A stretch of 64,000 bases of DNA from positions 1,623,001 to 1,687,000 of the forward strand of contig NZ_SLYP02000001.1 of the NCBI RefSeq assembly GCF_004341505.2, read 5' to 3'. The notes beneath the pieces are model-generated. The model saw only the letters and a list, made by a program, of their open reading frames with translations. It searched no databases and was not told the DNA's origin. Shown one piece after another: positions 1 through 64,000 of the stretch. This stretch comes from Sphingomonas sp. JUb134. Its GTDB lineage: Bacteria > Pseudomonadota > Alphaproteobacteria > Sphingomonadales > Sphingomonadaceae. Numbering within the stretch: position 1 is the first letter of the stretch; each line of letters starts with the position of its first letter. The position numbers were made by a program, and so were the translations under genes.

Positions 1-356
1 GACCGGAACAGCAGGTCGGGCACCGCACCCACCACCGGGATCAGGCCCACCGCCCAGTCGACGCCGACATTGCCGGCCATGCGCGCCATCTGGAGCTTGG
101 ACATGCCCAGGTTGCGGGCTTCCCAGATCATGTAGCTGCCCATCGCGGCGCCGATGAAGCTGCCGCCCACCGGTAGCAGGTTGAAGAACAGGTCGAGGCC
201 GACCGGCACCTTGATGCCCGGGATCACGAAGCTGCGCTCCAGCAGCCGCTCCAGGGCCACCAGCCGCTTGCGCACGGCAGCGGCGTCGCGGCCCAAGGGC
301 ACGACTTCGGCCAGGCGGTCGAACGCTTCGGGCGGGATGCGGGAGGTGCGGTTCAT
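1..356 (-). CDS. DUF4112 domain protein (3' end cut off by window edge)
   Basis: The reading frame starts with ATG at 356 (MNRTSRIPPEAFDRL) and runs leftward off the window, so about 118 codons are visible and the C-terminus is missing. After a charged N-terminal helix the protein has two glycine-rich hydrophobic stretches (around LFFNLLPVGGSFIGAAMGSY and VGLIPVVGAVPDLLF) separated by a short amphipathic segment. This pattern is typical of the DUF4112 family of small bacterial inner-membrane proteins, whose function is unknown. The start lies 6 bp upstream of the end of the neighbouring same-strand lipoprotein gene, so the two are probably cotranscribed. The family call is by pattern recognition. 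Confidence 0.75.
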   Translation of the reverse strand, partial: MNRTSRIPPEAFDRLAEVVPLGRDAAAVRKRLVALERLLERSFVIPGIKVPVGLDLFFNLLPVGGSFIGAAMGSYMIWEARNLGMSKLQMARMAGNVGVDWAVGLIPVVGAVPDLLFR

Positions 357-361
357 GGATC

Positions 362-1840
362 TTAGCTGGGGTCGCCGCGCAGGTGATTCAACGGGTGCCA
401 CGCGCGCGGGTTCGGCGTCCAGGCGCGCAGCCGCGGCGACACCAGCGACCACCGCAGTGGCAGGGCGATCGGCACGAAGCTCGCGTCCGCCGCCAGCGCC
501 GCGTCCCCGTCCGCCAGCAGCCGCCCGCGTGTCTCCGCGTCCGGCGCATCGGCGGCGCTGTCGATAATCGAGCGGATCATCGGGTCGCAGGCGACACAGG
601 CGTTGTCGAGGTACCAGCGGCCCGAATCGAGCGGCGCAACCTTGTCGACCAGGCGCAGGTCCGCGTCCGGGGCATCGATCGCCACCCGCTCCACGGGCAA
701 GCCAATGGCGCGCAGGGACCGGCCGATGCCGCGCCACAGCAGGTTGCCGCCGGGTCCCTCCGGCAGTGCGATTCGGAGCGGCGCCATGTCCGGATGGTCC
801 GCCATCCAGATCGCGACCCGCGCCCGCGCCTGCCCGATGGTGTCCTCCGTCGGTGTGGCGGGCCACGGGAACGCGGCAGGCGCGGCTGCGGAGTCGAGCT
901 GCGCCGGGAGCAGCGTGGTGGCAGGCGTCCATTCCTCGCGCACCCCCGCCGCAATGGCGCTCCGGTCGAGCGCGCCCGCCAGCGCGGTCCGGTTGGCGGT
1001 CTCGGCCAGGAAGCCCTGTCGCCGCGCGACGGCCAGTCCGAACAGCCCCACCGCCGGATCGACGCGGATGCTCTCCCGCGCGACCTCCGCGACGGCCAGC
1101 AACGGCCAGTCATCCACGCCCCCGCCCAGTACCAGGTCGAGGTCGCCCCGCGTAAAGCGCAGCACCGCGCGCGCTGCCCGGTCCCCGCGCAGCTCGATCC
1201 TCTCGGCGGGGCTGGGCAGCGTGTCCGCATCCTCGTCGTCCAATCCGCGGATCGGCCGCAGCTGTTGCGCGCCGCGCGCCGGCTGGCCAAGCTCGAATGG
1301 TCCCGTCCCTCGCAGCCCGCGTGCCTGGAAGATGGCAAGCTCCGGCTGCGCGAGAAGCTTCAGGAACTCCGGCTGCGGCCGGCGCAGGCGGATCTCGACC
1401 ACCTCCGGCGTCATCTCGACGATCTCGTCGACCAGCCGCAAGGCACCGGCCAGGGGCTTGTGGTGCGCGGGGCGGACCGCCCGCTTCAGCGTCGCCACGA
1501 CCTCGCTCGCGGTGACGCGGTTGCCGTCCGGCCACCGCGCGTCGCCCAGGCGAAAGATATAGCTCTGGCCCTCGTCGATCACGATCCAGCGCTCGGCAAG
1601 CGCAGGCTCCACCTGGCCGGCGGCATCGAAGCGGACGAGGCCCTGTGCCGTCGCGCCCATCAGCACGCGCTCGGCGGGGGAGAGCTCCGTACGCGAAGGA
1701 TCGGCCACCCGAGCCGTTCCGCCCACGACGCTGACCGCCACCGCCGTATCGTCGGGCCGGCGGTCGCAGCCGCCAAGCGCCAGCGCAGCCGCGGCGAGCA
1801 GCAGCGGGAAGCGGGCGTGCGAGAAGGGGAAGGGCGCCAT
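362..1840 (-). CDS. ABC transporter substrate-binding lipoprotein, family 5 (peptide type)
   Basis: This 493-residue protein is a predicted periplasmic solute-binding lipoprotein of the SBP_bac_5 (oligopeptide/dipeptide) type. The N-terminus has a hydrophobic signal with the lipobox LGGC (Cys at about residue 25). The body carries the family pattern in which the substrate reduces to a predicted energy landscape of the query against windows such as LSPAERVLMGATAQGLVRFD, AERWIVIDEGQSYIFRLGD and WPDGNRVTASEVV, typical of domain I. I chose the ATG at 1840 because a longer in-frame start would read through the tRNA-Leu gene. No permease or ATPase gene adjoins it here, so the rest of the transporter is elsewhere or it acts alone. 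The substrate cannot be read from the sequence. Confidence 0.8.
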   Translation of the reverse strand: MAPFPFSHARFPLLLAAAALALGGCDRRPDDTAVAVSVVGGTARVADPSRTELSPAERVLMGATAQGLVRFDAAGQVEPALAERWIVIDEGQSYIFRLGDARWPDGNRVTASEVVATLKRAVRPAHHKPLAGALRLVDEIVEMTPEVVEIRLRRPQPEFLKLLAQPELAIFQARGLRGTGPFELGQPARGAQQLRPIRGLDDEDADTLPSPAERIELRGDRAARAVLRFTRGDLDLVLGGGVDDWPLLAVAEVARESIRVDPAVGLFGLAVARRQGFLAETANRTALAGALDRSAIAAGVREEWTPATTLLPAQLDSAAAPAAFPWPATPTEDTIGQARARVAIWMADHPDMAPLRIALPEGPGGNLLWRGIGRSLRAIGLPVERVAIDAPDADLRLVDKVAPLDSGRWYLDNACVACDPMIRSIIDSAADAPDAETRGRLLADGDAALAADASFVPIALPLRWSLVSPRLRAWTPNPRAWHPLNHLRGDPS

Positions 1841-1880
1841 GGCCCCTTCCTGCCATCGAAGGCGGCGGAGCGCCACATGG

Positions 1881-1966
1881 TGGTGCGGACGGCGGGACTC
1901 GAACCCGCACTCCTGTTCGGAAGCCGATTTTAAGTCGGCTGCGTCTACCGGTTTCGCCACGTCCGC
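1881..1966 (-). tRNA. tRNA-Leu (anticodon UAA)
   Basis: Read on the minus strand, this 86-nt sequence folds as a class II tRNA. The acceptor arm GCGGACG pairs with CGTCCGC before an encoded ACCA end. The anticodon stem GCCGA/TCGGC encloses loop CTTAAAA, giving anticodon TAA. A variable arm and a GTTCGAGTC T-loop region follow. CCA is encoded in the gene. It lies about 40 bp upstream of the solute-binding lipoprotein start on the same strand. Confidence 0.95.
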
Positions 1967-2030
1967 ATGGCGGCACGGGAACCGCAAGGCTGCATCCGCG
2001 TCAAGCGCGGCGTTGCGCCAAGGCGGAACG

Positions 2031-2309
2031 TCACACGTTCAGGCGCGCGCGCATTTCCTTGCCGGGTTTGAAATAGGGGACGCGCTTGGCATCCACTTCG
2101 ACGGTCTCGCCGGTCCGCGGGTTGCGGCCGGTCCGGGCATCGCGTGCGCGGGTAGAGAAGGCGCCGAAGCCGCGTAGTTCGACGCGACCGTCCGCCTTCA
2201 ACTGTTCGACGATGCTGTCGAAGAAAACGGTGACGATCCGTTCCACGTCGCGCGCGGAGAGGCCGGGGTTCTCGGCGACCAGGCGCTGTACGAGTTCAGA
2301 TCGGATCAT
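2031..2309 (-). CDS. ihfB: Integration host factor subunit beta
   Basis: This 92-residue HU/IHF family protein is expected to pair with IHF-alpha and bend DNA for recombination, replication and promoter architecture. The start [10 protein letters not shown] is characteristic of IHF-beta, and the DNA-binding arm region contains FGAFSTR and GRNPRTGE, with the conserved proline for DNA intercalation. The length matches E. coli IhfB (94 residues). A longer frame exists upstream, but ATG at 2309 gives the family N-terminus. It follows rpsA on the same strand in the classic cmk-rpsA-ihfB order, separated from rpsA by a strong hairpin. Confidence 0.95.
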
Positions 2310-2414
2310 GTCGGCCTCATCATCCCACCAAGCATTGGCGGAAGCGGTCATTACGCAGGGGAACCGAACAGCTAATTCGGCAGGAGCCGAACTGCAACAC
2401 AAGTTAAGGCATTT

Positions 2415-2445
2415 GCCGCGGCGGGAAGCAACTTCCCGCCGCGGC
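2415..2445 (-). terminator. Hairpin between rpsA and ihfB, likely terminator or attenuator
   Basis: A perfect 14-bp inverted repeat (2415-2428 and 2432-2445, GC-rich, 3-nt loop) sits 7 bp past the rpsA stop. In the minus-strand direction it is followed by AAATGCCTTAACTT, only modestly T-rich. It could terminate or reduce transcription from rpsA into ihfB, or protect the rpsA mRNA end. Confidence 0.7.
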
Positions 2446-2452
2446 GCAATGC

Positions 2453-4162
<1,710 letters not shown>

Positions 4163-4424
4163 TAGAGTTCCTGGTTCCTGTACGTTTTTCCGGCCGGCCG
4201 GTTGGTTCCGGCGGTCTTTGACCGGCGTCGCCGCGGCGGCCGAATGCCGGTCGCGGCATTCGTCGGACGCTTGCTGCAAAGGCCTGCAATTTCATGCGAA
4301 AAAGGGCGCGTGAGGAATCGCCTCCGCGCCGGCCCCGCGAGCAATCGCTCGTCGAACCCCGCACGCATAGCCCGAATGCAAGCAATTCGCAAGCTTGAGG
4401 GGGCGGCCGGACCGGTGCCCCCGA

Positions 4425-5048
4425 TCAGGCGGCGACGCGTGCGTCCACCAGTTCCACCGCGCGCTGAACGGCGGCCTCGATCGACAGGAAACTGGTGTCG
4501 AGCGGGGCGGCGTCCGCGGCCATCATCATCGGCGCATTGGCACGCCCGGCATCCCGCTCGTCGCGTGCGCGAATGTCGGCCAGAACCTTGTCGTAGGTGA
4601 CGGGCGAGCCCTGCTTCTGAAGCTCCAGGTGGCGACGGCGTGCTCGGATGGCAGGCGTCGCCTTCACGAACAGCTTGGCGTGGGCGTCAGGGGCGATCAC
4701 CGTGCCGATGTCGCGACCGTCGAGGACGGCGCCGCCCGGTTGCGCCGCGAAGCGCCGCTGGCGTTGGAGCAGCGCGGCGCGCACCAGCGCATGCGCGGAG
4801 ACGACCGACGCGATCTGGCCGACCTCGTCGCTCCGCAGCCACGGATCCTCAAGCAGCCGATCCTCAAAACCGCAGGCGGCGATCGCATCGGCTTCGCGCT
4901 CGGGCGTGAGCTTGTCGCGGAGCACGGTTGCGGCGACGGCACGATAGAGCAGCCCGGTGTCGAGATGGGGCAGGTTGTAGTGGCGGGAAAGCGCCCGGGC
5001 GATGGTGCCCTTACCCGACGCGGCGGGTCCGTCGACTGCAATGATCAT
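4425..5048 (-). CDS. cmk: Cytidylate kinase
   Basis: This 207-residue enzyme phosphorylates CMP and dCMP to the diphosphates using ATP. The P-loop GPAASGKGT is near residue 7, followed by the CMP-binding pattern LDTGLLYRAV and the LDGRDIGTVI motif (DGRDIGT is diagnostic of Cmk), with a basic lid region RARRRHLELQ. ATG at 5048 gives the standard MIIAVDGPAASG start. It heads the cmk-rpsA-ihfB group on the minus strand and is divergent from the FYDLN protein gene; the 208-bp gap between them should hold both promoters. Confidence 0.96.
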   Translation of the reverse strand: MIIAVDGPAASGKGTIARALSRHYNLPHLDTGLLYRAVAATVLRDKLTPEREADAIAACGFEDRLLEDPWLRSDEVGQIASVVSAHALVRAALLQRQRRFAAQPGGAVLDGRDIGTVIAPDAHAKLFVKATPAIRARRRHLELQKQGSPVTYDKVLADIRARDERDAGRANAPMMMAADAAPLDTSFLSIEAAVQRAVELVDARVAA

Positions 5049-5256
5049 GGGCGACCCCTTGCCGCAACCGGAGCGGTCGTCAAGCGGCCGGGCGCGGCGG
5101 GCCGCAGATCTGCCTCGCCTCGAAGCATCCGCCGTCGCTGGGCCGGCGGCAGGCGGCGGTTTTTGACAGCGCCCTTGCGCTATGGCAAGGCGCGCGCCAC
5201 TTCTCGGGCACCAGTCCCGATACCCAAAATCCCACACCGAAAGGCAAGAGCGGCAC

Positions 5257-5577
5257 ATGGTGAAGCCGGAATGGGGCACGAAGCGGACGTGCCCGAAATG
5301 CGCGACGCGCTTCTATGACCTGGGCAAGGAAGATCCCGTCACCTGCATCGAATGCGGCGTGACCTGGAATCCGGAGCCGATCCTGAAGTCCAAGCAGCCG
5401 CTTCCCTTTGAAGCTGCCAAGCCCATCAGCGAGAAGGAGGCGGACAAGGACGCCGATCTCGGTGACGAGGATCTGGACATCGACGGTGAGGATGAGCCCT
5501 CGGCCGACGATGACGTCGATCTCGGCGGCGACGACGATCTGGGCGTGAACACCCAGGACGAAGACGAGGAAAACTGA
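5257..5577 (+). CDS. TIGR02300 family (FYDLN acid domain) protein
   Basis: This 106-residue protein has an N-terminal zinc-ribbon-like half with two CxxC pairs (CPKC and CIEC) around the signature RFYDLGKEDPVTC, and a C-terminal half that is almost entirely Asp and Glu. The family is nearly restricted to alphaproteobacteria and has no established function. The start at 5257 (MVKPEWGTKR) is preceded by AAAGGCAAGAG and matches the family N-terminus. The acidic tail suggests a very low isoelectric point and possible binding to basic partners or metals, which is inference. Confidence 0.9.
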   Translation: MVKPEWGTKRTCPKCATRFYDLGKEDPVTCIECGVTWNPEPILKSKQPLPFEAAKPISEKEADKDADLGDEDLDIDGEDEPSADDDVDLGGDDDLGVNTQDEDEEN

Positions 5578-5602
5578 TCCTCGCGCTGGCTGCTGCCGGC
5601 GA

Positions 5603-5642
5603 TTTTAAAAAAGGTGCGGCAAGCGTCGAAAAGACGCTTGCC
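5603..5642 (-). terminator. Terminator-like hairpin with T-tract, minus-strand orientation
   Basis: A perfect 10-bp stem (5618-5627 with 5633-5642, loop GAAAA) is followed, reading leftward, by GCACC and then TTTTTT at 5612-5607. This geometry fits an intrinsic terminator for leftward transcription, though the gap between stem and T-run is slightly long. It also lies just past the FYDLN stop on the plus strand, where an A-rich run precedes it, so it may serve that gene's mRNA end as well. Confidence 0.4.
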
Positions 5643-5727
5643 AAACCAAAAGGGCCCGCTTAGAGGGCGCCTTCCCCGGACACGGGGTTCCCGGAGCCGC
5701 TTCGGAAACGAACGGCAAAAACGGCGT

Positions 5728-5803
5728 GGGGCCGTAGCTCAGCTGGGAGAGCGTCGCAATGGCATTGCGAAGGTCAGGGGTTCGATCCCCCTCGGCTCCA
5801 CCA
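5728..5803 (+). tRNA. tRNA-Ala (anticodon GGC)
   Basis: This 76-nt cloverleaf has acceptor GGGGCCG pairing with CGGCTCC, D-arm GCTCAGCTGGGAGAGC, anticodon stem TCGCA/TGCGA with loop ATGGCAT giving anticodon GGC, and T-arm AGGGGTTCGATCCCCCT. CCA is encoded at 5801-5803. Confidence 0.95.
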
Positions 5804-6314
5804 TTCAAGCGCCGGATGCGCTGAAACCCGCCCTCAGGGCATTCTCTGCACGTCTCGGCCTCATCAGACCAGGTCTTGGCAATGCCGCACGAGACGGATG
5901 CGCCATCCGGCGTTCCTCGTGCACCCTCTATGCGTGCGATGCCGAACCTCGTTGTGTGAGAAGAGCGCCGGCTCAAGCAGTCGGCATCAGCTAAACGGAT
6001 TCTGCACCGACCCCTGCCACCCGCCGACTGCAGGGTCGGTGCCGTCAGACCAAGTGCCGTCATCGCCTTTCCCTTGATCGGCTTCCCCTCGTCGCCCCCA
6101 TGCCGGGATGTCTCGCGAGAGCGAGGCACCATGCGGTTCCGACCCGGGATCCCCGGCGAAGACCAACACGCAGTTCCGCAAGCCTTCGGCGAGTGAATTC
6201 TGGATCAGCCGCGCGACGCGGCGCCGCTCAGGTACGCGGATCGGGGCCTTGCGGGTTTGCCCGGATGGCCGCGCGTGCTCCCTCCTTCAGTATGTCGGCG
6301 AAGGGAGAAGCTCT
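5804..6314. other. Intergenic stretch without a supported gene
   Basis: About 510 bp lie between tRNA-Ala and the pilus operon. Reading frames here (including one of 175 codons on the minus strand that crosses the tRNA) show no family resemblance. The only structure I see is an imperfect inverted repeat, GCACCGACCC at 6004-6013 with GGGTCGGTGC at 6033-6042. The stretch probably carries the pilus operon promoter near its right end. Confidence 0.5.
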
Positions 6315-6830
6315 ATGATCTGTGCGCGTATAGCATTGGGCATTCTGGGACTGATACCGGCGGGCATTGCGCACGCGCAGGTCCACACCGCGACGGGCGA
6401 ACTGGAGGTGAAGCTTCTCGTCACCTCCTCCTGCGAGGTGTCGGGCTCTTCCACCGGCGGCGTCGGTACGGCGGTGCTCGATTTCGGCAGCACGGACCTG
6501 CTGTTGGAAGCGATCGACGCCGATACCGGCACCACCGGCGTGCAGACGTTCGACGTTCTGTGCAATCCCGGCGTGGCCTACACCCTCGGGTTCGGTCCCG
6601 GACAGAATGCCACCGAGGTCGCCAACCGCGCGATGAGGCGGGACGGTGGCGACGAACTCGTCCGCTACCAGCTTTATACCACTGCCGCGCGGTCGGCCGT
6701 GCTCGTGAGCTACGCAGGGACGGGTACGGGCACGAAGATACCCGTCCAAGTCTTCGGCCGCGTGCCGGCCCAGACCGCTCCGGTTCCCGGAAACTATCGG
6801 GACGTCGTCACGGTAACCGTCACTTTCTAG
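6315..6830 (+). CDS. Spore coat protein U domain pilin (Csu-like major subunit)
   Basis: This 171-residue secreted protein has a signal peptide (MICARIALGILGLIPAGIAHAQ) and one SCPU domain, the fold of donor-strand-exchanged pilins in the Csu (gamma-4) chaperone-usher family. Paired cysteines (SSCEVSG and VLCNPG) and the C-terminal beta-strand DVVTVTVTF fit such pilins. ATG at 6315 follows AAGGGAGAAG, a good ribosome site. It is the first gene of a four-gene operon, 13 bp ahead of the chaperone, and is probably the main fibre subunit. Confidence 0.85.
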   Translation: MICARIALGILGLIPAGIAHAQVHTATGELEVKLLVTSSCEVSGSSTGGVGTAVLDFGSTDLLLEAIDADTGTTGVQTFDVLCNPGVAYTLGFGPGQNATEVANRAMRRDGGDELVRYQLYTTAARSAVLVSYAGTGTGTKIPVQVFGRVPAQTAPVPGNYRDVVTVTVTF

Positions 6831-6843
6831 CTCGGGGGCCATC

Positions 6844-7569
6844 ATGCTTCGAACCGTCGCCGCCACGGCATTTTTCACCCTCCTGACACCCGCGCCTCTC
6901 CTTGCGCAAACGGCATTGCGCGTCACACCCTTGGCAGTTGATGTGACGGCGCCCGCACAGGCATCGTCGGTCACGCTTCAGAATACCGGGCGGGAGCCGA
7001 TCTCCTTGCAAATCCGGATCTTCGACTGGTCGCAGGCCGGTGGCGAGGACAAGCTTGTGCCGACCACGGACGTGGTGGCGAGCCCACCGGCCGTCAGCAT
7101 TCCCGCAGGAGCCGCCTATACGGTCCGCATCGCGCGGACCGGCAACACCGACGCTGCGGGCGAGAAGAGCTATCGCATGTGGGTCGACGAACTACCCCGG
7201 CCAACGCCCAGCCGCGCCGGCGGCGGGGAAGTCGACGTGCGGATTCGCTATGACCTTCCGGTCTTCTTCCATCCCGCGGGTGTCAGGACCGAACTCAGCT
7301 GGCGCGCGTATCGCACGGGCTCCGAACTGGTGATCGAGGCGACCAACCGCGGATCCCGTCATGCCCGCATCCAAGACCTGAAGCTCCAGACCGCAAAGGG
7401 CAACGTCAGCTTCGGCGAGGGCCTCGCGGGATACGTTCTGGCTGGATCAACGCGGCGATGGACCCAGCCCATCGCCAAGCTGCCATCAACCTCTGATGGA
7501 ACTGCCACCGTTGTTGCCGGAGTCAGCGGGAGTGAAACGCGCCAGCCCGTCACGATCGCGACCCGATAG
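6844..7569 (+). CDS. Fimbrial periplasmic chaperone
   Basis: This 241-residue protein resembles PapD-type chaperones that cap pilin subunits in the periplasm. It has a signal peptide (MLRTVAATAFFTLLTPAPLLAQ), then an N-terminal immunoglobulin-like domain with SVTLQNTGREPISLQIRIF and the region around VPTTDVVASPPAVSIPAG, then YTVRIAR, and a second Ig-like domain with basic strand residues. It sits between pilin and usher genes. The usher frame opens 74 bp before its stop, so translation of the two is probably coupled. Confidence 0.88.
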   Translation: MLRTVAATAFFTLLTPAPLLAQTALRVTPLAVDVTAPAQASSVTLQNTGREPISLQIRIFDWSQAGGEDKLVPTTDVVASPPAVSIPAGAAYTVRIARTGNTDAAGEKSYRMWVDELPRPTPSRAGGGEVDVRIRYDLPVFFHPAGVRTELSWRAYRTGSELVIEATNRGSRHARIQDLKLQTAKGNVSFGEGLAGYVLAGSTRRWTQPIAKLPSTSDGTATVVAGVSGSETRQPVTIATR

Positions 7570-9967
7570 GCAGCGCTTCCGGCCGATATCCCTCTTAATT
7601 GCGACTTGCCTGTCGCTCGGCGTTGCAAGCAGCGCCTTGGGCCAGTCGCAACCATCGGCCGGCGACACTGTCCCGCTCGTGCTCGAGGTGCGGGTGAACG
7701 GCCTTCGGTCGGAATTGCTATGGCAGTTCGATCGTCTGGCGGACGGCAGCCTCGCTACCAGCGCCGAGCGGCTGCGGCTCCTGGGTTTCGATCTGGCGAG
7801 GTTGGGTGTCCCGCCTGATGCGTCGGTGGTCCGACTCGCTGACCTGCGGGGCGTCACCTATCACTACTCCGAAGCGACCCAATCGCTGGAAATCGACGCA
7901 AAGGACGATGCGCTGACGCCGGTGGTGCTCGATGCGGCGAACGCCCCGGAGCCGATCGATCTGGACAAGTTGGAGACGCATCTGGGTGCCGTACTGAACT
8001 ACGGCCTGTTCATGGACGTCTCGCGTGAGGGCTATCACGCCAGCGGCCAATATGATGCGCGGCTGATGACGGGAGTCGGCGTATTCTCCAGCAACGGCTA
8101 TGCGAACTACACAACCGCCGGCTCCTCCCGCTTCGAGCATGTCCGCCTCGACACCAGCTGGCGGTATGTCGATGCGAAACGGGTCATCGCGTTTGCGGCG
8201 GGCGACGTGATCAGCGACGGCGGCGATCTCGGTCAGATCTATCGACTAGGAGGCCTGCAAGTCCGCCGCGAGTTCGGAGAGCGTCCGGATATCGTGACGA
8301 CCGCGCTTCCGATCCTGAGCGGAACCGCCGCCGTCCCTTCGATGGTGGATCTCTACGTAAACGGGCTCCGATACTACAACGGTCAGGTCGGGCGCGGACC
8401 CTTCGAGTTCCGTTCGCTCCCCAATCTCGGCAACGGTGCCACCGCCACAGTGGTCCTGACGGACGCCACCGGGCGCGAGACACGCATCGAGAAGCCGATT
8501 TTCTACGTGCCGGACCTGCTGCCCAGGGGCATGCTCGACTTCTCGCTCGAGGCGGGCTTCCCTCGCCTCAACTACGGCATCGACTCGTTTGATTACCTTG
8601 ATGACGTGGCGGCGTCCGGTACACTCCGATACGGCGTCAACGACTGGCTGACGGCGGGCGCGCATGTCGAGGGCATGCACGATTTTCTGAACGGCAGCGC
8701 CGAGGTGATCGTACGGGTCGGCGGTCTCGGCTCCATACGGGCGAGGGGCGCTGCCAGTCATTTCAGGGAAGTCACCGACCATCGCTTCGCGATCGATGCG
8801 AGCGCGCGCATTTACGGCGTCAATCTCTACGCGGGCATAGATCGTGCGAAGACCGGGTATCGCGATCTCGTCGGGGTCACCAGCATCAAGGCCGATTTCG
8901 GCCCAATTGATACACTGCCCCGTCCCGTGCCCGTCGGCACGGAACCGGCACTCCAGTCTTTTTCCACCAAAACCGACAGGGCTGGCGCCAGCTTCAGCCT
9001 GTTCGATACCGGGTTCGCCCTCAACTACACGCGCATGAAGCTTCCGCAGCAGGATCTGAAGCTGATCAGCGGGTCTTTCTCACGGACGCTATTCGGCCGG
9101 CTTTCGGCGTGGGGGAACGCCTACAAGGATGTCGGCGACCGCTCGGATTATGGCGTGTTCTTCGGCTTCAGCCTGTCGTTCCAAAACCGTGTGTCGGCCA
9201 CGACCAGCTTCTCGAAGACGCAATCGGGCTCCATGCTCACCATGCGCGCCAACCGGGCGACGGACGGCACGCCCGGCTCATGGGGATGGACCGTCTCGGA
9301 CTCCGAAATCCTTTCCGGCCGCGGGACAGGGTATCGCGCAGCGACCGTGCGCTATCTCGGCCGCGCCGCGACCCTCGAAGGCGGCATCGAGCAACAGGGC
9401 AGCGTCGTGCGCCTGACCGGCTATGCGGAAGGGTCGGTGGTTGCGATGGGCGGCGGGGTCTTCCTCGCGCCGCGAATCGACGACGGCTTTGCGATCGTCC
9501 GTGGCGGGGGCGCGCGTACCCCAGTCCTCGCCAACAGGCGCGAGGTCGCACGCACAAACCAGTCGGGCAAGGCGCTGGTGCCGTACATCCCGGCCTACCA
9601 GCGCAGCACGATCGGCATCGATCCCGTAAACCTGCCGGTCGACCTCAGGCCCGCCCGTACCGAGGCGGTCGTGGTACCTGCGGATCGGGCAGGGGTGATC
9701 GTGGACTTCGGCGTCGCCCCGATCGCCGCAGCCGTCGTCACCCTCGTCGATACGGACGGCGCACCCCTTCCGGTCGGTGCGATCGCCACGCTCGAAGACG
9801 GGGAGCCCACCGTCATCGGATATGACGGCCAAGCGTATGTGGCGGGTCTGAAGGCCAGCAACCGCCTCACGGTGGAACTGGAGAATGGTGGGCAGTGCTC
9901 GGTGACCTTTGAGTACCGGCCCGTCTCCGGACAGCAGGTAAAGATAGGACCCTTGATATGCCGCTAG
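7496..9967 (+). CDS. Outer-membrane usher of a Csu-like pilus
   Basis: This protein of up to 823 residues forms the outer-membrane pore through which pilin-chaperone complexes are assembled. It has an N-terminal domain (VLEVRVNGLRSELLWQF), a long beta-barrel region with many aromatic-glycine strands, a plug-like region (around VDLYVNGLRYYNGQVGRGPF) and a small C-terminal sandwich (LKASNRLTVELENGGQCSVTFEY). The start is uncertain. ATG at 7496 lies inside the chaperone gene; GTG at 7532 is an alternative that gives a shorter signal region before ISLLIATCLSLGVASSALGQ. The stop overlaps the start of the tip-subunit gene. Confidence 0.88.
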   Translation: MELPPLLPESAGVKRASPSRSRPDRQRFRPISLLIATCLSLGVASSALGQSQPSAGDTVPLVLEVRVNGLRSELLWQFDRLADGSLATSAERLRLLGFDLARLGVPPDASVVRLADLRGVTYHYSEATQSLEIDAKDDALTPVVLDAANAPEPIDLDKLETHLGAVLNYGLFMDVSREGYHASGQYDARLMTGVGVFSSNGYANYTTAGSSRFEHVRLDTSWRYVDAKRVIAFAAGDVISDGGDLGQIYRLGGLQVRREFGERPDIVTTALPILSGTAAVPSMVDLYVNGLRYYNGQVGRGPFEFRSLPNLGNGATATVVLTDATGRETRIEKPIFYVPDLLPRGMLDFSLEAGFPRLNYGIDSFDYLDDVAASGTLRYGVNDWLTAGAHVEGMHDFLNGSAEVIVRVGGLGSIRARGAASHFREVTDHRFAIDASARIYGVNLYAGIDRAKTGYRDLVGVTSIKADFGPIDTLPRPVPVGTEPALQSFSTKTDRAGASFSLFDTGFALNYTRMKLPQQDLKLISGSFSRTLFGRLSAWGNAYKDVGDRSDYGVFFGFSLSFQNRVSATTSFSKTQSGSMLTMRANRATDGTPGSWGWTVSDSEILSGRGTGYRAATVRYLGRAATLEGGIEQQGSVVRLTGYAEGSVVAMGGGVFLAPRIDDGFAIVRGGGARTPVLANRREVARTNQSGKALVPYIPAYQRSTIGIDPVNLPVDLRPARTEAVVVPADRAGVIVDFGVAPIAAAVVTLVDTDGAPLPVGAIATLEDGEPTVIGYDGQAYVAGLKASNRLTVELENGGQCSVTFEYRPVSGQQVKIGPLICR

Positions 9968-10920
9968 CCGATCCGGGTCCTGTCGTGCTGGATGCGAAGG
10001 GGAAGGTCCTTCTCCTGCTGCTGGTCTGCATGTCTGGGCTGATGCTGCTCCTTCTGCCGGAGCGTGCGCAGGCCAATGTGGTCTGCTCCGCAAACAGCGC
10101 CGGCCTGAATTTCGGCTCCGCACTGAGCGCCAGCGCAACCATTTCCTACAATTGCACCAACTACGATCCGACGCCCGTCACCTTCACGCTCTGCGCCGGT
10201 ATCGGCAATCCCAGCTACCCGGGCACGGCAGACCAGCCGAAGCTGCTGAACGGCAACCAGACGGTCAATTTCAACCTGTACACGGATGCTGCCGGGGCGA
10301 ATGTGTGGACCAAGAACAACCCCATCACGACGACGGTGACCATCGCCCCGAACGGCGCGAGCGTCTCCGGCGTTTTCCAGTTCTTCGGCAGGATACCTCC
10401 GGGACAGCAGGCACCCGTCGGCACCTATACTGCGGCCTTCTACAATACCGTTCTGGGCTTCATGCAGACAGGCGTGCCGACGTGCGAGCGGTCTGGACAG
10501 TCCGGCCTCTCAGGCATTGATTTTACCCTGAGCATCCAGGCGTCCATTGCCGACACCTGCAACCTGGGTACCATCGGGGCCGTCGACTTCGGCGCACAGC
10601 CGGGACTTTGGAACCGCGTCGATGCCACGGGATCGGTTCAGCTCAGTTGCCCCTCCGCCAGGGTATGGGCGCTGCGCTTCGACGGCGGACGCTATGCGTC
10701 GGGCGGCGACCGGCGGATGCGGAACGCGGCAGGGGACCATGTCGTCTATCGTCTGTACACCGACGCTGGCAGGAACAGCACACTGGGTATCGATGGAACG
10801 ATCAACGGCGTCGGCACGAGCGCGGTGCAAAGCATTCCCGTCTATGGACGGATCGAGGCAGGGGCTCCGCCAGCGATCGGCAACTATTCGGATTTCGTCG
10901 TGGTGACCCTGAGCTTTTGA
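9958..10920 (+). CDS. Two-domain SCPU protein, likely Csu-type tip adhesin
   Basis: This 320-residue secreted protein has a signal anchor region (VLLLLLVCMSGLMLLLLPERAQA) and two SCPU domains at about 38-175 and 180-320. The second ends in the strand YSDFVVVTLSF, while the first carries the pilin-like NVVCSANSAGLNFGS start. Two domains and its last position in the operon fit the tip subunit role of CsuE, which in Acinetobacter mediates attachment; this role is inferred. The ATG at 9958 overlaps the usher stop by 10 bp. Confidence 0.82.
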   Translation: MPLADPGPVVLDAKGKVLLLLLVCMSGLMLLLLPERAQANVVCSANSAGLNFGSALSASATISYNCTNYDPTPVTFTLCAGIGNPSYPGTADQPKLLNGNQTVNFNLYTDAAGANVWTKNNPITTTVTIAPNGASVSGVFQFFGRIPPGQQAPVGTYTAAFYNTVLGFMQTGVPTCERSGQSGLSGIDFTLSIQASIADTCNLGTIGAVDFGAQPGLWNRVDATGSVQLSCPSARVWALRFDGGRYASGGDRRMRNAAGDHVVYRLYTDAGRNSTLGIDGTINGVGTSAVQSIPVYGRIEAGAPPAIGNYSDFVVVTLSF

Positions 10921-10935
10921 AGCGGGCGCCTGCGG

Positions 10936-11040
10936 CTAGAGCCGCAGGACTCCCAGCAGCATCAGGATCAGCACGGTGCCTAGCGCCGAGATCAGCAACG
11001 AGCGCAGGCAGCCGATCCTTGAAGAGAAGAGCAGGAACAA
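10936..11040 (-). CDS. Small hydrophobic peptide, 34 residues (tentative)
   Basis: On the minus strand a 35-codon frame opens with TTG at 11040 and reads FLLFSSRIGCLRSLLISALG then a hydrophobic run ending GVLRL. It would form one membrane helix with a Gly-Cys near the start. Its start lies 4 bp after the stop of the DUF3606 gene, preceded by TGAAGGGCTAGGG, and short single-helix proteins of this style occur in sphingomonads (recollection, not searched). The 3' end coincides with a GC hairpin (stem 10930-10936/10941-10947). The non-ATG start and small size limit confidence. Confidence 0.42.
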   Translation of the reverse strand: MFLLFSSRIGCLRSLLISALGTVLILMLLGVLRL

Positions 11041-11044
11041 GGCC

Positions 11045-11230
11045 CTAGCCCTTCAGTTGCTCTGCCGCTGCGTCCAGAGCCGCGCGATCGTTGCCGATGC
11101 GGGCGATCAGATCGCGTGCCTGCTCCGCATGCAGGCCATGCTTGCGGGCGAAATACTCGACCTCATAGGGTTCTTCGGCCGCCACCGTCCGGCGATCGGC
11201 GCCGCCAACCTTGGTCTTGTCGTCTGCCAT
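11045..11230 (-). CDS. DUF3606 domain protein
   Basis: This 61-residue protein starts MADDKTKVGGADRRTV and contains the pattern EPYEVEYFARKHGL...QARDLIARIGNDRAALD, which marks the DUF3606 family of small helical proteins common in alphaproteobacteria and often associated with stress genes. Function is unknown. The start codon has a good ribosome site (AGGAGGCTGG) just upstream on the minus strand. A GGAACC element at about 11278-11283 on that strand hints at an EcfG-type -35, but the expected -10 is not convincing. Confidence 0.8.
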   Translation of the reverse strand: MADDKTKVGGADRRTVAAEEPYEVEYFARKHGLHAEQARDLIARIGNDRAALDAAAEQLKG

Positions 11231-11304
11231 TTCCAGCCTCCTGATAGGTAGAACTGGAATCCGCGGCACTGCGGACTGGTTCCCGCGCACCGACCGAAGG
11301 AGCG

Positions 11305-11865
11305 TCAGTTGATCTCGATCCGCACCGTCTGCACTCCAGGCGCAACGGCGATGTCGACGACCTTGGCGCCGCCTTCCGACTTGATCACACTGACCTTGCC
11401 GTTGCGCTCCAGGTGCGCCTGCTTCACGCTTGCGGAGTCCGCCACACCTTCCTCGCGCAGCGCCTCGCTGAGGTCGCGGTCGGTCATATGGGCGGCACGG
11501 AGCATGTGCTCGTCGACGATGCCTTCGCGGATCAGGATCTCGTCGCGTCCTTTGATGAGATGCCCGAAGCCATGCCACCGCACCGCAACGGCCGAGACCA
11601 GCCAGTGCAGCGCGACCACGGCGGCGATGGCCGCAAGCGATGGCAGGATGGGCGCGTTGCCGGTGATCGCGCGGCTGGCGATCGATCCTATGACGATGCC
11701 GACGATTACGTCGAACGCGCTCGCCCGGCTGAGGAAGCGTTTCTTGCCGATGCGGACGATCGCGAGCGTGGCGACATAGAGGACGACTGCGCGGCAGGCC
11801 ATCTGCCCGGCCGAAAGCGCCTGCGTCTCACGCCCGATGCCCAGCAACAGTTCTGCCAAGTCCAC
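11305..11865 (-). CDS. DUF421 (YetF-like) membrane protein
   Basis: This 186-residue protein has an N-terminal membrane region of about three helices (AVVLYVATLAIVRIGKKRF, FDVIVGIVIGSIASRAI, AAIAAVVALHWLVSAVAVRW) followed by a soluble domain with GRDEILIREGIVDEHMLRAAHMT and DLSEALREEGV. This arrangement and the arginine-rich IGKKRF motif are typical of the DUF421/YetF family. The family lacks a firm biochemical role. It lies in the stress-type region, same strand as DUF3606. Confidence 0.85.
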   Translation of the reverse strand: MDLAELLLGIGRETQALSAGQMACRAVVLYVATLAIVRIGKKRFLSRASAFDVIVGIVIGSIASRAITGNAPILPSLAAIAAVVALHWLVSAVAVRWHGFGHLIKGRDEILIREGIVDEHMLRAAHMTDRDLSEALREEGVADSASVKQAHLERNGKVSVIKSEGGAKVVDIAVAPGVQTVRIEIN

Positions 11866-12013
11866 GTCGTCCCCTTTCCTGCTGCCAATCCGATCGCTTA
11901 ACGCGGGAAGCGGGCCGCAGTGCGGGCCGGCAGGAAAATAGAAGGGCGACCGGGCTGTGGGCGAGCGGAGCTCCGGAGCAAGGTGTAAAGACCGTCGACC
12001 CGGATCGGCCCGA

Positions 12014-12208
12014 TCACTCGTCCTTGCGCTCAGCCGTCCCCGCTACTCCGAGCTTTGCCGCGACGCGCTGAACTTCTTCGTCGGAAGGCGCGGCCGGAAG
12101 CGCTTCGCCGGGGGCAAGGGCTTCGTCGGGGATGCCGGGACTCGTCCCCGCGATGCTTTCGTCCCGCGCGCGTTCGTTCGGGCCGTTGCTGATCTTGCGC
12201 TCGTCCAT
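12014..12208 (-). CDS. Small hydrophilic hypothetical protein
   Basis: This 64-residue protein is strongly charged and disordered-looking (MDERKISNGPNERARDESIA, PSDEEVQRVAAKLGV). The ATG at 12208 is preceded on the minus strand by CGGAGG at good spacing, which supports translation and picks it over the much longer but featureless frame around it. No family recognised. It lies 149 bp upstream of, and divergent from, the Tat-exported SDR gene. Confidence 0.6.
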   Translation of the reverse strand: MDERKISNGPNERARDESIAGTSPGIPDEALAPGEALPAAPSDEEVQRVAAKLGVAGTAERKDE

Positions 12209-12306
12209 TGGGAACCTCCGTGTGTATCTGGTCAACGCACAGGTGCCGCGGATTGCGCCATCGATGTCGCGGTTTTCAGGGTAGAGCGATCCTCGTCCGG
12301 CATCGC

Positions 12307-12331
12307 GAAACCTTTGATGCTGCCGCCCGTT
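12307..12331 (+). promoter_or_regulatory. Possible EcfG (general stress sigma) promoter
   Basis: GAAAC at 12307-12311, a 16-bp spacer, then CGTT at 12328-12331 resembles the alphaproteobacterial EcfG consensus GGAAC-N16/17-CGTT with one mismatch in the first block. It lies 28 bp before the GTG of the Tat SDR. Confidence 0.4.
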
Positions 12332-12359
12332 CGGGGTTTTCCCAATCAGGAGACAGACA

Positions 12360-13352
12360 GTGAGCACAGGCGAACCTTCGCGCCGGGCGTTGCTTGGCGG
12401 GGCAGCGTTGGGTTTGGCGGCCACTGCCGCCCCCGGATTGGCCCAGGGCGCAGGCCCGGGTGCTGCGCCGGCTCCGCTGCGGGATCCGCGGAGCAAATAT
12501 ACGGCCGGGCCCTTTCCCGAACAGCGCCAGCCCTGGCCTGGCCTGCAGAGCAAGATGAGCCCGCGGCCGGATTGCGGGGAGACCAGCTACAAGGGCTCGG
12601 GCAAGCTCCTGGGTCGAAAGGCGCTGATCACCGGCGGCGACAGCGGCATCGGGCGTGCGGCAGCCATCGCCTATGCCCGGGAAGGTGCCGACGTCGCCAT
12701 CAACTACCACCCGGACGAGGAGCCGGATGCCCGCGAGGTGGTCGCCCTCATCCGCGAGGCGGGCCGCAAGGCAGTGGCCATCCCCATGGACATTCGCGGC
12801 CTCGACAATTGCAGGCGCATCATCGCGCGCGCAGTGGAAGGGCTGGGCGGCCTCGACATCCTCGTCAACAATGCCGCCTACCAGCAAAGCAAGGCGGACA
12901 TCTCGGATATCAGCGACGAGCAGATGGTCCGGACGTTCGAGACCAACATCTTTGCGACCTTCCGCCTCAGCAAGAGCGCCATCCCGCACCTGAAGCCGGG
13001 TGCCGTGATCATCAACACGGGCTCGGTGAACAGCTATGATCCGGGCGAGGAATTGCTCGACTATGCCTCGACCAAGGGCGCGATCCTGATCTTCACCAAG
13101 GGGCTCGCCAAGCAGCTCGCCAAGAAGGGGATCCGCGTCAATATGGTGGCGCCGGGTCCGTTCTGGACGCCGCTGCAAGTCGCCGGCGGGCAACTGCCCG
13201 GCAAGCTCGGCGAGTTCGGCAAGGACACGCCTCTGGGACGCGCCGGCCAACCGGCGGAACTGGCGGCGCATTACGTGCTTCTCGCCTCCGACGATTCGAG
13301 CTTCACCACCGGTGGCGTGGTCGGGGCGAATGGCGGGAAGGGGAACCCCTGA
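12360..13352 (+). CDS. Tat-exported short-chain dehydrogenase
   Basis: This 330-residue SDR starts with GTG after AGGAG and has a twin-arginine signal (SRRALLGGAALGLAATAAPG), so it is likely exported folded to the periplasm. The cofactor motif is LITGGDSGIGRA at about 85-96. The catalytic set is NTGSVNS (Ser) and YASTK (Tyr, Lys). It resembles the YghA-like oxidoreductases commonly regulated by stress. The substrate is not known. A likely stress promoter precedes it, and a hairpin separates it from the next gene. Confidence 0.85.
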   Translation: MSTGEPSRRALLGGAALGLAATAAPGLAQGAGPGAAPAPLRDPRSKYTAGPFPEQRQPWPGLQSKMSPRPDCGETSYKGSGKLLGRKALITGGDSGIGRAAAIAYAREGADVAINYHPDEEPDAREVVALIREAGRKAVAIPMDIRGLDNCRRIIARAVEGLGGLDILVNNAAYQQSKADISDISDEQMVRTFETNIFATFRLSKSAIPHLKPGAVIINTGSVNSYDPGEELLDYASTKGAILIFTKGLAKQLAKKGIRVNMVAPGPFWTPLQVAGGQLPGKLGEFGKDTPLGRAGQPAELAAHYVLLASDDSSFTTGGVVGANGGKGNP

Positions 13353-13373
13353 CGTCGCCAAGCCGGCCGCGAG

Positions 13374-13398
13374 CGCGGGAACTCCTCTGGTTCCCGCG
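13374..13398 (+). terminator. Hairpin after the Tat SDR
   Basis: A 9-bp inverted repeat CGCGGGAAC / GTTCCCGCG with a 7-nt loop lies 22 bp past the stop and 13 bp before the next start. No T-run follows, so it may be a weak or Rho-aided terminator, or a mRNA-stabilising hairpin. Confidence 0.45.
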
Positions 13399-13410
13399 GC
13401 TTGAGCCGGC

Positions 13411-14286
13411 ATGACCGATAACGAATGGATCGCCGCGGGTTGGACGAGCCGGCAGGTGCGGGCGAACGGCATCGAGTTGCATGTCGTGGAGGCCGGACCG
13501 GGAGACGGGCAGCCGCTTATCCTGCTGCACGGGTTCCCGGAATTCTGGTGGGCCTGGCGCAAGCAGATCCAACCCTTGGCCGATGCCGGCTTCCGGGTGA
13601 TCGTCCCGGATTTGCGGGGCTATAATCTAAGCGAGGCGCCGCAGGGTCTCGCCTCCTACGATCTCGACGTGCTGGCAGCCGATGTGGTTGCCCTGGCCGA
13701 GGCTCTCCACGTGCCGCGTTTCAACCTCGTCGGCCACGACTGGGGCGGGGTGATCGCCTGGTGGGTCGCGGCTCGCCACGCCGGCCATGTCGAGAAGCTG
13801 GTGATCCTCGACGCGCCGCATCCGGACGTATGGGGAGCGCAGGCGCTCAAGCACCCGACCCAGGCGCTGCGGAGCAGCTATGCCATGTTCTTCCAGCTTC
13901 CGTGGCTGCCGGAAGCCGTGTTCGGAAGCTTCGACTTTGCAGGTTTGCGCACGATGATGGAGGGCTCGGCCGCTCCCGGCGCGTTCGAAGCGGGAGCGCT
14001 CGACCGCTACATGCAGGCCTGGCAGCGGCCGGGGCGGTTTACCGCCATGCTGAACTATTATCGCGCGCTTCGGCATCGGAGGTCCGGCGGATCGGCGCGG
14101 ATCGCGGTGCCCACGCGGATCCTGTGGGGCGGAAAGGACAGCTTCCTGGAGCCGCATGTCGCACGCGCGAGCCTGGGGCAGTGTGAGCAGGGTGACCTGG
14201 AGATCCTGGAGGATGCGACCCACTGGCTGCATCTCGAGCAACCCGAGCGGGTGACGGCGCGGATCCTCGACCACCTCCAATCTTGA
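13411..14286 (+). CDS. Alpha/beta hydrolase, epoxide-hydrolase-like
   Basis: This 291-residue enzyme has the oxyanion motif HGFPEFWWAW at 40-49 and the nucleophile elbow GHDWGG with Asp at about 110, the aspartate nucleophile of soluble epoxide hydrolases and haloalkane dehalogenases. A C-terminal His at about 271 (ATHWLH) fits the catalytic base. A cap region with Tyr-rich segments (MLNYYRAL) lies between, as in epoxide hydrolases. The HGFPEFW motif favours epoxide hydrolase. The substrate is unknown. No signal peptide is seen. Confidence 0.85.
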   Translation: MTDNEWIAAGWTSRQVRANGIELHVVEAGPGDGQPLILLHGFPEFWWAWRKQIQPLADAGFRVIVPDLRGYNLSEAPQGLASYDLDVLAADVVALAEALHVPRFNLVGHDWGGVIAWWVAARHAGHVEKLVILDAPHPDVWGAQALKHPTQALRSSYAMFFQLPWLPEAVFGSFDFAGLRTMMEGSAAPGAFEAGALDRYMQAWQRPGRFTAMLNYYRALRHRRSGGSARIAVPTRILWGGKDSFLEPHVARASLGQCEQGDLEILEDATHWLHLEQPERVTARILDHLQS

Positions 14287-14375
14287 ACCCGCCGTGATGA
14301 CCGGCTGGCGGGGCGGGATAGAAGCGCCCCCGGGATCGTTCGGACGTCACAAGCTTGGATAGTGGGGCTGATGGC

Positions 14376-15161
14376 ATGCGCTTTTCGGGACAGGTGGCGT
14401 TGGTAACCGGCGCGGGCTCGGGCATCGGCAAGGCCGTTGCCCTGCGTATGGCGGAAGAAGGCTGCGCAGTCGGGGTGCTGACCCACACCGCCGAGGATGC
14501 CGAACAGGTTGCCCGCCAGATTGCGGATGCAGGCGGTCGCGCCCTGCCGCTCGTCGCGGATGTCTCCGCCGAGGACCAGGTGAAGGCTGCGGTCGCCGAT
14601 CTCGTGCGCGCCTATGGGCGGCTCGATCATGTGTTCGCGAACGCGGGCATCAACGGCGTCTGGGCGCCGATCGACGAACTCGGGCCCGACGAGTGGGACC
14701 GGACCATCAACACCAATCTGCGGGGCACCTATCTCACGCTCCACTATGCCGTGCCGCACCTGAAGCATGCGGGTGCCGGCGCCATCGTCATCACGGCATC
14801 GGTGAACGGCACCCGGATATTCTCGAACGCCGGCGCGACAGCCTACAGCTGCACCAAGGCGGCGCAGGTCGTGATGGCGAAGATGCTCGCGCTGGAACTT
14901 GCCAAGTTCCGGATCCGCGTGAACGTGATCTGCCCGGGGCAGATCGAAACCGACATCGAGGAGAGCACGACGCACCGCGACGCGGCGGTGGCGGGCGAAC
15001 CGGTCGAATATCCGGAAGGGAAGATCCCGCTGACCGATGGGGAGCCTGGCACGTCCGACGAAGTGGCGGACCTCGTCCTTTTCCTGCTTTCGGATCAGGC
15101 ACGGCACATCAGCGGCACACCGGTCTGGATCGACGGAGCGGAATCGCTGCTCGTCGGGTGA
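14376..15161 (+). CDS. Short-chain dehydrogenase (SDR)
   Basis: This 261-residue classical SDR starts MRFSGQVALVTGAGSGIGKA with the TGxxxGIG cofactor motif at about 11-18, NAG at NAGING, catalytic Ser in TASVNG and Tyr/Lys in YSCTK. The C-terminus ends GTPVWIDGAESLLVG, typical of the family. I chose ATG at 14376 because the in-frame TTG 21 bp upstream lacks support. The stop TGA overlaps the GTG of the next gene by 4 bp. The substrate is unknown. Confidence 0.85.
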   Translation: MRFSGQVALVTGAGSGIGKAVALRMAEEGCAVGVLTHTAEDAEQVARQIADAGGRALPLVADVSAEDQVKAAVADLVRAYGRLDHVFANAGINGVWAPIDELGPDEWDRTINTNLRGTYLTLHYAVPHLKHAGAGAIVITASVNGTRIFSNAGATAYSCTKAAQVVMAKMLALELAKFRIRVNVICPGQIETDIEESTTHRDAAVAGEPVEYPEGKIPLTDGEPGTSDEVADLVLFLLSDQARHISGTPVWIDGAESLLVG

Positions 15162-15499
15162 GAGAACTGGTGGACGATTTGCAGCCCCGCTGGCTCGTCG
15201 AGCTCTTCCTGCCGACCACGTCCAATGAAGGCGCCCCCTTCGCACGCGAGATGTTCGACCGGGTACGCGATGAGCTTCTGCAGGCGTTCGGTGGCGTCAC
15301 CCTGTTCAGCCGGAGTCCGGCCGAGGGGCTTTGGGCGGAGGGGCGCGACGACGGCACCGCCCGTGATCGGATGATCACGGCAGAGGTCATGGTCGATGAC
15401 GTGGACCGGGACTGGTGGGCGCGGTACCGGCGCGATCTGGAAGCCCGGTTTTCGCAGGAAGAGATACTGATCCGCTGCTATCGCATATGGACGCTCTAG
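15158..15499 (+). CDS. Hypothetical protein, 113 residues
   Basis: This protein starts with GTG in a 4-bp GTGA overlap with the SDR stop, and its 3' end overlaps the DUF72 gene by 13 bp. The sequence is acidic and aromatic: PRWLVELFLPTTSNEGAPF, FGGVTLFSRSPAEGLWAEG, DRDWWARYRRDLE and EEILIRCYRIWTL at the end. It looks like a small alpha/beta fold (ferredoxin-like strands). No family recognised. Coupling on both sides supports that it is translated. Confidence 0.7.
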   Translation: MRELVDDLQPRWLVELFLPTTSNEGAPFAREMFDRVRDELLQAFGGVTLFSRSPAEGLWAEGRDDGTARDRMITAEVMVDDVDRDWWARYRRDLEARFSQEEILIRCYRIWTL

Positions 15500-16284
15500 G
15501 AGCGGGTAGCACAGCGGCGCGGTTGCGGATCGGTACCGCGGGCTGGTCGATCCCGCGCGAAGCCGCCGAGGCCGTGCCGGGCGAGGGAACCCATCTTCAG
15601 CGCTACGCGCGCCGGTTCGACGCCGCGGAGATCAACAGCAGTTTCCATCGCCCGCATCGTCCCTCCACCTACGCGCGGTGGGCGGCGAGCGTCCCGCCGC
15701 ACTTCCGCTTCTCGGTCAAGCTGCCGAAGACCATCACCCATCAGCACAAGCTGGCCGGCTATGGCGATCTGCTGGGGCGCTTCGCCGACGAGGTCGCGGG
15801 CCTCGGCAGCAATCGCGGGCCGACGCTCGTGCAACTGCCGCCCAGCCTTGCATTCGAGCCGGCGGTTGCGGCCACATTCTTCACGGAACTGGCCGCGCGG
15901 TTGGGGCCGGCCATCGTCTGCGAACCCCGGCATCCCAGCTGGTTCGAGGAAGCGGCCGAGCGACTGCTCCGCGACCATGCAGTCGCGCGCGTGGCTGCCG
16001 ACCCTGCGGTTCATCCCCGCGCGGCCGAGCCGGGTGGATGGGCGGGGATGGCCTATTTCCGGCTGCACGGGTCGCCGGTCATCTATCGGTCCTCGTACGA
16101 CGGGACCGCCATCACTCGCCTTCACGACGCAATGGCCGAGGCGGACACCGCCGCCGCCGAGTGCTGGGCGATCTTCGACAACACGGCGTCCGGCGCGGCG
16201 CTTCCCAACGCATTGCAGCTCACCGAGTCCTTTGGAACCGATAAGGATCGGATCCAGGGCTTGGGGGGCAACCATTTGGGATAG
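15487..16284 (+). CDS. DUF72 family protein
   Basis: This 265-residue protein has the DUF72 hallmarks: RIGTAGWSIP at the first strand, EINSSFHRPHRPSTYARWAA, FRFSVKLPKTITHQHKL, LVQLPPSLAF and CEPRHPSWF, ending with FDNTASGAALPNALQL. The family is a TIM barrel related to UV-endonuclease-like folds, with no proven activity. ATG at 15487 follows the YRI of the upstream gene, with which it overlaps by 13 bp. Within the family's usual 240-290 residues. Confidence 0.87.
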   Translation: MDALGAGSTAARLRIGTAGWSIPREAAEAVPGEGTHLQRYARRFDAAEINSSFHRPHRPSTYARWAASVPPHFRFSVKLPKTITHQHKLAGYGDLLGRFADEVAGLGSNRGPTLVQLPPSLAFEPAVAATFFTELAARLGPAIVCEPRHPSWFEEAAERLLRDHAVARVAADPAVHPRAAEPGGWAGMAYFRLHGSPVIYRSSYDGTAITRLHDAMAEADTAAAECWAIFDNTASGAALPNALQLTESFGTDKDRIQGLGGNHLG

Positions 16285-16363
16285 TTGACGTTTCAGCTCC
16301 TTCGACCTGGCAGGGCAAGCCTGTCCGCCGCCCGTTCCCATCCCCTGTTGTCGGCGAGCGTCC

Positions 16364-17221
16364 ATGCGTATCCTTGTCGCCGAGAGTGAGCCGCCCGCCG
16401 CCCGCGAGAAGCGGCGGGACAGTGTCGGCCGCAGTTCCGGCGAGACCTTCCTCAAGCGCCTGGGCGACTTGGCGCCGGACGCCAGTTGTGACCGCGTGAA
16501 GCCGGCCGACCGCGGAAGCAGGGTGCCCGATGCCGTAGGGCTGGAGGGCTATGATGCGGTGTTTCTCACCGGTTCGCCGCTGCATCTGTACGAGGACACG
16601 CCCGAGACGCGCCGCGAGGTCGACTTCATGCGCGCGGTCTTTCAATCCGGCACGCCTGCCTTCGGTTCGTGCGCCGGGCTGCAGGTCGCGGTGGTTGCGG
16701 CTGGCGGCACGGTTCGGGCGATGCAGGAGCGGCGGGAGGCGGGCTTTGCACGCCGGATCGCGCGCCAACCGGCGGGGGAGGGGCATCTCCTCCTCGACGG
16801 GCGCCCGCCGGTCTTCGATGCGCCGGCGATCCACACCGACGAGGTCGACGCGCTTCCCGAGGGTGCCCGGTTGCTGGCATCGAACTCGGTGACGCGCGTC
16901 CAGGCAGCCGAGATCCGCCACGGGAACGGCATCTTCTGGGGCGTGCAATATCATCCGGAAATCTCGTTGCGCGAAGTCGCCGCTGCCCTCCGCCGCCAAT
17001 CGGAAGACCTGATCGAGCACGGTCTCGCCCGGGACGAGCAGGACGTGGAAAGGCATGCCGCGCTGGTAGAGGAACTGCACCGCCAGCCCGACCGGCGCGA
17101 TCTCGCCTGGCGGCTCGGACTGAACGAGCAGGTGACGGATGCGACTGCGCGTATGACGGAATTGCGCAACTTCCTCACCCATCTGGTGCTGCCGACCCGG
17201 TCCGCCCGGGGCCGCGCCTGA
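16364..17221 (+). CDS. Class I glutamine amidotransferase-like protein
   Basis: This 285-residue protein has a GATase-1 core with the nucleophile Cys at 103 in FGSCAGLQ and the dyad His198-Pro-Glu200 in YHPEIS. The region VFLTGSPLHLYED supplies the strand before the catalytic elbow. Beyond the core a roughly 75-residue C-terminal helical extension follows (about 205-285), uncommon in plain GMP-synthase-like amidotransferases. No synthase partner lies next to it, so the acceptor is unknown. It could be a gamma-glutamyl hydrolase-type or free-standing glutaminase-like enzyme. Confidence 0.8.
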   Translation: MRILVAESEPPAAREKRRDSVGRSSGETFLKRLGDLAPDASCDRVKPADRGSRVPDAVGLEGYDAVFLTGSPLHLYEDTPETRREVDFMRAVFQSGTPAFGSCAGLQVAVVAAGGTVRAMQERREAGFARRIARQPAGEGHLLLDGRPPVFDAPAIHTDEVDALPEGARLLASNSVTRVQAAEIRHGNGIFWGVQYHPEISLREVAAALRRQSEDLIEHGLARDEQDVERHAALVEELHRQPDRRDLAWRLGLNEQVTDATARMTELRNFLTHLVLPTRSARGRA

Positions 17222-17312
17222 GCGGGGCCGACATCCGCCGGTCCTTCCGGCGCATTCGTGCGTTGAGCCTCGGCTTTGCCGCCATCACCTTTCCGGAAGG
17301 GAACCGTCCGAC

Positions 17313-17978
17313 GTGAAATATCGAGCCGTATTCTTCGACGTCGACGGGACGCTGGTCGACAGCAACGACATGCACGTGCTCGCCTGGGAGGAAGCATTCC
17401 GGAGCATCGAAGCCGATTTCGACCGCGCGACCATCCACGGCCAGATCGGCAAGGGCAAGGACATGCTGGTGCCGACGCTCATCCCCGATGCGGACGCGGA
17501 CTTGATCGAAAAGCTCGGGGAGGCGCATGGCGCGGTCTTCAAGCCCGACCTGCTGGAACAGGTGCGGCCGTTTCCTGGTGCGCATGACCTGCTCGCCCGC
17601 GTCCATGCGGCGGGGCAGAGGGTGGTGCTTGCCTCGTCCGCGTCGGCCGAGGAGGTCGATCATTATCTCGACCTGCTCGATGCGCGCGACCTCGTCCAGG
17701 CGACCACGAGCTCCGGGGACGTCGAACATACCAAGCCGGCGCCCGACATCTTCGTGGCTGCACTGAAGAAGGTGGCGCCACTGTCCGCACAGGAGGTGTT
17801 GGTGGTCGGCGACAGCCCCTATGACGTGGAGGCTGCCAGCAGATGCGGTATCGCGACGATCGCCTTGCTATCCGGCAAGTTCCCCGCGGAGACGCTCCGC
17901 GAAGCAGGCGCGATCGCGATCTACGACGATGTCGCGGCGCTGCTTGCGGAGTATGACCGCTCCCCGTTGGGACGCTGA
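17313..17978 (+). CDS. HAD family hydrolase, phosphoglycolate-phosphatase-like
   Basis: This 221-residue enzyme starts with GTG and has motif I FFDVDGTLVDSND (Asp9 nucleophile, Asp11 acid/base), motif II around VLASSAS, Lys in HTKPAPD (motif III) and motif IV VGDSPYDVEAA. The helical cap at 16-80 marks subclass I (beta-phosphoglucomutase / phosphoglycolate phosphatase type). The substrate cannot be assigned. The next gene starts 4 bp after its stop, so the two are likely cotranscribed. Confidence 0.87.
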   Translation: MKYRAVFFDVDGTLVDSNDMHVLAWEEAFRSIEADFDRATIHGQIGKGKDMLVPTLIPDADADLIEKLGEAHGAVFKPDLLEQVRPFPGAHDLLARVHAAGQRVVLASSASAEEVDHYLDLLDARDLVQATTSSGDVEHTKPAPDIFVAALKKVAPLSAQEVLVVGDSPYDVEAASRCGIATIALLSGKFPAETLREAGAIAIYDDVAALLAEYDRSPLGR

Positions 17979-17982
17979 GCAG

Positions 17983-18861
17983 ATGTCCGGCTCGCGCGAC
18001 GAGGACCTGAAAAGCGAGGGCGGTCCAGAGGCCGAGCCCGTGGAAGGGTTGACCGAGGAGGAGGTCGATTCCGTCGACGAGCGCCGCTCGGGCTCGCCCA
18101 AGGTCGTCCACGAGGTCATCCGGCTCCAAGGCGACGAGGAGCTCGGAAGGCCGCTGGCCTCCCTGATCTTGTCCGGCTTTGCGGCAGGGGTGGGTCTCAG
18201 CGCATCGATCCTGGCCGAGGCGTTCTTGCAGGAGAAGCTGCCCAAGGAACCCTGGGCGGAGTTGATCTCCTCCCTCGGCTATTCGGTCGGCTACGTGATC
18301 GTGATCCTGGGCAACCTGCAGCTGTTCACCGAGAACACGGTGACGGCGGTGCTTCCGCTCGCCACTCACCCGACGCGGCGGAACCTTGCCCGGCTGCTTC
18401 GTCTCTGGGTCACCGTCCTGGTCGCCAACCTGGTCGGCACCTTCTTCGTCGCCTTGCTGGTCGCTCATCAGATCATCGTCGGGCCGGAGCAACTCTCCGC
18501 CACGCTGGAGGTCTCGCGCTCGCTGCTCCGGCATGATGCGATGACGACGCTGATGCTGGGCATGCCGGCTGGCTTCCTGGTGGCGTCGATCGCATGGATC
18601 CTGCCGAATGCGAGAGGCAGCGAGTTCTGGGTAATCGTCCTGATCACCTATGTGATCGCCCTGGGCGGCTTCAGCCACGTGGTCGCCGGATCGGGAGAGG
18701 CCTGGCTGCTCTGGCTGCAAGGAGAGCTGGGGCTTTCGGACGCCATCGGCCGTATCATCCTGCCGTCATTGCTGGGCAACATCATCGGCGGCACCGGCCT
18801 GTTCGCGGTGCTCGCCCACGGCCAGGTGCACGGGGAGCTTGATCCGGACGAGGGCGAATAG
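17983..18861 (+). CDS. Formate/nitrite transporter (FNT) family membrane protein
   Basis: This 292-residue protein has a charged, acidic N-terminal extension (MSGSRDEDLKSEGG... to about residue 50), then six predicted membrane helices. Landmarks are LILSGFAAGVGLSASILAEA, YVIVILGNLQLFTENTVTAV, VLVANLVGTFFVALLV, MPAGFLVASIAWIL and LPSLLGNIIGGTGLFAVLAHG. The GNLQLFTENT and GNIIGGT elements correspond to FNT family repeats, as in FocA-like channels. The transported anion is unknown. Adjacent to the HAD gene. Confidence 0.85.
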   Translation: MSGSRDEDLKSEGGPEAEPVEGLTEEEVDSVDERRSGSPKVVHEVIRLQGDEELGRPLASLILSGFAAGVGLSASILAEAFLQEKLPKEPWAELISSLGYSVGYVIVILGNLQLFTENTVTAVLPLATHPTRRNLARLLRLWVTVLVANLVGTFFVALLVAHQIIVGPEQLSATLEVSRSLLRHDAMTTLMLGMPAGFLVASIAWILPNARGSEFWVIVLITYVIALGGFSHVVAGSGEAWLLWLQGELGLSDAIGRIILPSLLGNIIGGTGLFAVLAHGQVHGELDPDEGE

Positions 18862-18879
18862 CGGCAGTTCCTGAGTGCC

Positions 18880-18904
18880 GGAACCCTGGCGCCGGCCACG
18901 CGTC
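18880..18904 (+). promoter_or_regulatory. Possible EcfG-type promoter
   Basis: GGAAC at 18880-18884, 16-bp spacer, CGTC at 18901-18904: one base off the EcfG consensus GGAAC-N16-CGTT. It lies only 8 bp before the ATG at 18913, so the transcript would be nearly leaderless. Confidence 0.3.
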
Positions 18905-18912
18905 TGCACGGG

Positions 18913-19149
18913 ATGGCAGTAAGGTTCAGGCACCTCGCCGGGATCGCCCTCCTGGCGCCCGCGGCGCTCCTCCCGGTGCCGGCGCTCGCATGTACCCTGT
19001 GTCATTCGCCCCAGGCGACGTCCGTGCGCGAACGCCTGCTGGCGGGCGACCTGTGGTGGAATGCCTGCGCCGTCGCGTTGCCGCTGACGCTCCTGCTCGC
19101 GGTGATCGCTCTGGTCCTGCGGGAGCCTGAGGAAAGGTCCCGGTCATGA
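18913..19149 (+). CDS. Small membrane protein with CxxC motif
   Basis: This 78-residue protein has a signal-like N-terminus (HLAGIALLAPAALLPVPALA), a CTLCHSPQA motif resembling a heme- or metal-binding CxxCH site, and a C-terminal membrane helix (ACAVALPLTLLLAVIALVL). A c-type heme site is possible but a single motif does not prove it. Its stop overlaps the start of the DUF2243 gene (ATGA), so they form a unit. No family recognised. Confidence 0.65.
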   Translation: MAVRFRHLAGIALLAPAALLPVPALACTLCHSPQATSVRERLLAGDLWWNACAVALPLTLLLAVIALVLREPEERSRS

Positions 19150-19598
19150 TCGCCAGCCGCCGACCGCTTCTGTCCGCCGGCCTCGCACTCGGCATGGGCA
19201 TGGGCGGCTTCGTGGACGGGATCCTGTTCCACCAGATCCTGCAGTTCCACAACATGCTGTCCGGCCGGATTCCGAATACCGACTATGTCGGCGCCAAGGT
19301 GAACATGGTGTGGGATGGCTTCTTTCACGCCGGTGTCTGGATGCTCACGGCCATCGGCATCGCGCTTCTCTGGCGCGCGGGGCGTCGGCGCGACGCCGAC
19401 CTGTCTGGGCGCCTTTTCAGCGGGTCCCTGCTGATCGGCTGGGGCCTGTTCAACTTGGTCGAGGGGGTGATCGATCATCACCTGCTTCAACTTCACCACG
19501 TCTATGAACCGGCCGGGCTCTCCGTGTGGGACGGCCTGTTCCTGCTCTGGGGAGCAGGGATGGTCGCGGTCGGCTGGTGGCTGTGTCGGCGCCGCTGA
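19146..19598 (+). CDS. DUF2243 membrane protein
   Basis: This 150-residue protein has four predicted membrane helices and the family landmarks GGFVDGILFHQILQFHNML, NMVWDGFFHAGVWML, FNLVEGVIDHHLLQLHHV and VWDGLFLLWGAGM. The conserved histidines (FHQILQFHN, DHHLLQLHH) are likely metal ligands within the membrane. Function is unknown; members often sit beside cytochrome oxidase assembly or metal genes. It overlaps the CxxCH protein gene by 4 bp. Confidence 0.82.
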   Translation: MIASRRPLLSAGLALGMGMGGFVDGILFHQILQFHNMLSGRIPNTDYVGAKVNMVWDGFFHAGVWMLTAIGIALLWRAGRRRDADLSGRLFSGSLLIGWGLFNLVEGVIDHHLLQLHHVYEPAGLSVWDGLFLLWGAGMVAVGWWLCRRR

Positions 19599-19825
19599 GG
19601 GCAGCGAATGCCGGCCATCTGCCCGGCAGGGCGCAACGCTTGCGACCGCGCTGCGTTCTGGACTGGACGAGCGGCCCTTCAGCCACTCCCTCTCTGTCGC
19701 GACGAGGAAACCCCCGAGATGCCCGCGATGAACGATCGTGGCCTGTCGAGCCCGCGCCGAAGAGCCGTCCCCACCATTCCGTCCGCCGAACAGGATTTTG
19801 GCCGACGACGCAAAGGAGCCGACCG

Positions 19826-20074
19826 ATGAGCACGGAACGTAAGGCAACGCTGTACCGGATGGTGCTGCCGGAGCACACCTGCCCGTTTGGCGTGCGTGCC
19901 AAGGCCATGCTGGAAGCTGCCGGCTACGAGGTCGAAGACCATCTGCTCCGTTCCCGCGAGGAAGTGGACCGGTACAAGGAGGAGCAGGGCGTTTCCACCA
20001 CGCCGCAGGTGTTCATCGACGGGGAACGGATCGGCGGAAGTGACGATCTCGAGCGCTTCCTTGCCAGCAACTGA
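19826..20074 (+). CDS. Monothiol-type glutaredoxin
   Basis: This 82-residue protein has the active site HTCPFGVRAKAML, that is CPFG in place of the dithiol CPYC, and the cis-proline loop STTPQVFIDGERIGGSDDL. It is expected to reduce glutathione mixed disulfides or carry iron-sulfur clusters. The ATG at 19826 follows CAAAGGAG. The patatin-like gene opens within its last codons. Confidence 0.87.
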   Translation: MSTERKATLYRMVLPEHTCPFGVRAKAMLEAAGYEVEDHLLRSREEVDRYKEEQGVSTTPQVFIDGERIGGSDDLERFLASN

Positions 20075-21131
20075 GCCCCGACCGGAAATCCGGGACTTGA
20101 AGATCGTCCTGGTGCTTGGCGGCGGCAACGCCCTCGGCGCCTATCATGCCGGCCTGTACGAGGCGCTCCACGATGCCGGCATCGAGCCGGAGTGGGTCGT
20201 CGGCACCTCGATCGGCGCGGTCACGGGCGCGATCATCGCAGGCAATTCTCCGGAGGACCGGGTGGACCGCCTCCGCAAGCTCTGGCGCCCGGCGGACGAG
20301 CAGGGCTGGCCGATGCCGTGGGACATGCTGCCGGAGGGGTGGCGCCGGACCGGTGCCGTGGTGGAAACGCTTCTGACGGGTCGCGCCGGACTGTTCGGGC
20401 CGCTCGGCTCCTATCCCGCATGGCGGCAGGCGGACGGGGCCGCGGGCTCGCCCGCCGTCTACGACACGCATGCGCTGAGCAGCACGCTTCAGGATCTTGT
20501 CGACTTCGACCTGCTCAACCGCGGCCCGATGCGCATGACGGCCGTCGCGGTCGACATCGAAACCGGTGAGGAGGTTCTGCTGGATACCGCCCGGCAGCGG
20601 CTGTCGGCGGATCATATCCGCGCGAGCGCAGCCCTGCTGACCGCCTATCCGGCGGTGGAGGTGGACGGCCGCCTTTTCGGAGACGGCGGACTGTCGATGA
20701 ACCTCCCGATCGATCCGGTGATGCTCGACTCCGGTTCCACGCCGATCCTGTGCATCGCGTCGGACCTTCTTCCGCTCTCCTCGCGCCGGCCCAAGACCAT
20801 CGGTGAGGTTGCCGGGCGGATGCAGGACCTCGCCTTTGCGGCCCAGTCCCGCAGGACGCTCTCGCGCTGGCGCGCCTTTTTCGAGAATGGCTGCCCGGGG
20901 CGCGAGACGTGCCGCTCGGTCGCGCTGGTGACCACGGCCTATCGTGATCAGGAGCAAGAGGTTGCCGGCAAGGCGATGGACTTCTCCCCGCGATCGGTGC
21001 TGCAGCGGTGGAACAGCGGACGCCGGGACGGCGATGCACTCGTGCATCGGCTGCGGTCTGACGAATTCACCCGCGGGCAGGACGGTCTCACCATTCACGA
21101 TGCTGCCGGTGACGGCAGAATTACTGCTTGA
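20061..21131 (+). CDS. Patatin-like phospholipase
   Basis: This protein of about 356 residues has the patatin oxyanion hole GGGNALGAYHAG, the nucleophile motif GTSIG (Ser) and the catalytic Asp in GDGGLSMNLP. A C-terminal extension follows (residues about 235-356, with RCRTLSRW-like helices) as in the group carrying a DUF3734-type tail. The start is unclear: TTG at 20061 (overlapping the glutaredoxin stop) or TTG at 20097; no ATG or GTG precedes the glycine-rich loop. It is expected to act on phospholipid acyl chains. Confidence 0.78.
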   Translation: MPATEPRPEIRDLKIVLVLGGGNALGAYHAGLYEALHDAGIEPEWVVGTSIGAVTGAIIAGNSPEDRVDRLRKLWRPADEQGWPMPWDMLPEGWRRTGAVVETLLTGRAGLFGPLGSYPAWRQADGAAGSPAVYDTHALSSTLQDLVDFDLLNRGPMRMTAVAVDIETGEEVLLDTARQRLSADHIRASAALLTAYPAVEVDGRLFGDGGLSMNLPIDPVMLDSGSTPILCIASDLLPLSSRRPKTIGEVAGRMQDLAFAAQSRRTLSRWRAFFENGCPGRETCRSVALVTTAYRDQEQEVAGKAMDFSPRSVLQRWNSGRRDGDALVHRLRSDEFTRGQDGLTIHDAAGDGRITA

Positions 21132-21134
21132 ACT

Positions 21135-21146
21135 AACGTACGTTAA
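21135..21146. promoter_or_regulatory. 12-bp perfect palindrome, possible operator
   Basis: TAACGTACGTTA lies 99 bp before the start of the carbohydrate-active protein operon. TetR-, LacI- or AraC-type regulators use operators of this size. The motif is alone in the window as far as I can see. Confidence 0.35.
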
Positions 21147-21244
21147 AAGGTTCCAACAATTCGTCGTGAGTTTCCTTTTCTTAGGGAACAACCCGATCGC
21201 TGGCGGGATTGGAGGGCATCGCAAAGCAGAAGAGGGAGGTGTTG

Positions 21245-23467
21245 ATGGCGTCAACGGCGATCTCGAAGGAGATGCTGCCAGTCAGCCCCTACTTCCTGGC
21301 GCTGCGAGAAGATCTTCGTCGCCCAAGAAAGCCGCTTGCCCGGTTCCGATCGGGTGAACTCGAGGTGGAGGTGGTCGCCGCCCCCGACGGTGTCTTCGCG
21401 CTCGTGCAGCGTCCCGGGAATGGGGGGCTCGCGCTACGGGCGGCCTTTATCGCCGCACCGTTTGAATGCCAGGTGCTGGATGCCCAACCCGGCGAATCCG
21501 CTCGCCTTCGGGTGACCAGCGGCATGGGGGAACACCACATCGTCTTCGCGATCGGGTCGGAGGCGCTGGAGATCCTGCGCATCACCGTCTGCCTGACCCC
21601 TGAAACGTCGATCCTCATCCCCTTTGCGCCGCGGGACCTCTACCCCCTCGGGCGCGAGGATGATCCGGTTGCCGCAAGCGGCACGGTCGAAGCGGCCCAG
21701 CGGGGCTTGAACGGCGGGCTGATCTACTTCCGCATCGACGAGCCCGCCTTCGGCAATGTTCTCTACTTCCAGAACCTCACCGCGCTGAACGACTACTACC
21801 GCGACACGGGCACCAAGCCGGATGGCGTCGTGGGCGGGGAATGGCCCGAGCTCGGCTATCTCCTGCCGACGCCCGAGCGCGACCAGGATCCGGCTTCCGC
21901 GGCGCTGGAGGCGGGCAAGACCGTCACGATCTCCGACGCGATCGTGGTGTTCCGCTACATGGCACCGCCGGACGAACGGGAGTCCGCGCGCCAGTTCATC
22001 CAGATGCTAGGCACCGCCTACAAGGCCCTGGAGCTTCCGCCGGTTCAATATCGCGACTGGGCGGATCGAGCGGAACGGGCCGCCCGCGACTTGGACGAGG
22101 CGCCGGAGGCGACCATCCGCCACTATGGGCACCGCTACGTCCATCCGTATACCGGGGCGGAATATCCCGACATCATGGTCCAGATGTCGGTGATCACCGC
22201 CCTGCACGACTGGGGCAAGTGGCGAGGCGAACCGCATCCCTTGGAAGCCGAACTGAAGGCCGGCCTGCACAAGTTCTACGACCCAAAGCTCGCCACGCTG
22301 CGCCGCTATCTTCCCAACGTCGGCAAGGACAAGGACGCCGACGCGGTCGACAGCTGGTACCTGTACCACCCGCTGCTCAACCTCGGCATCCTGGCGCTGG
22401 ACGGCGACGCGGATGCGCGGGAGCTGTTCCTGTCGTCCCTGGAGTACGGCATCCGGGCGGCGCAGCATTTCGATTATCGTTGGCCGATCCAGTACAACGT
22501 CACCGACTTCTCCATCATCGAGAAGACCGCGCCTGCCGACGGGCGGGGGCAGACAGATGTTGGGGGCATTTACGCCTGGGTCATGCTGCAGGCGTTCGAG
22601 CTGACCGACGACAAGCGGTATCTCGACGAGGCTCGGGCCGCGATCGAAGCGGCAGTGGGACTGGGGTTCAACATCAACTACCAGGCCAATCTGACCGCCT
22701 GGGGCGCCGCCGCCTGCATGCGCCTCTGGCGGATCACCGACCGCGAAGTCTATCTTCAGCAGAGCTACGTCTATCTCGCGAGCTTCTTCCACAACAGCGT
22801 GTTGTGGGACAGCCAGATCGGCCATGCCGAGAGCTACGAGACCTTCCTCGGGGTAACCTGTCTTCAGGATGCCCCATACATGGCGATGTACGAGTGCTTC
22901 GACACCTTCGTCGCGTTCGAGCGGTTTCTGAACGACAGCGGCCCGGAACTCGAACCCGAAGCGCGCATGCTGATCAGTGAGTATTGCAAATACGTCCTGT
23001 CGCGTGCCTGGTACTATTACCCGGACGCACTGCCGGCCGAGGCAGTGGCGGACCAGCAGCGCGAGTCCAACGGACACATCGACCCGAAGCTCTCCTTCCC
23101 ATTGGAAGACCTGTATCCCGACGGGCAGCAGGCGGGGCAGGTCGGCCAGGAGGTCTATGGCGCCGGCGCTGCGTTCATCTTCGCATCACGAGCCTTCCAC
23201 GATGTCGAGGGTGCACCCTTCCGGATCTACTGCGACTATCTGCTGCGACGGATCGAGCGCACCGGTGAGCGCGCCGTGACGATCACCCTCGACGGGGTGG
23301 AGACCTGTACCGCCAACCTTCGGCTCGTGCGGCTGAAGCGGCGCAAGCTTCCCAAGAGCAGCGTCACCACTGCGGGTGGCGATTCGGTCCGCCCACACAG
23401 CAGTTCGGAAGACCGCACCGACTACAACGTGCCGGCCAACGGCCGCATCGTCCTAAGCTGGGAATAA
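21245..23467 (+). CDS. Large hypothetical protein, six-hairpin glycosidase-like
   Basis: This 740-residue protein has no signal peptide in its first 30 residues (MASTAISKEMLPVSPYFLAL). The C-terminal half repeats helix-helix segments rich in aromatic and acidic residues (VDSWYLYHPLLNLGIL, YRWPIQYNVTDFSIIEKTAP, GIYAWVMLQAFELTDDKRYL, NINYQANLTAWGAAACMRLW, ESYETFLGVTCLQDAPYMAMYE), which suggest an alpha/alpha toroid as in glycoside hydrolases. The N-terminal part looks beta-rich. I could not assign a family or catalytic residues. A GGGAGG site precedes the ATG. It heads the operon with the SDR and zinc dehydrogenase genes. Confidence 0.6.
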   Translation: MASTAISKEMLPVSPYFLALREDLRRPRKPLARFRSGELEVEVVAAPDGVFALVQRPGNGGLALRAAFIAAPFECQVLDAQPGESARLRVTSGMGEHHIVFAIGSEALEILRITVCLTPETSILIPFAPRDLYPLGREDDPVAASGTVEAAQRGLNGGLIYFRIDEPAFGNVLYFQNLTALNDYYRDTGTKPDGVVGGEWPELGYLLPTPERDQDPASAALEAGKTVTISDAIVVFRYMAPPDERESARQFIQMLGTAYKALELPPVQYRDWADRAERAARDLDEAPEATIRHYGHRYVHPYTGAEYPDIMVQMSVITALHDWGKWRGEPHPLEAELKAGLHKFYDPKLATLRRYLPNVGKDKDADAVDSWYLYHPLLNLGILALDGDADARELFLSSLEYGIRAAQHFDYRWPIQYNVTDFSIIEKTAPADGRGQTDVGGIYAWVMLQAFELTDDKRYLDEARAAIEAAVGLGFNINYQANLTAWGAAACMRLWRITDREVYLQQSYVYLASFFHNSVLWDSQIGHAESYETFLGVTCLQDAPYMAMYECFDTFVAFERFLNDSGPELEPEARMLISEYCKYVLSRAWYYYPDALPAEAVADQQRESNGHIDPKLSFPLEDLYPDGQQAGQVGQEVYGAGAAFIFASRAFHDVEGAPFRIYCDYLLRRIERTGERAVTITLDGVETCTANLRLVRLKRRKLPKSSVTTAGGDSVRPHSSSEDRTDYNVPANGRIVLSWE

Positions 23468-23469
23468 AC

Positions 23470-24210
23470 ATGGCGATCGAGCATACGTCGCTTGCGGGCA
23501 AGCGCATCCTTCTGACGGGCGGTACCACCGGGATCGGTCGCGCGACGCTTGCGCTCCTTGCCGGGCAAGGTGCGCGTGTCCTCACCTTCGGGCGAGACCA
23601 GCAGGCATTGGACCAGGCGCTCGCAAGCGCGGGCGGCGGGCAGGACCTGTTCGGTATCACGGCGGACGCGGCGACCAAGGAGGGGATCGAGGCCGTCTTC
23701 CAGGCCGTCGACGAGAAGCTCGGCGGCATCGACATGCTCGTCGCCTGCGCGGCACTGGGCGCCGATCCGCTGGACGAGATGGCGGACGAGGATTGGCGCT
23801 ACGTGGTCCAGACCAACCTGATTGGGTATCTCGCGTCGGCCAAGGCGGCGATGACGCGGATGGAGGCACAGGGCGGTGGGCACCTGCTCTTCGTCGGATC
23901 GATCAGCACCGAGATCAAGGCGGAGGGCGAGAGCGTCTATTCCGCGACCAAGGCCGGGGTTCAGGCGTTCGCCGAAACCCTCCGCAAGGAAGTCGCGGAC
24001 AAGAACATCAAGGTCAGCGTGATCCAGCCGGGCTCGGTCGACACCGACATGCAGGAGTGCAGCCCGGAAGAGAAGCGGGAAGCGGTGGCCAAGCAGGAGA
24101 TGCTCCAGGCCGAGGAGATCGCCGAGGCGATCCTGTTCGTTCTCAGCCGCTCCTCCGCCTGCGACGTCGTCAATCTGCGGATCGAGCCCCGCGTGCAGAA
24201 GACGAGCTGA
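23470..24210 (+). CDS. Short-chain dehydrogenase, copy 1 of a pair
   Basis: This 246-residue SDR starts 2 bp after the preceding stop. Its cofactor motif is TGGTTGIG; the catalytic Ser is in FVGSISTE and the Tyr/Lys in YSATKAG. It is a clear paralogue of the SDR at 25299-26042: both share the LDML(V/I)ACA block, the VGSIS...IKA.GESVY region and the AFAETLRKE helix. The cluster context suggests it oxidises or reduces a sugar-derived hydroxyl; the substrate is unknown. Confidence 0.85.
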   Translation: MAIEHTSLAGKRILLTGGTTGIGRATLALLAGQGARVLTFGRDQQALDQALASAGGGQDLFGITADAATKEGIEAVFQAVDEKLGGIDMLVACAALGADPLDEMADEDWRYVVQTNLIGYLASAKAAMTRMEAQGGGHLLFVGSISTEIKAEGESVYSATKAGVQAFAETLRKEVADKNIKVSVIQPGSVDTDMQECSPEEKREAVAKQEMLQAEEIAEAILFVLSRSSACDVVNLRIEPRVQKTS

Positions 24211-24249
24211 ACTTCCCGCCCCATCCCACAACAAGGAGCCGGCCGCTCG

Positions 24250-25302
24250 ATGAAGGCTGCACTCAAGACCGCCGAAGGCACGTTCGTCGTCACCGAGGTC
24301 GAGCGGCCGATCCTGCCCGCATCCAACTTCGTGCTGGCACGCGTGCGTGTGGCGGGCATCTGCGGGACTGACCTGCGCCACTGGAAAAAGCACGAGCCGG
24401 AACTGGAATGCCATATCATGGGGCATGAACTGGCCGGCGAAGTGGTGGAAGTCGGCGAGGGCGTCACCAATGTGAAGCCCGGCGACCGCGTCGTGATCGA
24501 GACGGTCATGGGCGATGGTGTCTGCGACTATTGCCGCATCCAGCGCTACAATATCTGCGAGCACCTCTACGACGTGCGGACCCAATATGTGTCGCGTGCC
24601 TATGGCGAATATGTCGCCGGCCCGGCCGAAAAGTTCTACAAGCTTCCCGACCATGTGAGCTTCGAGGAAGCGTCGCTGATCGACACCTTTTCGGTGTGCC
24701 TGCACGCGCAGCATTTGTCCGGGCTCGGCATCAACGACACGGTGGCGGTGATCGGCGCAGGACCGATCGGCCTTGGGCAGATGATGCTCGCGAAGGCGAG
24801 CGGCGCGGACGTGATCATTTGCGACGTGGTGGAGAGCGCGCTCGAACTGGCACGGGAGCTGGGCGCCGATGCGGTGGTGAACAGTGCCACCGAGGATGCC
24901 GTCGAGCGGGTGAAGGCCTTCACCGGCGGACGCGGCGCGGACATCGTCTTCGAATGCGCGGGCGGCGAGTCGATGCCGCAGACGCTGCCCCAGGCCACCA
25001 GGATGGTGCGCCGTGCCGGCAAGGTCGTGATCGTCGGCGGCTTCGATGCGGGCGAGACCGCAATCCCGCTCGAATGGCAGCGGATCCAGATGTCCGAGAT
25101 CCAGCTGATCCCCAGCGCCAGCTTTGCCATGCACCAGATCTATCGCGAACAGGGAATGGTGCTGGACCTGATCGCGAAAGGACGCATCGACGTGAAGAAA
25201 CTGATCACCCATCGCTTCCCGCTCGACCGGATCAACGAAGCCTTCGACACGGCCGATCGCAAGCAGGAAACCGGCGCGGTCTTCGTGGCGATCACCTTGT
25301 GA
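24250..25302 (+). CDS. Zinc-dependent alcohol/sorbitol dehydrogenase family protein
   Basis: This 350-residue medium-chain dehydrogenase has the catalytic zinc signature GICGTDLRHW (Cys) and GHELAGEVVEVG (His-Glu), and the Rossmann motif GAGPIGLGQMMLAKA. The structural zinc loop reads GVCDYCRIQRYNIC: the second to fourth cysteines are at the usual spacing, but the first of the four is replaced by Asp. It lies between two paralogous SDRs and shares a 4-bp overlap with the second. Likely a polyol or sugar dehydrogenase; the substrate is unknown. Confidence 0.86.
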   Translation: MKAALKTAEGTFVVTEVERPILPASNFVLARVRVAGICGTDLRHWKKHEPELECHIMGHELAGEVVEVGEGVTNVKPGDRVVIETVMGDGVCDYCRIQRYNICEHLYDVRTQYVSRAYGEYVAGPAEKFYKLPDHVSFEEASLIDTFSVCLHAQHLSGLGINDTVAVIGAGPIGLGQMMLAKASGADVIICDVVESALELARELGADAVVNSATEDAVERVKAFTGGRGADIVFECAGGESMPQTLPQATRMVRRAGKVVIVGGFDAGETAIPLEWQRIQMSEIQLIPSASFAMHQIYREQGMVLDLIAKGRIDVKKLITHRFPLDRINEAFDTADRKQETGAVFVAITL

Positions 25303-26042
25303 TCGACGCGTCGATCCTTGCGGGCAGGCGGGTCCTGATCACGGGAGGCGCCGGTGGTGTCGGCCGGGCGGTCGCTGCCCGCATGATCGCGGCAGGGGCG
25401 CACATCCTGATCACCGATCGCCCGGAGGCGGACCTTGCCGGCGCGGCGGCGGAGCTCGGCCGCGGCGCACCGCTCCACGCCTTCGCGGCCGATCTCTCGA
25501 CCAGTGCGGGCATCGCTGCGCTCTTCGGGGCGGTGGACGAGAAGCTTGGCGGCCTGGACATGCTCATCGCCTGTGCCGGCGTCGGATCGGGACCGCTCCT
25601 GGAGATGGACGATGCCGGCTGGCGCTACGTGCTCGAAAGCAACCTTGCGAGTTATGTCGGCTGCACCCGCGCCGCCATCGAGCGGATCCGTGCCGCCGGG
25701 ATCGACCATGGCATGATCGTCCTCGTCGGCTCGATCAGCGTCCACATCAAGGCGGTGGGCGAGAGCGTCTACAATGCCGCCAAGGGCGGCGTCGCCTCCT
25801 TTGCCGAGACGCTGCGCAAGGAACTGATGCCGGAGCGCATCCGCCTGACGTTGATCGAACCCGGCGCGATCGGATCGGCGATGCAGCCCTACTCGGCCGA
25901 GGAACGCAGCCGCTTCATCGAGGAATTCCAGATGCTGCCGCCGGCCGAGGTCGCCGATGCCATCCTCTATGCGGCGACGCGACCCCGCGGCGTGGATGTC
26001 GTGACGCTGCGCATCGAGCCCTTGCACCAGAAGATCTACTAG
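25299..26042 (+). CDS. Short-chain dehydrogenase, copy 2 of a pair
   Basis: This 247-residue SDR starts with GTG in a GTGA overlap with the zinc dehydrogenase stop. Cofactor motif is TGGAGGVG; catalytic Ser is in LVGSISVH and Tyr/Lys in YNAAKGG. It mirrors the SDR at 23470-24210 over its whole length. The pair suggests either sequential oxidations of related intermediates or a heteromeric enzyme. It is the last gene of the block. Confidence 0.85.
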   Translation: MIDASILAGRRVLITGGAGGVGRAVAARMIAAGAHILITDRPEADLAGAAAELGRGAPLHAFAADLSTSAGIAALFGAVDEKLGGLDMLIACAGVGSGPLLEMDDAGWRYVLESNLASYVGCTRAAIERIRAAGIDHGMIVLVGSISVHIKAVGESVYNAAKGGVASFAETLRKELMPERIRLTLIEPGAIGSAMQPYSAEERSRFIEEFQMLPPAEVADAILYAATRPRGVDVVTLRIEPLHQKIY

Positions 26043-26118
26043 GGCGTCACCCTTCGAACGAGGCGATTGCTCGCCCGAGACCGCCGCAACCCGCAGCATC
26101 GCTGCGCGTTCTGCCGCC

Positions 26119-26910
26119 ATGTCCAGCTTCGCGCCTTCGCACGCATCGCCCGCCGATTCGGCGCCTCGCATTGCCGTCCTCCTGATGGCGGTTCTGCAGA
26201 TCCTGACGCCGGTGCTTCCGTCGCTGGGGATCGGTGAGCCGATCGGTTCCCAGTCCGACGAGGTCCGGACGCTGATCACGCCGGCAGGCTGGGCGTTCTC
26301 GATCTGGGGCCTGCTCTACCTCGGATCGATGCTGTTCGCGATCTACCAGGCGCTTCCGGGGCAGCGGAACGACGCGTTGGTAGCGCGATTGCGGTGGCCC
26401 GCGGCAGGGGCGTTCCTGGGCAATGCCCTTTGGGCTGCCTACACGCAGGTTGCCGGGCTGACGGTGATCTCGGTGGTGATCATCGTCTGTGCGCTGCTGT
26501 GCCTCCTCACTGCCTATCGCCGCATCTCTGATTGGAAGCCGCGCTTCACAACTGGCCAGCGCTGGCTTGCGGTTCTGCCGCTGAGTGCGCTCGCGGCCTG
26601 GCTGACCGCGGCGACCATCGTGAACATCGCGGCGGCGCTGCGCTTTCACGGGGTGGAGCTCGAAAACGGTGCGGTGGTGACGGCGCTGGTCGTGCTGGTG
26701 GGCGGCATCATCGCGGCAGCGGCGCTGATCCGCGGCTGGGGCAACCCGCCCTTTGCGCTCGTATTCCTCTGGGCGCTTGCCGCCATCTATGCTTCCGGCG
26801 GGCAGCAGGCCGGCGTCGTCGCGGCCTCCACTGCGGCCGCCGCGCTGCTCGTCGTCGCTGGCGCTTTGCTCGGTCTTCGGCGTACTGGCGCTTCTCGCTG
26901 GTTCGGGTAA
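26119..26910 (+). CDS. Tryptophan-rich multi-helix membrane protein
   Basis: This 263-residue protein has about seven hydrophobic segments, with Trp concentrated near helix ends (GWAFSIWGLLYLGSM, ALWAAYTQVAGL, LAAWLTAATIVN, WGNPPFALVFLWALAAIYASGG). The WAFSIWGLLY motif is reminiscent of the TspO/MBR superfamily and of larger tryptophan-rich relatives. It is not a canonical TspO (which is about 155 residues). Function is unknown. Confidence 0.6.
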   Translation: MSSFAPSHASPADSAPRIAVLLMAVLQILTPVLPSLGIGEPIGSQSDEVRTLITPAGWAFSIWGLLYLGSMLFAIYQALPGQRNDALVARLRWPAAGAFLGNALWAAYTQVAGLTVISVVIIVCALLCLLTAYRRISDWKPRFTTGQRWLAVLPLSALAAWLTAATIVNIAAALRFHGVELENGAVVTALVVLVGGIIAAAALIRGWGNPPFALVFLWALAAIYASGGQQAGVVAASTAAAALLVVAGALLGLRRTGASRWFG

Positions 26911-27005
26911 GTTCTTGTGAGAACGACTTTCCGGTAAGCCGAACGCCGCAAGAAGCCTTGTGCAGGGAAGCTCCGTGATCCGCAGGTGAGGAGGTACCGT
27001 CTGCC

Positions 27006-27806
27006 ATGAGGCCGAGCGACGCACTCAGATATACCGGAAGGGCGTTATCGCTTGCCCTGCTCGCGACGGGCCCCGCGGCATATGCCCAGGAGGAGAGCGA
27101 GGAACGCGCTCCGTGGAGGACCCGGATCGCACTGGGGCCTCAGCTCGTGCCGAGCTTTCCGGGATCCGACTCGGTCAGCGTGCGCCCGCTGATCGACATC
27201 GCCCGCGCCCGGGGCGATGATCCGTTCCCATTCGAGGCGCCGGACGAGGGCTCCGGTCCCATTCTGGCGCGCAGCAACGGGTGGCAGTTCGGCGTCGCAT
27301 TCGGGTTCGAAGGCGATCGCTCGCGCAACGATACCGACGGGGTGCTGCCCAAGGTCGGCTTCACCGTCGAACTCGGCGGGTTCGTGCAATATGAGGTGGC
27401 GCCAGCGTTCCGCCTCCGGACCGAGTTCCGGCAGGGGTTGGGCGGCCATGAAGGGCTGATCGGTACCGTAAGTGCAGACTATGTCGCGCGCGACGGCGAC
27501 CAGTGGCTGTTCTCCCTGGGGCCGCGCGCCACCTTCGCCAATGGTCGCTACCACCGCGAATACTTCGGCATCAGCGAGGAGACCGCGGCAACGACGGGGC
27601 TGCCCGCATACGACGCGGAGGGCGGCTTGCAATCGGTAGGGGGGACGGCCGGCCTCATCTTCCAGGTGACCCCACGCTGGGGGCTTTACAGCTACGCCAA
27701 GTACGACCGTCTGGTGGCGGATGCCGGCCGCTCCCCCGTCGTGCGCAACTTCGGCTCGCGCGACCAGCTGTCGGGCGGCGTCGCCTTGAGCTACACCTTC
27801 CGGTAA
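27006..27806 (+). CDS. MipA/OmpV family outer-membrane protein
   Basis: This 266-residue protein has a signal peptide (LSLALLATGPAAYAQ), then the family start RTRIALGPQLVPSFPGSDSVSVRPLID and a barrel of alternating strands ending with a terminal aromatic (YTFR). The start has a strong GAGGAGG site. MipA/OmpV proteins are outer-membrane beta-barrels with an interactome role for murein enzymes in E. coli; a scaffold or pore function is likely. Confidence 0.87.
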   Translation: MRPSDALRYTGRALSLALLATGPAAYAQEESEERAPWRTRIALGPQLVPSFPGSDSVSVRPLIDIARARGDDPFPFEAPDEGSGPILARSNGWQFGVAFGFEGDRSRNDTDGVLPKVGFTVELGGFVQYEVAPAFRLRTEFRQGLGGHEGLIGTVSADYVARDGDQWLFSLGPRATFANGRYHREYFGISEETAATTGLPAYDAEGGLQSVGGTAGLIFQVTPRWGLYSYAKYDRLVADAGRSPVVRNFGSRDQLSGGVALSYTFR

Positions 27807-27831
27807 GCCGGCGCGGCTGACGGGCGCGGCA

Positions 27832-29127
27832 TTGCCGCGGCTCGTCCGGCCGACCTCCGGCGATGCATCGCCCGCACCTTCCATTAAGGCTTTCGCGGGA
27901 AGGTGCCGGACATGCACCGTTCAGGATCAGGGCACGGCCTCACCGGATTGTCTTGCGCCGAGGCAGGCGCAGATTGTAACGGGCCCCGCCCGCCACGGAG
28001 TTCCCTTCATTCCCCAGATTGCCGCCCTGCCGTATCGTTCCGAAGGTCCCACCAGGGACGCGTCCGTGCGCGTCCTGCTGGTCACCTCGCGCGAGACCAA
28101 GCGGTGGGTGATCCCGAAGGGCAACCTGGACAAGGGCGAGGCGCCGCATGCCGGCGCCGCGCGGGAGGCGGAGGAAGAGGCCGGTGTTCTCGGCCTCGTC
28201 TGCCCGACGTCGCTAGGATCGTATCGCTATCGCAAGCGGCGGCGCAACGGCGCCTCGCTGATGATCGACGTCGAGGTGTTTCCGCTGGCGGTCAGCCAGG
28301 AACTCGACAGCTGGAAGGAACAGTCGGAGCGCGAGCGTCGCTGGTTCAGCTTGCCCGAGGCTGCGGCCGCGGTCGAGGAGCCGGACCTGCGCGAACTGAT
28401 CCGTTCCTTCGGGCCTTCGGAAATGAAAGCAGCAATACGGCGCACCGATCTGCTCAGCACGGTGGCCGAAAAGTCTAAGGTGAATCGCATGTTCGGATGG
28501 TTTCAACGGCTGCTTCCGAAGACCGGAAATTTCTTCGATATGTTCGAGGCGCATGCCCGGACCGTGACGGCGGGTGCGGATGCGCTCGCGCGGCTGCTGC
28601 AGGACGGCAATCGCGACCACATCCAGGAGGTGATCGAGCGCGAGCACGACGCCGACGACATCATCCGCGAGGTGTTGCGCACCGTGCGCGAGACCTTCCT
28701 GACGCCGTTCGATCGCGGCGCGATCATCAGCCTGATCGGCTCGATGGACGACGCCATCGACGAGATGCAGGCAGCCGTGCAGGCGATCGACCTCTACGAG
28801 GTCACCGAGTTCGAGCAGGAGATGAAGGACATGGCGGCGATCATCGTCGACGCGTCCCGGATCACGGCAGAGGCGATGCCGCTGCTGCGCGACCTTGGAA
28901 GCAATGGCGGGCGTCTTCACGAACTGACCGAGCGCCTCGTCCGCATGGAAAGCCACGCCGACGAGATCCACACGGCGGGGCTGAAGCGCGCGTTCAAGGA
29001 ACTGGGGCCGGAGGATGCGTTGCGCTTCTCGGTCCAGCGCGAGATCTACAAGCATCTCGAGCGCATCGTCGACGCGTTCGAGGACGTGGCGAACGAGATC
29101 GACGGCATCGTCGTCGACCACGCCTGA
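27832..29127 (+). CDS. Nudix hydrolase fused in frame to a DUF47 (PhoU-like) domain
   Basis: One uninterrupted frame encodes two known modules. Residues about 60-200 form a Nudix domain with a complete Nudix box at about 97-119 (G, then E, REAEEEAG), and WVIPKGN before it. Residues 220-431 form a full-length DUF47/YkaA-type PhoU-like helical domain (MFGWFQRLLPKTGNFFDMFE... to ...VVDHA), the partner of Pit phosphate carriers. An internal ATG at 28489, preceded by AAGG at a fair distance, could also give the DUF47 domain alone. Upstream start is unclear (TTG 27832). Pit follows 9 bp downstream. Confidence 0.75.
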   Translation: MPRLVRPTSGDASPAPSIKAFAGRCRTCTVQDQGTASPDCLAPRQAQIVTGPARHGVPFIPQIAALPYRSEGPTRDASVRVLLVTSRETKRWVIPKGNLDKGEAPHAGAAREAEEEAGVLGLVCPTSLGSYRYRKRRRNGASLMIDVEVFPLAVSQELDSWKEQSERERRWFSLPEAAAAVEEPDLRELIRSFGPSEMKAAIRRTDLLSTVAEKSKVNRMFGWFQRLLPKTGNFFDMFEAHARTVTAGADALARLLQDGNRDHIQEVIEREHDADDIIREVLRTVRETFLTPFDRGAIISLIGSMDDAIDEMQAAVQAIDLYEVTEFEQEMKDMAAIIVDASRITAEAMPLLRDLGSNGGRLHELTERLVRMESHADEIHTAGLKRAFKELGPEDALRFSVQREIYKHLERIVDAFEDVANEIDGIVVDHA

Positions 29128-29136
29128 CGCGCCCCC

Positions 29137-30150
29137 ATGCACGAACTTGCCCTGCCGCTGCTGATCGGGTTGATCCTGGTCGCGCTTGCGTTCGACTTTC
29201 TGAACGGCCTGCATGATGCGGCGAACTCGATCGCGACGGTGGTGGCGACGCGGTTGCTGCGCCCGGTCCACGCCGTCGCCTTTGCCGCCGTCTTCAACTT
29301 CGCGGCCTATTTCCTGACGATCGCCTTTCCGGCCCTGCACAAGGTCGCCGACACGATCGGCCAGGGGCTGATCGACAAGGACCTGATCACGCCGGCGGTG
29401 GTGTTCGGGGCACTCGTCGGCGCGATGTTCTGGAACGTGGTGACCTGGCTGAAGGGGCTGCCGTCCTCGTCCAGCCATGCGCTGGTCGGCGGCATGATCG
29501 GCTCGGGCGTCGCCCATGCGGGACTGACCGGCATCCAGTGGAGCGGCCTCAACAAGACCCTCATCGCGATCGTGCTGTCGCCCACCATCGGCATGATCCT
29601 GGCGATGCTGGTGATGCTGATCACGAGCTGGCTGTTCTCCCGCGCCAGTTCGCGCACGGCGGAGCGGTCGTTCCGGGTCCTGCACCTTCTCTCGTCCGGC
29701 GCCTATTCGCTCAGCCACGGACTGAACGATGCGCAGAAGACGATGGGGATCATCACCGTGCTGCTCTATTCGACCGGCTATCTGCACGGCGCGTTCGAGG
29801 TGCCGCACTGGGTGGCGATCAGCTGCTACATCGCGATCGCGCTCGGTACGCTGACGGGTGGGTGGAAGATCATCGAGACGATGGGCTCGCGCATCACCAA
29901 GCTGTCACAGCACCAGGGGTTCAGCGCCTCCTTGGCCGGCTCTATCGTGCTGTTCTGCGCGTCGCTGCTCGGTATTCCGGTATCCACCACCCACACCATT
30001 ACCGGCGCGGTGATCGGGGCGGGTACCGCGCGGCGTGCCTCGGCAGTGCGCTGGGGCGTGGCGAGCAGCGTGGTGGTCGCCTGGGTCATCACCATCCCGG
30101 CGTCGGCCGCGGTCGGTGCGCTCTTCTACCTCCTGACGCGGCTGTTCTGA
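29137..30150 (+). CDS. Inorganic phosphate transporter, PitA family (PHO4)
   Basis: This 337-residue protein has ten or more predicted helices and two repeats of the PHO4 signature. The first is near FDFLNGLHDAANSIATVVATR and the second near AYSLSHGLNDAQKTMG. The central hydrophilic loop is short. It is a low-affinity Pi/H+ (metal phosphate) symporter in the inner membrane. The adjacent DUF47 domain upstream is the usual partner of Pit carriers. It provides a constitutive phosphate uptake route beside the Pst system further right. Confidence 0.92.
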   Translation: MHELALPLLIGLILVALAFDFLNGLHDAANSIATVVATRLLRPVHAVAFAAVFNFAAYFLTIAFPALHKVADTIGQGLIDKDLITPAVVFGALVGAMFWNVVTWLKGLPSSSSHALVGGMIGSGVAHAGLTGIQWSGLNKTLIAIVLSPTIGMILAMLVMLITSWLFSRASSRTAERSFRVLHLLSSGAYSLSHGLNDAQKTMGIITVLLYSTGYLHGAFEVPHWVAISCYIAIALGTLTGGWKIIETMGSRITKLSQHQGFSASLAGSIVLFCASLLGIPVSTTHTITGAVIGAGTARRASAVRWGVASSVVVAWVITIPASAAVGALFYLLTRLF

Positions 30151-30163
30151 ACGGCAGCCGCGC

Positions 30164-30976
30164 TTATCGCGGCAAGCTCGCGTCGAGCGCCTCAGCGATG
30201 GCACGCATGCCGTCGCGGTTGGGGTGGTACGGAACCGGACCTTTCCCCTCCGCTGCATAGCCACTCGTCCAGGGCTCCGCGTCACAGACGTCGTGTTCCC
30301 GCGACAGCGCGGAGGCGCGGATCAGGCCGGCGCCCGCCCGGCTCGCGGCTGCGGCGGTCGCTTCCTCCAGGCGGCCCGCCGTCCTCCGCAGCAATTCGGC
30401 CTGTTCCGGCGAGACCGGCGTTCCCGCACAGGGCTGACCGTCCGGCAGCAGGCTGAGATAGTCGACAAACACCAGCCGGGCACGCGGTGCGCGCCGATGC
30501 ACCTCGGCGGCGATGCGGTCGAAGCTCTGCGCGAGCCGCGTCCACGCCTGCTCGGTCGGCGGCTGCATCTCGCGCCCGGCCGAGGCGTTCATCAGGCTGC
30601 CGACATAGTTTACGTCGTTGCCGCCGATCGTGACCGTCACCAGCGCCGTGTCGGGCGTGAGCGCGTCCAGCTGCGCGGCCAGCTCGTTCCAGGAACCCAG
30701 GATGTGCGCCGTGGTAGCGCCCGAGCAGGTGACGTCGACCAGCGTCAGCCCGCGCATGCGGGCGAACTGGTGCGCGTAATTGTTCGTCGATCGGCCGCAG
30801 CGGGCAGCGGGGGTGGCGACAGGCTCGGGGATACCGGGGCCGGCCGCAAAGGAACTGCCCATCGCGACATAGCGGGCGCCCGCGCCGAGAGCGGGCGGGA
30901 CAGGCGCATGCGCGCACCCGGCGAGTGCCGCCAGGGGCAATGCGCATCCGAGCCAGCGGTTGATGGAACGGCGCAT
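30164..30976 (-). CDS. SGNH/GDSL hydrolase lipoprotein
   Basis: This 270-residue protein has a lipobox (LAALAGC, Cys at about 20) and SGNH blocks: block I YVAMGSSFAAGPG with the Ser nucleophile, block III TIGGNDVNY (Gly-Asn-Asp), and block V HPNRDGM with the catalytic His. The ATG at 30976 has a GAAGGAGAGG site. Likely an esterase or lipase on the outer membrane or periplasm. It is convergent with the phosphate carrier (13 bp between stops). Confidence 0.87.
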   Translation of the reverse strand: MRRSINRWLGCALPLAALAGCAHAPVPPALGAGARYVAMGSSFAAGPGIPEPVATPAARCGRSTNNYAHQFARMRGLTLVDVTCSGATTAHILGSWNELAAQLDALTPDTALVTVTIGGNDVNYVGSLMNASAGREMQPPTEQAWTRLAQSFDRIAAEVHRRAPRARLVFVDYLSLLPDGQPCAGTPVSPEQAELLRRTAGRLEEATAAAASRAGAGLIRASALSREHDVCDAEPWTSGYAAEGKGPVPYHPNRDGMRAIAEALDASLPR

Positions 30977-31047
30977 GATCCTCTCCTTCTCTGATGCGGA
31001 GGGTAGCGGCTCCGCCGAGAGGCACGCAACCTTTCCCACGGGCGCCC

Positions 31048-31073
31048 TTGACGTTCATGATACAAAGTATCAT
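31048..31073 (+). promoter_or_regulatory. Overlapping -35 and perfect palindrome, likely operator
   Basis: ATGATAC-AAA-GTATCAT is a perfect 7+3+7 inverted repeat at 31057-31073. A TTGACG at 31048-31053 abuts it. It lies in the 128-bp gap between the SGNH lipoprotein gene (minus) and the MerC-like gene (plus). A regulator bound here would block the rightward promoter. A Fur/Zur-type repressor is one idea, because MerC-like proteins are metal-associated; this is inference. Confidence 0.55.
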
Positions 31074-31104
31074 TTCCCGCGCTCGTTGGCGTTGAGGTGC
31101 AAGC

Positions 31105-31506
31105 ATGGAACGACAGATGGCCGCCCGGCGGCAGCAATGGCTGGACGGCGCAGCGATGGGGGCATCGCTGCTTTGCCTGGCGCACTGCCTGCTGCTGCCC
31201 GTGCTCATCGTCGCGGTCCCGATGCTCGCTGCGTTCCTGACGCTGCCGGAGAGCTTCCACGCGCTCGCTTTCGCCTTTGCCGTGCCGACGAGTGCGGTGG
31301 CGCTGGGGCTGGGCTTTCGCCGCCATCGCCACCCGCTGCCGCTGGTGATTGCCGCGCTCGGGCTGCCGCTGCTGGGTGCCGGCGCGTTTCTGCCCACCGG
31401 ACCCGTGGTGGAGACGGCGCTGAGCGTCGCCGGTGCGCTGCTGTTGGCCCTGGGACACGGCTGGAACTGGCACGCGAGCACCCGCCCGCCGGCCGTCGTC
31501 GGCTGA
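31105..31506 (+). CDS. MerC domain membrane protein
   Basis: This 133-residue protein has four predicted membrane helices and a Cys-containing first helix (MGASLLCLAHCLLLPVLIVAV), which carries the conserved cysteines of MerC-type mercury/metal transport proteins (CLAHC). A second helix pair follows after LTLPESFHAL. It probably moves a metal ion or thiophilic ligand across the membrane, but the exact substrate is unknown. The palindrome upstream suggests metal-dependent repression. Confidence 0.82.
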   Translation: MERQMAARRQQWLDGAAMGASLLCLAHCLLLPVLIVAVPMLAAFLTLPESFHALAFAFAVPTSAVALGLGFRRHRHPLPLVIAALGLPLLGAGAFLPTGPVVETALSVAGALLLALGHGWNWHASTRPPAVVG

Positions 31507-31507
31507 G

Positions 31508-32404
31508 CTAGAGCAGCACCGCATCCTTCGGGAGGAGCGGCGGCGGCAGATCGGTCCGTCCCACGGCTGCCAGCAGTTCCCGCTCCACCGTGCGGACGAG
31601 GGCGTCCAGCGGCAGGTCGTTCGTCTCCTGCCCGAACGGGTCTTCCATCTCATCCCCCAGCGCATCGAGCCCGAAGAAGGTATAGCAGACCACCAGTACG
31701 ACTAGCGGCGTCCACCAGCCTAGCGATTGCGCCAGCGCGAAGGGCAGCAGCAGGCAAAAGGTATAGGCCGTGCGGTGAAGAAGCAGCGAATAGGCGTAGG
31801 GCAGGGGCGTCGCCTTGATGCGTTCGCATCCGGCCTGCACCTGAGCCAGGCCGGTCAGCGGTTGTTCCAGCACCGAGTAGCGGATGTCGCTGATGTGGCC
31901 GTCCTGCACGAGCCGGCTGCATGTGCGCCCCACCGACCGCAAGGCCGCATCGGTCGGGTTCGGCTGGTCTGCCCAGTCCTTCCCGTCAAACCAAGGGAGG
32001 ATCGCGGCCGCTTCGGGCTTGCCGCGAAGGCGCGCTGCCAGACCGTGGCTGAACCCCACGAGCCCCATCAGCAGCGGCGTTCGGATCTCCGGCGCAAGGT
32101 GCGCGGTCTGGCGGGCGAAGGTGCGAACTTCGATGATCAGCTGGCCCCAGAGCTTCCGACCTTCCCACCAGCGGTCGTAGCACGCGTTGTTGCGGAAGCT
32201 CATGAAGATCGAGAGCGCGAGGCCGATCAGGGTGAAGGGTATCGCGCCGAGCTGTGTGAGTATGGCTGGCGTGCGCGCGGCGAGCAGCACGGCGGCGCTG
32301 GCGATCAGCAGCATCGCCGCCAGGCGAGGGGCGATGCTGCCGATGATCGATCCGCGTACGCGAAACAGGATATCCCACAGCGTGGGTCGACGAAGGACGA
32401 TCAT
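31508..32404 (-). CDS. Bestrophin family chloride channel-like protein
   Basis: This 298-residue protein has the bestrophin (RFP-TM/UPF0187) layout: N-terminal RPTLWDILFRVRGSII, helices around FTLIGLALSIFMSFRNNACYDRWWEGRKLW (the SFRNNACYDRWWEGRK block is diagnostic), and the C-terminal GDEMEDPFGQETNDLPLDALV segment. It is expected to form a pentameric anion channel in the inner membrane. Its stop is 1 bp from the convergent MerC gene's stop. Confidence 0.92.
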   Translation of the reverse strand: MIVLRRPTLWDILFRVRGSIIGSIAPRLAAMLLIASAAVLLAARTPAILTQLGAIPFTLIGLALSIFMSFRNNACYDRWWEGRKLWGQLIIEVRTFARQTAHLAPEIRTPLLMGLVGFSHGLAARLRGKPEAAAILPWFDGKDWADQPNPTDAALRSVGRTCSRLVQDGHISDIRYSVLEQPLTGLAQVQAGCERIKATPLPYAYSLLLHRTAYTFCLLLPFALAQSLGWWTPLVVLVVCYTFFGLDALGDEMEDPFGQETNDLPLDALVRTVERELLAAVGRTDLPPPLLPKDAVLL

Positions 32405-32468
32405 GGGCGATCCTCAGGAACGTTCCCCGCCGGTTCCGCCATATGCTTGAGTCGGTGCAAGCCCCTCG

Positions 32469-33455
32469 TCAACGACCGTAGATGCGGTCGAGCACCTCGG
32501 CACTGCGCACCAGTTCTTCCGCATCCTCGGTGAAGCGGGGCGAGCGGGCCAGGCGCTCGGCCCAGTCCGCGCCGGCGCGACCGCCCCACGCGTCCGGTGC
32601 CTCTGCAAGCAGATGCCGTGTGGTGCCCTCGAATCGTTCGGCGCGGAAGTCGTAGAAGGAGCCGTTGAGGTTGCGCAGCGCCGCGGCGCCCGCGGTGCCG
32701 TAGAAGCTTGCGTCGATCACCGCGTCCTGGCCGGCGGGCAGGCGCCACGAGCAGGCGAGGCGTACCACCGTACCGCCCGCCAGCATCACGGTGGCGACGG
32801 CATAGTCCTCCACCTGGCGATCTGGATCGGCGAGGGGGTGGCCCCCGCTCGACAGGTGAGACGTGACCTCCCGCACTTCCGGGAAGCCGAGCGTCCAGAG
32901 CGCCAGGTCGACCAGGTGCACCCCCAGGTCCATCACGCAGCCGCCGCCCGACAGAGCAGGATCGTAGAACCACGGCTTGTCCGGGCCATAGGCGTTGTGA
33001 AAGGTGAGGTCGATCGCGTGGACATGGCCGAGCGCGCCGTCGCGCACCAGCGGCGCAATTTGCTGCATGCCGGCGGTGAACCGGTAGGAGAAGTCCACCG
33101 ACAGCAGCCGGTCGGCTCGCCGCGCGGCATCGACCACCGCGCGCGCCTCGGCGGCGCTGCGGCCGAGCGGCTTCTGGCAGAAGACGGCGCAGCCCGCCTC
33201 CAGTGCCTCGATCGACTGGCTGGCGTGAAGCGCGCTCGGGCTCGCGATCACCACGCCGTCGAGGCCGAGCGCCAGCATCGCGCCGAGCGAATCGACCACC
33301 GCTGCGTCGGGGGCGAGCTTCTGCGCCTCCGCCACCATCTCGGGCGAGGGATCGCTGATCGCCGCCGCCTCGACCGCGCCGGTGGCGAGCATCGCCTCCA
33401 TGCGGTGGCGGCCGATCCAGCCGACGCCCAGGAAGCCGAGCTTCGGGCGGGTCAT
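32469..33455 (-). CDS. Gfo/Idh/MocA family oxidoreductase
   Basis: This 328-residue protein has a Rossmann start (LGFLGVGWIGRHRMEAM), then VIASPSALHASQSIEALEAG and the EKP-like block FCQKPLGRSAAEA, in which the usual Glu is replaced by Gln in the EKP position. The C-terminal beta-sheet domain has HNAYGPDKPWFYDPALSGGG and DLGVHLVDLALW with the conserved His. It oxidises or reduces a sugar or cyclitol using NAD(P). It is last of the five leftward genes and overlaps the medium-chain dehydrogenase gene by 4 bp. Confidence 0.85.
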   Translation of the reverse strand: MTRPKLGFLGVGWIGRHRMEAMLATGAVEAAAISDPSPEMVAEAQKLAPDAAVVDSLGAMLALGLDGVVIASPSALHASQSIEALEAGCAVFCQKPLGRSAAEARAVVDAARRADRLLSVDFSYRFTAGMQQIAPLVRDGALGHVHAIDLTFHNAYGPDKPWFYDPALSGGGCVMDLGVHLVDLALWTLGFPEVREVTSHLSSGGHPLADPDRQVEDYAVATVMLAGGTVVRLACSWRLPAGQDAVIDASFYGTAGAAALRNLNGSFYDFRAERFEGTTRHLLAEAPDAWGGRAGADWAERLARSPRFTEDAEELVRSAEVLDRIYGR

Positions 33456-34435
33456 GCGGCGTCTCCGAACGTCACCAGCGCCTTCACGAAGCCGTCGGGC
33501 TTGTCGCGCGTGGCAAGCAGCGCCTCGTCCAGCCGGTCGAGCGGATAGCGGTGGGTATAAAGCGGCGTCGGGTCGAGCCGACCGGAGGCCACCGCCTCCG
33601 CGGCTTCCCGCAGTCCGCGCAGGTTCACCGCTGGGTCGCGCTCGTGTGCGCTGGCAATGTCGATGCCCTTCCAGTTCCACATCTGCATGTTGACCTGGCG
33701 CGGGCCGTCCTGGTGATAGCCCGCGATCACCAGCCGGCCGCCCTCGCGCACCAGCTCGCCCGCCAGATCGAGCGGCCATTGCTTGCCGACGCATTCGATC
33801 ACCCGGTCGCAGCCGCGCCCGTCGGTCAGCCGCTTCACATCCTCCAGGATGCGCCAATGGTCGTCCATGACGATCGTCTCGGCCGCGCCATAGTGACGGG
33901 CGAGATCGAGCGACGACTGGCGACGCGAGATCGCGATCACCCGCGCACCCGCCTCCGTCGCCAGCCGCGTCAGCACCGCGCCCAGGAAGCCGATGCCGAC
34001 GATCGCCACCGTCTGCCCCGCCTGCACGTCGGCGCGGCGGAAGATGTTGAACGCGCAGCCCAGCGGCTCGCCGGGGAAGGGCTTGCCGGCCAGCGCCTCC
34101 GGAAGCTTCACCAGCGCGTCGACGTCGGCGACGTCATATTCGGCGTAGCTCTTGCCCGACAGCATCGCCACGCGGTCCCCGATCGCGACGCCAGTCACAT
34201 CGGACCCGAGCGCATCGACCACGCCCCAGCCTTCATGCCCCATGCCGCCCGGTTCGCCGGGGAACTGCGACCAGGGCTGGCCTTCGAACGGCTCGACGTT
34301 GGAGGCGCAGACGCCGCAGCCTTCCAGCTTCACCCGCACCTGGCCTGGGCCAGGCTCGGGCAGGGCGACCTGCTGCAGTTCCATGGTGGCGGGCGCGGCG
34401 AGCACCGCCGCGCGCATCGTTTCGGTCATCGTCAT
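33452..34435 (-). CDS. Medium-chain zinc-type dehydrogenase, sugar-locus member
   Basis: This 327-residue protein has the GroES-like domain with GVCASNVEPFEGQPW and GHEGWGVVDALGSDV (Cys, His-Glu) and a Rossmann motif GIGFLGAVLTRLA. The four-cysteine structural zinc lobe is absent, the loop being short (VAMLSGKSYAEY). That resembles the branch of the family acting on sugars and cyclitols. The stop overlaps the Gfo/Idh gene start (ATGA). It lies 18 bp past the glycosidase-like gene's stop. Confidence 0.83.
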   Translation of the reverse strand: MTMTETMRAAVLAAPATMELQQVALPEPGPGQVRVKLEGCGVCASNVEPFEGQPWSQFPGEPGGMGHEGWGVVDALGSDVTGVAIGDRVAMLSGKSYAEYDVADVDALVKLPEALAGKPFPGEPLGCAFNIFRRADVQAGQTVAIVGIGFLGAVLTRLATEAGARVIAISRRQSSLDLARHYGAAETIVMDDHWRILEDVKRLTDGRGCDRVIECVGKQWPLDLAGELVREGGRLVIAGYHQDGPRQVNMQMWNWKGIDIASAHERDPAVNLRGLREAAEAVASGRLDPTPLYTHRYPLDRLDEALLATRDKPDGFVKALVTFGDAA

Positions 34436-34453
34436 TCCTGGTTGGACCTAGGA

Positions 34454-35389
34454 TCAGGCGCGCACTTCGAGCGCGGGCTCGGCCGCGGCCTGGACGCCGC
34501 CCGCCGGGGCATAGCGGTCGATCATCCATGCGCAGAAATCGGCGAACTGCTGCGGCTCGTACGGCGGGCTGGTGTGGTGCTTGCCCGGGCCCAGATGCTC
34601 GGGCGTGAAGCAGAAGGTGACGGTCACGTCGAAGTCGGCGATCGCCTCCATCTGCCGGTCGAACCAGTCGAGCGCATTGGGGCGGAAGCTGTCGGCCCAG
34701 CTCAGGCCTGTGCGCAGCTTCTTCGTACCGAGCCGCTTCATCCACGCGACCGCCTCGTCCAGGCGCGGGTCCTCATAATGGAACCACTGCATCAGGCCCA
34801 TGTCTGAGGCGACCTTGGCATAGTCGTCGAGCGCGGGCTTGGGGGTACCGTCCTCGCGGATCAGCCCCATGTAGAAATGGCGGTAGTAGCTCGACCCTTC
34901 CGCCTCGCGATGGCGGGTGGTGGCGCCCCAGCTCTGCGGCAGGTCGTAGAGCGAATACCAGAAGATGCGCGGCACGCGGCCGATCAGAAGCTCGGCAGTC
35001 CGGTTGACGCCGAACACCTGCACCTCTTCGGCGCCGAACGAGCCGACCCCGACCTCGGTCACCCAGATCGGCTTGTCCGTCACCGCTTCGATCTCGGCGA
35101 TCTTTTCAGGCCAGGCGTGGATCGGCCACAGGTTCCAGTCGAGCGGAAAGCCGTGCACCGCGACCGCATCGACGGCGTCGAGCACGCCGCGTGCCTCCAT
35201 CCGCTGCACCCAGGCCGGGTCGATCGGGGACATGCCGCCGAGCACGCGCGTGACTGCCGGATTGATCGCGTGGATCGCGTTGCCCGCCCGAACCATCGTG
35301 TCGGCGAAGATCGCCCACTCGGGATCGAGCTCGGGATCCCAGTGCGACTTGTTGTTCGGCTCGTTCCAGAGCATCGCGGCTTCGATCAC
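34454..35389 (-). CDS. Glycosidase-like TIM-barrel protein (cellulase/GH39 superfamily)
   Basis: This 311-residue protein has the acid/base motif LWNEPNNKSHW (Glu in WNEPN) and a later Glu in IWVTEVGVGSFG at the position expected for the nucleophile of clan GH-A. Between them is HGFPLDWNLWPIHAWPEKI. GTG at 35389 gives a GTGA overlap with the methyltransferase stop; ATG 35374 is an alternative. There is no signal peptide, so it would act in the cytoplasm, unusual for a polysaccharide-degrading enzyme. A family assignment needs a search. Confidence 0.75.
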   Translation of the reverse strand: MIEAAMLWNEPNNKSHWDPELDPEWAIFADTMVRAGNAIHAINPAVTRVLGGMSPIDPAWVQRMEARGVLDAVDAVAVHGFPLDWNLWPIHAWPEKIAEIEAVTDKPIWVTEVGVGSFGAEEVQVFGVNRTAELLIGRVPRIFWYSLYDLPQSWGATTRHREAEGSSYYRHFYMGLIREDGTPKPALDDYAKVASDMGLMQWFHYEDPRLDEAVAWMKRLGTKKLRTGLSWADSFRPNALDWFDRQMEAIADFDVTVTFCFTPEHLGPGKHHTSPPYEPQQFADFCAWMIDRYAPAGGVQAAAEPALEVRA

Positions 35390-36192
35390 TTGGCTTCCCC
35401 CTGTTCCGGCCCGCGGGCCGGGTAGACTGCCGCAGGGCCGTATTCCGCATAGGGAACCGGCGCCACGCGGCACAGATAGACGTCGCGTTCCGGGCGCGCC
35501 TCGACGGTGAAGCCCGAGGCGCGCAGCATCGCCTCCGACGCGGCATGGTTTGGCGCCCACCAGTTGGTCCAGTCGTGCGCATACTCGCGCTCGATGAAGT
35601 GCATCTTGGGATAGCCCGGATCGTCGAAATAGGCGGGCGCGTCATAGGTGCCCGGCACGTAGAAGGGGTGATCCTCCGGCACCTCGCACACCTCGTCGGA
35701 CCCGCGCTGCAGCGTCTGGAACAGCATCATGTCGCGGGCGACATGTTCGCGGATGAGGTCGAGTGCCAGCAGCGGATGACGCAGGTGGTAGAGCACGCCC
35801 ATGAAGATCACGAGGTCGAACTTCTCGCCCAGTGACGCGACGTCATAGACGGACAGCTTGGCGAACTCGACGCCGGTGAAGCCCAGCGCCTCGGTCGCGA
35901 GCCGTGCCTGCGCCAGGTAGCGTTCGTCGCTGTCGATGCCGAGCACCCGCGTGGCGCCGCGCCGCTTCATCTCCACCGAGTAGAAGCCGGCGTTGCAGCC
36001 GATGTCGAGCACGGTCTTGCCCGTCATGTCCTCCGGCAGGGCAGGGCCGAAGCGCTCGAACTTGAATCGGGGATAGTCGCCCAGGAAATGCTCGGGCGCG
36101 GTCTGGATGCCGTTCCCTAAGTCGATGTTGTGGAACCAGGGCGCGAGCCGCGCCACTTCCTCGCGGAGCCGATCGGTGGGCATCTTGGTCAT
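35386..36192 (-). CDS. SAM-dependent methyltransferase of the sugar locus
   Basis: This 268-residue class I methyltransferase has motif I VLDIGCNAGFYSVEM at about 52-66 and the post-I acid in GIDSDERYL, then YDVASLGEKFDLVIFMGVLYHLRHPLLAL. The N-terminal region (EVARLAPWFHNIDLGNGIQT) and the FERFGPALPEDMTGK lead-in are typical of a sugar-locus family that also includes TylF/WbqC-neighbourhood methyltransferases. It is coupled with the histidine phosphatase gene (4-bp ATGA overlap) and the glycosidase gene. Acceptor unknown, likely a sugar or carrier-linked glycan. Confidence 0.82.
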   Translation of the reverse strand: MTKMPTDRLREEVARLAPWFHNIDLGNGIQTAPEHFLGDYPRFKFERFGPALPEDMTGKTVLDIGCNAGFYSVEMKRRGATRVLGIDSDERYLAQARLATEALGFTGVEFAKLSVYDVASLGEKFDLVIFMGVLYHLRHPLLALDLIREHVARDMMLFQTLQRGSDEVCEVPEDHPFYVPGTYDAPAYFDDPGYPKMHFIEREYAHDWTNWWAPNHAASEAMLRASGFTVEARPERDVYLCRVAPVPYAEYGPAAVYPARGPEQGEAK

Positions 36193-36776
36193 TGCGGCAC
36201 CTCGTTGAGCGTGACGATGCGGCCCTGGCCTCCTGCCAGTGCCAGCGTGGTAAGCGAACCCGGCGCACAGTCGAACGCGAGCAACCGGTCGAGTCCGAGC
36301 CCAAGGACCTGCGCGGCCACGCCGCGGATGATGTCGCAGTGACTGACGCAGAGGATCATGCCGCCGTCGCCTTCGAGCGAGGCGATGTGCGCCGTCGCGC
36401 GCGTGACGGCCGCCGCCATGGTTTCCCCACCTGGGGTAGAGGCGGTCGCGCGCTCCGCGTTCCAGCGGTCCCAGTCCGGATCGCCATCAAGGCTGTCGAA
36501 GCTGCGGCCGGTCCAGGCGCCGAAGTCGACCTCGTCCAGCGCGTCCACCAGGGTCACGGGCAGGCCGTGGCGGGCGGCGACGATCTCCGCGGTCTCCCGC
36601 GTGCGGCGGCGGGGGCTGGCGTGGATCGCGCGGAGCGGCGCGGAGGCGAGGCGCTCGGCAAGGCGCTCGGCTTCTGCGCGGCCCGCGGCGTTGAGCGCGA
36701 TCTCCGACCGGCCGCTCAGAACCGCGCCGACCTCATCATGGCTTCCGTGACGCGCAAGAAGGACGGTCGCGCTCAA
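36189..36776 (-). CDS. Histidine phosphatase (phosphoglycerate mutase-like)
   Basis: This protein of about 195 residues has the phosphatase signature LLARHGSHDEV (RHG) and the second catalytic His in CVSHCDIIRGV. ASPRRRTRETAEIV is the third family block. No ATG or GTG gives a sensible start; TTG at 36776 is the best choice, so the start is uncertain. It is the first leftward gene of the sugar locus. It may dephosphorylate a sugar phosphate, as in the alpha-ribazole or GmhB-like role, which is inference. Confidence 0.75.
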   Translation of the reverse strand: MSATVLLARHGSHDEVGAVLSGRSEIALNAAGRAEAERLAERLASAPLRAIHASPRRRTRETAEIVAARHGLPVTLVDALDEVDFGAWTGRSFDSLDGDPDWDRWNAERATASTPGGETMAAAVTRATAHIASLEGDGGMILCVSHCDIIRGVAAQVLGLGLDRLLAFDCAPGSLTTLALAGGQGRIVTLNEVPQ

Positions 36777-36848
36777 TGCGCGCCCGTAGAAGGCAGGATC
36801 AACATAGATGCTGCAATCGCATCGCGTCCCCCTTTGGTTCCCCGCTCC

Positions 36849-36914
36849 GGGAAAAATGTTTCCCGCCCGGAATGATTTTCGGGAACAAAGATGAAGAAGA
36901 AGCGCTTCTTCTTC
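36849..36914. promoter_or_regulatory. Two palindromes in the divergent control region
   Basis: GGGAAA-AATG-TTTCCC lies at 36849-36864. A 22-bp perfect palindrome GAAGAAGAAGCGCTTCTTCTTC is at 36893-36914. They sit in the 228-bp gap between the leftward and rightward operons of the sugar locus, so they probably control one or both. The second palindrome is also part of a short frame from 36891 that reads MKKKRFFFRVASH and stop. Confidence 0.5.
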
Positions 36915-37004
36915 CGGGTCGCAAGCCATTGAACAGGCTTGGGACGGTCAAGTCAACGCAGGCACGGCTGGGGGATGCAGTCGGTGTCGAGAGCGGGAGG
37001 AAGA

Positions 37005-38117
37005 ATGGAACGAGTTCTCATCACCGGGGGGGCGGGATTCATTGGACGCTTCGTCGCCGACGAACTTCTGGCACGCGGCAACGAAGTGCGGGTCCTCGAT
37101 AGCCTGATCGAGCAGGTCCATGGCGCGACCGACGGCTCGCAGATGCTCAACAAGGAAGCCGAGCTGATCCGCGCCGACGTGCGCGACAAGGATGCGGTGC
37201 TGAAGGCGCTCGACGGCGTCGACAGCGTCATCCACCTGGCGGCCGAAGTCGGCGTCGGCCAGTCGATGTACGAGGTCGAGCGCTATACCTCGACCAACGA
37301 CGTCGGCACCGCGGTGCTGTTCGAGGCGCTGATCGACAAGCCGGTCCGCCGCGTCGTCACCGCCTCCTCCATGAGCATCTATGGCGAGGGCCTCTACCGC
37401 GACGCCGATGGCGCGCTAGTTGAGAACGCCGAGCGCAAGACGCTGAAGGACGGCCAGAAGAATTGGGAGCCCACCGACGCGCAGGGCCGCCCGCTCAGCC
37501 CGGTCGCGACCCCGGAGTGGAAGCGCCCGAACCTGGCGTCGATCTACGCGCTCAACAAATATGTGCAGGAACGCACGACCCACATCATGGCCGAGCCCTA
37601 TGGCATTGAGGGTGTGTGCCTGCGTCTGTTCAACGTCTATGGCCCCGGCCAGGCGCTGTCGAACCCCTACACCGGCGTGCTCGCGATCTTTGCGTCACGC
37701 TTCCTCAATGGTCAGTCGCCCCTGATCTTCGAGGACGGTGAGCAGCGCCGCGACTTCGTTCATGTCAGCGACGTGGCACGCGCCTTTGCCGACGCCCTCT
37801 TGCTGCCGCAGGCAGTCGGCGGCACGTTCAACATCGGCTCGGGCAACCATCGGTCGGTCAAGGAAGTGGCCGAGGAACTCGCCAAGGCGATGGGCAAGAA
37901 CGACCTGACCGCGGAAGTGGTGGGCAAGGCGCGCATCGGCGATATTCGCCACTGCTTCTGCGACACGACGCTGGCGGCCGAGAAGCTCGACTTCCGCGCG
38001 AAGCAGGACTTCCAGCAGGGCCTGGCCGAGCTCGCGGAGTGGGTGGCGCAGCAGACCGCGCAGGACCGCGTCGAGCAGATGCGCTCCGAATTGGAAAAGC
38101 GGGGCCTGGTGGCATGA
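37005..38117 (+). CDS. NAD-dependent sugar epimerase (rhamnose 4-epimerase-like)
   Basis: This 370-residue extended SDR starts MERVLITGGAGFIGRFVADE with the Rossmann GGAGFIG and has the catalytic Tyr-Lys in YALNK. A region with QVHGATDG and the long insertion EGLYRDADGALVENAERKTL resembles dTDP-L-rhamnose 4-epimerases of actinobacteria. The ATG at 37005 has a GGAGGAAGA site. First of seven rightward genes; its stop overlaps the next start (ATGA). Confidence 0.85.
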   Translation: MERVLITGGAGFIGRFVADELLARGNEVRVLDSLIEQVHGATDGSQMLNKEAELIRADVRDKDAVLKALDGVDSVIHLAAEVGVGQSMYEVERYTSTNDVGTAVLFEALIDKPVRRVVTASSMSIYGEGLYRDADGALVENAERKTLKDGQKNWEPTDAQGRPLSPVATPEWKRPNLASIYALNKYVQERTTHIMAEPYGIEGVCLRLFNVYGPGQALSNPYTGVLAIFASRFLNGQSPLIFEDGEQRRDFVHVSDVARAFADALLLPQAVGGTFNIGSGNHRSVKEVAEELAKAMGKNDLTAEVVGKARIGDIRHCFCDTTLAAEKLDFRAKQDFQQGLAELAEWVAQQTAQDRVEQMRSELEKRGLVA

Positions 38118-39214
38118 CCGGGCAGGAGAGCGCCGCGGCGGACCCGCGGCCGATCCTGGTCACCGGCGGTGCGGGCTTCATCGGATCCAACCTCGCCGAC
38201 CGGCTGGCCGGCGAGGGGCACCGCGTGCTCGTCTATGACGCGCTATCGCGAGCGGGGGTCGACACCAACCTCGCCTGGCTGCAGCAGCGGCATGGCGACC
38301 GCATCGACTTCCTGCACGCCGACATTCGCGACGAGGCTCGGCTGGCGGATGCCGCGGCCGGTGCCAAGGCGGTGTTCCACTTGGCCGCACAGGTGGCGGT
38401 GACCACCAGCATGGTCGATCCGCGCGACGATTTTGCGATCAACATCGCCGGCACGCTCAACCTGCTCGACGCGATTCGCACGCGCTCGCCCGAGACGCCG
38501 GTGATCTTTGCATCCACCAACAAGGTGTACGGCGACCTGATCGACCTCGACTTCGTGCTGGAGGATCAGGCCTATCGTCCCGTGGACGCGGAAGTGCGCG
38601 CGCACGGCATCGGCGAGGCGCGGCCGCTCGACTTCCACACGCCGTACGGCTGCTCCAAGGGCGCGGCCGACCAATATGTGCTCGACTACGCCCGCAGCTT
38701 CGGCCTGAAGACCGCGGTGCTGCGGATGAGCTGCATCTATGGTCAGCGCCAGATGGGCACCGAGGACCAGGGATGGGTCGCCCATTTCCTGATCCGCGCG
38801 CTCGAGGGCAAGCCGATCACGCTCTACGGCGACGGTCATCAGGTTCGCGACATCCTCGACGTGTCGGACGCGGTCGACGCCTATGTCGCGGCATGGCGCA
38901 ACATCGACGCCGTCGCGGGCCAGGCGTTCAACCTGGGTGGGGGCCCGGACAACGCCATCAGCCTGCGCCAGCTGCTGGCCTATATCGGCGAAGTGCTCGG
39001 CCGCGAGGTCGACCTGAGCTTCTCCGACTGGCGCGCGGGCGACCAGCGCTATTTTGTCGCGGACACGCGCAAGGCGCAGGCGGCGCTGGGCCTCGGCAAG
39101 CGCATCGACTGGCACGACGGCGTCGCGCGGCTAGCCCGCTGGCTGGCGGAGGCGCGCGGCATCAACGCGCCCATCGGCGTCCCGGCGGCGGATGCGCCGG
39201 CAGGGGCTGCTTGA
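38114..39214 (+). CDS. NAD-dependent sugar epimerase (CDP-paratose 2-epimerase-like)
   Basis: This 366-residue extended SDR has GGAGFIGSNLAD, the RVLVYDALSRAGVDTNLAWL region, STNKVYGD and the YGCSKGAADQYVLDY active-site helix (Tyr-Lys). The pattern DFHTPYGCSKGAADQY and YGQRQMGTEDQGWVAHF is close to CDP-paratose 2-epimerases (Tyv/RfbE). The substrate class, a deoxysugar nucleotide, is inferred. It is coupled to its neighbours by overlaps (ATGA, TGATG). Confidence 0.82.
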   Translation: MTGQESAAADPRPILVTGGAGFIGSNLADRLAGEGHRVLVYDALSRAGVDTNLAWLQQRHGDRIDFLHADIRDEARLADAAAGAKAVFHLAAQVAVTTSMVDPRDDFAINIAGTLNLLDAIRTRSPETPVIFASTNKVYGDLIDLDFVLEDQAYRPVDAEVRAHGIGEARPLDFHTPYGCSKGAADQYVLDYARSFGLKTAVLRMSCIYGQRQMGTEDQGWVAHFLIRALEGKPITLYGDGHQVRDILDVSDAVDAYVAAWRNIDAVAGQAFNLGGGPDNAISLRQLLAYIGEVLGREVDLSFSDWRAGDQRYFVADTRKAQAALGLGKRIDWHDGVARLARWLAEARGINAPIGVPAADAPAGAA

Positions 39215-40317
39215 TGGCGGCGCGGATCCTGATCACCGCCGATGCCGTGGGCGGGGTCTGGCAATATGCAACCGACCTCGCCTGTGCGCTCGCTCCCCTC
39301 GGCTTCGCGCCGACGGTAGCGGTGCTCGGGCCGGAGCCGAATGCCGCGCAGCGCGCGCCGGTCGAGGCGGCGGGCATTCCGATCCTGGAGACCGGCCTGC
39401 CGCTCGACTGGCTGTGTGACGGCCCCGTGCCGGTGCGCGAGGCCGGCGAGGCACTGGCGAAGCTGGTGCGCGAGCAGGGGTTCGACCTCGTCCACTGCAA
39501 CATGCCGACGCTGGCGGCGAGCGGCGCGTTCGGCGTGCCGGTGGTCGCGGTGGCGCACGGCTGCCTCGCCACCTGGTGGGACGCCGCCAATGGCACCAAG
39601 CTGCCGCCGGACTATCGCTGGCAGCGCACGCTGACCGAACAGGGTTTTCGCGCGGCCAGCCGTGTCGTGGCGCCGACCGCAGCGTTCGCCGCGGTGATCC
39701 AGCGCACCTATGGCCTCGCCGACCTGCCGCTCGCCGTCCACAACGGCCGCCGGCCGCTGTGTGTGGGCGAGGGCGCGCCCACCGACTGCGTCTTCACCGC
39801 CGGCCGGCTGTGGGACCAGGTCAAGCAGACGCGTCTGCTCGACCGCGTGGCCACCCGGCTGCCGGTGCCGTTCCACGCGGCCGGCGCGCTGGTGGGGCCG
39901 CATGGCGAGCAGGTGCCCGCCGACCATCTCCAGCCGCTCGGGCTGTTGAGCGAGGCGGAACTGGCCGAGTGGCTCGTCCAGCGCCCGATCTTCGTCTCGG
40001 CCGCGCGGTTCGAGCCGTTCGGGCTGGCGGTGCTGGAGGCGGCGGCTGCCGGCTGTCCGCTGGTGCTCGCCGACCTGCCGACCTTCCGTGAGCTGTGGGA
40101 CGGCGCGGCCGTCTTCGTGGCGCCACAGGACGAAGGCGGCTTCGTCGCCGCGATCGAGGCGGTCCGCGCCGATCCCGCGCGCCGCCTTGCGCTGGGCGAG
40201 GCCGCGCAGGCGCGCGCGGGCCGCTACACGCCGGCGGCAGTCGCGCGCGACATGGCCGCACTCTACCGCGACCTGCTCGATCCCGCCGCAACCCTCACGC
40301 GGAGTGCCGCGGCATGA
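39214..40317 (+). CDS. Glycosyltransferase, GT4-like (GT-B fold)
   Basis: This 367-residue protein has the GT-B N-terminal lobe (MAARILITADAVGGVWQYATDLACAL) and a C-terminal donor-binding lobe with LVQRPIFVSAARFEPFGLAVLEAAAAGCPLVLADL and a catalytic EPFGLAVLEA block (the E-x7-E pattern of GT4). AHGCLATWWDAANG may be an acceptor loop. The ATG overlaps the epimerase stop. It presumably transfers a sugar from the locus to an unknown acceptor. Confidence 0.84.
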   Translation: MAARILITADAVGGVWQYATDLACALAPLGFAPTVAVLGPEPNAAQRAPVEAAGIPILETGLPLDWLCDGPVPVREAGEALAKLVREQGFDLVHCNMPTLAASGAFGVPVVAVAHGCLATWWDAANGTKLPPDYRWQRTLTEQGFRAASRVVAPTAAFAAVIQRTYGLADLPLAVHNGRRPLCVGEGAPTDCVFTAGRLWDQVKQTRLLDRVATRLPVPFHAAGALVGPHGEQVPADHLQPLGLLSEAELAEWLVQRPIFVSAARFEPFGLAVLEAAAAGCPLVLADLPTFRELWDGAAVFVAPQDEGGFVAAIEAVRADPARRLALGEAAQARAGRYTPAAVARDMAALYRDLLDPAATLTRSAAA

Positions 40318-41426
40318 AGATCGCCTATTTCACCCATTCGCTGCTGTCGTGCTGGAACCACGGCAACGCCCATTTCCTGCGCGGCGTGCTGCGCGAGCTG
40401 ATCGCGCGCGGTCACGATGTCCGCACGCTGGAACCGGAAGGCAATTGGAGTCTCGCAAACCTGCTCGCCGACGGTGGCGAGGCGGGGCTGGAGCCCTATC
40501 GCACCGCCTATCCGGAGCTGTCGTCGCAGAGCTTTGCGCCCGGCACCGATCCGGTCGAGCTGGTCGACGATGCCGAGCTGGTGATCGTCCACGAGTGGAA
40601 CGACCCTGCGCTCGTCGCCGCCATCGGCGACCTGCGCAAGCGCGGCGGCCGCTTCACCCTCTTGTTCCACGACACCCACCACCGCGCCGTGAGCGATCCC
40701 GACGCGATCCGCGCCTTCGATCTCTCCGGCTATGACGGCGTGCTCGCGTTCGGTGAGACGCTGTCGGAGGTCTATCGCCGCTGGGGCTGGGAAGGACGCG
40801 TCTGGACCTGGCACGAGGCCGCGGACACCCGCCACTTCCACCCGCCCGTGCACGAAGGCACGCGCGAGGGGCTGGTGTGGATCGGCAACTGGGGCGACGG
40901 CGAGCGGACGCAGGAGCTGGAGGACTTCCTCTTCCGCCCGGCCAATGCCGCGGGCCTGCCGCTCGACATCTACGGCGTGCGCTACCCGGACGAGGCCAAG
41001 GCGATGCTTGCCTCGCACGGCGCGCGCTATCGCGGCTGGGCACCTAATGCCAAGGCGCCGGAAATCTTCGCCCGCCACCTCGCCACCGTGCACGTGCCGC
41101 GTCGTTACTACGCGACGATCCTGCCCGGCATCCCCACCATCCGCGTGTTCGAGGCGCTCGCCTGCGGGCTGCCTTTGGTGTCGGCGCCGTGGGAGGATGC
41201 CGAGGGGCTGTTCCGCCCCGGCACCGACTATCTCGTCGCCCGCGACGGCGCCGAGATGACCCGCCACCTGACGGCGTTGCGCGACGATCCCGACCTGCGC
41301 GCGAGCCTCGCCGCCGCCGGGCTGGAGACGATCCGCGCCCGGCACACCTGCGCCCACCGCGTCGACGAGCTGCTCGCCGTCGTCGCGACCCTCGGCGCCC
41401 CGCAAGTTGAGAGGAACGTGGCGTGA
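40314..41426 (+). CDS. CgeB-like glycosyltransferase, tandem copy 1
   Basis: This 370-residue protein resembles CgeB, a spore-coat glycosyltransferase of Bacillus, through its N-terminal IAYFTHSLLSCWNHGNAHFLRGVLREL, the FTLLFHDTHHRAVSDP block and the C-terminal PTIRVFEALACGLPLVSAPWEDAEGLFRPGTDYL. The Asp-Thr-His at the strand end aligns with DVD in copy 2 and DID in copy 3. No signal or membrane segment is visible. It starts with ATGA overlap and ends with GTGA overlap. Confidence 0.82.
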   Translation: MKIAYFTHSLLSCWNHGNAHFLRGVLRELIARGHDVRTLEPEGNWSLANLLADGGEAGLEPYRTAYPELSSQSFAPGTDPVELVDDAELVIVHEWNDPALVAAIGDLRKRGGRFTLLFHDTHHRAVSDPDAIRAFDLSGYDGVLAFGETLSEVYRRWGWEGRVWTWHEAADTRHFHPPVHEGTREGLVWIGNWGDGERTQELEDFLFRPANAAGLPLDIYGVRYPDEAKAMLASHGARYRGWAPNAKAPEIFARHLATVHVPRRYYATILPGIPTIRVFEALACGLPLVSAPWEDAEGLFRPGTDYLVARDGAEMTRHLTALRDDPDLRASLAAAGLETIRARHTCAHRVDELLAVVATLGAPQVERNVA

Positions 41427-42511
41427 AGATCGCCTTCTACGGATCCAGCCTCGTGTCGTCCTATTGGAACGGTGCGGCCACCTATTATCGCGGCATCCTG
41501 CGCGACCTGGCGCAGCGCGGCTACCAGATCAGCTTCTACGAGCCCGACGCCTTCGACCGGCAGAAGCATCGCGACATCGACGCACCCGATTGGGCACGCT
41601 CGGTGGTCTACCCGGCGACCGAAGAGGCGATGCGCGGCGTCCTTGCCGAAGCGGCCGACGCCGACATCGTCGTCAAGGCGAACGGCGTCGGCGTGTTCGA
41701 TCGCGAGCTGCTGGAGGGCATCGTCGAGCATGCCGCGCCGCAGGCGCTCAAGATCTTCTGGGACGTCGACGCGGCTGCCACGCTCGACGAGATGCGCGCC
41801 GACGCGGACCATCCTGTGCGCCGCGCGCTGCCGGACCTCGATGCGGTGTTCACCTATGGCGGCGGCCCGCCGGTTGTGAACGCGTACAAGGGCTTCGGCG
41901 CCGCCGACTGCGTGCCGGTCTACAATGCGCTCGACCCGACGACCCATTTTCCGGTCGAGCCCGACCCCCGCTTCGCCTGCGATCTCGCGTTCCTCGGCAA
42001 CCGCCTTCCGGACCGTGAAGCGCGCGTGGAGGAGTTCTTCCTCAAGGCCGCCGCGCGCTTGCCGGAGCAGCAATTCCTGATCGGCGGCAACGGCTGGGAG
42101 ACCAAGGCGATGCCCGGCAACGTCCGCCACCGCGGCCACGTCTACACGGCCGAGCACAACGCCTTCAACTGCACGCCACGCGCGGTGCTGAACGTGGCGC
42201 GCGACAGCATGGCCAACGTCGGCTTCTCGCCCGCGACCCGCGTCTTTGAAGCGGCGGGCGCTGCCGCCTGCCTCATCACCGACGCCTGGGAAGGCATCGA
42301 GCAGTTCCTGATCCCCAACGAGGAAGTGCTGGTCGCGCGTGACGGCCAGGACGTGGCCGACCATCTCGCGGCGCTTACGCCAGAACGCGCGCAGGCGATC
42401 GGCCAAGCGGCGCTCAAGCGCGTGCTCGCCGAGCACACCTACACGCTGCGCGGCGCGCAGGTGGACCAGCTGTTCCAAGCGCATGCCGAGCGGCAGCGGG
42501 AAGTCGCATGA
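41423..42511 (+). CDS. CgeB-like glycosyltransferase, tandem copy 2
   Basis: This 362-residue paralogue has KIAFYGSSLVSSYWNGAATYYRGILRDLA at the N-terminus, LKIFWDVDAAATLDEM (copy 1 FHDTHH position), an insert KGFGAADCVPVYNALDPTTHF, and the C-terminal block SPATRVFEAAGAAACLITDAWEGIEQFL. It starts with GTG in a GTGA overlap. Predicted as an inverting or retaining sugar transferase with a different acceptor or donor from copy 1. Confidence 0.82.
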   Translation: MKIAFYGSSLVSSYWNGAATYYRGILRDLAQRGYQISFYEPDAFDRQKHRDIDAPDWARSVVYPATEEAMRGVLAEAADADIVVKANGVGVFDRELLEGIVEHAAPQALKIFWDVDAAATLDEMRADADHPVRRALPDLDAVFTYGGGPPVVNAYKGFGAADCVPVYNALDPTTHFPVEPDPRFACDLAFLGNRLPDREARVEEFFLKAAARLPEQQFLIGGNGWETKAMPGNVRHRGHVYTAEHNAFNCTPRAVLNVARDSMANVGFSPATRVFEAAGAAACLITDAWEGIEQFLIPNEEVLVARDGQDVADHLAALTPERAQAIGQAALKRVLAEHTYTLRGAQVDQLFQAHAERQREVA

Positions 42512-43593
42512 AGCTCGTCGTCCTCGGCCTCTCGCTGTCGTCCTCGTGGGGCAACGGCCATGCCACCACCTTCCGCGCGCTGCTCAAGGCTTACGCCGCG
42601 CGCGGTCACGACATCCTGTTCCTGGAGCGGGACGTGCCCTGGTATGCGTCGCATCGCGACCACGTCGATCCCGACTATTGCCGGCTGAAATTCTACGCCG
42701 ATCTGGACGGGCTGGACGCCTGGCGCGAGGAGATCGCGGGCGCCGATGCGGTGATCGTCGGCTCCTATGTGCCGGAGGGCGTAGCGGTCGCCCGCTATGT
42801 CCAGCAGGTCGCTGAGGGCGTCACCGCCTTCTACGACATCGACACGCCGGTGACGCTCGCGAAGCTCGAACGCGGCGACTTCGAATATCTCTCGCCGGAG
42901 GTCATCCCCGGCTACGACCTCTACCTGTCGTTCACCGGCGGGCCGACGCTGGAGCGGCTCGAGCGCACCTATGGATCGCCGGCGGCGCGTGCCTTCTACT
43001 GCTCGGTCGACCCGGCGCTCTACGCGCCGACCGGCACGGAGAAGCGCTGGGACCTCTCCTACCTCGGCACCTACAGCGACGATCGCCAGCCCACTCTGGA
43101 GCGGCTGCTGATCGAGCCGGCGCGCGCGCTGCCGCACCGCCGGTTCGTGGTGGCGGGGCCGCAATATCCCGACACCATCGACTGGCCGGCGAACGTCGAG
43201 CGGATCGATCACCTGCCGCCGTCCGAGCACGCCGACTTCTACTCGGCGTCGCGCTTCACCCTCAACGTGACGCGCGCGGACATGATCGCGGCGGGCTGGT
43301 CGCCGTCGGTGCGCCTGTTCGAGGCGGGCGCGTGCGGAACCCCGATCGTGTCGGATCGCTGGGAGGGGATCGAAGACCTGTTCGCACCCGGCCGCGAGAT
43401 CCTGCTGGCGGATGATGGCGCCGCCGTGATCGCCGCGATCGAAGGGGCGGATGCCGCGGCAATGGGGGAGGCGGCACGCGCCCGCGTGCTGGACGCCCAC
43501 ACCGCTGCGCACCGCGCCGCAGAATTGGAACTGCACCTCACCGAAGCGGCAGCACGACAGGTGCCGCAGTCTGCTTTGGCAGGAGCCGCCTGA
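42508..43593 (+). CDS. CgeB-like glycosyltransferase, tandem copy 3
   Basis: This 361-residue paralogue has KLVVLGLSLSSSWGNGHATTFRALLKAY, VTAFYDIDTPVTLAKL, SYLGTYSDDRQPTLERLLIEPA and the donor block SPSVRLFEAGACGTPIVSDRWEGIEDLFAPGREIL. It is closer to copy 2 in the central block. ATGA overlap joins it to copy 2 and TGATG to the next gene. Probably the third transferase in a chain of additions. Confidence 0.82.
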   Translation: MKLVVLGLSLSSSWGNGHATTFRALLKAYAARGHDILFLERDVPWYASHRDHVDPDYCRLKFYADLDGLDAWREEIAGADAVIVGSYVPEGVAVARYVQQVAEGVTAFYDIDTPVTLAKLERGDFEYLSPEVIPGYDLYLSFTGGPTLERLERTYGSPAARAFYCSVDPALYAPTGTEKRWDLSYLGTYSDDRQPTLERLLIEPARALPHRRFVVAGPQYPDTIDWPANVERIDHLPPSEHADFYSASRFTLNVTRADMIAAGWSPSVRLFEAGACGTPIVSDRWEGIEDLFAPGREILLADDGAAVIAAIEGADAAAMGEAARARVLDAHTAAHRAAELELHLTEAAARQVPQSALAGAA

Positions 43594-44645
43594 TGAACGA
43601 CATAAGGGACAAGAAGGAGCGGAACATGGCGCAGAACGAAGCTGGAGTGGCGCTGGTCGCGGGCGGAGCGGGCTTTATCGGCTCGCACCTCTGCCGGGCG
43701 CTGGTGGATCAGGGCTATGAGGTGCTGTGCCTCGATAACCTCCAGACGGCGCGTCCGTCCAACCTGCGGCTGCTGGAGGCGCTGCCCAACTTCACCTTCG
43801 TGGAGGCGGACATCGTCAACCCGCTGCCCCAGGCGGTGCTGGAGCGGGCCGATCGCATCACGCGCATCTACAATCTCGCCTGCGCAGCCTCGCCGCCGCA
43901 GTACCAGGCCGATCCCGAGCACACGATGCTCACCAACGTGGTCGGCACCAACCACCTGCTGCGGCTGGCCGAAAAGACCGGCGCGCGCTTCCTGCTCACC
44001 TCCACCAGCGAGGTCTATGGCGATCCGGAAGTCCACCCGCAGGCGGAAGGTTATCGCGGCTGGGTGAGCTGCACCGGCCCGCGCGCCTGCTATGACGAGG
44101 GCAAGCGCGCTGCCGAGGCGCTGACCTTCGACTATGCCCGCATGAACCGCGCGGAAGTGCGCGTGGCCCGCATCTTCAACACCTATGGCCCGCAGATGCA
44201 TCCGGATGACGGCCGCGTCGTCTCCAACCTGATCTGCCAGGCGCTGTCCGGCCGCGACATCACCGTCTATGGCGACGGCAGCCAGACGCGCAGCTTCTGC
44301 TACGTCTCCGACATGGTCGATGCGCTGATGCGGCTGATGGAAAGCGACATCAATCCGATGGAGCCGGTCAACCTCGGCAATCCGACCGAGTTCACCGTCA
44401 ACGAGCTGCTGGAAAAGGTGCTGGTCGCGACCGGTGTCGAGGGCCGGGTGACCTACAACCCGCTGCCGCAGGACGATCCGCGGCGCCGCCGTCCCGACAT
44501 CAGCCGTGCCAAGGCGGTGCTCGGCTGGGAGCCGACCGTGCCGCTGGAGGATGGGCTCGCCCGCACCAGCGCCTGGTTCGCGGAAGAACTGGGAGTCGAG
44601 TTGGCCCGGCCGGAGATCCAGGAGCCGCTGCGCGCCCGCGCCTGA
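43593..44645 (+). CDS. UDP-glucuronate decarboxylase-like nucleotide-sugar enzyme
   Basis: This 350-residue extended SDR has the NAD motif AGGAGFIGSHL and the signature PRACYDEGKRAAEAL with the catalytic Tyr-Lys, which matches UDP-xylose synthase (UXS) and related decarboxylases (PRxCYDEGKR). ARIFNTYGPQMHPDDGRVVSNLI and RSFCYVSDMVDALMRLM follow. It could supply UDP-xylose to the transferases. ATG 43593 overlaps the preceding stop; ATG 43626 has a stronger AAGGAGCGG site and may be the true start. Confidence 0.85.
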   Translation: MNDIRDKKERNMAQNEAGVALVAGGAGFIGSHLCRALVDQGYEVLCLDNLQTARPSNLRLLEALPNFTFVEADIVNPLPQAVLERADRITRIYNLACAASPPQYQADPEHTMLTNVVGTNHLLRLAEKTGARFLLTSTSEVYGDPEVHPQAEGYRGWVSCTGPRACYDEGKRAAEALTFDYARMNRAEVRVARIFNTYGPQMHPDDGRVVSNLICQALSGRDITVYGDGSQTRSFCYVSDMVDALMRLMESDINPMEPVNLGNPTEFTVNELLEKVLVATGVEGRVTYNPLPQDDPRRRRPDISRAKAVLGWEPTVPLEDGLARTSAWFAEELGVELARPEIQEPLRARA

Positions 44646-44666
44646 TCGAACTCCTAGAAACGTCGT

Positions 44667-44700
44667 GCCCCGCTCCGGCAGCCGCCGGGGCGGGGCGTTT
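44667..44700 (+). terminator. Terminator of the rightward sugar operon
   Basis: A 13-bp GC-rich stem (44667-44679 with 44684-44696, one G-T pair, 4-nt loop) is followed by GTTTCAT. It lies 22 bp past the UXS-like stop and fits an intrinsic terminator. Confidence 0.75.
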
Positions 44701-44765
44701 CATATCGGGACGCCCAGCGCCACCGACGAAGGTGCAAAGCGTAAACGGCGTGTTAACCTGTTCCT

Positions 44766-44942
44766 ATGGACCAACGACACGCGCACTCGCCTGTGGCCGT
44801 TTCCGGCCCACCGCATCCCTTTCGCCGTGCTCTGGCGGATGCTCGCAAGGCATCGAAGGACGCCAGCAGCGAAGAGGATCTGAAGCTCTTCGTCCTGAGC
44901 TTCACCGCCTTCTTCGTCTGCTTCTACACCTTCCTGTTATAG
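44766..44942 (+). CDS. Small single-helix membrane protein (58 residues)
   Basis: ATG at 44766 opens a 59-codon frame ending TAG at 44942. The first half is hydrophilic and Pro/His rich (MDQRHAHSPVAVSGPPHPF), then ADARKASKDASSEEDLKLF, then an aromatic membrane helix (FVLSFTAFFVCFYTFLL) that ends the protein. The organisation is typical of small tail-anchored proteins. No family recognised. It lies between the sugar operon terminator and the convergent MFS gene. Confidence 0.55.
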   Translation: MDQRHAHSPVAVSGPPHPFRRALADARKASKDASSEEDLKLFVLSFTAFFVCFYTFLL

Positions 44943-44968
44943 CCGCGCTTGCGGCTTGACCCGGCGGT

Positions 44969-46258
44969 TCAGTCGCATGCGCAGTGCAGCTTCCAGGCCA
45001 ACCAGGCGGAGAGCACGCACATGCCGGCGACCACCAGCAGCATGTCCTCCGGCGTCACTCCGGCCGCGCTGACGGCGCTCACCACGATCGCGCCGATCGT
45101 CATCGCGCCTGCGTTGACGATGTTGTTGGCCGCCACCGTCCGCGCCGTCTGGTCCTTGGTCACCGTGGTGGTCAGGAAGGCGTAGAGCGGCACCACGAAC
45201 ATGCCGCCGGTGACTGCGACGGCAAGCATCGTCAGCAGCAACCCGACCGCGCGCGGCAGCGTGATAAAGTCGTAGAAGCCATACAATGTGCCGGCCGGCG
45301 CCTGCACCCAGCCGCGCGCCTCCAGCGACAGCGCGATCACGGCGACGCCCATCGCGATCACCGAGCCCGGCGCATATTTCGCCGAGACCTTGCCGCGCAG
45401 CAGCGCGTTGATGACCACCGAACCGATCGCCACCCCGACCGAGAAGATCGCGATGGTGAGGCTGGCGACCCGCTCGTTGGCGGTGAGCACGTTCTTCACC
45501 AGCGGCGGGAAGATCACGATCATCACCGACGCGATGGTCCAGAAGAAGCTGATGGCGAGGATCGCCAGGAACAGCCGCCGGATGTGCATCGTCGCCGCGA
45601 CCAGCTTCCACGAGGAGGTGATCGGGTTGTAGTTGAGCTTCAGTTCGGCACCCAGCCGGGGGGCCGCGGGCACCATGCGGCCCGTGATCCAGCCGATCAC
45701 CGCAACCCCGATCACCAGGATCGCCGAAGCCTCGACGGAGATCCATCCTGCGATCACCGTTCCCAGCAGGATCGAGAGATAGGTGCCGGCTTCCACCAGC
45801 CCGGTGCCGCCCAGCACCTCATCCTCTTTCAGATGCTGCGGCAGGATCGCGTATTTGATCGGCCCGAAGAAGGTCGAGTGGGTGCCCAGCAGCAGCACGG
45901 CGCCCAGCATCATCGCGAGGCCGAGGTTGATCCACCCGGCCTGCGCCACGAACACGCCCGCCGCGCCGAAGATCATGATTCCGATCTCGGCCGTCTTCAC
46001 GATGCGGATGATCCGTGCCTTGTCGCTCGTGTCCGCGAGCTGGCCGGACAGCGCCGAGAGGACGAAGAAGGGGATGATCCCGATCGCCGTCGCCAAGGCG
46101 TTGAAATTCTGTTCTGCCTGCGCGTCCGAGAAGATCTGGTAGGTCGCGAACAGAACGATCGCCTGCTTGAACAGGTTGTCGTTGAAGGCACCCAGAAACT
46201 GCGTGACGAACAGGGGAAGGAAGCGGCGCTTCCTGAGCAGCCCGAGCGCATTCAGCAT
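44969..46258 (-). CDS. MFS transporter, LplT-like
   Basis: This 429-residue protein has about 12 predicted helices. The N-terminus FLPLFVTQFLGAFNDNLFKQAIVL is the LplT/lysophospholipid-transporter signature (QFLGAFNDNLFK). LGTHSTFFGPIKYAILPQHL is the second. It likely flips lysophospholipids inward at the inner membrane for reacylation. There is no fused acyltransferase domain here. It is divergent from pgsA, 131 bp apart, a fitting lipid neighbour. Confidence 0.88.
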   Translation of the reverse strand: MLNALGLLRKRRFLPLFVTQFLGAFNDNLFKQAIVLFATYQIFSDAQAEQNFNALATAIGIIPFFVLSALSGQLADTSDKARIIRIVKTAEIGIMIFGAAGVFVAQAGWINLGLAMMLGAVLLLGTHSTFFGPIKYAILPQHLKEDEVLGGTGLVEAGTYLSILLGTVIAGWISVEASAILVIGVAVIGWITGRMVPAAPRLGAELKLNYNPITSSWKLVAATMHIRRLFLAILAISFFWTIASVMIVIFPPLVKNVLTANERVASLTIAIFSVGVAIGSVVINALLRGKVSAKYAPGSVIAMGVAVIALSLEARGWVQAPAGTLYGFYDFITLPRAVGLLLTMLAVAVTGGMFVVPLYAFLTTTVTKDQTARTVAANNIVNAGAMTIGAIVVSAVSAAGVTPEDMLLVVAGMCVLSAWLAWKLHCACD

Positions 46259-46389
46259 CGTGTCGTCAGTACCTTGTGTCGTTGCATCGCGCAGGCTTGA
46301 TGCCCGTAGCCATAGCCCAGCGTGGCAAGCGGCTTCAATGCGCGATTAAAGCTTCTCCCCGCTCGCGCCCCGGTGCTAGACCCCGGCGG

Positions 46390-46956
46390 GTGCTGACGCT
46401 TCCCAATATCCTCACGCTCTCGCGGATCTTCGCGGTGCCCCTTCTGGTCGCGTTCCTCTGGTGGCCGCAATGGCATGCCGGCTACGCGATCGCCTTCGCC
46501 CTCTACTGCCTGATGGGCGTCACCGACTATTTCGACGGGTATCTCGCCCGCTCGAACGGCACGGTGTCGAAGCTCGGGGTGTTCCTGGATCCGATCGCCG
46601 ACAAGATCATGGTCGCTGCCGTGATCCTGATGCTGGTGGGAACGCGGCACGATACCGCCCTCATCACCGGCATCCACCTGATCGCCGCGCTCGTCATCCT
46701 GCTGCGCGAGATTGCCGTGTCGGGCCTGCGCGAGTTTCTTGCGGGGCTGCAGGTCTCGCTGCCGGTCTCCAAGCTCGCCAAGTGGAAGACGACGCTGCAG
46801 CTCGTCGCGTTCGGGGCGCTGATCCTGGCCGGTGCGGTCCCGGACATCCTGTGGGTCCGCGCGGTCGGGCTCGCCTGCCTCTGGGGGGCTGCCGTCCTGA
46901 CCCTTGTTACCGGCTGGGACTATCTGCGCGTCGGCCTCCGGCACATGGACAGCTGA
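46390..46956 (+). CDS. pgsA: CDP-diacylglycerol-glycerol-3-phosphate 3-phosphatidyltransferase
   Basis: This 188-residue integral membrane enzyme makes phosphatidylglycerol phosphate from CDP-diacylglycerol. The CDP-alcohol phosphotransferase motif is present as DYFDGYLARS...GVFLDPIADK (DG..AR..G..D..D). The first helix region is LTLPNILTLSRIFAVPLL, the usual family start. GTG at 46390 fits this better than the longer frame. Its stop overlaps moaD by TGATG. Confidence 0.93.
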   Translation: MLTLPNILTLSRIFAVPLLVAFLWWPQWHAGYAIAFALYCLMGVTDYFDGYLARSNGTVSKLGVFLDPIADKIMVAAVILMLVGTRHDTALITGIHLIAALVILLREIAVSGLREFLAGLQVSLPVSKLAKWKTTLQLVAFGALILAGAVPDILWVRAVGLACLWGAAVLTLVTGWDYLRVGLRHMDS

Positions 46957-47213
46957 TGGCGCTTGCCATGCTCTATTTCGCCTGGGTGCGCGAGACGATC
47001 GGGACCGGGGCGGAGAACGTCGATCCTCCCGCGGACCTGACGACGGTCGAGCACCTCATCGACTGGCTCTCGACTCGCAGCCCTGCGCACGCCGAGGCCC
47101 TGGCCGATCGCGCGCGGCTGCGTGCTGCGGTCGACCAGCGCTTCGTGCCGCTCGAAGCTTCCATCAGCGGAGCCCGCGAAGTCGCGATCTTCCCCCCGGT
47201 GACCGGCGGATGA
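46956..47213 (+). CDS. moaD: Molybdopterin synthase small subunit
   Basis: This 85-residue ubiquitin-like protein ends PPVTGG, the Gly-Gly that carries the thiocarboxylate sulfur in molybdopterin synthesis. The start MALAMLYFAWVRETIG is typical of MoaD. It overlaps pgsA and moaE by a few bases (TGATG and ATGA), forming a unit with MoaE. Confidence 0.93.
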   Translation: MALAMLYFAWVRETIGTGAENVDPPADLTTVEHLIDWLSTRSPAHAEALADRARLRAAVDQRFVPLEASISGAREVAIFPPVTGG

Positions 47214-47647
47214 TCCGCGCGCTGGTCCAGTCGGAGCCGATCGACCTCGCCGCCACGCTCGCGGCGGTGGAAGGCAGCGGTTCCGGCGCAGTCGCGAGCT
47301 TCTCCGGCTTCGTGCGCGCGGATGACGGCGTGCGCGAGCTCGCGCTGGAGCATTACCCGGGCATGACCGAGGCCGTGTTGCACGCCCTCGCCGAGGAGGC
47401 GGTCGCGCGCTGGCAGCTGCACGCGGTTGCGGTGGTCCATCGCGTCGGCCCCATGGCTCCCGGCGAGCGGATCGTGCTGGTGGCGACCGCCGCACCCCAC
47501 CGCCATGCGGCGCTGGAGGCCTGCGCATTCCTGATCGATCGGCTCAAGACCGATGCGCCGTTCTGGAAACGCGAGCGTCGCGAAGAGGGTGCGCGCTGGG
47601 TCGCAGCCCGCGATGGCGACGCGGGCGCGGCCGACCGCTGGCGCTAG
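47210..47647 (+). CDS. moaE: Molybdopterin synthase catalytic subunit
   Basis: This 145-residue enzyme adds two sulfurs from MoaD to precursor Z to form molybdopterin. It has GAVASFSGFVRADDGV, LEHYPGMTEAVLHALAEEA, HRVGPMAPGERIVLVA and the catalytic lysine region KTDAPFWKRE. The MoaE signature lysines are in place. Its start overlaps the moaD stop, so the two subunits are made together. Confidence 0.94.
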   Translation: MIRALVQSEPIDLAATLAAVEGSGSGAVASFSGFVRADDGVRELALEHYPGMTEAVLHALAEEAVARWQLHAVAVVHRVGPMAPGERIVLVATAAPHRHAALEACAFLIDRLKTDAPFWKRERREEGARWVAARDGDAGAADRWR

Positions 47648-47654
47648 AAAGGGG

Positions 47655-47676
47655 GGAGGAGGGCGAACCCTCCTCC
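47655..47676. terminator. Bidirectional hairpin between moaE and fasciclin genes
   Basis: GGAGGAGGG-CGAA-CCCTCCTCC is a perfect 9-bp stem in the 36-bp gap between convergent genes. Reading leftward it is followed by CCCCCCTTTCT; reading rightward by GAAAAGG. It probably ends transcription mostly from the fasciclin side. Confidence 0.65.
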
Positions 47677-47683
47677 GAAAAGG

Positions 47684-48340
47684 TCAGCCGAGCTTCGGCA
47701 CGAGCACGCCGTTCACGACGTGGAAGACGCCGTTCGACTGGTCGACGTCATAGGTCGTCACGTAAGCCTTGGTGCCATTCGCATCCGTCAGCGTGATCGC
47801 GCCGTTCTCCAGGCCTGCGGTGAGCGGCTGGCCCGCGACCGTGGTCAGCGTCAGCGTCCCGCCGGCGCTTTCGATCTGCTTCTTGAGCGTCACGGCATCG
47901 AGCTTCCCCGACACCACATGGTAGTTGAGGATCTTGGCGAGCGTCGCCTTGTTCTCCGGCTTCAGCAACGTGTCCATGGTGCCGGGTGCAAGCCGGCCGA
48001 ACGCATCATTGTCGGGCGCGAACACGGTGAAGGGGCCCGGGCCGGCGAGTGCCGCATCGACGCCGGCGGCCTTGAGCGCGTTGACCAGCGTCGCCAGGTT
48101 CGGCGCTGCAGCCAGGTTCTCGACGATCGGCTTGGTGGGCGCCATCTGCGCGCCGCCGACGGCCGGGTTCGGCTTGGCGGCTGCTGCTGCATCGGCGGGT
48201 GCGGCGGTGGTGCCGGGCGCGGCCGGCGTGGTCTGCGGAGCCGTCTGGGGTGCGGGCGTCGCGGTCGTGGTCTGCGCCAGCGCCGGCGCCGCGGTAGCGG
48301 CAACGACGGCCAGAGCGGATACGATCGGAAGACGGAACAT
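47684..48340 (-). CDS. Secreted fasciclin (FAS1) domain protein
   Basis: This 218-residue protein has a signal peptide (MFRLPIVSALAVVAATAAPALAQ), an Ala/Pro/Thr-rich linker (about 24-70), then one FAS1 domain. FAS1 H1 is PNLATLVNALKAAGVDAALAG with FTVFAPDNDAFGRL, and H2 is VVNGVLVPKLG. FAS1 domains mediate adhesion and polysaccharide binding. The start has a GAGGAGA site. It lies downstream of, and on the same strand as, the OxyR-like gene. Confidence 0.9.
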   Translation of the reverse strand: MFRLPIVSALAVVAATAAPALAQTTTATPAPQTAPQTTPAAPGTTAAPADAAAAAKPNPAVGGAQMAPTKPIVENLAAAPNLATLVNALKAAGVDAALAGPGPFTVFAPDNDAFGRLAPGTMDTLLKPENKATLAKILNYHVVSGKLDAVTLKKQIESAGGTLTLTTVAGQPLTAGLENGAITLTDANGTKAYVTTYDVDQSNGVFHVVNGVLVPKLG

Positions 48341-48449
48341 CAGTTTCTCCTCAACAGGGATGGATTGCGCGACTGCGGCGCAACGCCTGGGGAGGGCGAT
48401 CGGACCTCCCCAGGGCCCAGCTTGTCCACCCTGTCGGGATGAGTCGTGG

Positions 48450-49352
48450 TCAGCGCGCGGTGGAGAGCACCCCCGCCAACAGTCGGAAGTCGCGCTCGCG
48501 CGGGGAGGCGCGGCGCCACACCAGCGCGATCTCGCGCGATGCCTTGGGTGCGTCGATCTTGCGGGCGACCACCTGCGTATGATCGAGGATGCCGGCATCC
48601 ACCGCCATCTCGGGCAGCATCGTGTGGCCGAGACCGTTGTCGACCATCTGGACGATGGTGTGGAGCGAGGTGCCCAGCATCGTCGCCCGTCCGCGCAACT
48701 CCGGATGCGGGCAGGCGCGTAGCGCATGGTCCTTCAGGCAGTGGCCGTCCTCCAGCAGCAGCAGGCGGGCGGCGTCGATGTCGTCCGCCACCATCGGCCC
48801 GGCCCCCGGACGCGCGTCGCCCTGCGGCACCGCCAGATAGAGCGGGTCGTCGAACAGCGGCGCCACCTCGACATCGCCACAGGCAAAGGGGAGGGCGAGC
48901 AGCACGCAGTCGGAGCGCCCGTGGTGCAGCGCTTCGCACGCCGCCTGGCTCGGCTCTTCGCGCAGGAACAGCTTTAGGTCGGGATAATCCTCACGCAGCC
49001 GCGGCAGGATGCGGGGTAGCAGGAACGGGGCGATGGTGGGGATCACGCTCATCCGCATCTCGCCCGACAGCGGCCGCCCGGCGGCGCGCGCCATGTCGGC
49101 GAGCTCCTCCGCCTCGCGGATCACCGTGCGCGCCTTGTCGACGATCGCCTCGCCCAGCGGCGTGAACCGCACGACCCGCCGCGTCCGCTCGACCAGCGTG
49201 ACCCCGATCAGCGTTTCGAGTTCGCGAATGCCCGCCGACAGCGTCGATTGCGTCACGAACGACGCCTCCGCCGCGCGTCCGAAATGGCCCGCATCGCGCA
49301 GCGCGACGAGATACTGGAGCTGCTTCAGGGTAGGCAGATAGGTGGTGCTCAT
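48450..49352 (-). CDS. oxyR: Hydrogen peroxide-sensing LysR regulator OxyR
   Basis: This 300-residue LysR-type regulator has an N-terminal winged helix-turn-helix (LKQLQYLVALRDAGHFGRAAEASFVTQSTLSAGIRELE) and an effector domain with both redox cysteines of OxyR in GHCLKDHALRAC, nine residues apart as in E. coli Cys199/Cys208. GEMRMSVIPTIAPFLLP is the family domain-II start. It is expected to activate peroxide-defence genes. It lies alone; no catalase or AhpC gene adjoins it. Confidence 0.9.
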   Translation of the reverse strand: MSTTYLPTLKQLQYLVALRDAGHFGRAAEASFVTQSTLSAGIRELETLIGVTLVERTRRVVRFTPLGEAIVDKARTVIREAEELADMARAAGRPLSGEMRMSVIPTIAPFLLPRILPRLREDYPDLKLFLREEPSQAACEALHHGRSDCVLLALPFACGDVEVAPLFDDPLYLAVPQGDARPGAGPMVADDIDAARLLLLEDGHCLKDHALRACPHPELRGRATMLGTSLHTIVQMVDNGLGHTMLPEMAVDAGILDHTQVVARKIDAPKASREIALVWRRASPRERDFRLLAGVLSTAR

Positions 49353-49506
49353 GGCACCGTCTTATCGGCGGTGTCGATCAAGTTCCAGCGATTGAGCGAG
49401 CGGAGCGCTGATGCGTCGAACAGGCGTGTCGCGCGTTCCATATCGCGGTTGCTGGAAATTCCGCAGCAGGAGTCCTAAATGGCCTCGAAACGGGGAAGGG
49501 ACTAGC

Positions 49507-50187
49507 ATGGTCGGCCGGCTCGGCGCGTATCTGGATTCGATCAAGGCCCGGGACCCGGCGCCGCGCTCGCGTGCCGAGATCCTGCTGTACCCGGGTGTCT
49601 GGGCGCTCGGCTTCCATCGCATCGCACACCGCCTGTTCCAGGCGCGGCTGTTCTTCCTCGCCCGCGCGGTGAACCACCTCGCGCGGTTCCTGACGGTGAT
49701 CGACATCCATCCGGGCGCGAAGATCGGCCGCAATTTCTTCATCGATCATGGTTTCACGGTGATCGGGGAGACGGCGGAGATCGGCGACAACGTCACCATA
49801 TACCAGAATGTAACGCTCGGCGGGACCAGTCCGGACAACGGCATCGCCGGCAAGCGGCACCCGACCATCGGCGATGGCGTGATCATCGGCTCTGGTGCGC
49901 AGGTGCTGGGGCCGATCCAGGTCGGCGCGCGCGCGCGCGTTGGCGCCAACGCCGTCGTCACGCGCGACGTGCCGGAGGGGGCGGTGATGGTCGGCATCCC
50001 GGCGCGGCCGACATTGGTCGATTCCACCGCCTATCAGCGCGACTTCGTACCCTACGGCACACCGTGCCGAGAGATGCAGGACCCGCAGGCGCAGAAGATC
50101 GAGACCCTGCGCTGCGAACTGGAAGCCTTGCGCCGCCGCCTGGATGCGGCGGTGGCCGAGGCCGAAGAGCATCGCAACCGCGCCTGA
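49507..50187 (+). CDS. cysE: Serine O-acetyltransferase (EpsC type)
   Basis: This 226-residue enzyme acetylates serine in cysteine synthesis. It has an N-terminal helical region ([19 protein letters not shown]) and left-handed beta-helix hexapeptide repeats ([36 protein letters not shown]) with the conserved His and the GGT loop. A C-terminal coiled-coil-like tail ([25 protein letters not shown]) is an extension of the short EpsC-type. ATG 49507 has GGGAAGGGA upstream. It is coupled to DUF2794 (TGATG). Confidence 0.88.
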
Positions 50188-50531
50188 TGGGAGTCGTCAC
50201 CCCCTTTCCGGCAAGCGCGGGACGTCCGAGCCAGACGGGGTTCGAACGTGCCGAACTGGCGCGTATCCTCGACCTCTACGGCCGAATGGTCGCAGCCGGG
50301 CACTGGCGCGACTATGCGATCGATCTGGGGCGCGATGCGGCCGTGTTCTCCGCCTTCCGGCGATCTGCCGAGCGGCCGGAGTTCCGCATCGAGAAGCGCC
50401 CGGCGCTCCGCAACCGGCAGGGCATGTGGGCGCTGGTCAACGAAGTCGGCGCGGTGCTGAAGCGCGGGCACGAGCTTGGGCCCGTGCTGGCGCCGGTGGA
50501 ACGCCGCCTGATGAAGCTGGTCGAGGACTGA
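50187..50531 (+). CDS. DUF2794 family protein
   Basis: This 114-residue protein has the DUF2794 core FERAELARILDLYGRMVAAGHWRDYAIDLGRDAAVFSAFRRSAERPEFRIEKRP and VNEVGAVLKRGHELGPVLAPVERRLMKLVED. The family is confined to alphaproteobacteria and its function is unknown. The ATG overlaps the cysE stop. The start has no better alternative. A strong hairpin follows the stop. Confidence 0.87.
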   Translation: MGVVTPFPASAGRPSQTGFERAELARILDLYGRMVAAGHWRDYAIDLGRDAAVFSAFRRSAERPEFRIEKRPALRNRQGMWALVNEVGAVLKRGHELGPVLAPVERRLMKLVED

Positions 50532-50581
50532 CACCGCACCCGACGCGCCGTGTTCGCGTCCGGCACCCCTGAATGCACCAA

Positions 50582-50610
50582 CGCGCGCCCTCCGCTCGGG
50601 AGGACGCGCG
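50582..50610. terminator. Hairpin between DUF2794 and the Thr-rich protein gene
   Basis: CGCGCG plus CCCTCC pairs with GGGAGG, a bulged A, then CGCGCG; loop GCTC. It lies 51 bp after the DUF2794 stop and 29 bp past the convergent gene's stop. No T-run; it may serve both directions. Confidence 0.6.
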
Positions 50611-50638
50611 CTGCTGACGTCGTTGGACGCTTAAAGGC

Positions 50639-50962
50639 TTACTTGCCGCCCGGATTGCGGCAGCTGTCCTTCACGGTGCGCGAGCACACCGGATAGTTCT
50701 GCTGTGCGGCCGGCGCCGGGGTGGTCGACGGCGGTGCAAAGGTCACCGGACCGGTCGTGGACGGCGTCATCGTCGACGAGGGCACGCCGGAGGTCGTGTC
50801 GGTGCCGGTGGTGGTGGTCGTATCGGTGCCGGTCGTCGTGGTCGTGTCCGACGTCGTGCCGGTCATGTCACCAGTGGTGGTCTGTCCGGTGGTGCCCGGG
50901 GTCGTCTGGGCAACCGCGGCGCCGCTGAGCGTGAGGGCGGCGGCAAGAGCAAGGAGTTTCAT
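50639..50962 (-). CDS. Secreted Thr-rich low-complexity protein
   Basis: This 107-residue protein has a signal peptide (MKLLALAAALTLSGAAVAQ), a Thr/Gly/Asp-rich tract of about 70 residues with near-repeats (TTTTTGTDTTT), then a compact C-terminal module with two cysteines (YPVCSRTVKDSCRNPGGK). The last part looks like a disulfide- or ligand-binding tag on an unstructured stalk. The start has a AGGAG site. No known function. Upstream is the phosphate regulon. Confidence 0.75.
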   Translation of the reverse strand: MKLLALAAALTLSGAAVAQTTPGTTGQTTTGDMTGTTSDTTTTTGTDTTTTTGTDTTSGVPSSTMTPSTTGPVTFAPPSTTPAPAAQQNYPVCSRTVKDSCRNPGGK

Positions 50963-51033
50963 TGTATCTTCTCCTGGAACTGGTTCTGGCCGACCCTCAA
51001 CGCGCGATTTTCGGAATCTTTCCGTAACGATTC

Positions 51034-51726
51034 TCAGTTTCCCGCATCCAGCGCATAGCCTGCCGACCGGACGGTGCGGATGATGTCCGGCATTCCCTCG
51101 CCATTGATCGCCTTGCGCAGCCGCCGGATATGGACGTCCACCGTGCGCGTCTCGATCTCCGTATCCCGTCCCCACACCGCGTCCAGCAGCCGCTCGCGCG
51201 AGAACACCCAGCCGGGATGCTGCAGGAAGTGCTTGAGAAGGCGGAATTCGGTCGGGCCCAGCGGGACGAGTTCGCCCGCGCGGCGCACCTTGTGCCCCAC
51301 CGTGTCCATCTCGATGTCGGCATAGCTCAGCGTCTCGCCGGCAAGGGCGGGGCGCACGCGACGGAGCACGGCCTTCACGCGCGCGACCAGCTCGCGGGGC
51401 GAGAAGGGCTTGGTGACATAGTCGTCCGCACCCGTCTCCAGGCCGCGCACCCGGTCCTCTTCCTCGCCCCGTGCGGTCAGCATGATGATGGGCACGTTCG
51501 CCGTCTCGGGCGTGCGGCGCAGGCGCCGGCACACTTCGATTCCCGACAATCCCTCCACCATCCAGTCGAGCAGCACCAGGTCCGGCGTGCCCTCGCGCGC
51601 CAGCAGCAGGGCCTCTTCGCCGTCCGGCGTGTGGCGGACGTCGAAGTCCTCGCGGCGGAAATGATAGGCGAGCAACTCCGCCAGTGCCGCGTCATCCTCG
51701 ACGAGCAACATGCTTGGCTTGGCCAT
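51034..51726 (-). CDS. phoB: Phosphate response regulator PhoB
   Basis: This 230-residue response regulator has a receiver domain (MLLVEDDAALAELLAYHF, acceptor Asp in LVLLDWMVEG, Lys in TKPF) and a C-terminal winged helix (LGPTEFRLLKHFLQHPGWVFSRERLLDAVWG, RTVDVHIRRLRKAI). It is activated by PhoR under phosphate limitation. It is the last of the seven leftward genes, 9 bp after phoU. Confidence 0.95.
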   Translation of the reverse strand: MAKPSMLLVEDDAALAELLAYHFRREDFDVRHTPDGEEALLLAREGTPDLVLLDWMVEGLSGIEVCRRLRRTPETANVPIIMLTARGEEEDRVRGLETGADDYVTKPFSPRELVARVKAVLRRVRPALAGETLSYADIEMDTVGHKVRRAGELVPLGPTEFRLLKHFLQHPGWVFSRERLLDAVWGRDTEIETRTVDVHIRRLRKAINGEGMPDIIRTVRSAGYALDAGN

Positions 51727-51735
51727 GGCGGTCCC

Positions 51736-52434
51736 TCAGCGGTTCGATGTGTCGGCGGTCTCGCGGTCGGCGAGGTACCGGCCGGTTGCCGCGAAATAGA
51801 CCATCTCGGCGACGTTGGTGGCGTGGTCGCCGATGCGCTCCAGGTTCTTGGCTACGAACAGCAGGTGGGCGACCTGGCCTACGGTCCGCGGGTTCTCCAC
51901 CATGAAGGTCACCAGCGTGCGGAAGATGCTGTCGTAGAAATCGTCCAGCGCCCGGTCGCGCTCGCACACCGCAACGGCAGCCTCCGCATCTCGTGCAGAG
52001 AAGGCATCGAGGACGTCATGGACCATGTCGCTCGCCATCTGCGCCATGGCCGGCAGCAGCGAGACCGCCTCGATGCGGTCGTCGCCCTGGTGGATCATCG
52101 GCACGCGCTTGGCGATGTTCTTGGCATAGTCGCCGATGCGCTCGACCACCGCCGCGATCTTGAGCGCCGCGACCACCTCGCGCAGGTCGTCCGCCATCGG
52201 CGCGCGCAGCGCGATCACCCGCACCACCAACCGCTCGACCTCTGCCTGGATGGCGTCGATCTTCGCGTCGGCGCTGCGGACTTCCTTCGCCAGCGTCGGA
52301 TCGTTGCGCTGGAGCGCGAGCATCGCGTCCGAGATGCCCTGCTCGGCAAGGCCGCCCATCTGCGAGATCAGCGCGCGCAGGTGCCCGATCTCCTCGTCGA
52401 ACGCCTTGACGGTGTGTTCGTGGCCCGTGGGCAT
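51736..52434 (-). CDS. phoU: Phosphate signalling protein PhoU
   Basis: This 232-residue protein is two repeated PhoU-type three-helix bundles. Repeat one is HTVKAFDEEIGHLRALISQMGGLAEQGISDAML with ERIGDYAKNIAKRV; repeat two has LDDFYDSIFRTLVTFM and NLERIGDHATNVAEMV. The GD(Y/H)AxN metal-binding motifs are present. It links Pst activity to PhoR. I chose ATG 52434 because an AGGAGACGAGC site precedes it; ATG 52452 would overlap pstB. Confidence 0.94.
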   Translation of the reverse strand: MPTGHEHTVKAFDEEIGHLRALISQMGGLAEQGISDAMLALQRNDPTLAKEVRSADAKIDAIQAEVERLVVRVIALRAPMADDLREVVAALKIAAVVERIGDYAKNIAKRVPMIHQGDDRIEAVSLLPAMAQMASDMVHDVLDAFSARDAEAAVAVCERDRALDDFYDSIFRTLVTFMVENPRTVGQVAHLLFVAKNLERIGDHATNVAEMVYFAATGRYLADRETADTSNR

Positions 52435-52444
52435 GCTCGTCTCC

Positions 52445-53230
52445 TCAGCCATAGCGGCCGGTGATGTAATCCTTGGTCCGCTCCTGGCGGGGATTGGTAA
52501 AGATCTCGGACGTGACGCCATATTCCACCAGATTGCCCAGGTGGAAAAAGGCGGTGCGCTGCGACACGCGCGCCGCCTGCTGCATGTTGTGGGTGACGAT
52601 CACGATCGCGTAGCGGCCGCGCAGCGCGTGGATCAGCTCCTCGATCTTGGCGGTGGCGATCGGGTCGAGCGCCGAGCAGGGCTCGTCCATCAGGATCACC
52701 TCCGGATCGACCGCGATCGCGCGGGCGATGCAGAGGCGCTGCTGCTGGCCACCCGACAGCGCCGTGCCGCTGTCCGAAAGCCGATCCTTGACCTCGTCCC
52801 ACAGGCCCGCGCGCCGTAGCGAGCGCTCGACGATCGCCTCCAGGTCCGCGCGGCTCGGGGCAAGCCCGTGGATGCGGGGGCCATAGGCCACGTTCTCGAA
52901 GATCGACTTGGGGAAGGGGTTCGGCTTCTGGAACACCATGCCGACGCGGGCGCGCAGCTGCACCACGTCCATCGACTTGTCGTAGATGTCCTCGCCGTCC
53001 AGGCGGATGTCGCCGGTCACGCGCGCGTTGCCGACGGTGTCGTTCATCCGGTTGAGCGTGCGCAGGAACGTCGACTTGCCGCAGCCAGAGGGGCCGATGA
53101 ACGCGGTCACCCGGTCCATGTCGACTTCGATCGACACGTCCTTGATCGCCTGCTTGTCGCCGTAGAAGACGTTGACGTCGCGCGCCGACATCTTCGGCGC
53201 TGCGGTGTCGGATGTGGGGCTATGGTTCAC
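52445..53230 (-). CDS. pstB: Phosphate ABC transporter ATP-binding protein
   Basis: This 261-residue ATPase has Walker [10 protein letters not shown], the signature LSGGQQQRL, Walker [13 protein letters not shown] and the H-loop His in THNMQQ. It energises the Pst importer. It is 10 bp before phoU and its start overlaps pstA (ATGA). Confidence 0.97.
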
Positions 53231-54522
53231 CAGCGGGTCTCGAAACGGTTGCGGAGGTAGATGGCAAAGGCGTTCATCGCGAGGAGGAACGCCAGCAGCA
53301 CCAGGATTGCTGCCGACGTCTTCTCGATGAAGCCGCGGCTGACCTGGTCGGACCAGAGGAAGATCTGCACCGGCAGCACCGTCGCCGGCGCGCTCAGGCC
53401 GTCCGGCGCCTGGACGATGAAGGCGCGCATGCCGATCATCAGCAGCGGCGCGGTCTCCCCGAGCGCGCGCGCCATGCCGATGATGGTGCCGGTCAGGATG
53501 CCCGGCAGCGCCAGCGGCAGGACGTGATGGAACACCACCTGCACCGGGCTTGCCCCGACACCCAGCGCCGCGTCGCGGATCGAAGGCGGCACCGCCTTGA
53601 TGGCGTTGCGCCCGGCGATCACGATGACCGGCATGATCATCAGCGCGAGCGTCAGGCCGCCGACGATCGGCGCCGAACGCGGGAGGTTGAAGGTGCCGAG
53701 GAAGAGCGCCAGGCCCAGCAGGCCGAAGATGATCGAGGGCACCGCCGCCAGATTGTTGATCGACACCTCGATCAGGTCGGTCCAGCGGTTCTTGGGCGCA
53801 TATTCCTCCAGGTAGAGCGCGGAGAGCACGCCTACCGGGAAGGCGATCAGCAGCGTGATCGCCATGGTGAGCAGTGAGCCCTTGAGCGCGCCCCAGATGC
53901 CGACTGCGGTGGGATCGGTGGAGTCGGCGCCCGTCAGAAAGCCCCAGTTGAAGCCGCTGCGAATCGCGCCGGCTGCCTTCAGGCGCTGGACCATCTGCTC
54001 GGCGGCAGGCTCGCCGGTCGCCTTATACGCTTCCTCGATCCCCGGGGCCGCAGGCACGTAGAGCGCCGCGCGGCGCGTCAGCAGGGTCGGGTCCGCCTTG
54101 ATCGCATCCCGCACCGTCAGCCAGGCGCTTTCGGCGATGACCGGCTGGTCCTCGCCAAAGGCCTTCACCGCGGCGAGGCCGGTCACCCCTTCCAGCCCTG
54201 CGCCAGACAGCGCCAGGTCGGCGCCCGCGGTCGCGAGCTGGGCCGGAGCCACTTCCAGCTGCGCTGCCGGGAAGTCGATGGGCAGGGCGACCTGCACCCG
54301 CTGGAAGCCGCCGATGCCGGCCGTCAGCATCGACACCAGCAGGAAGGCGAGGAAGCCGGCGGACAGCAGCACCGCCAGCAGCCCCATCAGCCGGAAGCGA
54401 CGCTCGGCAGCGTAGCGGCGACGGATGCGCCGCTGCATCGACTGCGTATTCCAGTCCGTCGGGCGGCGCTCGGCCGGCTCGTGGCCGGCGGCGGGGACGC
54501 CCGCGACGAGGGGGCTATTCAT
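53227..54522 (-). CDS. pstA: Phosphate ABC transporter permease PstA
   Basis: This 431-residue permease is much longer than E. coli PstA (296). It has a helix near the N-terminus ([19 protein letters not shown]), a predicted periplasmic domain of about 150 residues, then the permease helices with [33 protein letters not shown] and the coupling EAA-like loop [18 protein letters not shown]. Alphaproteobacterial PstA often has such an insert. Overlaps pstB and pstC. Confidence 0.93.
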
Positions 54523-55891
54523 AGGCTTCCCGATAGCGCTTCACGACGCGCAGCGCGACGATGTTGAGGAGCAGGGTGACGACGAACAGCGTCAGGCCCA
54601 GGGCGAAGGCGGCGAGGGTCTTCGGGCTGTCGAACTCCGCCTCGCCGGTCAGCAGGTCGACGATCTGCTTGGTGACGGTGGTGGTGCTCTCGAACGGGTT
54701 GAGCGTGATGGTGGCGGCGCCGGAGGCGGCCATGACGACGATCATGGTCTCGCCGATCGCGCGGCTGACGGCGAGCAGCACGCCTGCGACCACGCCCGGC
54801 AGCGCCGCGGGGAGCAGCACGCGGCGGATCGTCTCGGACGTGGTGGCGCCCATCGCCAGGCTGCCGTCGCGCATCGAGCGGGGGACCGCCGCGATCGAGT
54901 CGTCGGCCATGGACGAGACGAACGGGATGATCATCACGCCCATCACCAGCCCTGCCGAAAGCGCGCTTTCGGAGCTGGCATAGGGCATGCCCAGCATCAC
55001 CGCGAGATCGCGGATGGCGGGACCGACGGTGAGCGCTGCGAAATAGCCGTAGACCACGGTCGGGATGCCGGCGAGGATCTCCAGGATCGGCTTCATCCAG
55101 CGCCGGGTCGTCGGCCGGGCATATTGGGTGAGGTAGATCGCGCTCATCAGCCCGAACGGGATCGCGACCAGCATCGCGATCACCGCGCCGATGAAGAAGG
55201 TACCCCAGAACAGCGGCACGGCGCCCAGCGTCTCGCCGGGGTCGCTCGCCCGGATCACCTGCGGGCTCCAGCGGGTGCCGAACAGGAAGTCCGTGATCGG
55301 CACGATCGAGAAGAAGCGTCCGCTCTCGAACAGCAGAGACAGGAAGATGCCGAGTGTGGTCAGGATCGCGATCAGCGAGGCGCCGAGCAGCAGCAGCATG
55401 ACCGCGCGCTCGACGCGGGTGCGTGCGCGGAATTCCGGGCGGATCCGCGTGAAGGCAAAGGCCGCACCGGCAAAGGCGAGCAGCAGCGCCACCGCCGTCC
55501 CGATCCAACGATAGCGCGCCTGCGCCGTCGCAAAGACCGGCGCCAGCGGCTCCGAGGCGGGGTTGAACGCGCCATAGGCGGTGCCGTTGGCAAGCGCGCG
55601 TGCCTCGGCCAGCACCGCCGCACGCTCGAAACCGTCGGTGGGAAGGGTGGCTGCGGCCGGGCTCGCCAGCACGGCCTCCTGCGCCAGCTGCGGGGCGACC
55701 GCGGACCAGACGGCCAGGAACAGCAGCGCGGGGATCGCCACCCACATCGCCATGTACCAGCCGTGCTGGCTGGGCAGCGAGTGGACGCGCCCGGCACCCA
55801 GCCGCGCGAAGCTGCCGGCGCGCGCGCGGGCGACGATCCAGCCGATCAGCGCCAGGCCGATCAGCAGGAAGAAAAGGGCAAAGCTGCTCAT
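54515..55891 (-). CDS. pstC: Phosphate ABC transporter permease PstC
   Basis: This 458-residue permease is longer than E. coli PstC (319) through an N-terminal region with a first helix (MSSFALFFLLIGLALIGWIVA) and an inserted periplasmic stretch. The permease core has GTFFIGAVIAMLVAIPFGLMSAIYL and the coupling loop IAAVPRSMRDGSLAMGAT. It pairs with PstA to form the phosphate channel. Its stop is within the pstA start region (8 bp overlap). Confidence 0.93.
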   Translation of the reverse strand: MSSFALFFLLIGLALIGWIVARARAGSFARLGAGRVHSLPSQHGWYMAMWVAIPALLFLAVWSAVAPQLAQEAVLASPAAATLPTDGFERAAVLAEARALANGTAYGAFNPASEPLAPVFATAQARYRWIGTAVALLLAFAGAAFAFTRIRPEFRARTRVERAVMLLLLGASLIAILTTLGIFLSLLFESGRFFSIVPITDFLFGTRWSPQVIRASDPGETLGAVPLFWGTFFIGAVIAMLVAIPFGLMSAIYLTQYARPTTRRWMKPILEILAGIPTVVYGYFAALTVGPAIRDLAVMLGMPYASSESALSAGLVMGVMIIPFVSSMADDSIAAVPRSMRDGSLAMGATTSETIRRVLLPAALPGVVAGVLLAVSRAIGETMIVVMAASGAATITLNPFESTTTVTKQIVDLLTGEAEFDSPKTLAAFALGLTLFVVTLLLNIVALRVVKRYREAYE

Positions 55892-55898
55892 GGGCGGA

Positions 55899-56930
55899 TC
55901 AATGCAACTTCGTGGGATCGAGGGGCGTGCTCTGCGCGACCGTCGCGCGGGAAGCGGACCGGACCGCGTCCGGAGCGGCGATCATGCCGCGCCGGGTGAG
56001 CGGACCGTCGGGGTTCCAGGAGTCGGCATAGCGCGTCAGGAAGTCGGCCATGCCGGGGACCGCGCGCAGGTGCGCCTTCTTCACATAGATGAACAAGGGG
56101 CGCGCGCCGGGATAGCTGCCGTCCGAGATCGTCTGGTAGGTCGGCGTGACGCCGTCGAGCGGCACCCCGTGCAGGCGGCTGCGGTTTTCCTCCAGATAGC
56201 TGAAGCCGAACACGCCGATCGCATTGGGGTTGGTGGAGAGGTTCTGCACGATCAGATTGTCGTTCTCACCCTTGTCGACGTAGGCAGCGTCGTCGCGAAT
56301 GCGCGTGCAGACGTCTTCGTAGCGTTCCTTGTTGCTCTCCTTGAGCGCCTTCGCCTCGGGCAGGCCGGCCTCGCAGGCGGGGACCATCACCAGCTCGACC
56401 AGGGCGTCGCGCGTGCCGCTGGTGGAGGGCGGGCCGAACACCTGGATCGGCAGGTGCGGCAGCGACGGGTTCACGTCGCTCCAGAAGCGGGCCTTCTGCG
56501 GCTTGCCCAGCGGATTGGCGGCGAGGGCCAGATACACGTCGCGGTCGTTGAGCTGGAGCTTGGGGCCGTTGTTCGCCTCTGCTAGCACGACCCCGTCGAC
56601 GCCGACCTGGACTTCCATCACCTCTTTCACGCCGTTGGCGATGCAGCCCTGCATCTCCGACTTCTTGATGCGGCGCGAGGCGTTGAGGATGTCGGGATGC
56701 TGCGGGCCGACGCCCGCGCAGAACAGTTTCACGCCGGCCCCGGTGCCCGTCGACTCGATCACCGGTGCGCGCAGTGCGGGATTGGCGTTGATCATCGCCT
56801 CGGCAACGGCAGTGGTGAACGGGAATACGGTCGAGGAGCCGACCACCCGTATCTGGTCGCGCGAAACGTTGCGATCGCACGCCGCGAGCGCGAGCAGCGC
56901 AGCGGTGGCAATCGCGATACGGCGGATCAT
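55899..56930 (-). CDS. pstS: Phosphate-binding lipoprotein PstS
   Basis: This 343-residue protein has a lipobox (LLALAAC, Cys at about 18) and phosphate-binding motifs: VGSSTVFPFTTAVAE, STGTGAGVKLFCAG, and STSGTRDALVELV for the second lobe. It captures phosphate in the periplasm. I chose ATG 56930 for the GGAG spacing; ATG 56939 is equally in frame. A possible Pho-box half-site lies upstream. Confidence 0.94.
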   Translation of the reverse strand: MIRRIAIATAALLALAACDRNVSRDQIRVVGSSTVFPFTTAVAEAMINANPALRAPVIESTGTGAGVKLFCAGVGPQHPDILNASRRIKKSEMQGCIANGVKEVMEVQVGVDGVVLAEANNGPKLQLNDRDVYLALAANPLGKPQKARFWSDVNPSLPHLPIQVFGPPSTSGTRDALVELVMVPACEAGLPEAKALKESNKERYEDVCTRIRDDAAYVDKGENDNLIVQNLSTNPNAIGVFGFSYLEENRSRLHGVPLDGVTPTYQTISDGSYPGARPLFIYVKKAHLRAVPGMADFLTRYADSWNPDGPLTRRGMIAAPDAVRSASRATVAQSTPLDPTKLH

Positions 56931-56994
56931 CGTCGTCATCTCCACAGCGGGCGAGGGACTCGGCCGTCCGTTGCTGCCGCCCTTCCGTACGTTG

Positions 56995-57012
56995 GTTGCG
57001 CTTTTATGACAC
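56995..57012 (-). promoter_or_regulatory. Possible Pho box ahead of pstS
   Basis: Reading leftward, GTGTCATAAAAGCGCAAC has one good half-site (GTGTCAT versus CTGTCAT) and a poor second half. It overlaps the phoR stop codon and lies 65 bp before the pstS start. Confidence 0.35.
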
Positions 57013-58215
57013 TGCGCCGTCATCCGCCCTCGGCAAAATCACGGTGACCGTCGTTCCGACGCCCACTGTGCTTTCGATGTCGAGCCGCCCACGATGTCGC
57101 TCGACGATGTGGCGCACGATCGAAAGGCCAAGGCCCGTGCCGCCGACGGAACGGCTTCGGCCCGCATCGACGCGATAGAAGCGTTCCGTCAGGCGGGGCA
57201 GGTGCTTGGCCGGGATGCCTTCGCCCTGATCCGTCACGCGAAGCCGGACCATGTCCTCCATCGGCTCCAGCTCCACACGCACCGGCGTACCCGGGCGCCC
57301 ATATGCCATGGCATTGCCGACGAGGTTGTGGATCAGCTGCGACAGCTGCGCGCGGTCGCCCTTCACCGCCGGCACCTCCGCAACCTCCAACACCAGGTCG
57401 GCACCCCGGCCGCCGTGCAGGTCCACCAGCGCGCCGCGCACCTCTCGCACCAGCCCGTCGAGTGCGACCGTCGTGTCCGGCGCACGGAACTTGCCCGCCT
57501 CGATCCGCGACAGGGAGATTAGTTCGTCGATCAGTCGCTGCATGCGCCGGGTTTCGTCGAGCATGATGCCGAGGAAGCGGTTGCGCAATTGCGGGTCCTC
57601 GCCCGCTTCTTCACGCAGCGTCTCCGCAAAGCCGCGCAGCGAGGCGAGGGGGGTGCGCAGTTCGTGGCTGGCGTTCGCCACGAAATCGACGCGCATCCGC
57701 TCGGCGGCATAGAGCTGGGTCTCGTCGACGAGCTGCACCAGGCGCCGCTCGTCGCCCAGGGGGCGCACCCGCATCTCCCAGCGCTGCTCGCGCGTGCCGA
57801 TGCCGACCAGATGGGTGGTGCTGCCGGCGTCTTCCGCCGGGTCCGCGATCAGCCGCTCGGCAGCAGCAGGGTGGCGGATCGCGATGCGGACGTCCTGGCC
57901 GACGATATGGGCGCCCAGCAGCGTGCGTGCCGCCTCGTTCGCACAGGCCACGCGCGTGCCCGCCGTCACCAGCACCGGGCCCGCCAGCGCGTCGATCAGC
58001 GCCTGGACGCTCGGTTGCTCGGGACGGGAGCGGGTGGGAGGCCGCGGCACGCTTTCCGGCGCCTCGCCCGATGCCGCGATCAGGACGGCGGCGAGCCCGG
58101 CGACGGCGGCCACCACGACGGCATTGATGTCGGCGCCCAGCAGGAAACCGGCCGCGGCACCGCCAATCGCGACCCCCGCGGCGACGAGCGTGCGAATCCC
58201 TGAACCGATGGCCAT
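57004..58215 (-). CDS. phoR: Phosphate regulon sensor histidine kinase PhoR
   Basis: This 403-residue kinase has two N-terminal helices (LVAAGVAIGGAAAGFLLG, AVVVAAVAGLAAVLIAA), a PAS-like segment (about 75-170), the H-box NASHELRTPLASLRGF and ATP-binding N-box (LVGNAMAYG), G1 (DQGEGIP) and G2 (GGTGLGLSIV). It senses Pst/PhoU state and phosphorylates PhoB. ATG 58215 is better than upstream starts, which read into non-coding DNA. It is first of the leftward phosphate operon. Confidence 0.93.
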   Translation of the reverse strand: MAIGSGIRTLVAAGVAIGGAAAGFLLGADINAVVVAAVAGLAAVLIAASGEAPESVPRPPTRSRPEQPSVQALIDALAGPVLVTAGTRVACANEAARTLLGAHIVGQDVRIAIRHPAAAERLIADPAEDAGSTTHLVGIGTREQRWEMRVRPLGDERRLVQLVDETQLYAAERMRVDFVANASHELRTPLASLRGFAETLREEAGEDPQLRNRFLGIMLDETRRMQRLIDELISLSRIEAGKFRAPDTTVALDGLVREVRGALVDLHGGRGADLVLEVAEVPAVKGDRAQLSQLIHNLVGNAMAYGRPGTPVRVELEPMEDMVRLRVTDQGEGIPAKHLPRLTERFYRVDAGRSRSVGGTGLGLSIVRHIVERHRGRLDIESTVGVGTTVTVILPRADDGAVS

Positions 58216-58334
58216 GGGCGCCCTATAGGCCAGCCGGAGGCCAGCGGAAACGTCCCGCGGCGATACGGTGCATCCCGAGGCGACCCCGTGCTTGGGGATT
58301 GCGCATTCGCGTCGCTTCCAACACACAGGCCCTC

Positions 58335-58742
58335 GTGAGCGACGAGCAGACACCCGAGGGCGAAGGCGCCCGCTCCGGCCTGGGCCGACGCACGCTGCTG
58401 CTGGGGGCGGCTGGCGCCTCTGCGGTGGTGTCGATCCGCCCGGCGCTGGCGAACACCGCCGCGTCGGTGTCGCTGTGCGAGATCCCGGTGCCCGATCCCG
58501 GCCGCGCGGGCAGCTATGTCGCGCCCAACGGCGACCTGGTGCCGCCGGGCACCCGCGGTGCCTATCCGGCCGCCCGCCGGCCGTTCAAGGCCGCGGACGT
58601 GAAGCGCGCGCTCAACAACGGCATCAACCTGCCGGGCACCACCAGCGACCAGTCGCGCGCCTACACCAACTACATCCGCCGCCTGCAGTCGGGGACGAGC
58701 GGGTTCACCTGCTTCGCTTCCCTGCAGATGCCGCGCGGCTGA
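58335..58742 (+). CDS. Small Tat-signal protein of the HPr-rel-A-type cassette
   Basis: This protein of about 135 residues has an N-terminal twin-arginine signal (GRRTLLLGAAGASAVVSI with ALA at the cleavage region) and a mature part of about 95 residues with two cysteines (SLCEIPVPDP and FTCFASLQ), a Pro/Gly-rich middle and ends in PRG. GTG 58335 is preferred to the upstream TTG 58299. It lies 23 bp ahead of the PqqD-like gene. It may be the cassette's substrate or cargo, which is inference. Confidence 0.65.
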   Translation: MSDEQTPEGEGARSGLGRRTLLLGAAGASAVVSIRPALANTAASVSLCEIPVPDPGRAGSYVAPNGDLVPPGTRGAYPAARRPFKAADVKRALNNGINLPGTTSDQSRAYTNYIRRLQSGTSGFTCFASLQMPRG

Positions 58743-58765
58743 ACGGCCCCGCGGCGTCCACCCGC

Positions 58766-59059
58766 ATGGCGGCGGAGGCAGGCGACGGCCCGGTGCGGTT
58801 CCGCGCGCCGCCGGCGGGCGTGCTGCGCATCGTGCCGCTCGACGAACTCACGGCGATCTATCATCGCGCTTCCGGCCAGACCCATCTGGTCGCGCCTCCC
58901 GTGCCGGAGATCCTGGCCGCCCTGGCCCAAGCACCCGCCTCGATCGAGGAGCTGCTCGCCCGGCTGGCGGCGCGCTACGACCTTGCCGATCCGGACGCGG
59001 AGGCTTTGGGCGCTCGCGTCGCCGAATTGGTCGGGCTCGGCCTGGTGCAGCGCGGGTGA
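58766..59059 (+). CDS. PqqD-like protein of the HPr-rel-A system
   Basis: This 97-residue protein has the PqqD-like winged-helix pattern: VLRIVPLDELTAIYHRASGQTHLVAPPVPEILAALA followed by SIEELLARLAARYDL and a hydrophobic C-terminal helix. PqqD domains bind peptides for modifying enzymes. Its stop TGA overlaps the kinase start (GTGA). The family named PqqD family protein, HPr-rel-A system, fits the gene order; I recognise it from memory. Confidence 0.78.
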   Translation: MAAEAGDGPVRFRAPPAGVLRIVPLDELTAIYHRASGQTHLVAPPVPEILAALAQAPASIEELLARLAARYDLADPDAEALGARVAELVGLGLVQRG

Positions 59060-59919
59060 GGCACGTCTTTCAGCTGCGGATCGGCCCGGTCGGCTTTCGG
59101 GTCGGTGCCGACTGGCGCGAACCCATCGAGACGCTGGCCGCGCTGTACGACGACTATCCCAAGCCGCACGACGGCATCCCCGATTTCTCCGTCCGCCTGT
59201 TCGCCGCGCGCCGCTGGCGGCGGTGGGTGCGGCCGTCGATCACGATCGGCGGTGACTATGTCCTGCCCGACGCCGCGCCCTTGCCGCTGCCGCTCGGGCT
59301 GCTCGCGGCCGAGATGGGAATGAACCTGCAGATGGCGCTCGGCCAGCGCCGCTACCTCCTACTCCATGCCGCGACGGTCGCGCGCGACGGTCGGGCGCTG
59401 CTGATGACGGGCGTCTCGGGCGCGGGCAAGTCGACGCTGGCTGCGCTGCTGATGGCGCGCGGCTGGCGGCTGATGGGTGACGAGTTCGCGCTGCTCGATC
59501 CCGCCACCGGTCTGGTGCACGGTTTCCCGAGGCTGGTGAGCCTCAAGAACCAGGCGATCGGTGTCGTCGAACAGGCGCTGCCGGCGGGCAGGTTCGGCCC
59601 GCTCCAGCCGGACACCCCCAAGGGCGACATCCGCCACCTGAAGCCGGATGCCGCATCGGTCGCGGCCATGGACGTTCCCGCGCAACCGGCGGCGATCCTC
59701 TTTCCAAGCTTCGGCCATGCGCCCGACGTGCGGCCGGTGCCGCCTGCCGAGACGTTCGTGCGGCTGACCCAGGCGTCGACCAACTATGTCGGGCTTGGCG
59801 AGCGGGGCTTCGACGCGCTTACCCATTTGGTCGCAACCGTGCCCGCGCAGGCCATCGACTATCCGGACACGCAGACGGCGGTCGAGATGGTCGAGCGGCT
59901 GTGGGAGCAGGCGGCGTGA
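59056..59919 (+). CDS. HprK-related kinase A
   Basis: This 287-residue protein carries a Walker A GVSGAGKST at about 119-127 within a fold like HPr kinase/phosphorylase (LLHAATVARDGRALLMTGVSG...), and then LMGDEFALLDPATGLVHGFPRLVSLKN. It lacks the full HprK N-terminal domain. The substrate is unknown; it could phosphorylate a protein or peptide in the cassette. GTG start overlaps the PqqD-like stop; the end overlaps the nucleotidyltransferase start (GTGA). Confidence 0.8.
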   Translation: MRHVFQLRIGPVGFRVGADWREPIETLAALYDDYPKPHDGIPDFSVRLFAARRWRRWVRPSITIGGDYVLPDAAPLPLPLGLLAAEMGMNLQMALGQRRYLLLHAATVARDGRALLMTGVSGAGKSTLAALLMARGWRLMGDEFALLDPATGLVHGFPRLVSLKNQAIGVVEQALPAGRFGPLQPDTPKGDIRHLKPDAASVAAMDVPAQPAAILFPSFGHAPDVRPVPPAETFVRLTQASTNYVGLGERGFDALTHLVATVPAQAIDYPDTQTAVEMVERLWEQAA

Positions 59920-60920
59920 GCGGCGCCTTGCTGGTCCGGGCGCTGCGCGATCCCACCACGACCCGCGAGCTGGACGCCGCCGGCTGGACCGGCCTCATCG
60001 CCGCGGCGCGCGCGGAACAGATCCTCGGCACGCTCGCCCACCGGCTGCATGGGCTCCCCATGCCCGCCACCGTCGAACGCATCCTGGCGGACGCCCGCGC
60101 CACAGCCGAGCAGGGCCGCACGCTCGCACTGTGGGAGGCGGAGATGGCGGCACAGGCGCTGCTGCCGCTCGGCATCCCCGTCGTGCTGTTGAAAGGGACC
60201 GCCTATGTCGCCGCCGGCCTTTCGGCGGGGCAGGGCAGGAGCATCGGCGACCTCGATATCCTGGTGCCCCGGGATAGGCTCGATGCGGTCGAGGCGGCGC
60301 TGCTGGCGGCCGGATGGGAATGGGTGAAGCCCGACGCCTACGACGACGCCTATTACCGGCGCTGGATGCACGAGCTGCCGCCGCTGATCCACCGCGAACG
60401 CGACCGGATGATCGACGTGCACCACACGATCCTCCCCCTGACGGCGCGCCCCAGCCCAAACGCAGACGCGTTGCTGGCAGACAGCGTGCCGCTCGCAAAC
60501 GGCCTGTGCGTGCTGTCGGCTGAAGACATGGTCTGCCACGCCGTCGCGCACCTGTTCGCCGACGGCGATCTTGCCGGCGGGCTCCGGAACCTCTGGGATA
60601 TTCACTGCCTGCTCGACGCCTTCGAAGCGCCCGAGGCGCTGGCGCGGCTGCGCGCACGCGCATCGCTGCACCAGATCGCGACGCATCTGGAACGGGCGTT
60701 GCGCTTGGGGCAAGCGCTGTACGGGGAAGGGGCGCGATTGAGCGCGACCGATCGCCTCTACGTTCGCCGCCTGCTCGCTCGCGACGGGTGGGGGCGACCG
60801 ACCGCCAGGGCAACGCGGACCGCCTTCTACCTTCGGTCGCACCTGCTGCGCATGCCGCCGGGGATGCTCGCCCGCCACCTGTGGACCAAGTGGCGCAAGG
60901 GACATCGGGTCACGCCCTGA
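59916..60920 (+). CDS. Nucleotidyltransferase family protein (NTP_transf_5-like)
   Basis: This 334-residue protein has the nucleotidyltransferase core VVLLKGTAYVAAGLSAGQGRSIGDLDILVPRDRLDAVEAAL, where the Gly-Arg-Ser and DLDILV (Asp-x-Asp) form the metal site. HTILPLTARP and HAVAHLFADGDLAGGLRNLWDIHCLLDAF follow. The family (PF14907-like) is common next to HprK-related and PqqD-like genes. It may transfer a nucleotide onto the cassette's product. It starts with GTG in an overlap. Confidence 0.82.
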   Translation: MSGALLVRALRDPTTTRELDAAGWTGLIAAARAEQILGTLAHRLHGLPMPATVERILADARATAEQGRTLALWEAEMAAQALLPLGIPVVLLKGTAYVAAGLSAGQGRSIGDLDILVPRDRLDAVEAALLAAGWEWVKPDAYDDAYYRRWMHELPPLIHRERDRMIDVHHTILPLTARPSPNADALLADSVPLANGLCVLSAEDMVCHAVAHLFADGDLAGGLRNLWDIHCLLDAFEAPEALARLRARASLHQIATHLERALRLGQALYGEGARLSATDRLYVRRLLARDGWGRPTARATRTAFYLRSHLLRMPPGMLARHLWTKWRKGHRVTP

Positions 60921-60923
60921 CGA

Positions 60924-61397
60924 TCACTCCGTGACGATCACCGGCTCATGCTTGATCGGGAACCGGACCGAACGCGCGAGGAAGCACAGGCGAGCGGCTT
61001 CCTCGTGCAGCGCGCGGGCATGCTGTACATTGTCGCCCGCGCCGATGGTGACTTCCGGCCGCAGCGTCACCTGCGCGAACTGGCCGGAGCCGTCGGCATT
61101 CTCCGCCATCACGCCGGTCGCCGCATCGCGATAGGCGAGCACGCGAATGCCCGCGCTTGCGCAGAGGTGGAGGTACCAGAGCTGGTGACACGCGGCGAGC
61201 GCACCGACCAGCATCTCCTCGGGATTCCAGCGACCCGGATCGCCGCGGAAATCCGGATCGGACGAACCCGCGATGTCGGGCTTGCCGGGCGTGGTCAGCA
61301 GGTGATCGCGGCTATAGCCGGCATAGCTCTCGGTGCCCGACCCGGTGTTGCCGGTCCATTCGACGGCCACGGCGTAGCGATGCTCCCGGCTGGCCAC
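60924..61397 (-). CDS. OsmC family peroxiredoxin-like protein
   Basis: This 157-residue protein has the OsmC/Ohr fold pattern: ATG start MASREHRYAVAVEW, the first redox Cys in LVGALAACHQLWYLHLC (both Cys of the pair) and a C-terminal FLARSVRFPIKHEPVI. OsmC/Ohr members reduce organic hydroperoxides. It ends 3 bp from the convergent nucleotidyltransferase stop. Confidence 0.85.
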   Translation of the reverse strand: MASREHRYAVAVEWTGNTGSGTESYAGYSRDHLLTTPGKPDIAGSSDPDFRGDPGRWNPEEMLVGALAACHQLWYLHLCASAGIRVLAYRDAATGVMAENADGSGQFAQVTLRPEVTIGAGDNVQHARALHEEAARLCFLARSVRFPIKHEPVIVTE

Positions 61398-61405
61398 CTA
61401 TGGCC

Positions 61406-62197
61406 TCAGTGGTAGCGGTCAGCGGTGCGGTCGCGCGAACTATTGGGAGCGATCTTCGCCTCCGCAGCCATATAGGCTTCCCAGTCGCGAATGTCGGGCA
61501 GGGAGGGGATGCACACCGGCTCTTCCATCTCCAGCGCGCGCAGCGACGCGACCACCAGGTCGTCCGCCTGCATCACGCGCTCCGGCGGGAAGTTCTCGAT
61601 GGCATTGCCCGCCACCGCGTGAAAGTCGGTCGCGATCACGCCGGGGATCAGCAGCTGCACCCGGACGCCGCTGTCCGCCAAGTCCAGCTGCATGGTGCGG
61701 GTGAAATAGGCGACGAATGCCTTGGTCGCGCCATAGCCGGCGTTGCCGGCGAACTGCATGAACAGCGTGCCCGAGCCAACGTTGATGATGGTGCCGCGAC
61801 CCTCGCTACGCATCCGCGCCGCCGCCGCGTTGGCGAGCCGCGCGAAGGCAAGCACGTTCACCCGGATCATCGACTCCAGGGCGGCAGCATCGAGGCCGCC
61901 GACCGCGCCCCGCGCGGCGAAGCCGGCGTTGTTGACGAACAGGTCGATCGGATCGCCTTCCGCCAGCCGTGCTTCGACCGCGGTGACGCCTTCCGGCGTC
62001 TCCAGGTCGGCAGGCAGCACCTCGACCACGATGTCGTGCGCCTCGCAGAGTTCCTCCGCGAGCGCCTCCAGCCGATCGGCGCGACGGGCGACCAGCACCA
62101 GGTCGTGGCCGGTGCGGGCGAGGTGGGTGGCGAAGCTCTTGCCGATGCCGGCGGAGGCGCCGGTGACCAGGGCGGCGGGGCGGGTGGAATTGCTCAT
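61406..62197 (-). CDS. Short-chain dehydrogenase
   Basis: This 263-residue SDR has TGASAGIGKSFATHLA for the cofactor, VNNAGFAARG, GSGTLFM and YGATKAFVAYF (Tyr-Lys). It resembles the broad 3-oxoacyl-ACP-reductase-like group that acts on various substrates. The 3' end is 8 bp before the OsmC start; the start is 7 bp after the gph stop, so all three are likely cotranscribed. Confidence 0.84.
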   Translation of the reverse strand: MSNSTRPAALVTGASAGIGKSFATHLARTGHDLVLVARRADRLEALAEELCEAHDIVVEVLPADLETPEGVTAVEARLAEGDPIDLFVNNAGFAARGAVGGLDAAALESMIRVNVLAFARLANAAAARMRSEGRGTIINVGSGTLFMQFAGNAGYGATKAFVAYFTRTMQLDLADSGVRVQLLIPGVIATDFHAVAGNAIENFPPERVMQADDLVVASLRALEMEEPVCIPSLPDIRDWEAYMAAEAKIAPNSSRDRTADRYH

Positions 62198-62204
62198 GGG
62201 CGGC

Positions 62205-62900
62205 TCAACGCGCGACCGTGCCCAGCCGCTCCAGCACCGGCAGCAATTCGTCGTACCCGTCGATCACCGCGTCTGCCTCCAGCTCCTCGACCGGCTGCAT
62301 CAGGAAGCCGAAGCTGCATGCGACGGAGGGGATGCCCGCGTTGCGCGCGGCGCCCGTGTCGTAGATCGAATCCCCAACGAACGCTGCGCGCCCGCCGCCG
62401 CAGCGCCGGATCATCTCGTCGATCGGCGCGCGGTGCGGTTTGCCGAAGCCCTTGCCCATGGTGTCGCCCCCGACCAGGCAGGCGAAACGATCGCGAATGC
62501 CGAGCTTGCGCAGCAGTTGCTCCGCCAGCGCCTCCAGCTTGTTGGTGACGACCGCCACCTTGACGCCGCGCGCCTCCAGCGCGTCGATCGCATCCATTGC
62601 GCCCGGAAAAGGCGCGCTCTCTACCGCGATATGGCTCTCATAATGGTCGAGCAGCAGGCGGTAGAGCCGGTCGAGTTCCATTTCGGAACAGCCGCCGGTG
62701 CTCGCCATCCCCTGCATCAACATGTGCCGTGCACCGCCCCCGATCATGGTGCGCACCGCATCCCGCGCAAGCGGGGGGCGGCCGGCATCGGCAAGCGCAT
62801 GGTTGAGCGCATTGGCAAGATCGCCGCTGGTATCCACCAGCGTTCCGTCCAGGTCGAAGCCGACGATGTCGAAAGGGAAATCCGTCATGACGGGGCTCAT
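62205..62900 (-). CDS. gph: Phosphoglycolate phosphatase
   Basis: This 231-residue HAD phosphatase has motif I VGFDLDGTLVDTSGDLANALNHAL, which is highly specific to Gph, and motif IV VGDSIYDTGAARNAG. It hydrolyses 2-phosphoglycolate. The start may be ATG 62900 or 62888. It is divergent from glmU, with only 63 bp between. Confidence 0.9.
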   Translation of the reverse strand: MSPVMTDFPFDIVGFDLDGTLVDTSGDLANALNHALADAGRPPLARDAVRTMIGGGARHMLMQGMASTGGCSEMELDRLYRLLLDHYESHIAVESAPFPGAMDAIDALEARGVKVAVVTNKLEALAEQLLRKLGIRDRFACLVGGDTMGKGFGKPHRAPIDEMIRRCGGGRAAFVGDSIYDTGAARNAGIPSVACSFGFLMQPVEELEADAVIDGYDELLPVLERLGTVAR

Positions 62901-62963
62901 GCGGGCAAGGCACTGGCAAAGGCAAGATCGGCGTGGCAGGGCGCAGATGCCTCGGAGACGTTC

Positions 62964-64000
62964 ATGACCCCTCGACCCATCGCCGCGATCATTCTTGCCG
63001 CCGGCAAGGGCACCCGCATGCAATCCGACTTGCACAAGGTGCTTCATCCCGTCGCCGGCCGCCCCATGCTGCTGCACCTTATCGACAGCGTCGCCGCGCT
63101 GGCGCCGGACCGCAGCGTGGTGGTGGTGGGTGCCGGCCGCCAGCAGGTCGAGGCTGCCGTGGCCCCGCTCGGCATCGCCACCGCGCACCAGGCGCAACAG
63201 CTCGGCACTGGCCACGCGGTCGCCCAGGCGGAGGCTGCGCTCGACGGGTTCGATGGCGACGTGCTGGTCCTCTACGGCGACGTACCTCTGGTCTCGACCG
63301 CTACCATGCGGCGGATGCTGGATCGGCTGCACGGCGAAGATGCGCCTGCGACGGTCGTGCTCGGCTTCCGTCCCGCAGATCCGGGCGCCTACGGCCGGAT
63401 CATCGCCGAGGGCGACCACATCGTGAAGATGGTCGAGTTCAAGGACGCGACTGCCGAAGAGCGCGCGCAGACCCTGTGCAATTCGGGCTTGATGGCGGTG
63501 CGCTCGTCGGATCTGTTCGCGCTGCTCGCGCGCGTGGGCAACGACAATGCCGCAGGCGAATATTACCTGCCCGACGTGGTCATGCTGGCCGCTGCCGACG
63601 GGCGTACCTCGGCGGTGATCGAGACCGATGCGGCGGAGGTGGCCGGCGTCAACAGTCGCGCCGAGCTCGCGGGGATCGAGGCTGCGTGGCAGGCGACGCG
63701 CCGCGCGCGCGCGATGGCCGAAGGGGCAACGCTGGTCGCGCCGGAGACTGTCTGGTTCGCGCACGACACGCAGATTGGCCGCGACGTCGTGATCGAGCCG
63801 AACGTCGTGTTCGGCCCCGGAGTCCGTGTCGCTGACGGGGTGACGATCCGAGCGTTCAGCCATCTGGAGGGCGCGATCGTCGGCGAGGGCGCGGAGATCG
63901 GCCCCTATGCGCGGCTGCGGCCCGGTGCGGTGCTGGAGCCGGAGGCGAAGGTCGGCAATTTCGTCGAAATGAAGAATGCGGTGCTCGGCCGCGGCGCCAA
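62964..64000 (+). CDS. glmU: Bifunctional GlcNAc-1-P uridyltransferase/acetyltransferase (5' part)
   Basis: The first 345 codons of GlmU are visible; the frame runs off the window. The uridyltransferase domain has LAAGKGTRMQSDLHKVLHPVAGRPML (GxGTRM and the QS-K pattern), YGDVPLVS and the CNSGLMAV segment. The left-handed beta-helix acetyltransferase domain begins near IGRDVVIEPNVVFGPGVRV. It makes UDP-GlcNAc for peptidoglycan and lipid A. Confidence 0.95.
   Translation, partial: MTPRPIAAIILAAGKGTRMQSDLHKVLHPVAGRPMLLHLIDSVAALAPDRSVVVVGAGRQQVEAAVAPLGIATAHQAQQLGTGHAVAQAEAALDGFDGDVLVLYGDVPLVSTATMRRMLDRLHGEDAPATVVLGFRPADPGAYGRIIAEGDHIVKMVEFKDATAEERAQTLCNSGLMAVRSSDLFALLARVGNDNAAGEYYLPDVVMLAAADGRTSAVIETDAAEVAGVNSRAELAGIEAAWQATRRARAMAEGATLVAPETVWFAHDTQIGRDVVIEPNVVFGPGVRVADGVTIRAFSHLEGAIVGEGAEIGPYARLRPGAVLEPEAKVGNFVEMKNAVLGRGA

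Follow-up and report, generated by a model that had tools for sequence, protein, structure and literature searches.

Two cassette families, TIGR04290 (meth_Rta_06860) and TIGR04295 (B12_rSAM_oligo), have already been modelled by curators in NCBIfam, where both are hypothetical equivalogs under names that indicate no function; their gene set is presumably the one called "rhizo-twelve." A literature search on TIGR04290, TIGR04295, "rhizo-twelve," CgeB with inositol-3-phosphate synthase (MIPS), or CgeB with Sphingomonas returned no paper, and a search with putative Sinorhizobium meliloti SMb tags, a weak negative, returned only a paper that names SMb20231, an ABC-transporter binding-protein gene. 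The pSymB replicon of S. meliloti 1021 (NC_003078.1, 242 to 258 kb) holds a cassette with matches for all 12 genes analyzed below, to which it adds genes for MIPS (in the locus), a pyruvyl transferase, FrhB, and DUF1003. Two further systems offer partial likenesses. Mycothiol biosynthesis (Ino1, MshA-D) shares MIPS and a retaining GT-B enzyme with the cassette. The mycobacterial methylmannose polysaccharide (MMP) cluster, a scattered four-gene cluster that its authors tie to cold adaptation, brings methyltransferases, a glycan hydrolase, and a glycosyltransferase together but uses GDP-mannose as its donor and has neither an inositol synthase nor nucleotide-sugar enzymes (PMC9883506).

We analyzed a window of 64,000 nucleotides from Sphingomonas sp. 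JUb134, in which an earlier note had described a divergent 12-gene sugar locus. All 12 genes were found at 32469..44645, with 5 genes in a leftward arm and 7 in a rightward arm, and family searches backed the classes proposed for them. The features are as follows.

32469..33455, minus strand: Gfo/Idh/MocA oxidoreductase (PF01408, PF22725), in 51/80 related loci
33452..34435, minus strand: MDR, medium-chain (zinc-type) dehydrogenase (PF00107, PF08240), in 48/80 loci
34436..34453, no strand: 18-bp gap between GH and MDR, the sole same-strand junction without an overlap; MIPS sits here in 25/80 loci
34454..35389, minus strand: GH, glycosidase-like (Glyco_hydro_cc-like) protein predicted to be a circularly permuted (beta/alpha)8 barrel; starts with GTG; E10 (in WNEPN) and E112 invariant
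35386..36192, minus strand: MT, TIGR04290-family methyltransferase (364.5 bits, passing the curated cut-off of 300); PDB relatives CmoB and EvdMO1
36189..36776, minus strand: histidine phosphatase (branch 1; PF00300); alternative start 36929
36837..36841, minus strand: GGAAC, -35-like, reading into the left arm; -10 non-consensus
36882..36886, plus strand: GGAAC, -35-like, 123 bp upstream of EPI1; -10 non-consensus; full sigma-EcfG-type motif here in many relatives
37005..38117, plus strand: EPI1, GalE-like SDR epimerase (PF01370); UDP-glucose 4-epimerases among PDB neighbors
38114..39214, plus strand: EPI2, SDR epimerase; closest solved relative CDP-tyvelose 2-epimerase
39214..40317, plus strand: GT4-type glycosyltransferase (PF13439, PF13692)
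40314..41426, plus strand: CgeB1, CgeB-type glycosyltransferase 1 (PF13524, 2.7e-38)
41423..42511, plus strand: CgeB2, CgeB-type glycosyltransferase 2 (PF13524, 5.1e-39); GT-B model
42508..43593, plus strand: CgeB3, CgeB-type glycosyltransferase 3 (PF13524, 1.8e-41)
43593..44645, plus strand: UXS, UDP-glucuronate decarboxylase (UDP-xylose synthase)-like (PDB UXS1, E 2.2e-99)

The claim that nearly every junction is a 4-bp or 1-bp overlap also held, since 9 of the 10 same-strand junctions overlap, GH/MDR being the exception. The overlap is 4 bp at Gfo/MDR, GH/MT, MT/phosphatase, EPI1/EPI2, GT4/CgeB1, CgeB1/CgeB2, and CgeB2/CgeB3 and 1 bp at EPI2/GT4 and CgeB3/UXS, counted from start codons picked by eye (UXS has an alternative start at 43626, and the phosphatase may start at 36776 or 36929). 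No RNA element reached its gathering score in 30000 to 47000.

Among the rightward genes, CgeB1 to CgeB3 all pass the PF13524 gathering score (131.6, 134.0, and 141.9 bits, respectively, versus 25). The closest solved relatives of UXS are UDP-xylose synthases, with the next family following at E 1.2e-41 in the PDB search, and family membership makes it a predicted UDP-glucuronate decarboxylase-like enzyme. EPI2 matched CDP-tyvelose 2-epimerase entries at E 4.6e-87 and 2.4e-80, ahead of the next PDB entry at 1.6e-39. The CgeB2 sequence had no relative in the PDB at E 1; its predicted model (pLDDT 83.6) has a GT-B fold, and a structure search placed it nearest to soluble glycosyltransferases with small acceptors, namely, the MMP mannosyltransferase, BshA, and MshA. 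The top match was ManT of the MMP cluster (7qsg; E 6.2e-12, TM 0.72), a match of fold only that extends to the whole superfamily.

Using the TIGR04290 methyltransferase as a lead, we collected 80 related loci; 20 others (L033 to L052) partly repeat these and are excluded from all counts out of 80. The search for the same gene order in other genomes, which the earlier note had suggested, showed that it recurs in tens of loci, and 49/80 contain MT, GH, both epimerases, GT4, and CgeB1 to CgeB3. This conservation rules out a chance or local assemblage of the 12 genes. MT (above the TIGR04290 cut-off) and CgeB2 were found in the identical 29 of 150 related genomes, although the two genes are far apart, about 32 to 252 kb or on separate contigs, in seven of these carriers (G066, G072, G085, G001, G009, G042, and G037). 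Given this co-occurrence despite separation, the cassette appears to be one functional unit. This two-arm unit is conserved and probably horizontally mobile.

In the S. meliloti cassette, unlike that of the window, MT closes the GT arm and the stress promoters are consensus-like. The window, whose MT belongs to TIGR04290, has no TIGR04295 gene and no in-locus MIPS, unlike some TIGR04290/TIGR04295 cassettes; a TIGR04295-type radical SAM gene is present in 5/80 loci, and the annotations of Azospirillum and Bradyrhizobium cassettes include one. For the Rhizobium sp. NLR16a cassette, neither MIPS nor the phosphatase nor a permuted GH was seen within 14 kb, which speaks against the pathway proposed below.

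GH itself is predicted to be a circularly permuted (beta/alpha)8 barrel, in which strands beta4 to beta8 precede beta1 to beta3. Both catalytic glutamates are retained, E10 and E112 being invariant in 35/35 aligned sequences. GH thus has the acid/base Glu after beta4 (WNEPN) and the nucleophile Glu at beta7 that mark clan GH-A but not its canonical beta1-to-beta8 strand order. Like PslG and the GH39/clan GH-A glycosidases, it combines the barrel with both glutamates, and its sequence matches theirs in two pieces (PDB matches weaker than E 0.001 were left out of this comparison); unlike them, it would start at strand beta4 and finish with beta3. Foldseek and VIA-align searches with the permuted barrel returned generic barrels, and closer relatives may still exist. 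An unpermuted relative is fused to an EPI2-type epimerase in Rhizobium. The permuted family has at least 8000 homologues, which databases often call "beta-xylosidase," a putative label.

A MIPS gene lies inside 42/80 loci, between GH and MDR in 25, after GH with no MDR beyond in 11, and elsewhere in 6; cassettes of Azospirillum, Roseomonas, Bradyrhizobium, Paracoccus, S. medicae, and S. meliloti include one. At the level of whole genomes, MIPS (PF01658) was present in 29/29 carriers versus 33/62 other congeners (Fisher 1.3e-6, kinship ignored). Since MIPS is found only outside the cassette in 24/29 carriers, and since those 33 non-carriers also have it, the link may partly reflect ancestry or habitat. 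The host has its MIPS gene on the contig of the window, at 3.39 Mb. We take the co-occurrence with MIPS to point to inositol as the acceptor, for which the earlier note had named a protein, lipid, or small molecule as options.

The form in which inositol would be used can be read in more than one way. The host MIPS operon also has inositol-1-phosphate cytidylyltransferase-like and CDP-alcohol phosphatidyltransferase genes, that transferase has matches in 26/29 carriers (strong ones in 10, at 26 to 31% identity in the other 16), and GT4 has weak matches to PimA, all of which would suit an inositol phospholipid acceptor, with phosphatidylinositol or inositol-phosphoceramide being decorated to give a glycolipid comparable to mycobacterial PIMs or eukaryotic GIPCs. 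We nevertheless consider this unlikely, given that the cassette encodes no multi-helix protein and that G003, G041, and G054 carry it with no match to the transferase at E 1e-10, albeit another CDP-alcohol transferase could substitute. In G041 and G054, the in-locus MIPS is the only copy, which suggests that the common factor is the supply of inositol phosphate rather than inositol lipid.

The in-locus MIPS proteins match TIGR03450 (mycothiol_INO1) best, below its cut-off, as does the lipid-operon MIPS. This match, the resemblance of the CgeB2 fold to MshA and BshA, and the PIG-L deacetylase and second GT4 found in 2/80 loci would be compatible with a mycothiol-type cofactor or thiol, i.e., glucosaminyl-inositol bearing further sugars. 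Such a product is very improbable: PIG-L is limited to those two loci, four sugar transferases seem excessive, and, unlike the mycothiol pathway, the cassette has several added sugar and methyl genes and no thiol-forming enzyme among its 12 genes, whether cysteine ligase (MshC) or acetyltransferase (MshD). CgeB is named for a spore-coat gene, and three CgeB-type transferases might be expected if the cassette glycosylated a protein such as flagellin or a coat-like protein. We give this little credence as well, since no recurrent target protein was seen among the neighbors (as judged with a crude ORF caller that reported antisense ORFs as families and whose family counts were not used) and since the conserved partner is instead MIPS.

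The earlier note had seen no exporter, signal peptide, or membrane helix among the 12 genes. Our analyses agree: the highest 19-residue hydropathy across the 12 proteins was 1.83, within Gfo/Idh, and none has an N-terminal signal-like segment by eye. We extended this comparison to the 56 of 80 loci with at least 8 cassette genes, skipping ORFs that overlapped known cassette or neighbor genes (the DUF1003 gene, with 2 helices, among them). None of the 56 contained an internal non-cassette ORF with at least 4 predicted helices, and 3/56 had an ORF with at least 6 helices within 4 kb, a span covered past the Gfo side in 48/56 and past the GT side in 0/56. We therefore added 27 regions from relatives, 20 past the GT arm and 7 around GT arms lying apart; in 3/27, an ORF with at least 6 helices lay no more than 4 kb from the GT arm, but these ORFs were non-recurrent and unrelated-looking by eye. 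The helix counter, which uses hydropathy and no family models, gave 6 helices for the Pit protein of the window and 9 for its MFS protein. The multi-helix flippase, polymerase, or ABC permease of a Wzx/Wzy or ABC-dependent polysaccharide locus is thus absent from the interior of these loci, and a constant presence of such an exporter near homologous loci, which the earlier note had said would refute its reading, was not seen. The flanking MFS gene (44969..46258), considered as an exporter, was rejected; among the loci compared, just the two nearest species retain it, and it is weakly LplT-like.

Polysaccharide pyruvyl transferase and FrhB-like genes, present in 18/80 and 19/80 loci, respectively, and both in S. 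meliloti, hint at a surface glycan in some hosts, and in S. meliloti a pSymB surface-polysaccharide cluster was reportedly induced in a microarray study of osmotic upshift. If the product were a polysaccharide or oligosaccharide that is secreted or sits on the surface, it would have to be exported by machinery encoded elsewhere, and the scarcity of multi-helix ORFs in and around the loci makes us doubt it. The earlier proposal of a short glycan made inside the cell therefore gains from the behavior of the cassette as a single unit and from its exporter-free homologues, although these neighbors leave some weight on the cell surface.

The general stress response aids Alphaproteobacteria against heat, osmotic, and oxidative stress, and its sigma-EcfG promoters have the consensus GGAAC-N16/17-GTT. 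Among loci with the gene and 200 bp upstream, 31/56 had GGAAC-N15-18-[CGT]GTT in the 350 bp preceding EPI1, versus 1/56 for the reversed motif and 6/463 for other ORFs; this count supersedes one of 47/79, for which the motif was more permissive and the control a plain shuffle. The pyruvyl transferase, MIPS, EPI1, and DUF1003 genes of S. meliloti have the motif about 60 to 80 bp upstream, and none is close to the Gfo-MDR unit or the f14 gene. The window's own promoter has GGAAC only, with no consensus -10. The host encodes NepR, with the motif upstream of the NepR gene, but genome-wide the motif, at 87 occurrences, barely exceeds its backwards control (69).

Taken together, these results lead us to propose, with a probability of roughly 45%, that the product of the cassette is a methylated oligosaccharide built on inositol in the cytoplasm, under sigma-EcfG/RpoE2 control in many carriers. 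We infer the reactions, their order, the acceptor, the location, and a protective role as follows. MIPS, in the cassette or elsewhere, would provide inositol phosphate, to which GT4 and the three CgeB-type GT-B enzymes would attach sugars; one of these would be xylose from the UXS product, and EPI1 and EPI2 would tailor others. Removal of the phosphate would fall to the histidine phosphatase, MDR and Gfo/Idh would oxidize and then re-reduce a ring carbon, and the TIGR04290 enzyme would O-methylate the putative product. The permuted glycosidase-like enzyme may trim, remodel, or recycle the chain, and the general stress response would turn the cassette on in many carriers. More tentatively, the product may represent an undescribed class of stress protectant, a cytoplasmic inositol-primed O-methylated hetero-oligosaccharide that members of several alphaproteobacterial orders, S. 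meliloti among them, would produce under the general stress response and that a new family of permuted glycoside hydrolases would remodel.

What is new here is the association with MIPS, the circular permutation of GH with its catalytic glutamates kept, and the sigma-EcfG-type motifs upstream of the GT arm. Many target genes of the general stress response in Alphaproteobacteria are without a function; in S. meliloti, 150 of the 202 genes induced by RpoE2 overexpression had no predicted function (PMC3616915). A dozen linked genes behind such promoters on pSymB of a tractable model would make one RpoE2 target directly testable.

As the earlier note had described, the window holds 12 sugar genes in two divergent arms, and its statement that nearly every junction overlaps also held, since 9 of the 10 same-strand junctions do so by 4 or 1 bp.

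Left arm (leftward): Gfo/Idh, medium-chain dehydrogenase (MDR), glycosidase-like protein (GH), methyltransferase (MT), histidine phosphatase
Right arm (rightward): epimerases EPI1 and EPI2, GT4, CgeB1, CgeB2, CgeB3, UDP-glucuronate decarboxylase-like protein (UXS)

The neighbors are Pit, SGNH hydrolase, MerC-like, bestrophin-like, and MFS genes (some named by eye). Given that these flanks were shared with only the two nearest species among 100 loci compared, we place the cassette limits at 32469 and 44645. In Sphingomonas desiccabilis (L067), the adjoining SGNH hydrolase matches in three pieces and is possibly frameshifted.

The two arms are one unit. TIGR04290, the MT family, scored above its cutoff in 29 of 150 related genomes, and CgeB2 (E value of 1e-60 or better) was found in the identical 29. 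Since MT and CgeB2 are separated by ~32 to 252 kb or sit on separate contigs in seven of these carriers (G066, G072, G085, G001, G009, G042, and G037; G013 was too fragmented to judge), proximity alone does not explain their co-occurrence. The phosphatase gene adjoins EPI1 in 7/7 separate GT arms and thus belongs with that arm; the separate GT arm of G072 also has GH, MDR, and Gfo alongside.

A scan with an MT alignment confirmed at least 540 relatives, of which the best 80 loci were kept. These came from Sphingomonas, Sphingobium, Novosphingobium, Porphyrobacter, Croceibacterium, Stakelama, Sphingosinicella, Paracoccus, Rubellimicrobium, Methylobacterium, Lichenibacterium, and others, plus metagenome-assembled genomes. 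One of the latter, labeled Granulicella (L144), carries a TIGR04290-type gene, a CgeB gene, and a nucleotidyltransferase gene on a contig assigned to Acidobacteriota, which may reflect transfer or a binning error. TIGR04290 exceeded its cutoff in 14 of 398 genomes sampled evenly across the phylum, all 14 from the window's class. Among the best 80 of at least 540, GH was present in 76 loci, the phosphatase in 60, Gfo in 51, MDR in 48, EPI2 in 59, GT4 in 57, EPI1 and CgeB1 in 56 each, CgeB2 and CgeB3 in 54 each, and UXS in 43, with absences due partly to contig ends and the 10-kb flank. The eight genes MT, GH, EPI1, EPI2, GT4, and CgeB1 to CgeB3 are present together in 49 of these 80. CgeB2 of Paracoccus is closer to that of the window (82 to 84% identity) than are those of several Sphingomonas strains (72 to 74%), which suggests that the cassette moved by horizontal transfer. 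MT homologs also occur in 133 plasmid records (tblastn, E value of 1e-30), including 66 from Sinorhizobium and 35 from Rhizobium.

The window MT belongs to TIGR04290 (364.5 bits; cutoff, 300), a hypothetical equivalog without a function, and is 97 to 98% identical to the MTs of S. desiccabilis and Sphingomonas sp. PL-96. Its solved relatives include CmoB tRNA enzymes and EvdMO1, which acts on an everninomicin sugar. UXS matches UXS1, EPI1 is GalE-like, and EPI2 is nearest to CDP-tyvelose 2-epimerase. Since the three CgeB proteins share only 27 to 32% pairwise identity, they are distinct enzymes. No PDB relative of CgeB2 was found by sequence; its GT-B model (pLDDT, 83.6) ranked the mycobacterial methylmannose polysaccharide mannosyltransferase first, followed by BshA and MshA in near ties, matches that indicate fold rather than function.

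The GH protein appears to be circularly permuted. It begins with the WNEPN motif, which normally follows strand beta4, and its profile (35 homologs) matched PslG as two segments in exchanged order (200-295 to 25-130 and 3-154 to 132-302; E value of 1.5e-6 for the whole sequence, with segment 200-295 alone not significant). The model (pLDDT, 87.8; pTM, 0.87) has eight barrel strands, and E10 and E112 are invariant in 35/35 homologs. Stronger evidence for permutation than either PslG or the model comes from a 680-residue relative in canonical order on Rhizobium sp. NLR16a plasmid p6 (L172:6479-8521), in which the glycosidase-like domain is fused to the N terminus of EPI2. Window residues 7-184 match fusion residues 124-299 (33%; E value of 3e-26), and residues 198-293 match 18-115 (31%; E value of 3e-11). 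Of the 152 plasmid records matching the fusion, 50 cover at least 80% of it, including Rhizobium etli CFN 42. The permuted form occurs in 97 plasmid records but only 5 from Rhizobium, in contrast with the 35 Rhizobium records carrying MT, which suggests that the fusion stands in for the permuted form there. Such a fusion would tie the glycosidase to the EPI2 sugar.

The recurrent extra gene in related loci encodes myo-inositol-1-phosphate synthase (MIPS; PF01658), whose best NCBIfam model is mycothiol_INO1 (447 of 638 bits). It was present in 42 of the best 80 loci (of at least 540): between GH and MDR in 25, after GH with no MDR beyond in 11, and elsewhere in 6. PF01658 was found somewhere in the genome of 29/29 carriers versus 33/62 other congeners covered by that search (Fisher P = 1.3e-6, ignoring kinship). 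The host copy, at 3.394 Mb of its contig C1, adjoins inositol-1-phosphate cytidylyltransferase-like and CDP-alcohol phosphatidyltransferase genes. The latter was matched in 26/29 carriers (10 strongly, 16 at 26 to 31% identity) and not in G003, G041, or G054; in G041 and G054, the sole MIPS is the one in the locus. The simplest interpretation is that the cassette requires inositol phosphate rather than an inositol lipid. Against such a requirement, no MIPS was found within 14 kb of the Rhizobium NLR16a cassette. The first 101 residues of the host transferase (C1:3394796-3395668) also matched C1:1-303 at 100%, which suggests an assembly overlap or contig-end duplication. In G003 (L166, ~1720-10669), glycosyltransferase, sugar-isomerase-like, and second inositol-phosphate-synthase-like genes lie near MIPS, within ~20 kb of the cassette, a group that by eye we take to resemble an ebo-type cluster.

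GGAAC-N15-18-[CGT]GTT is the sigma-EcfG/RpoE2 consensus. Searching up to 350 bp upstream in loci among the best 80 of at least 540, with reversed upstream sequences as the control, we found it before EPI1 in 31/56 loci (control, 1/56), with 25 of the 31 at 95 to 123 bp before the match start, before the phosphatase in 21/58 (control, 2/58), and before MT in 29/80 (control, 3/80). Among ten other cassette genes of these loci, it occurred once each before MDR, CgeB3, and UXS and never before EPI2, GT4, CgeB1, CgeB2, GH, Gfo, or MIPS; other open reading frames (ORFs) of the loci had it in 6/463 cases. In Sinorhizobium meliloti 1021 (L185), it precedes the match starts of MIPS, EPI1, and pyruvyl transferase by 64 to 73 bp, and strain ABS7 has it 77 bp upstream of the annotated DUF1003 gene; none was found close to S. 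meliloti MDR or the f14 gene. The host genome encodes NepR with GGAAC-N16-GGTT upstream; across that genome as a whole, the motif is frequent (87 versus 69 backwards). Since GGAAC is retained in each direction in the window with no consensus -10 found in either, EcfG control of its cassette is a candidate only. A palindrome at 36893-36914, GAAGAAGAAGCGCTTCTTCTTC, lies shortly after the GGAAC element and occupies the promoter spacer and -10 position.

Homologous loci do not always carry an exporter. Inside the cassette, no noncassette ORF with at least four predicted helices was found in 56/56 loci (among the best 80 of at least 540), and ORFs with at least six occurred within 4 kb in 3/56, in a survey that reached 4 kb on the Gfo side in 48 loci and on the GT side in 0. 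GT-side or separate-GT-arm regions had such an ORF within 4 kb in 3/27 (L194, L204, and L214); the two in L214 are EamA type and FeoB type by eye. The annotated flanks of plasmid cassettes name no polysaccharide exporter; nearby transporters are TRAP in Paracoccus yeei and ABC sugar transporter genes in S. meliloti. The earlier reading, that the glycan is made inside the cell, is favored.

No published description of the cassette was found in the literature searched, and candidate locus tags had no match in PMC3596328, PMC10315480, or PMC2848241. Since NCBI curators have already modeled two of its families, it has not gone wholly unnoticed. The inositol link, stress promoter, and permuted enzyme are additions to the earlier note.

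Among the best 80 loci of at least 540, variant genes encode a TIGR04295-type B12 radical SAM protein (5 loci), a GT9-like protein (34), pyruvyl transferase (18), an FrhB-like protein (19), DUF1003 (26), PIG-L (2), and a nucleotidyltransferase with a fourth CgeB (5); a Bradyrhizobium cassette has phosphopentomutase. A protein of ~570 to 720 residues (L168:2632-4788, L136:6886-8721, and L139:11736-13436), found in 7 of these 80 loci and in S. meliloti, had no Pfam match and by eye contains a phosphoribosyltransferase-like motif. Given how the extra genes vary among loci, the product is probably a set of related glycans sharing a common core.
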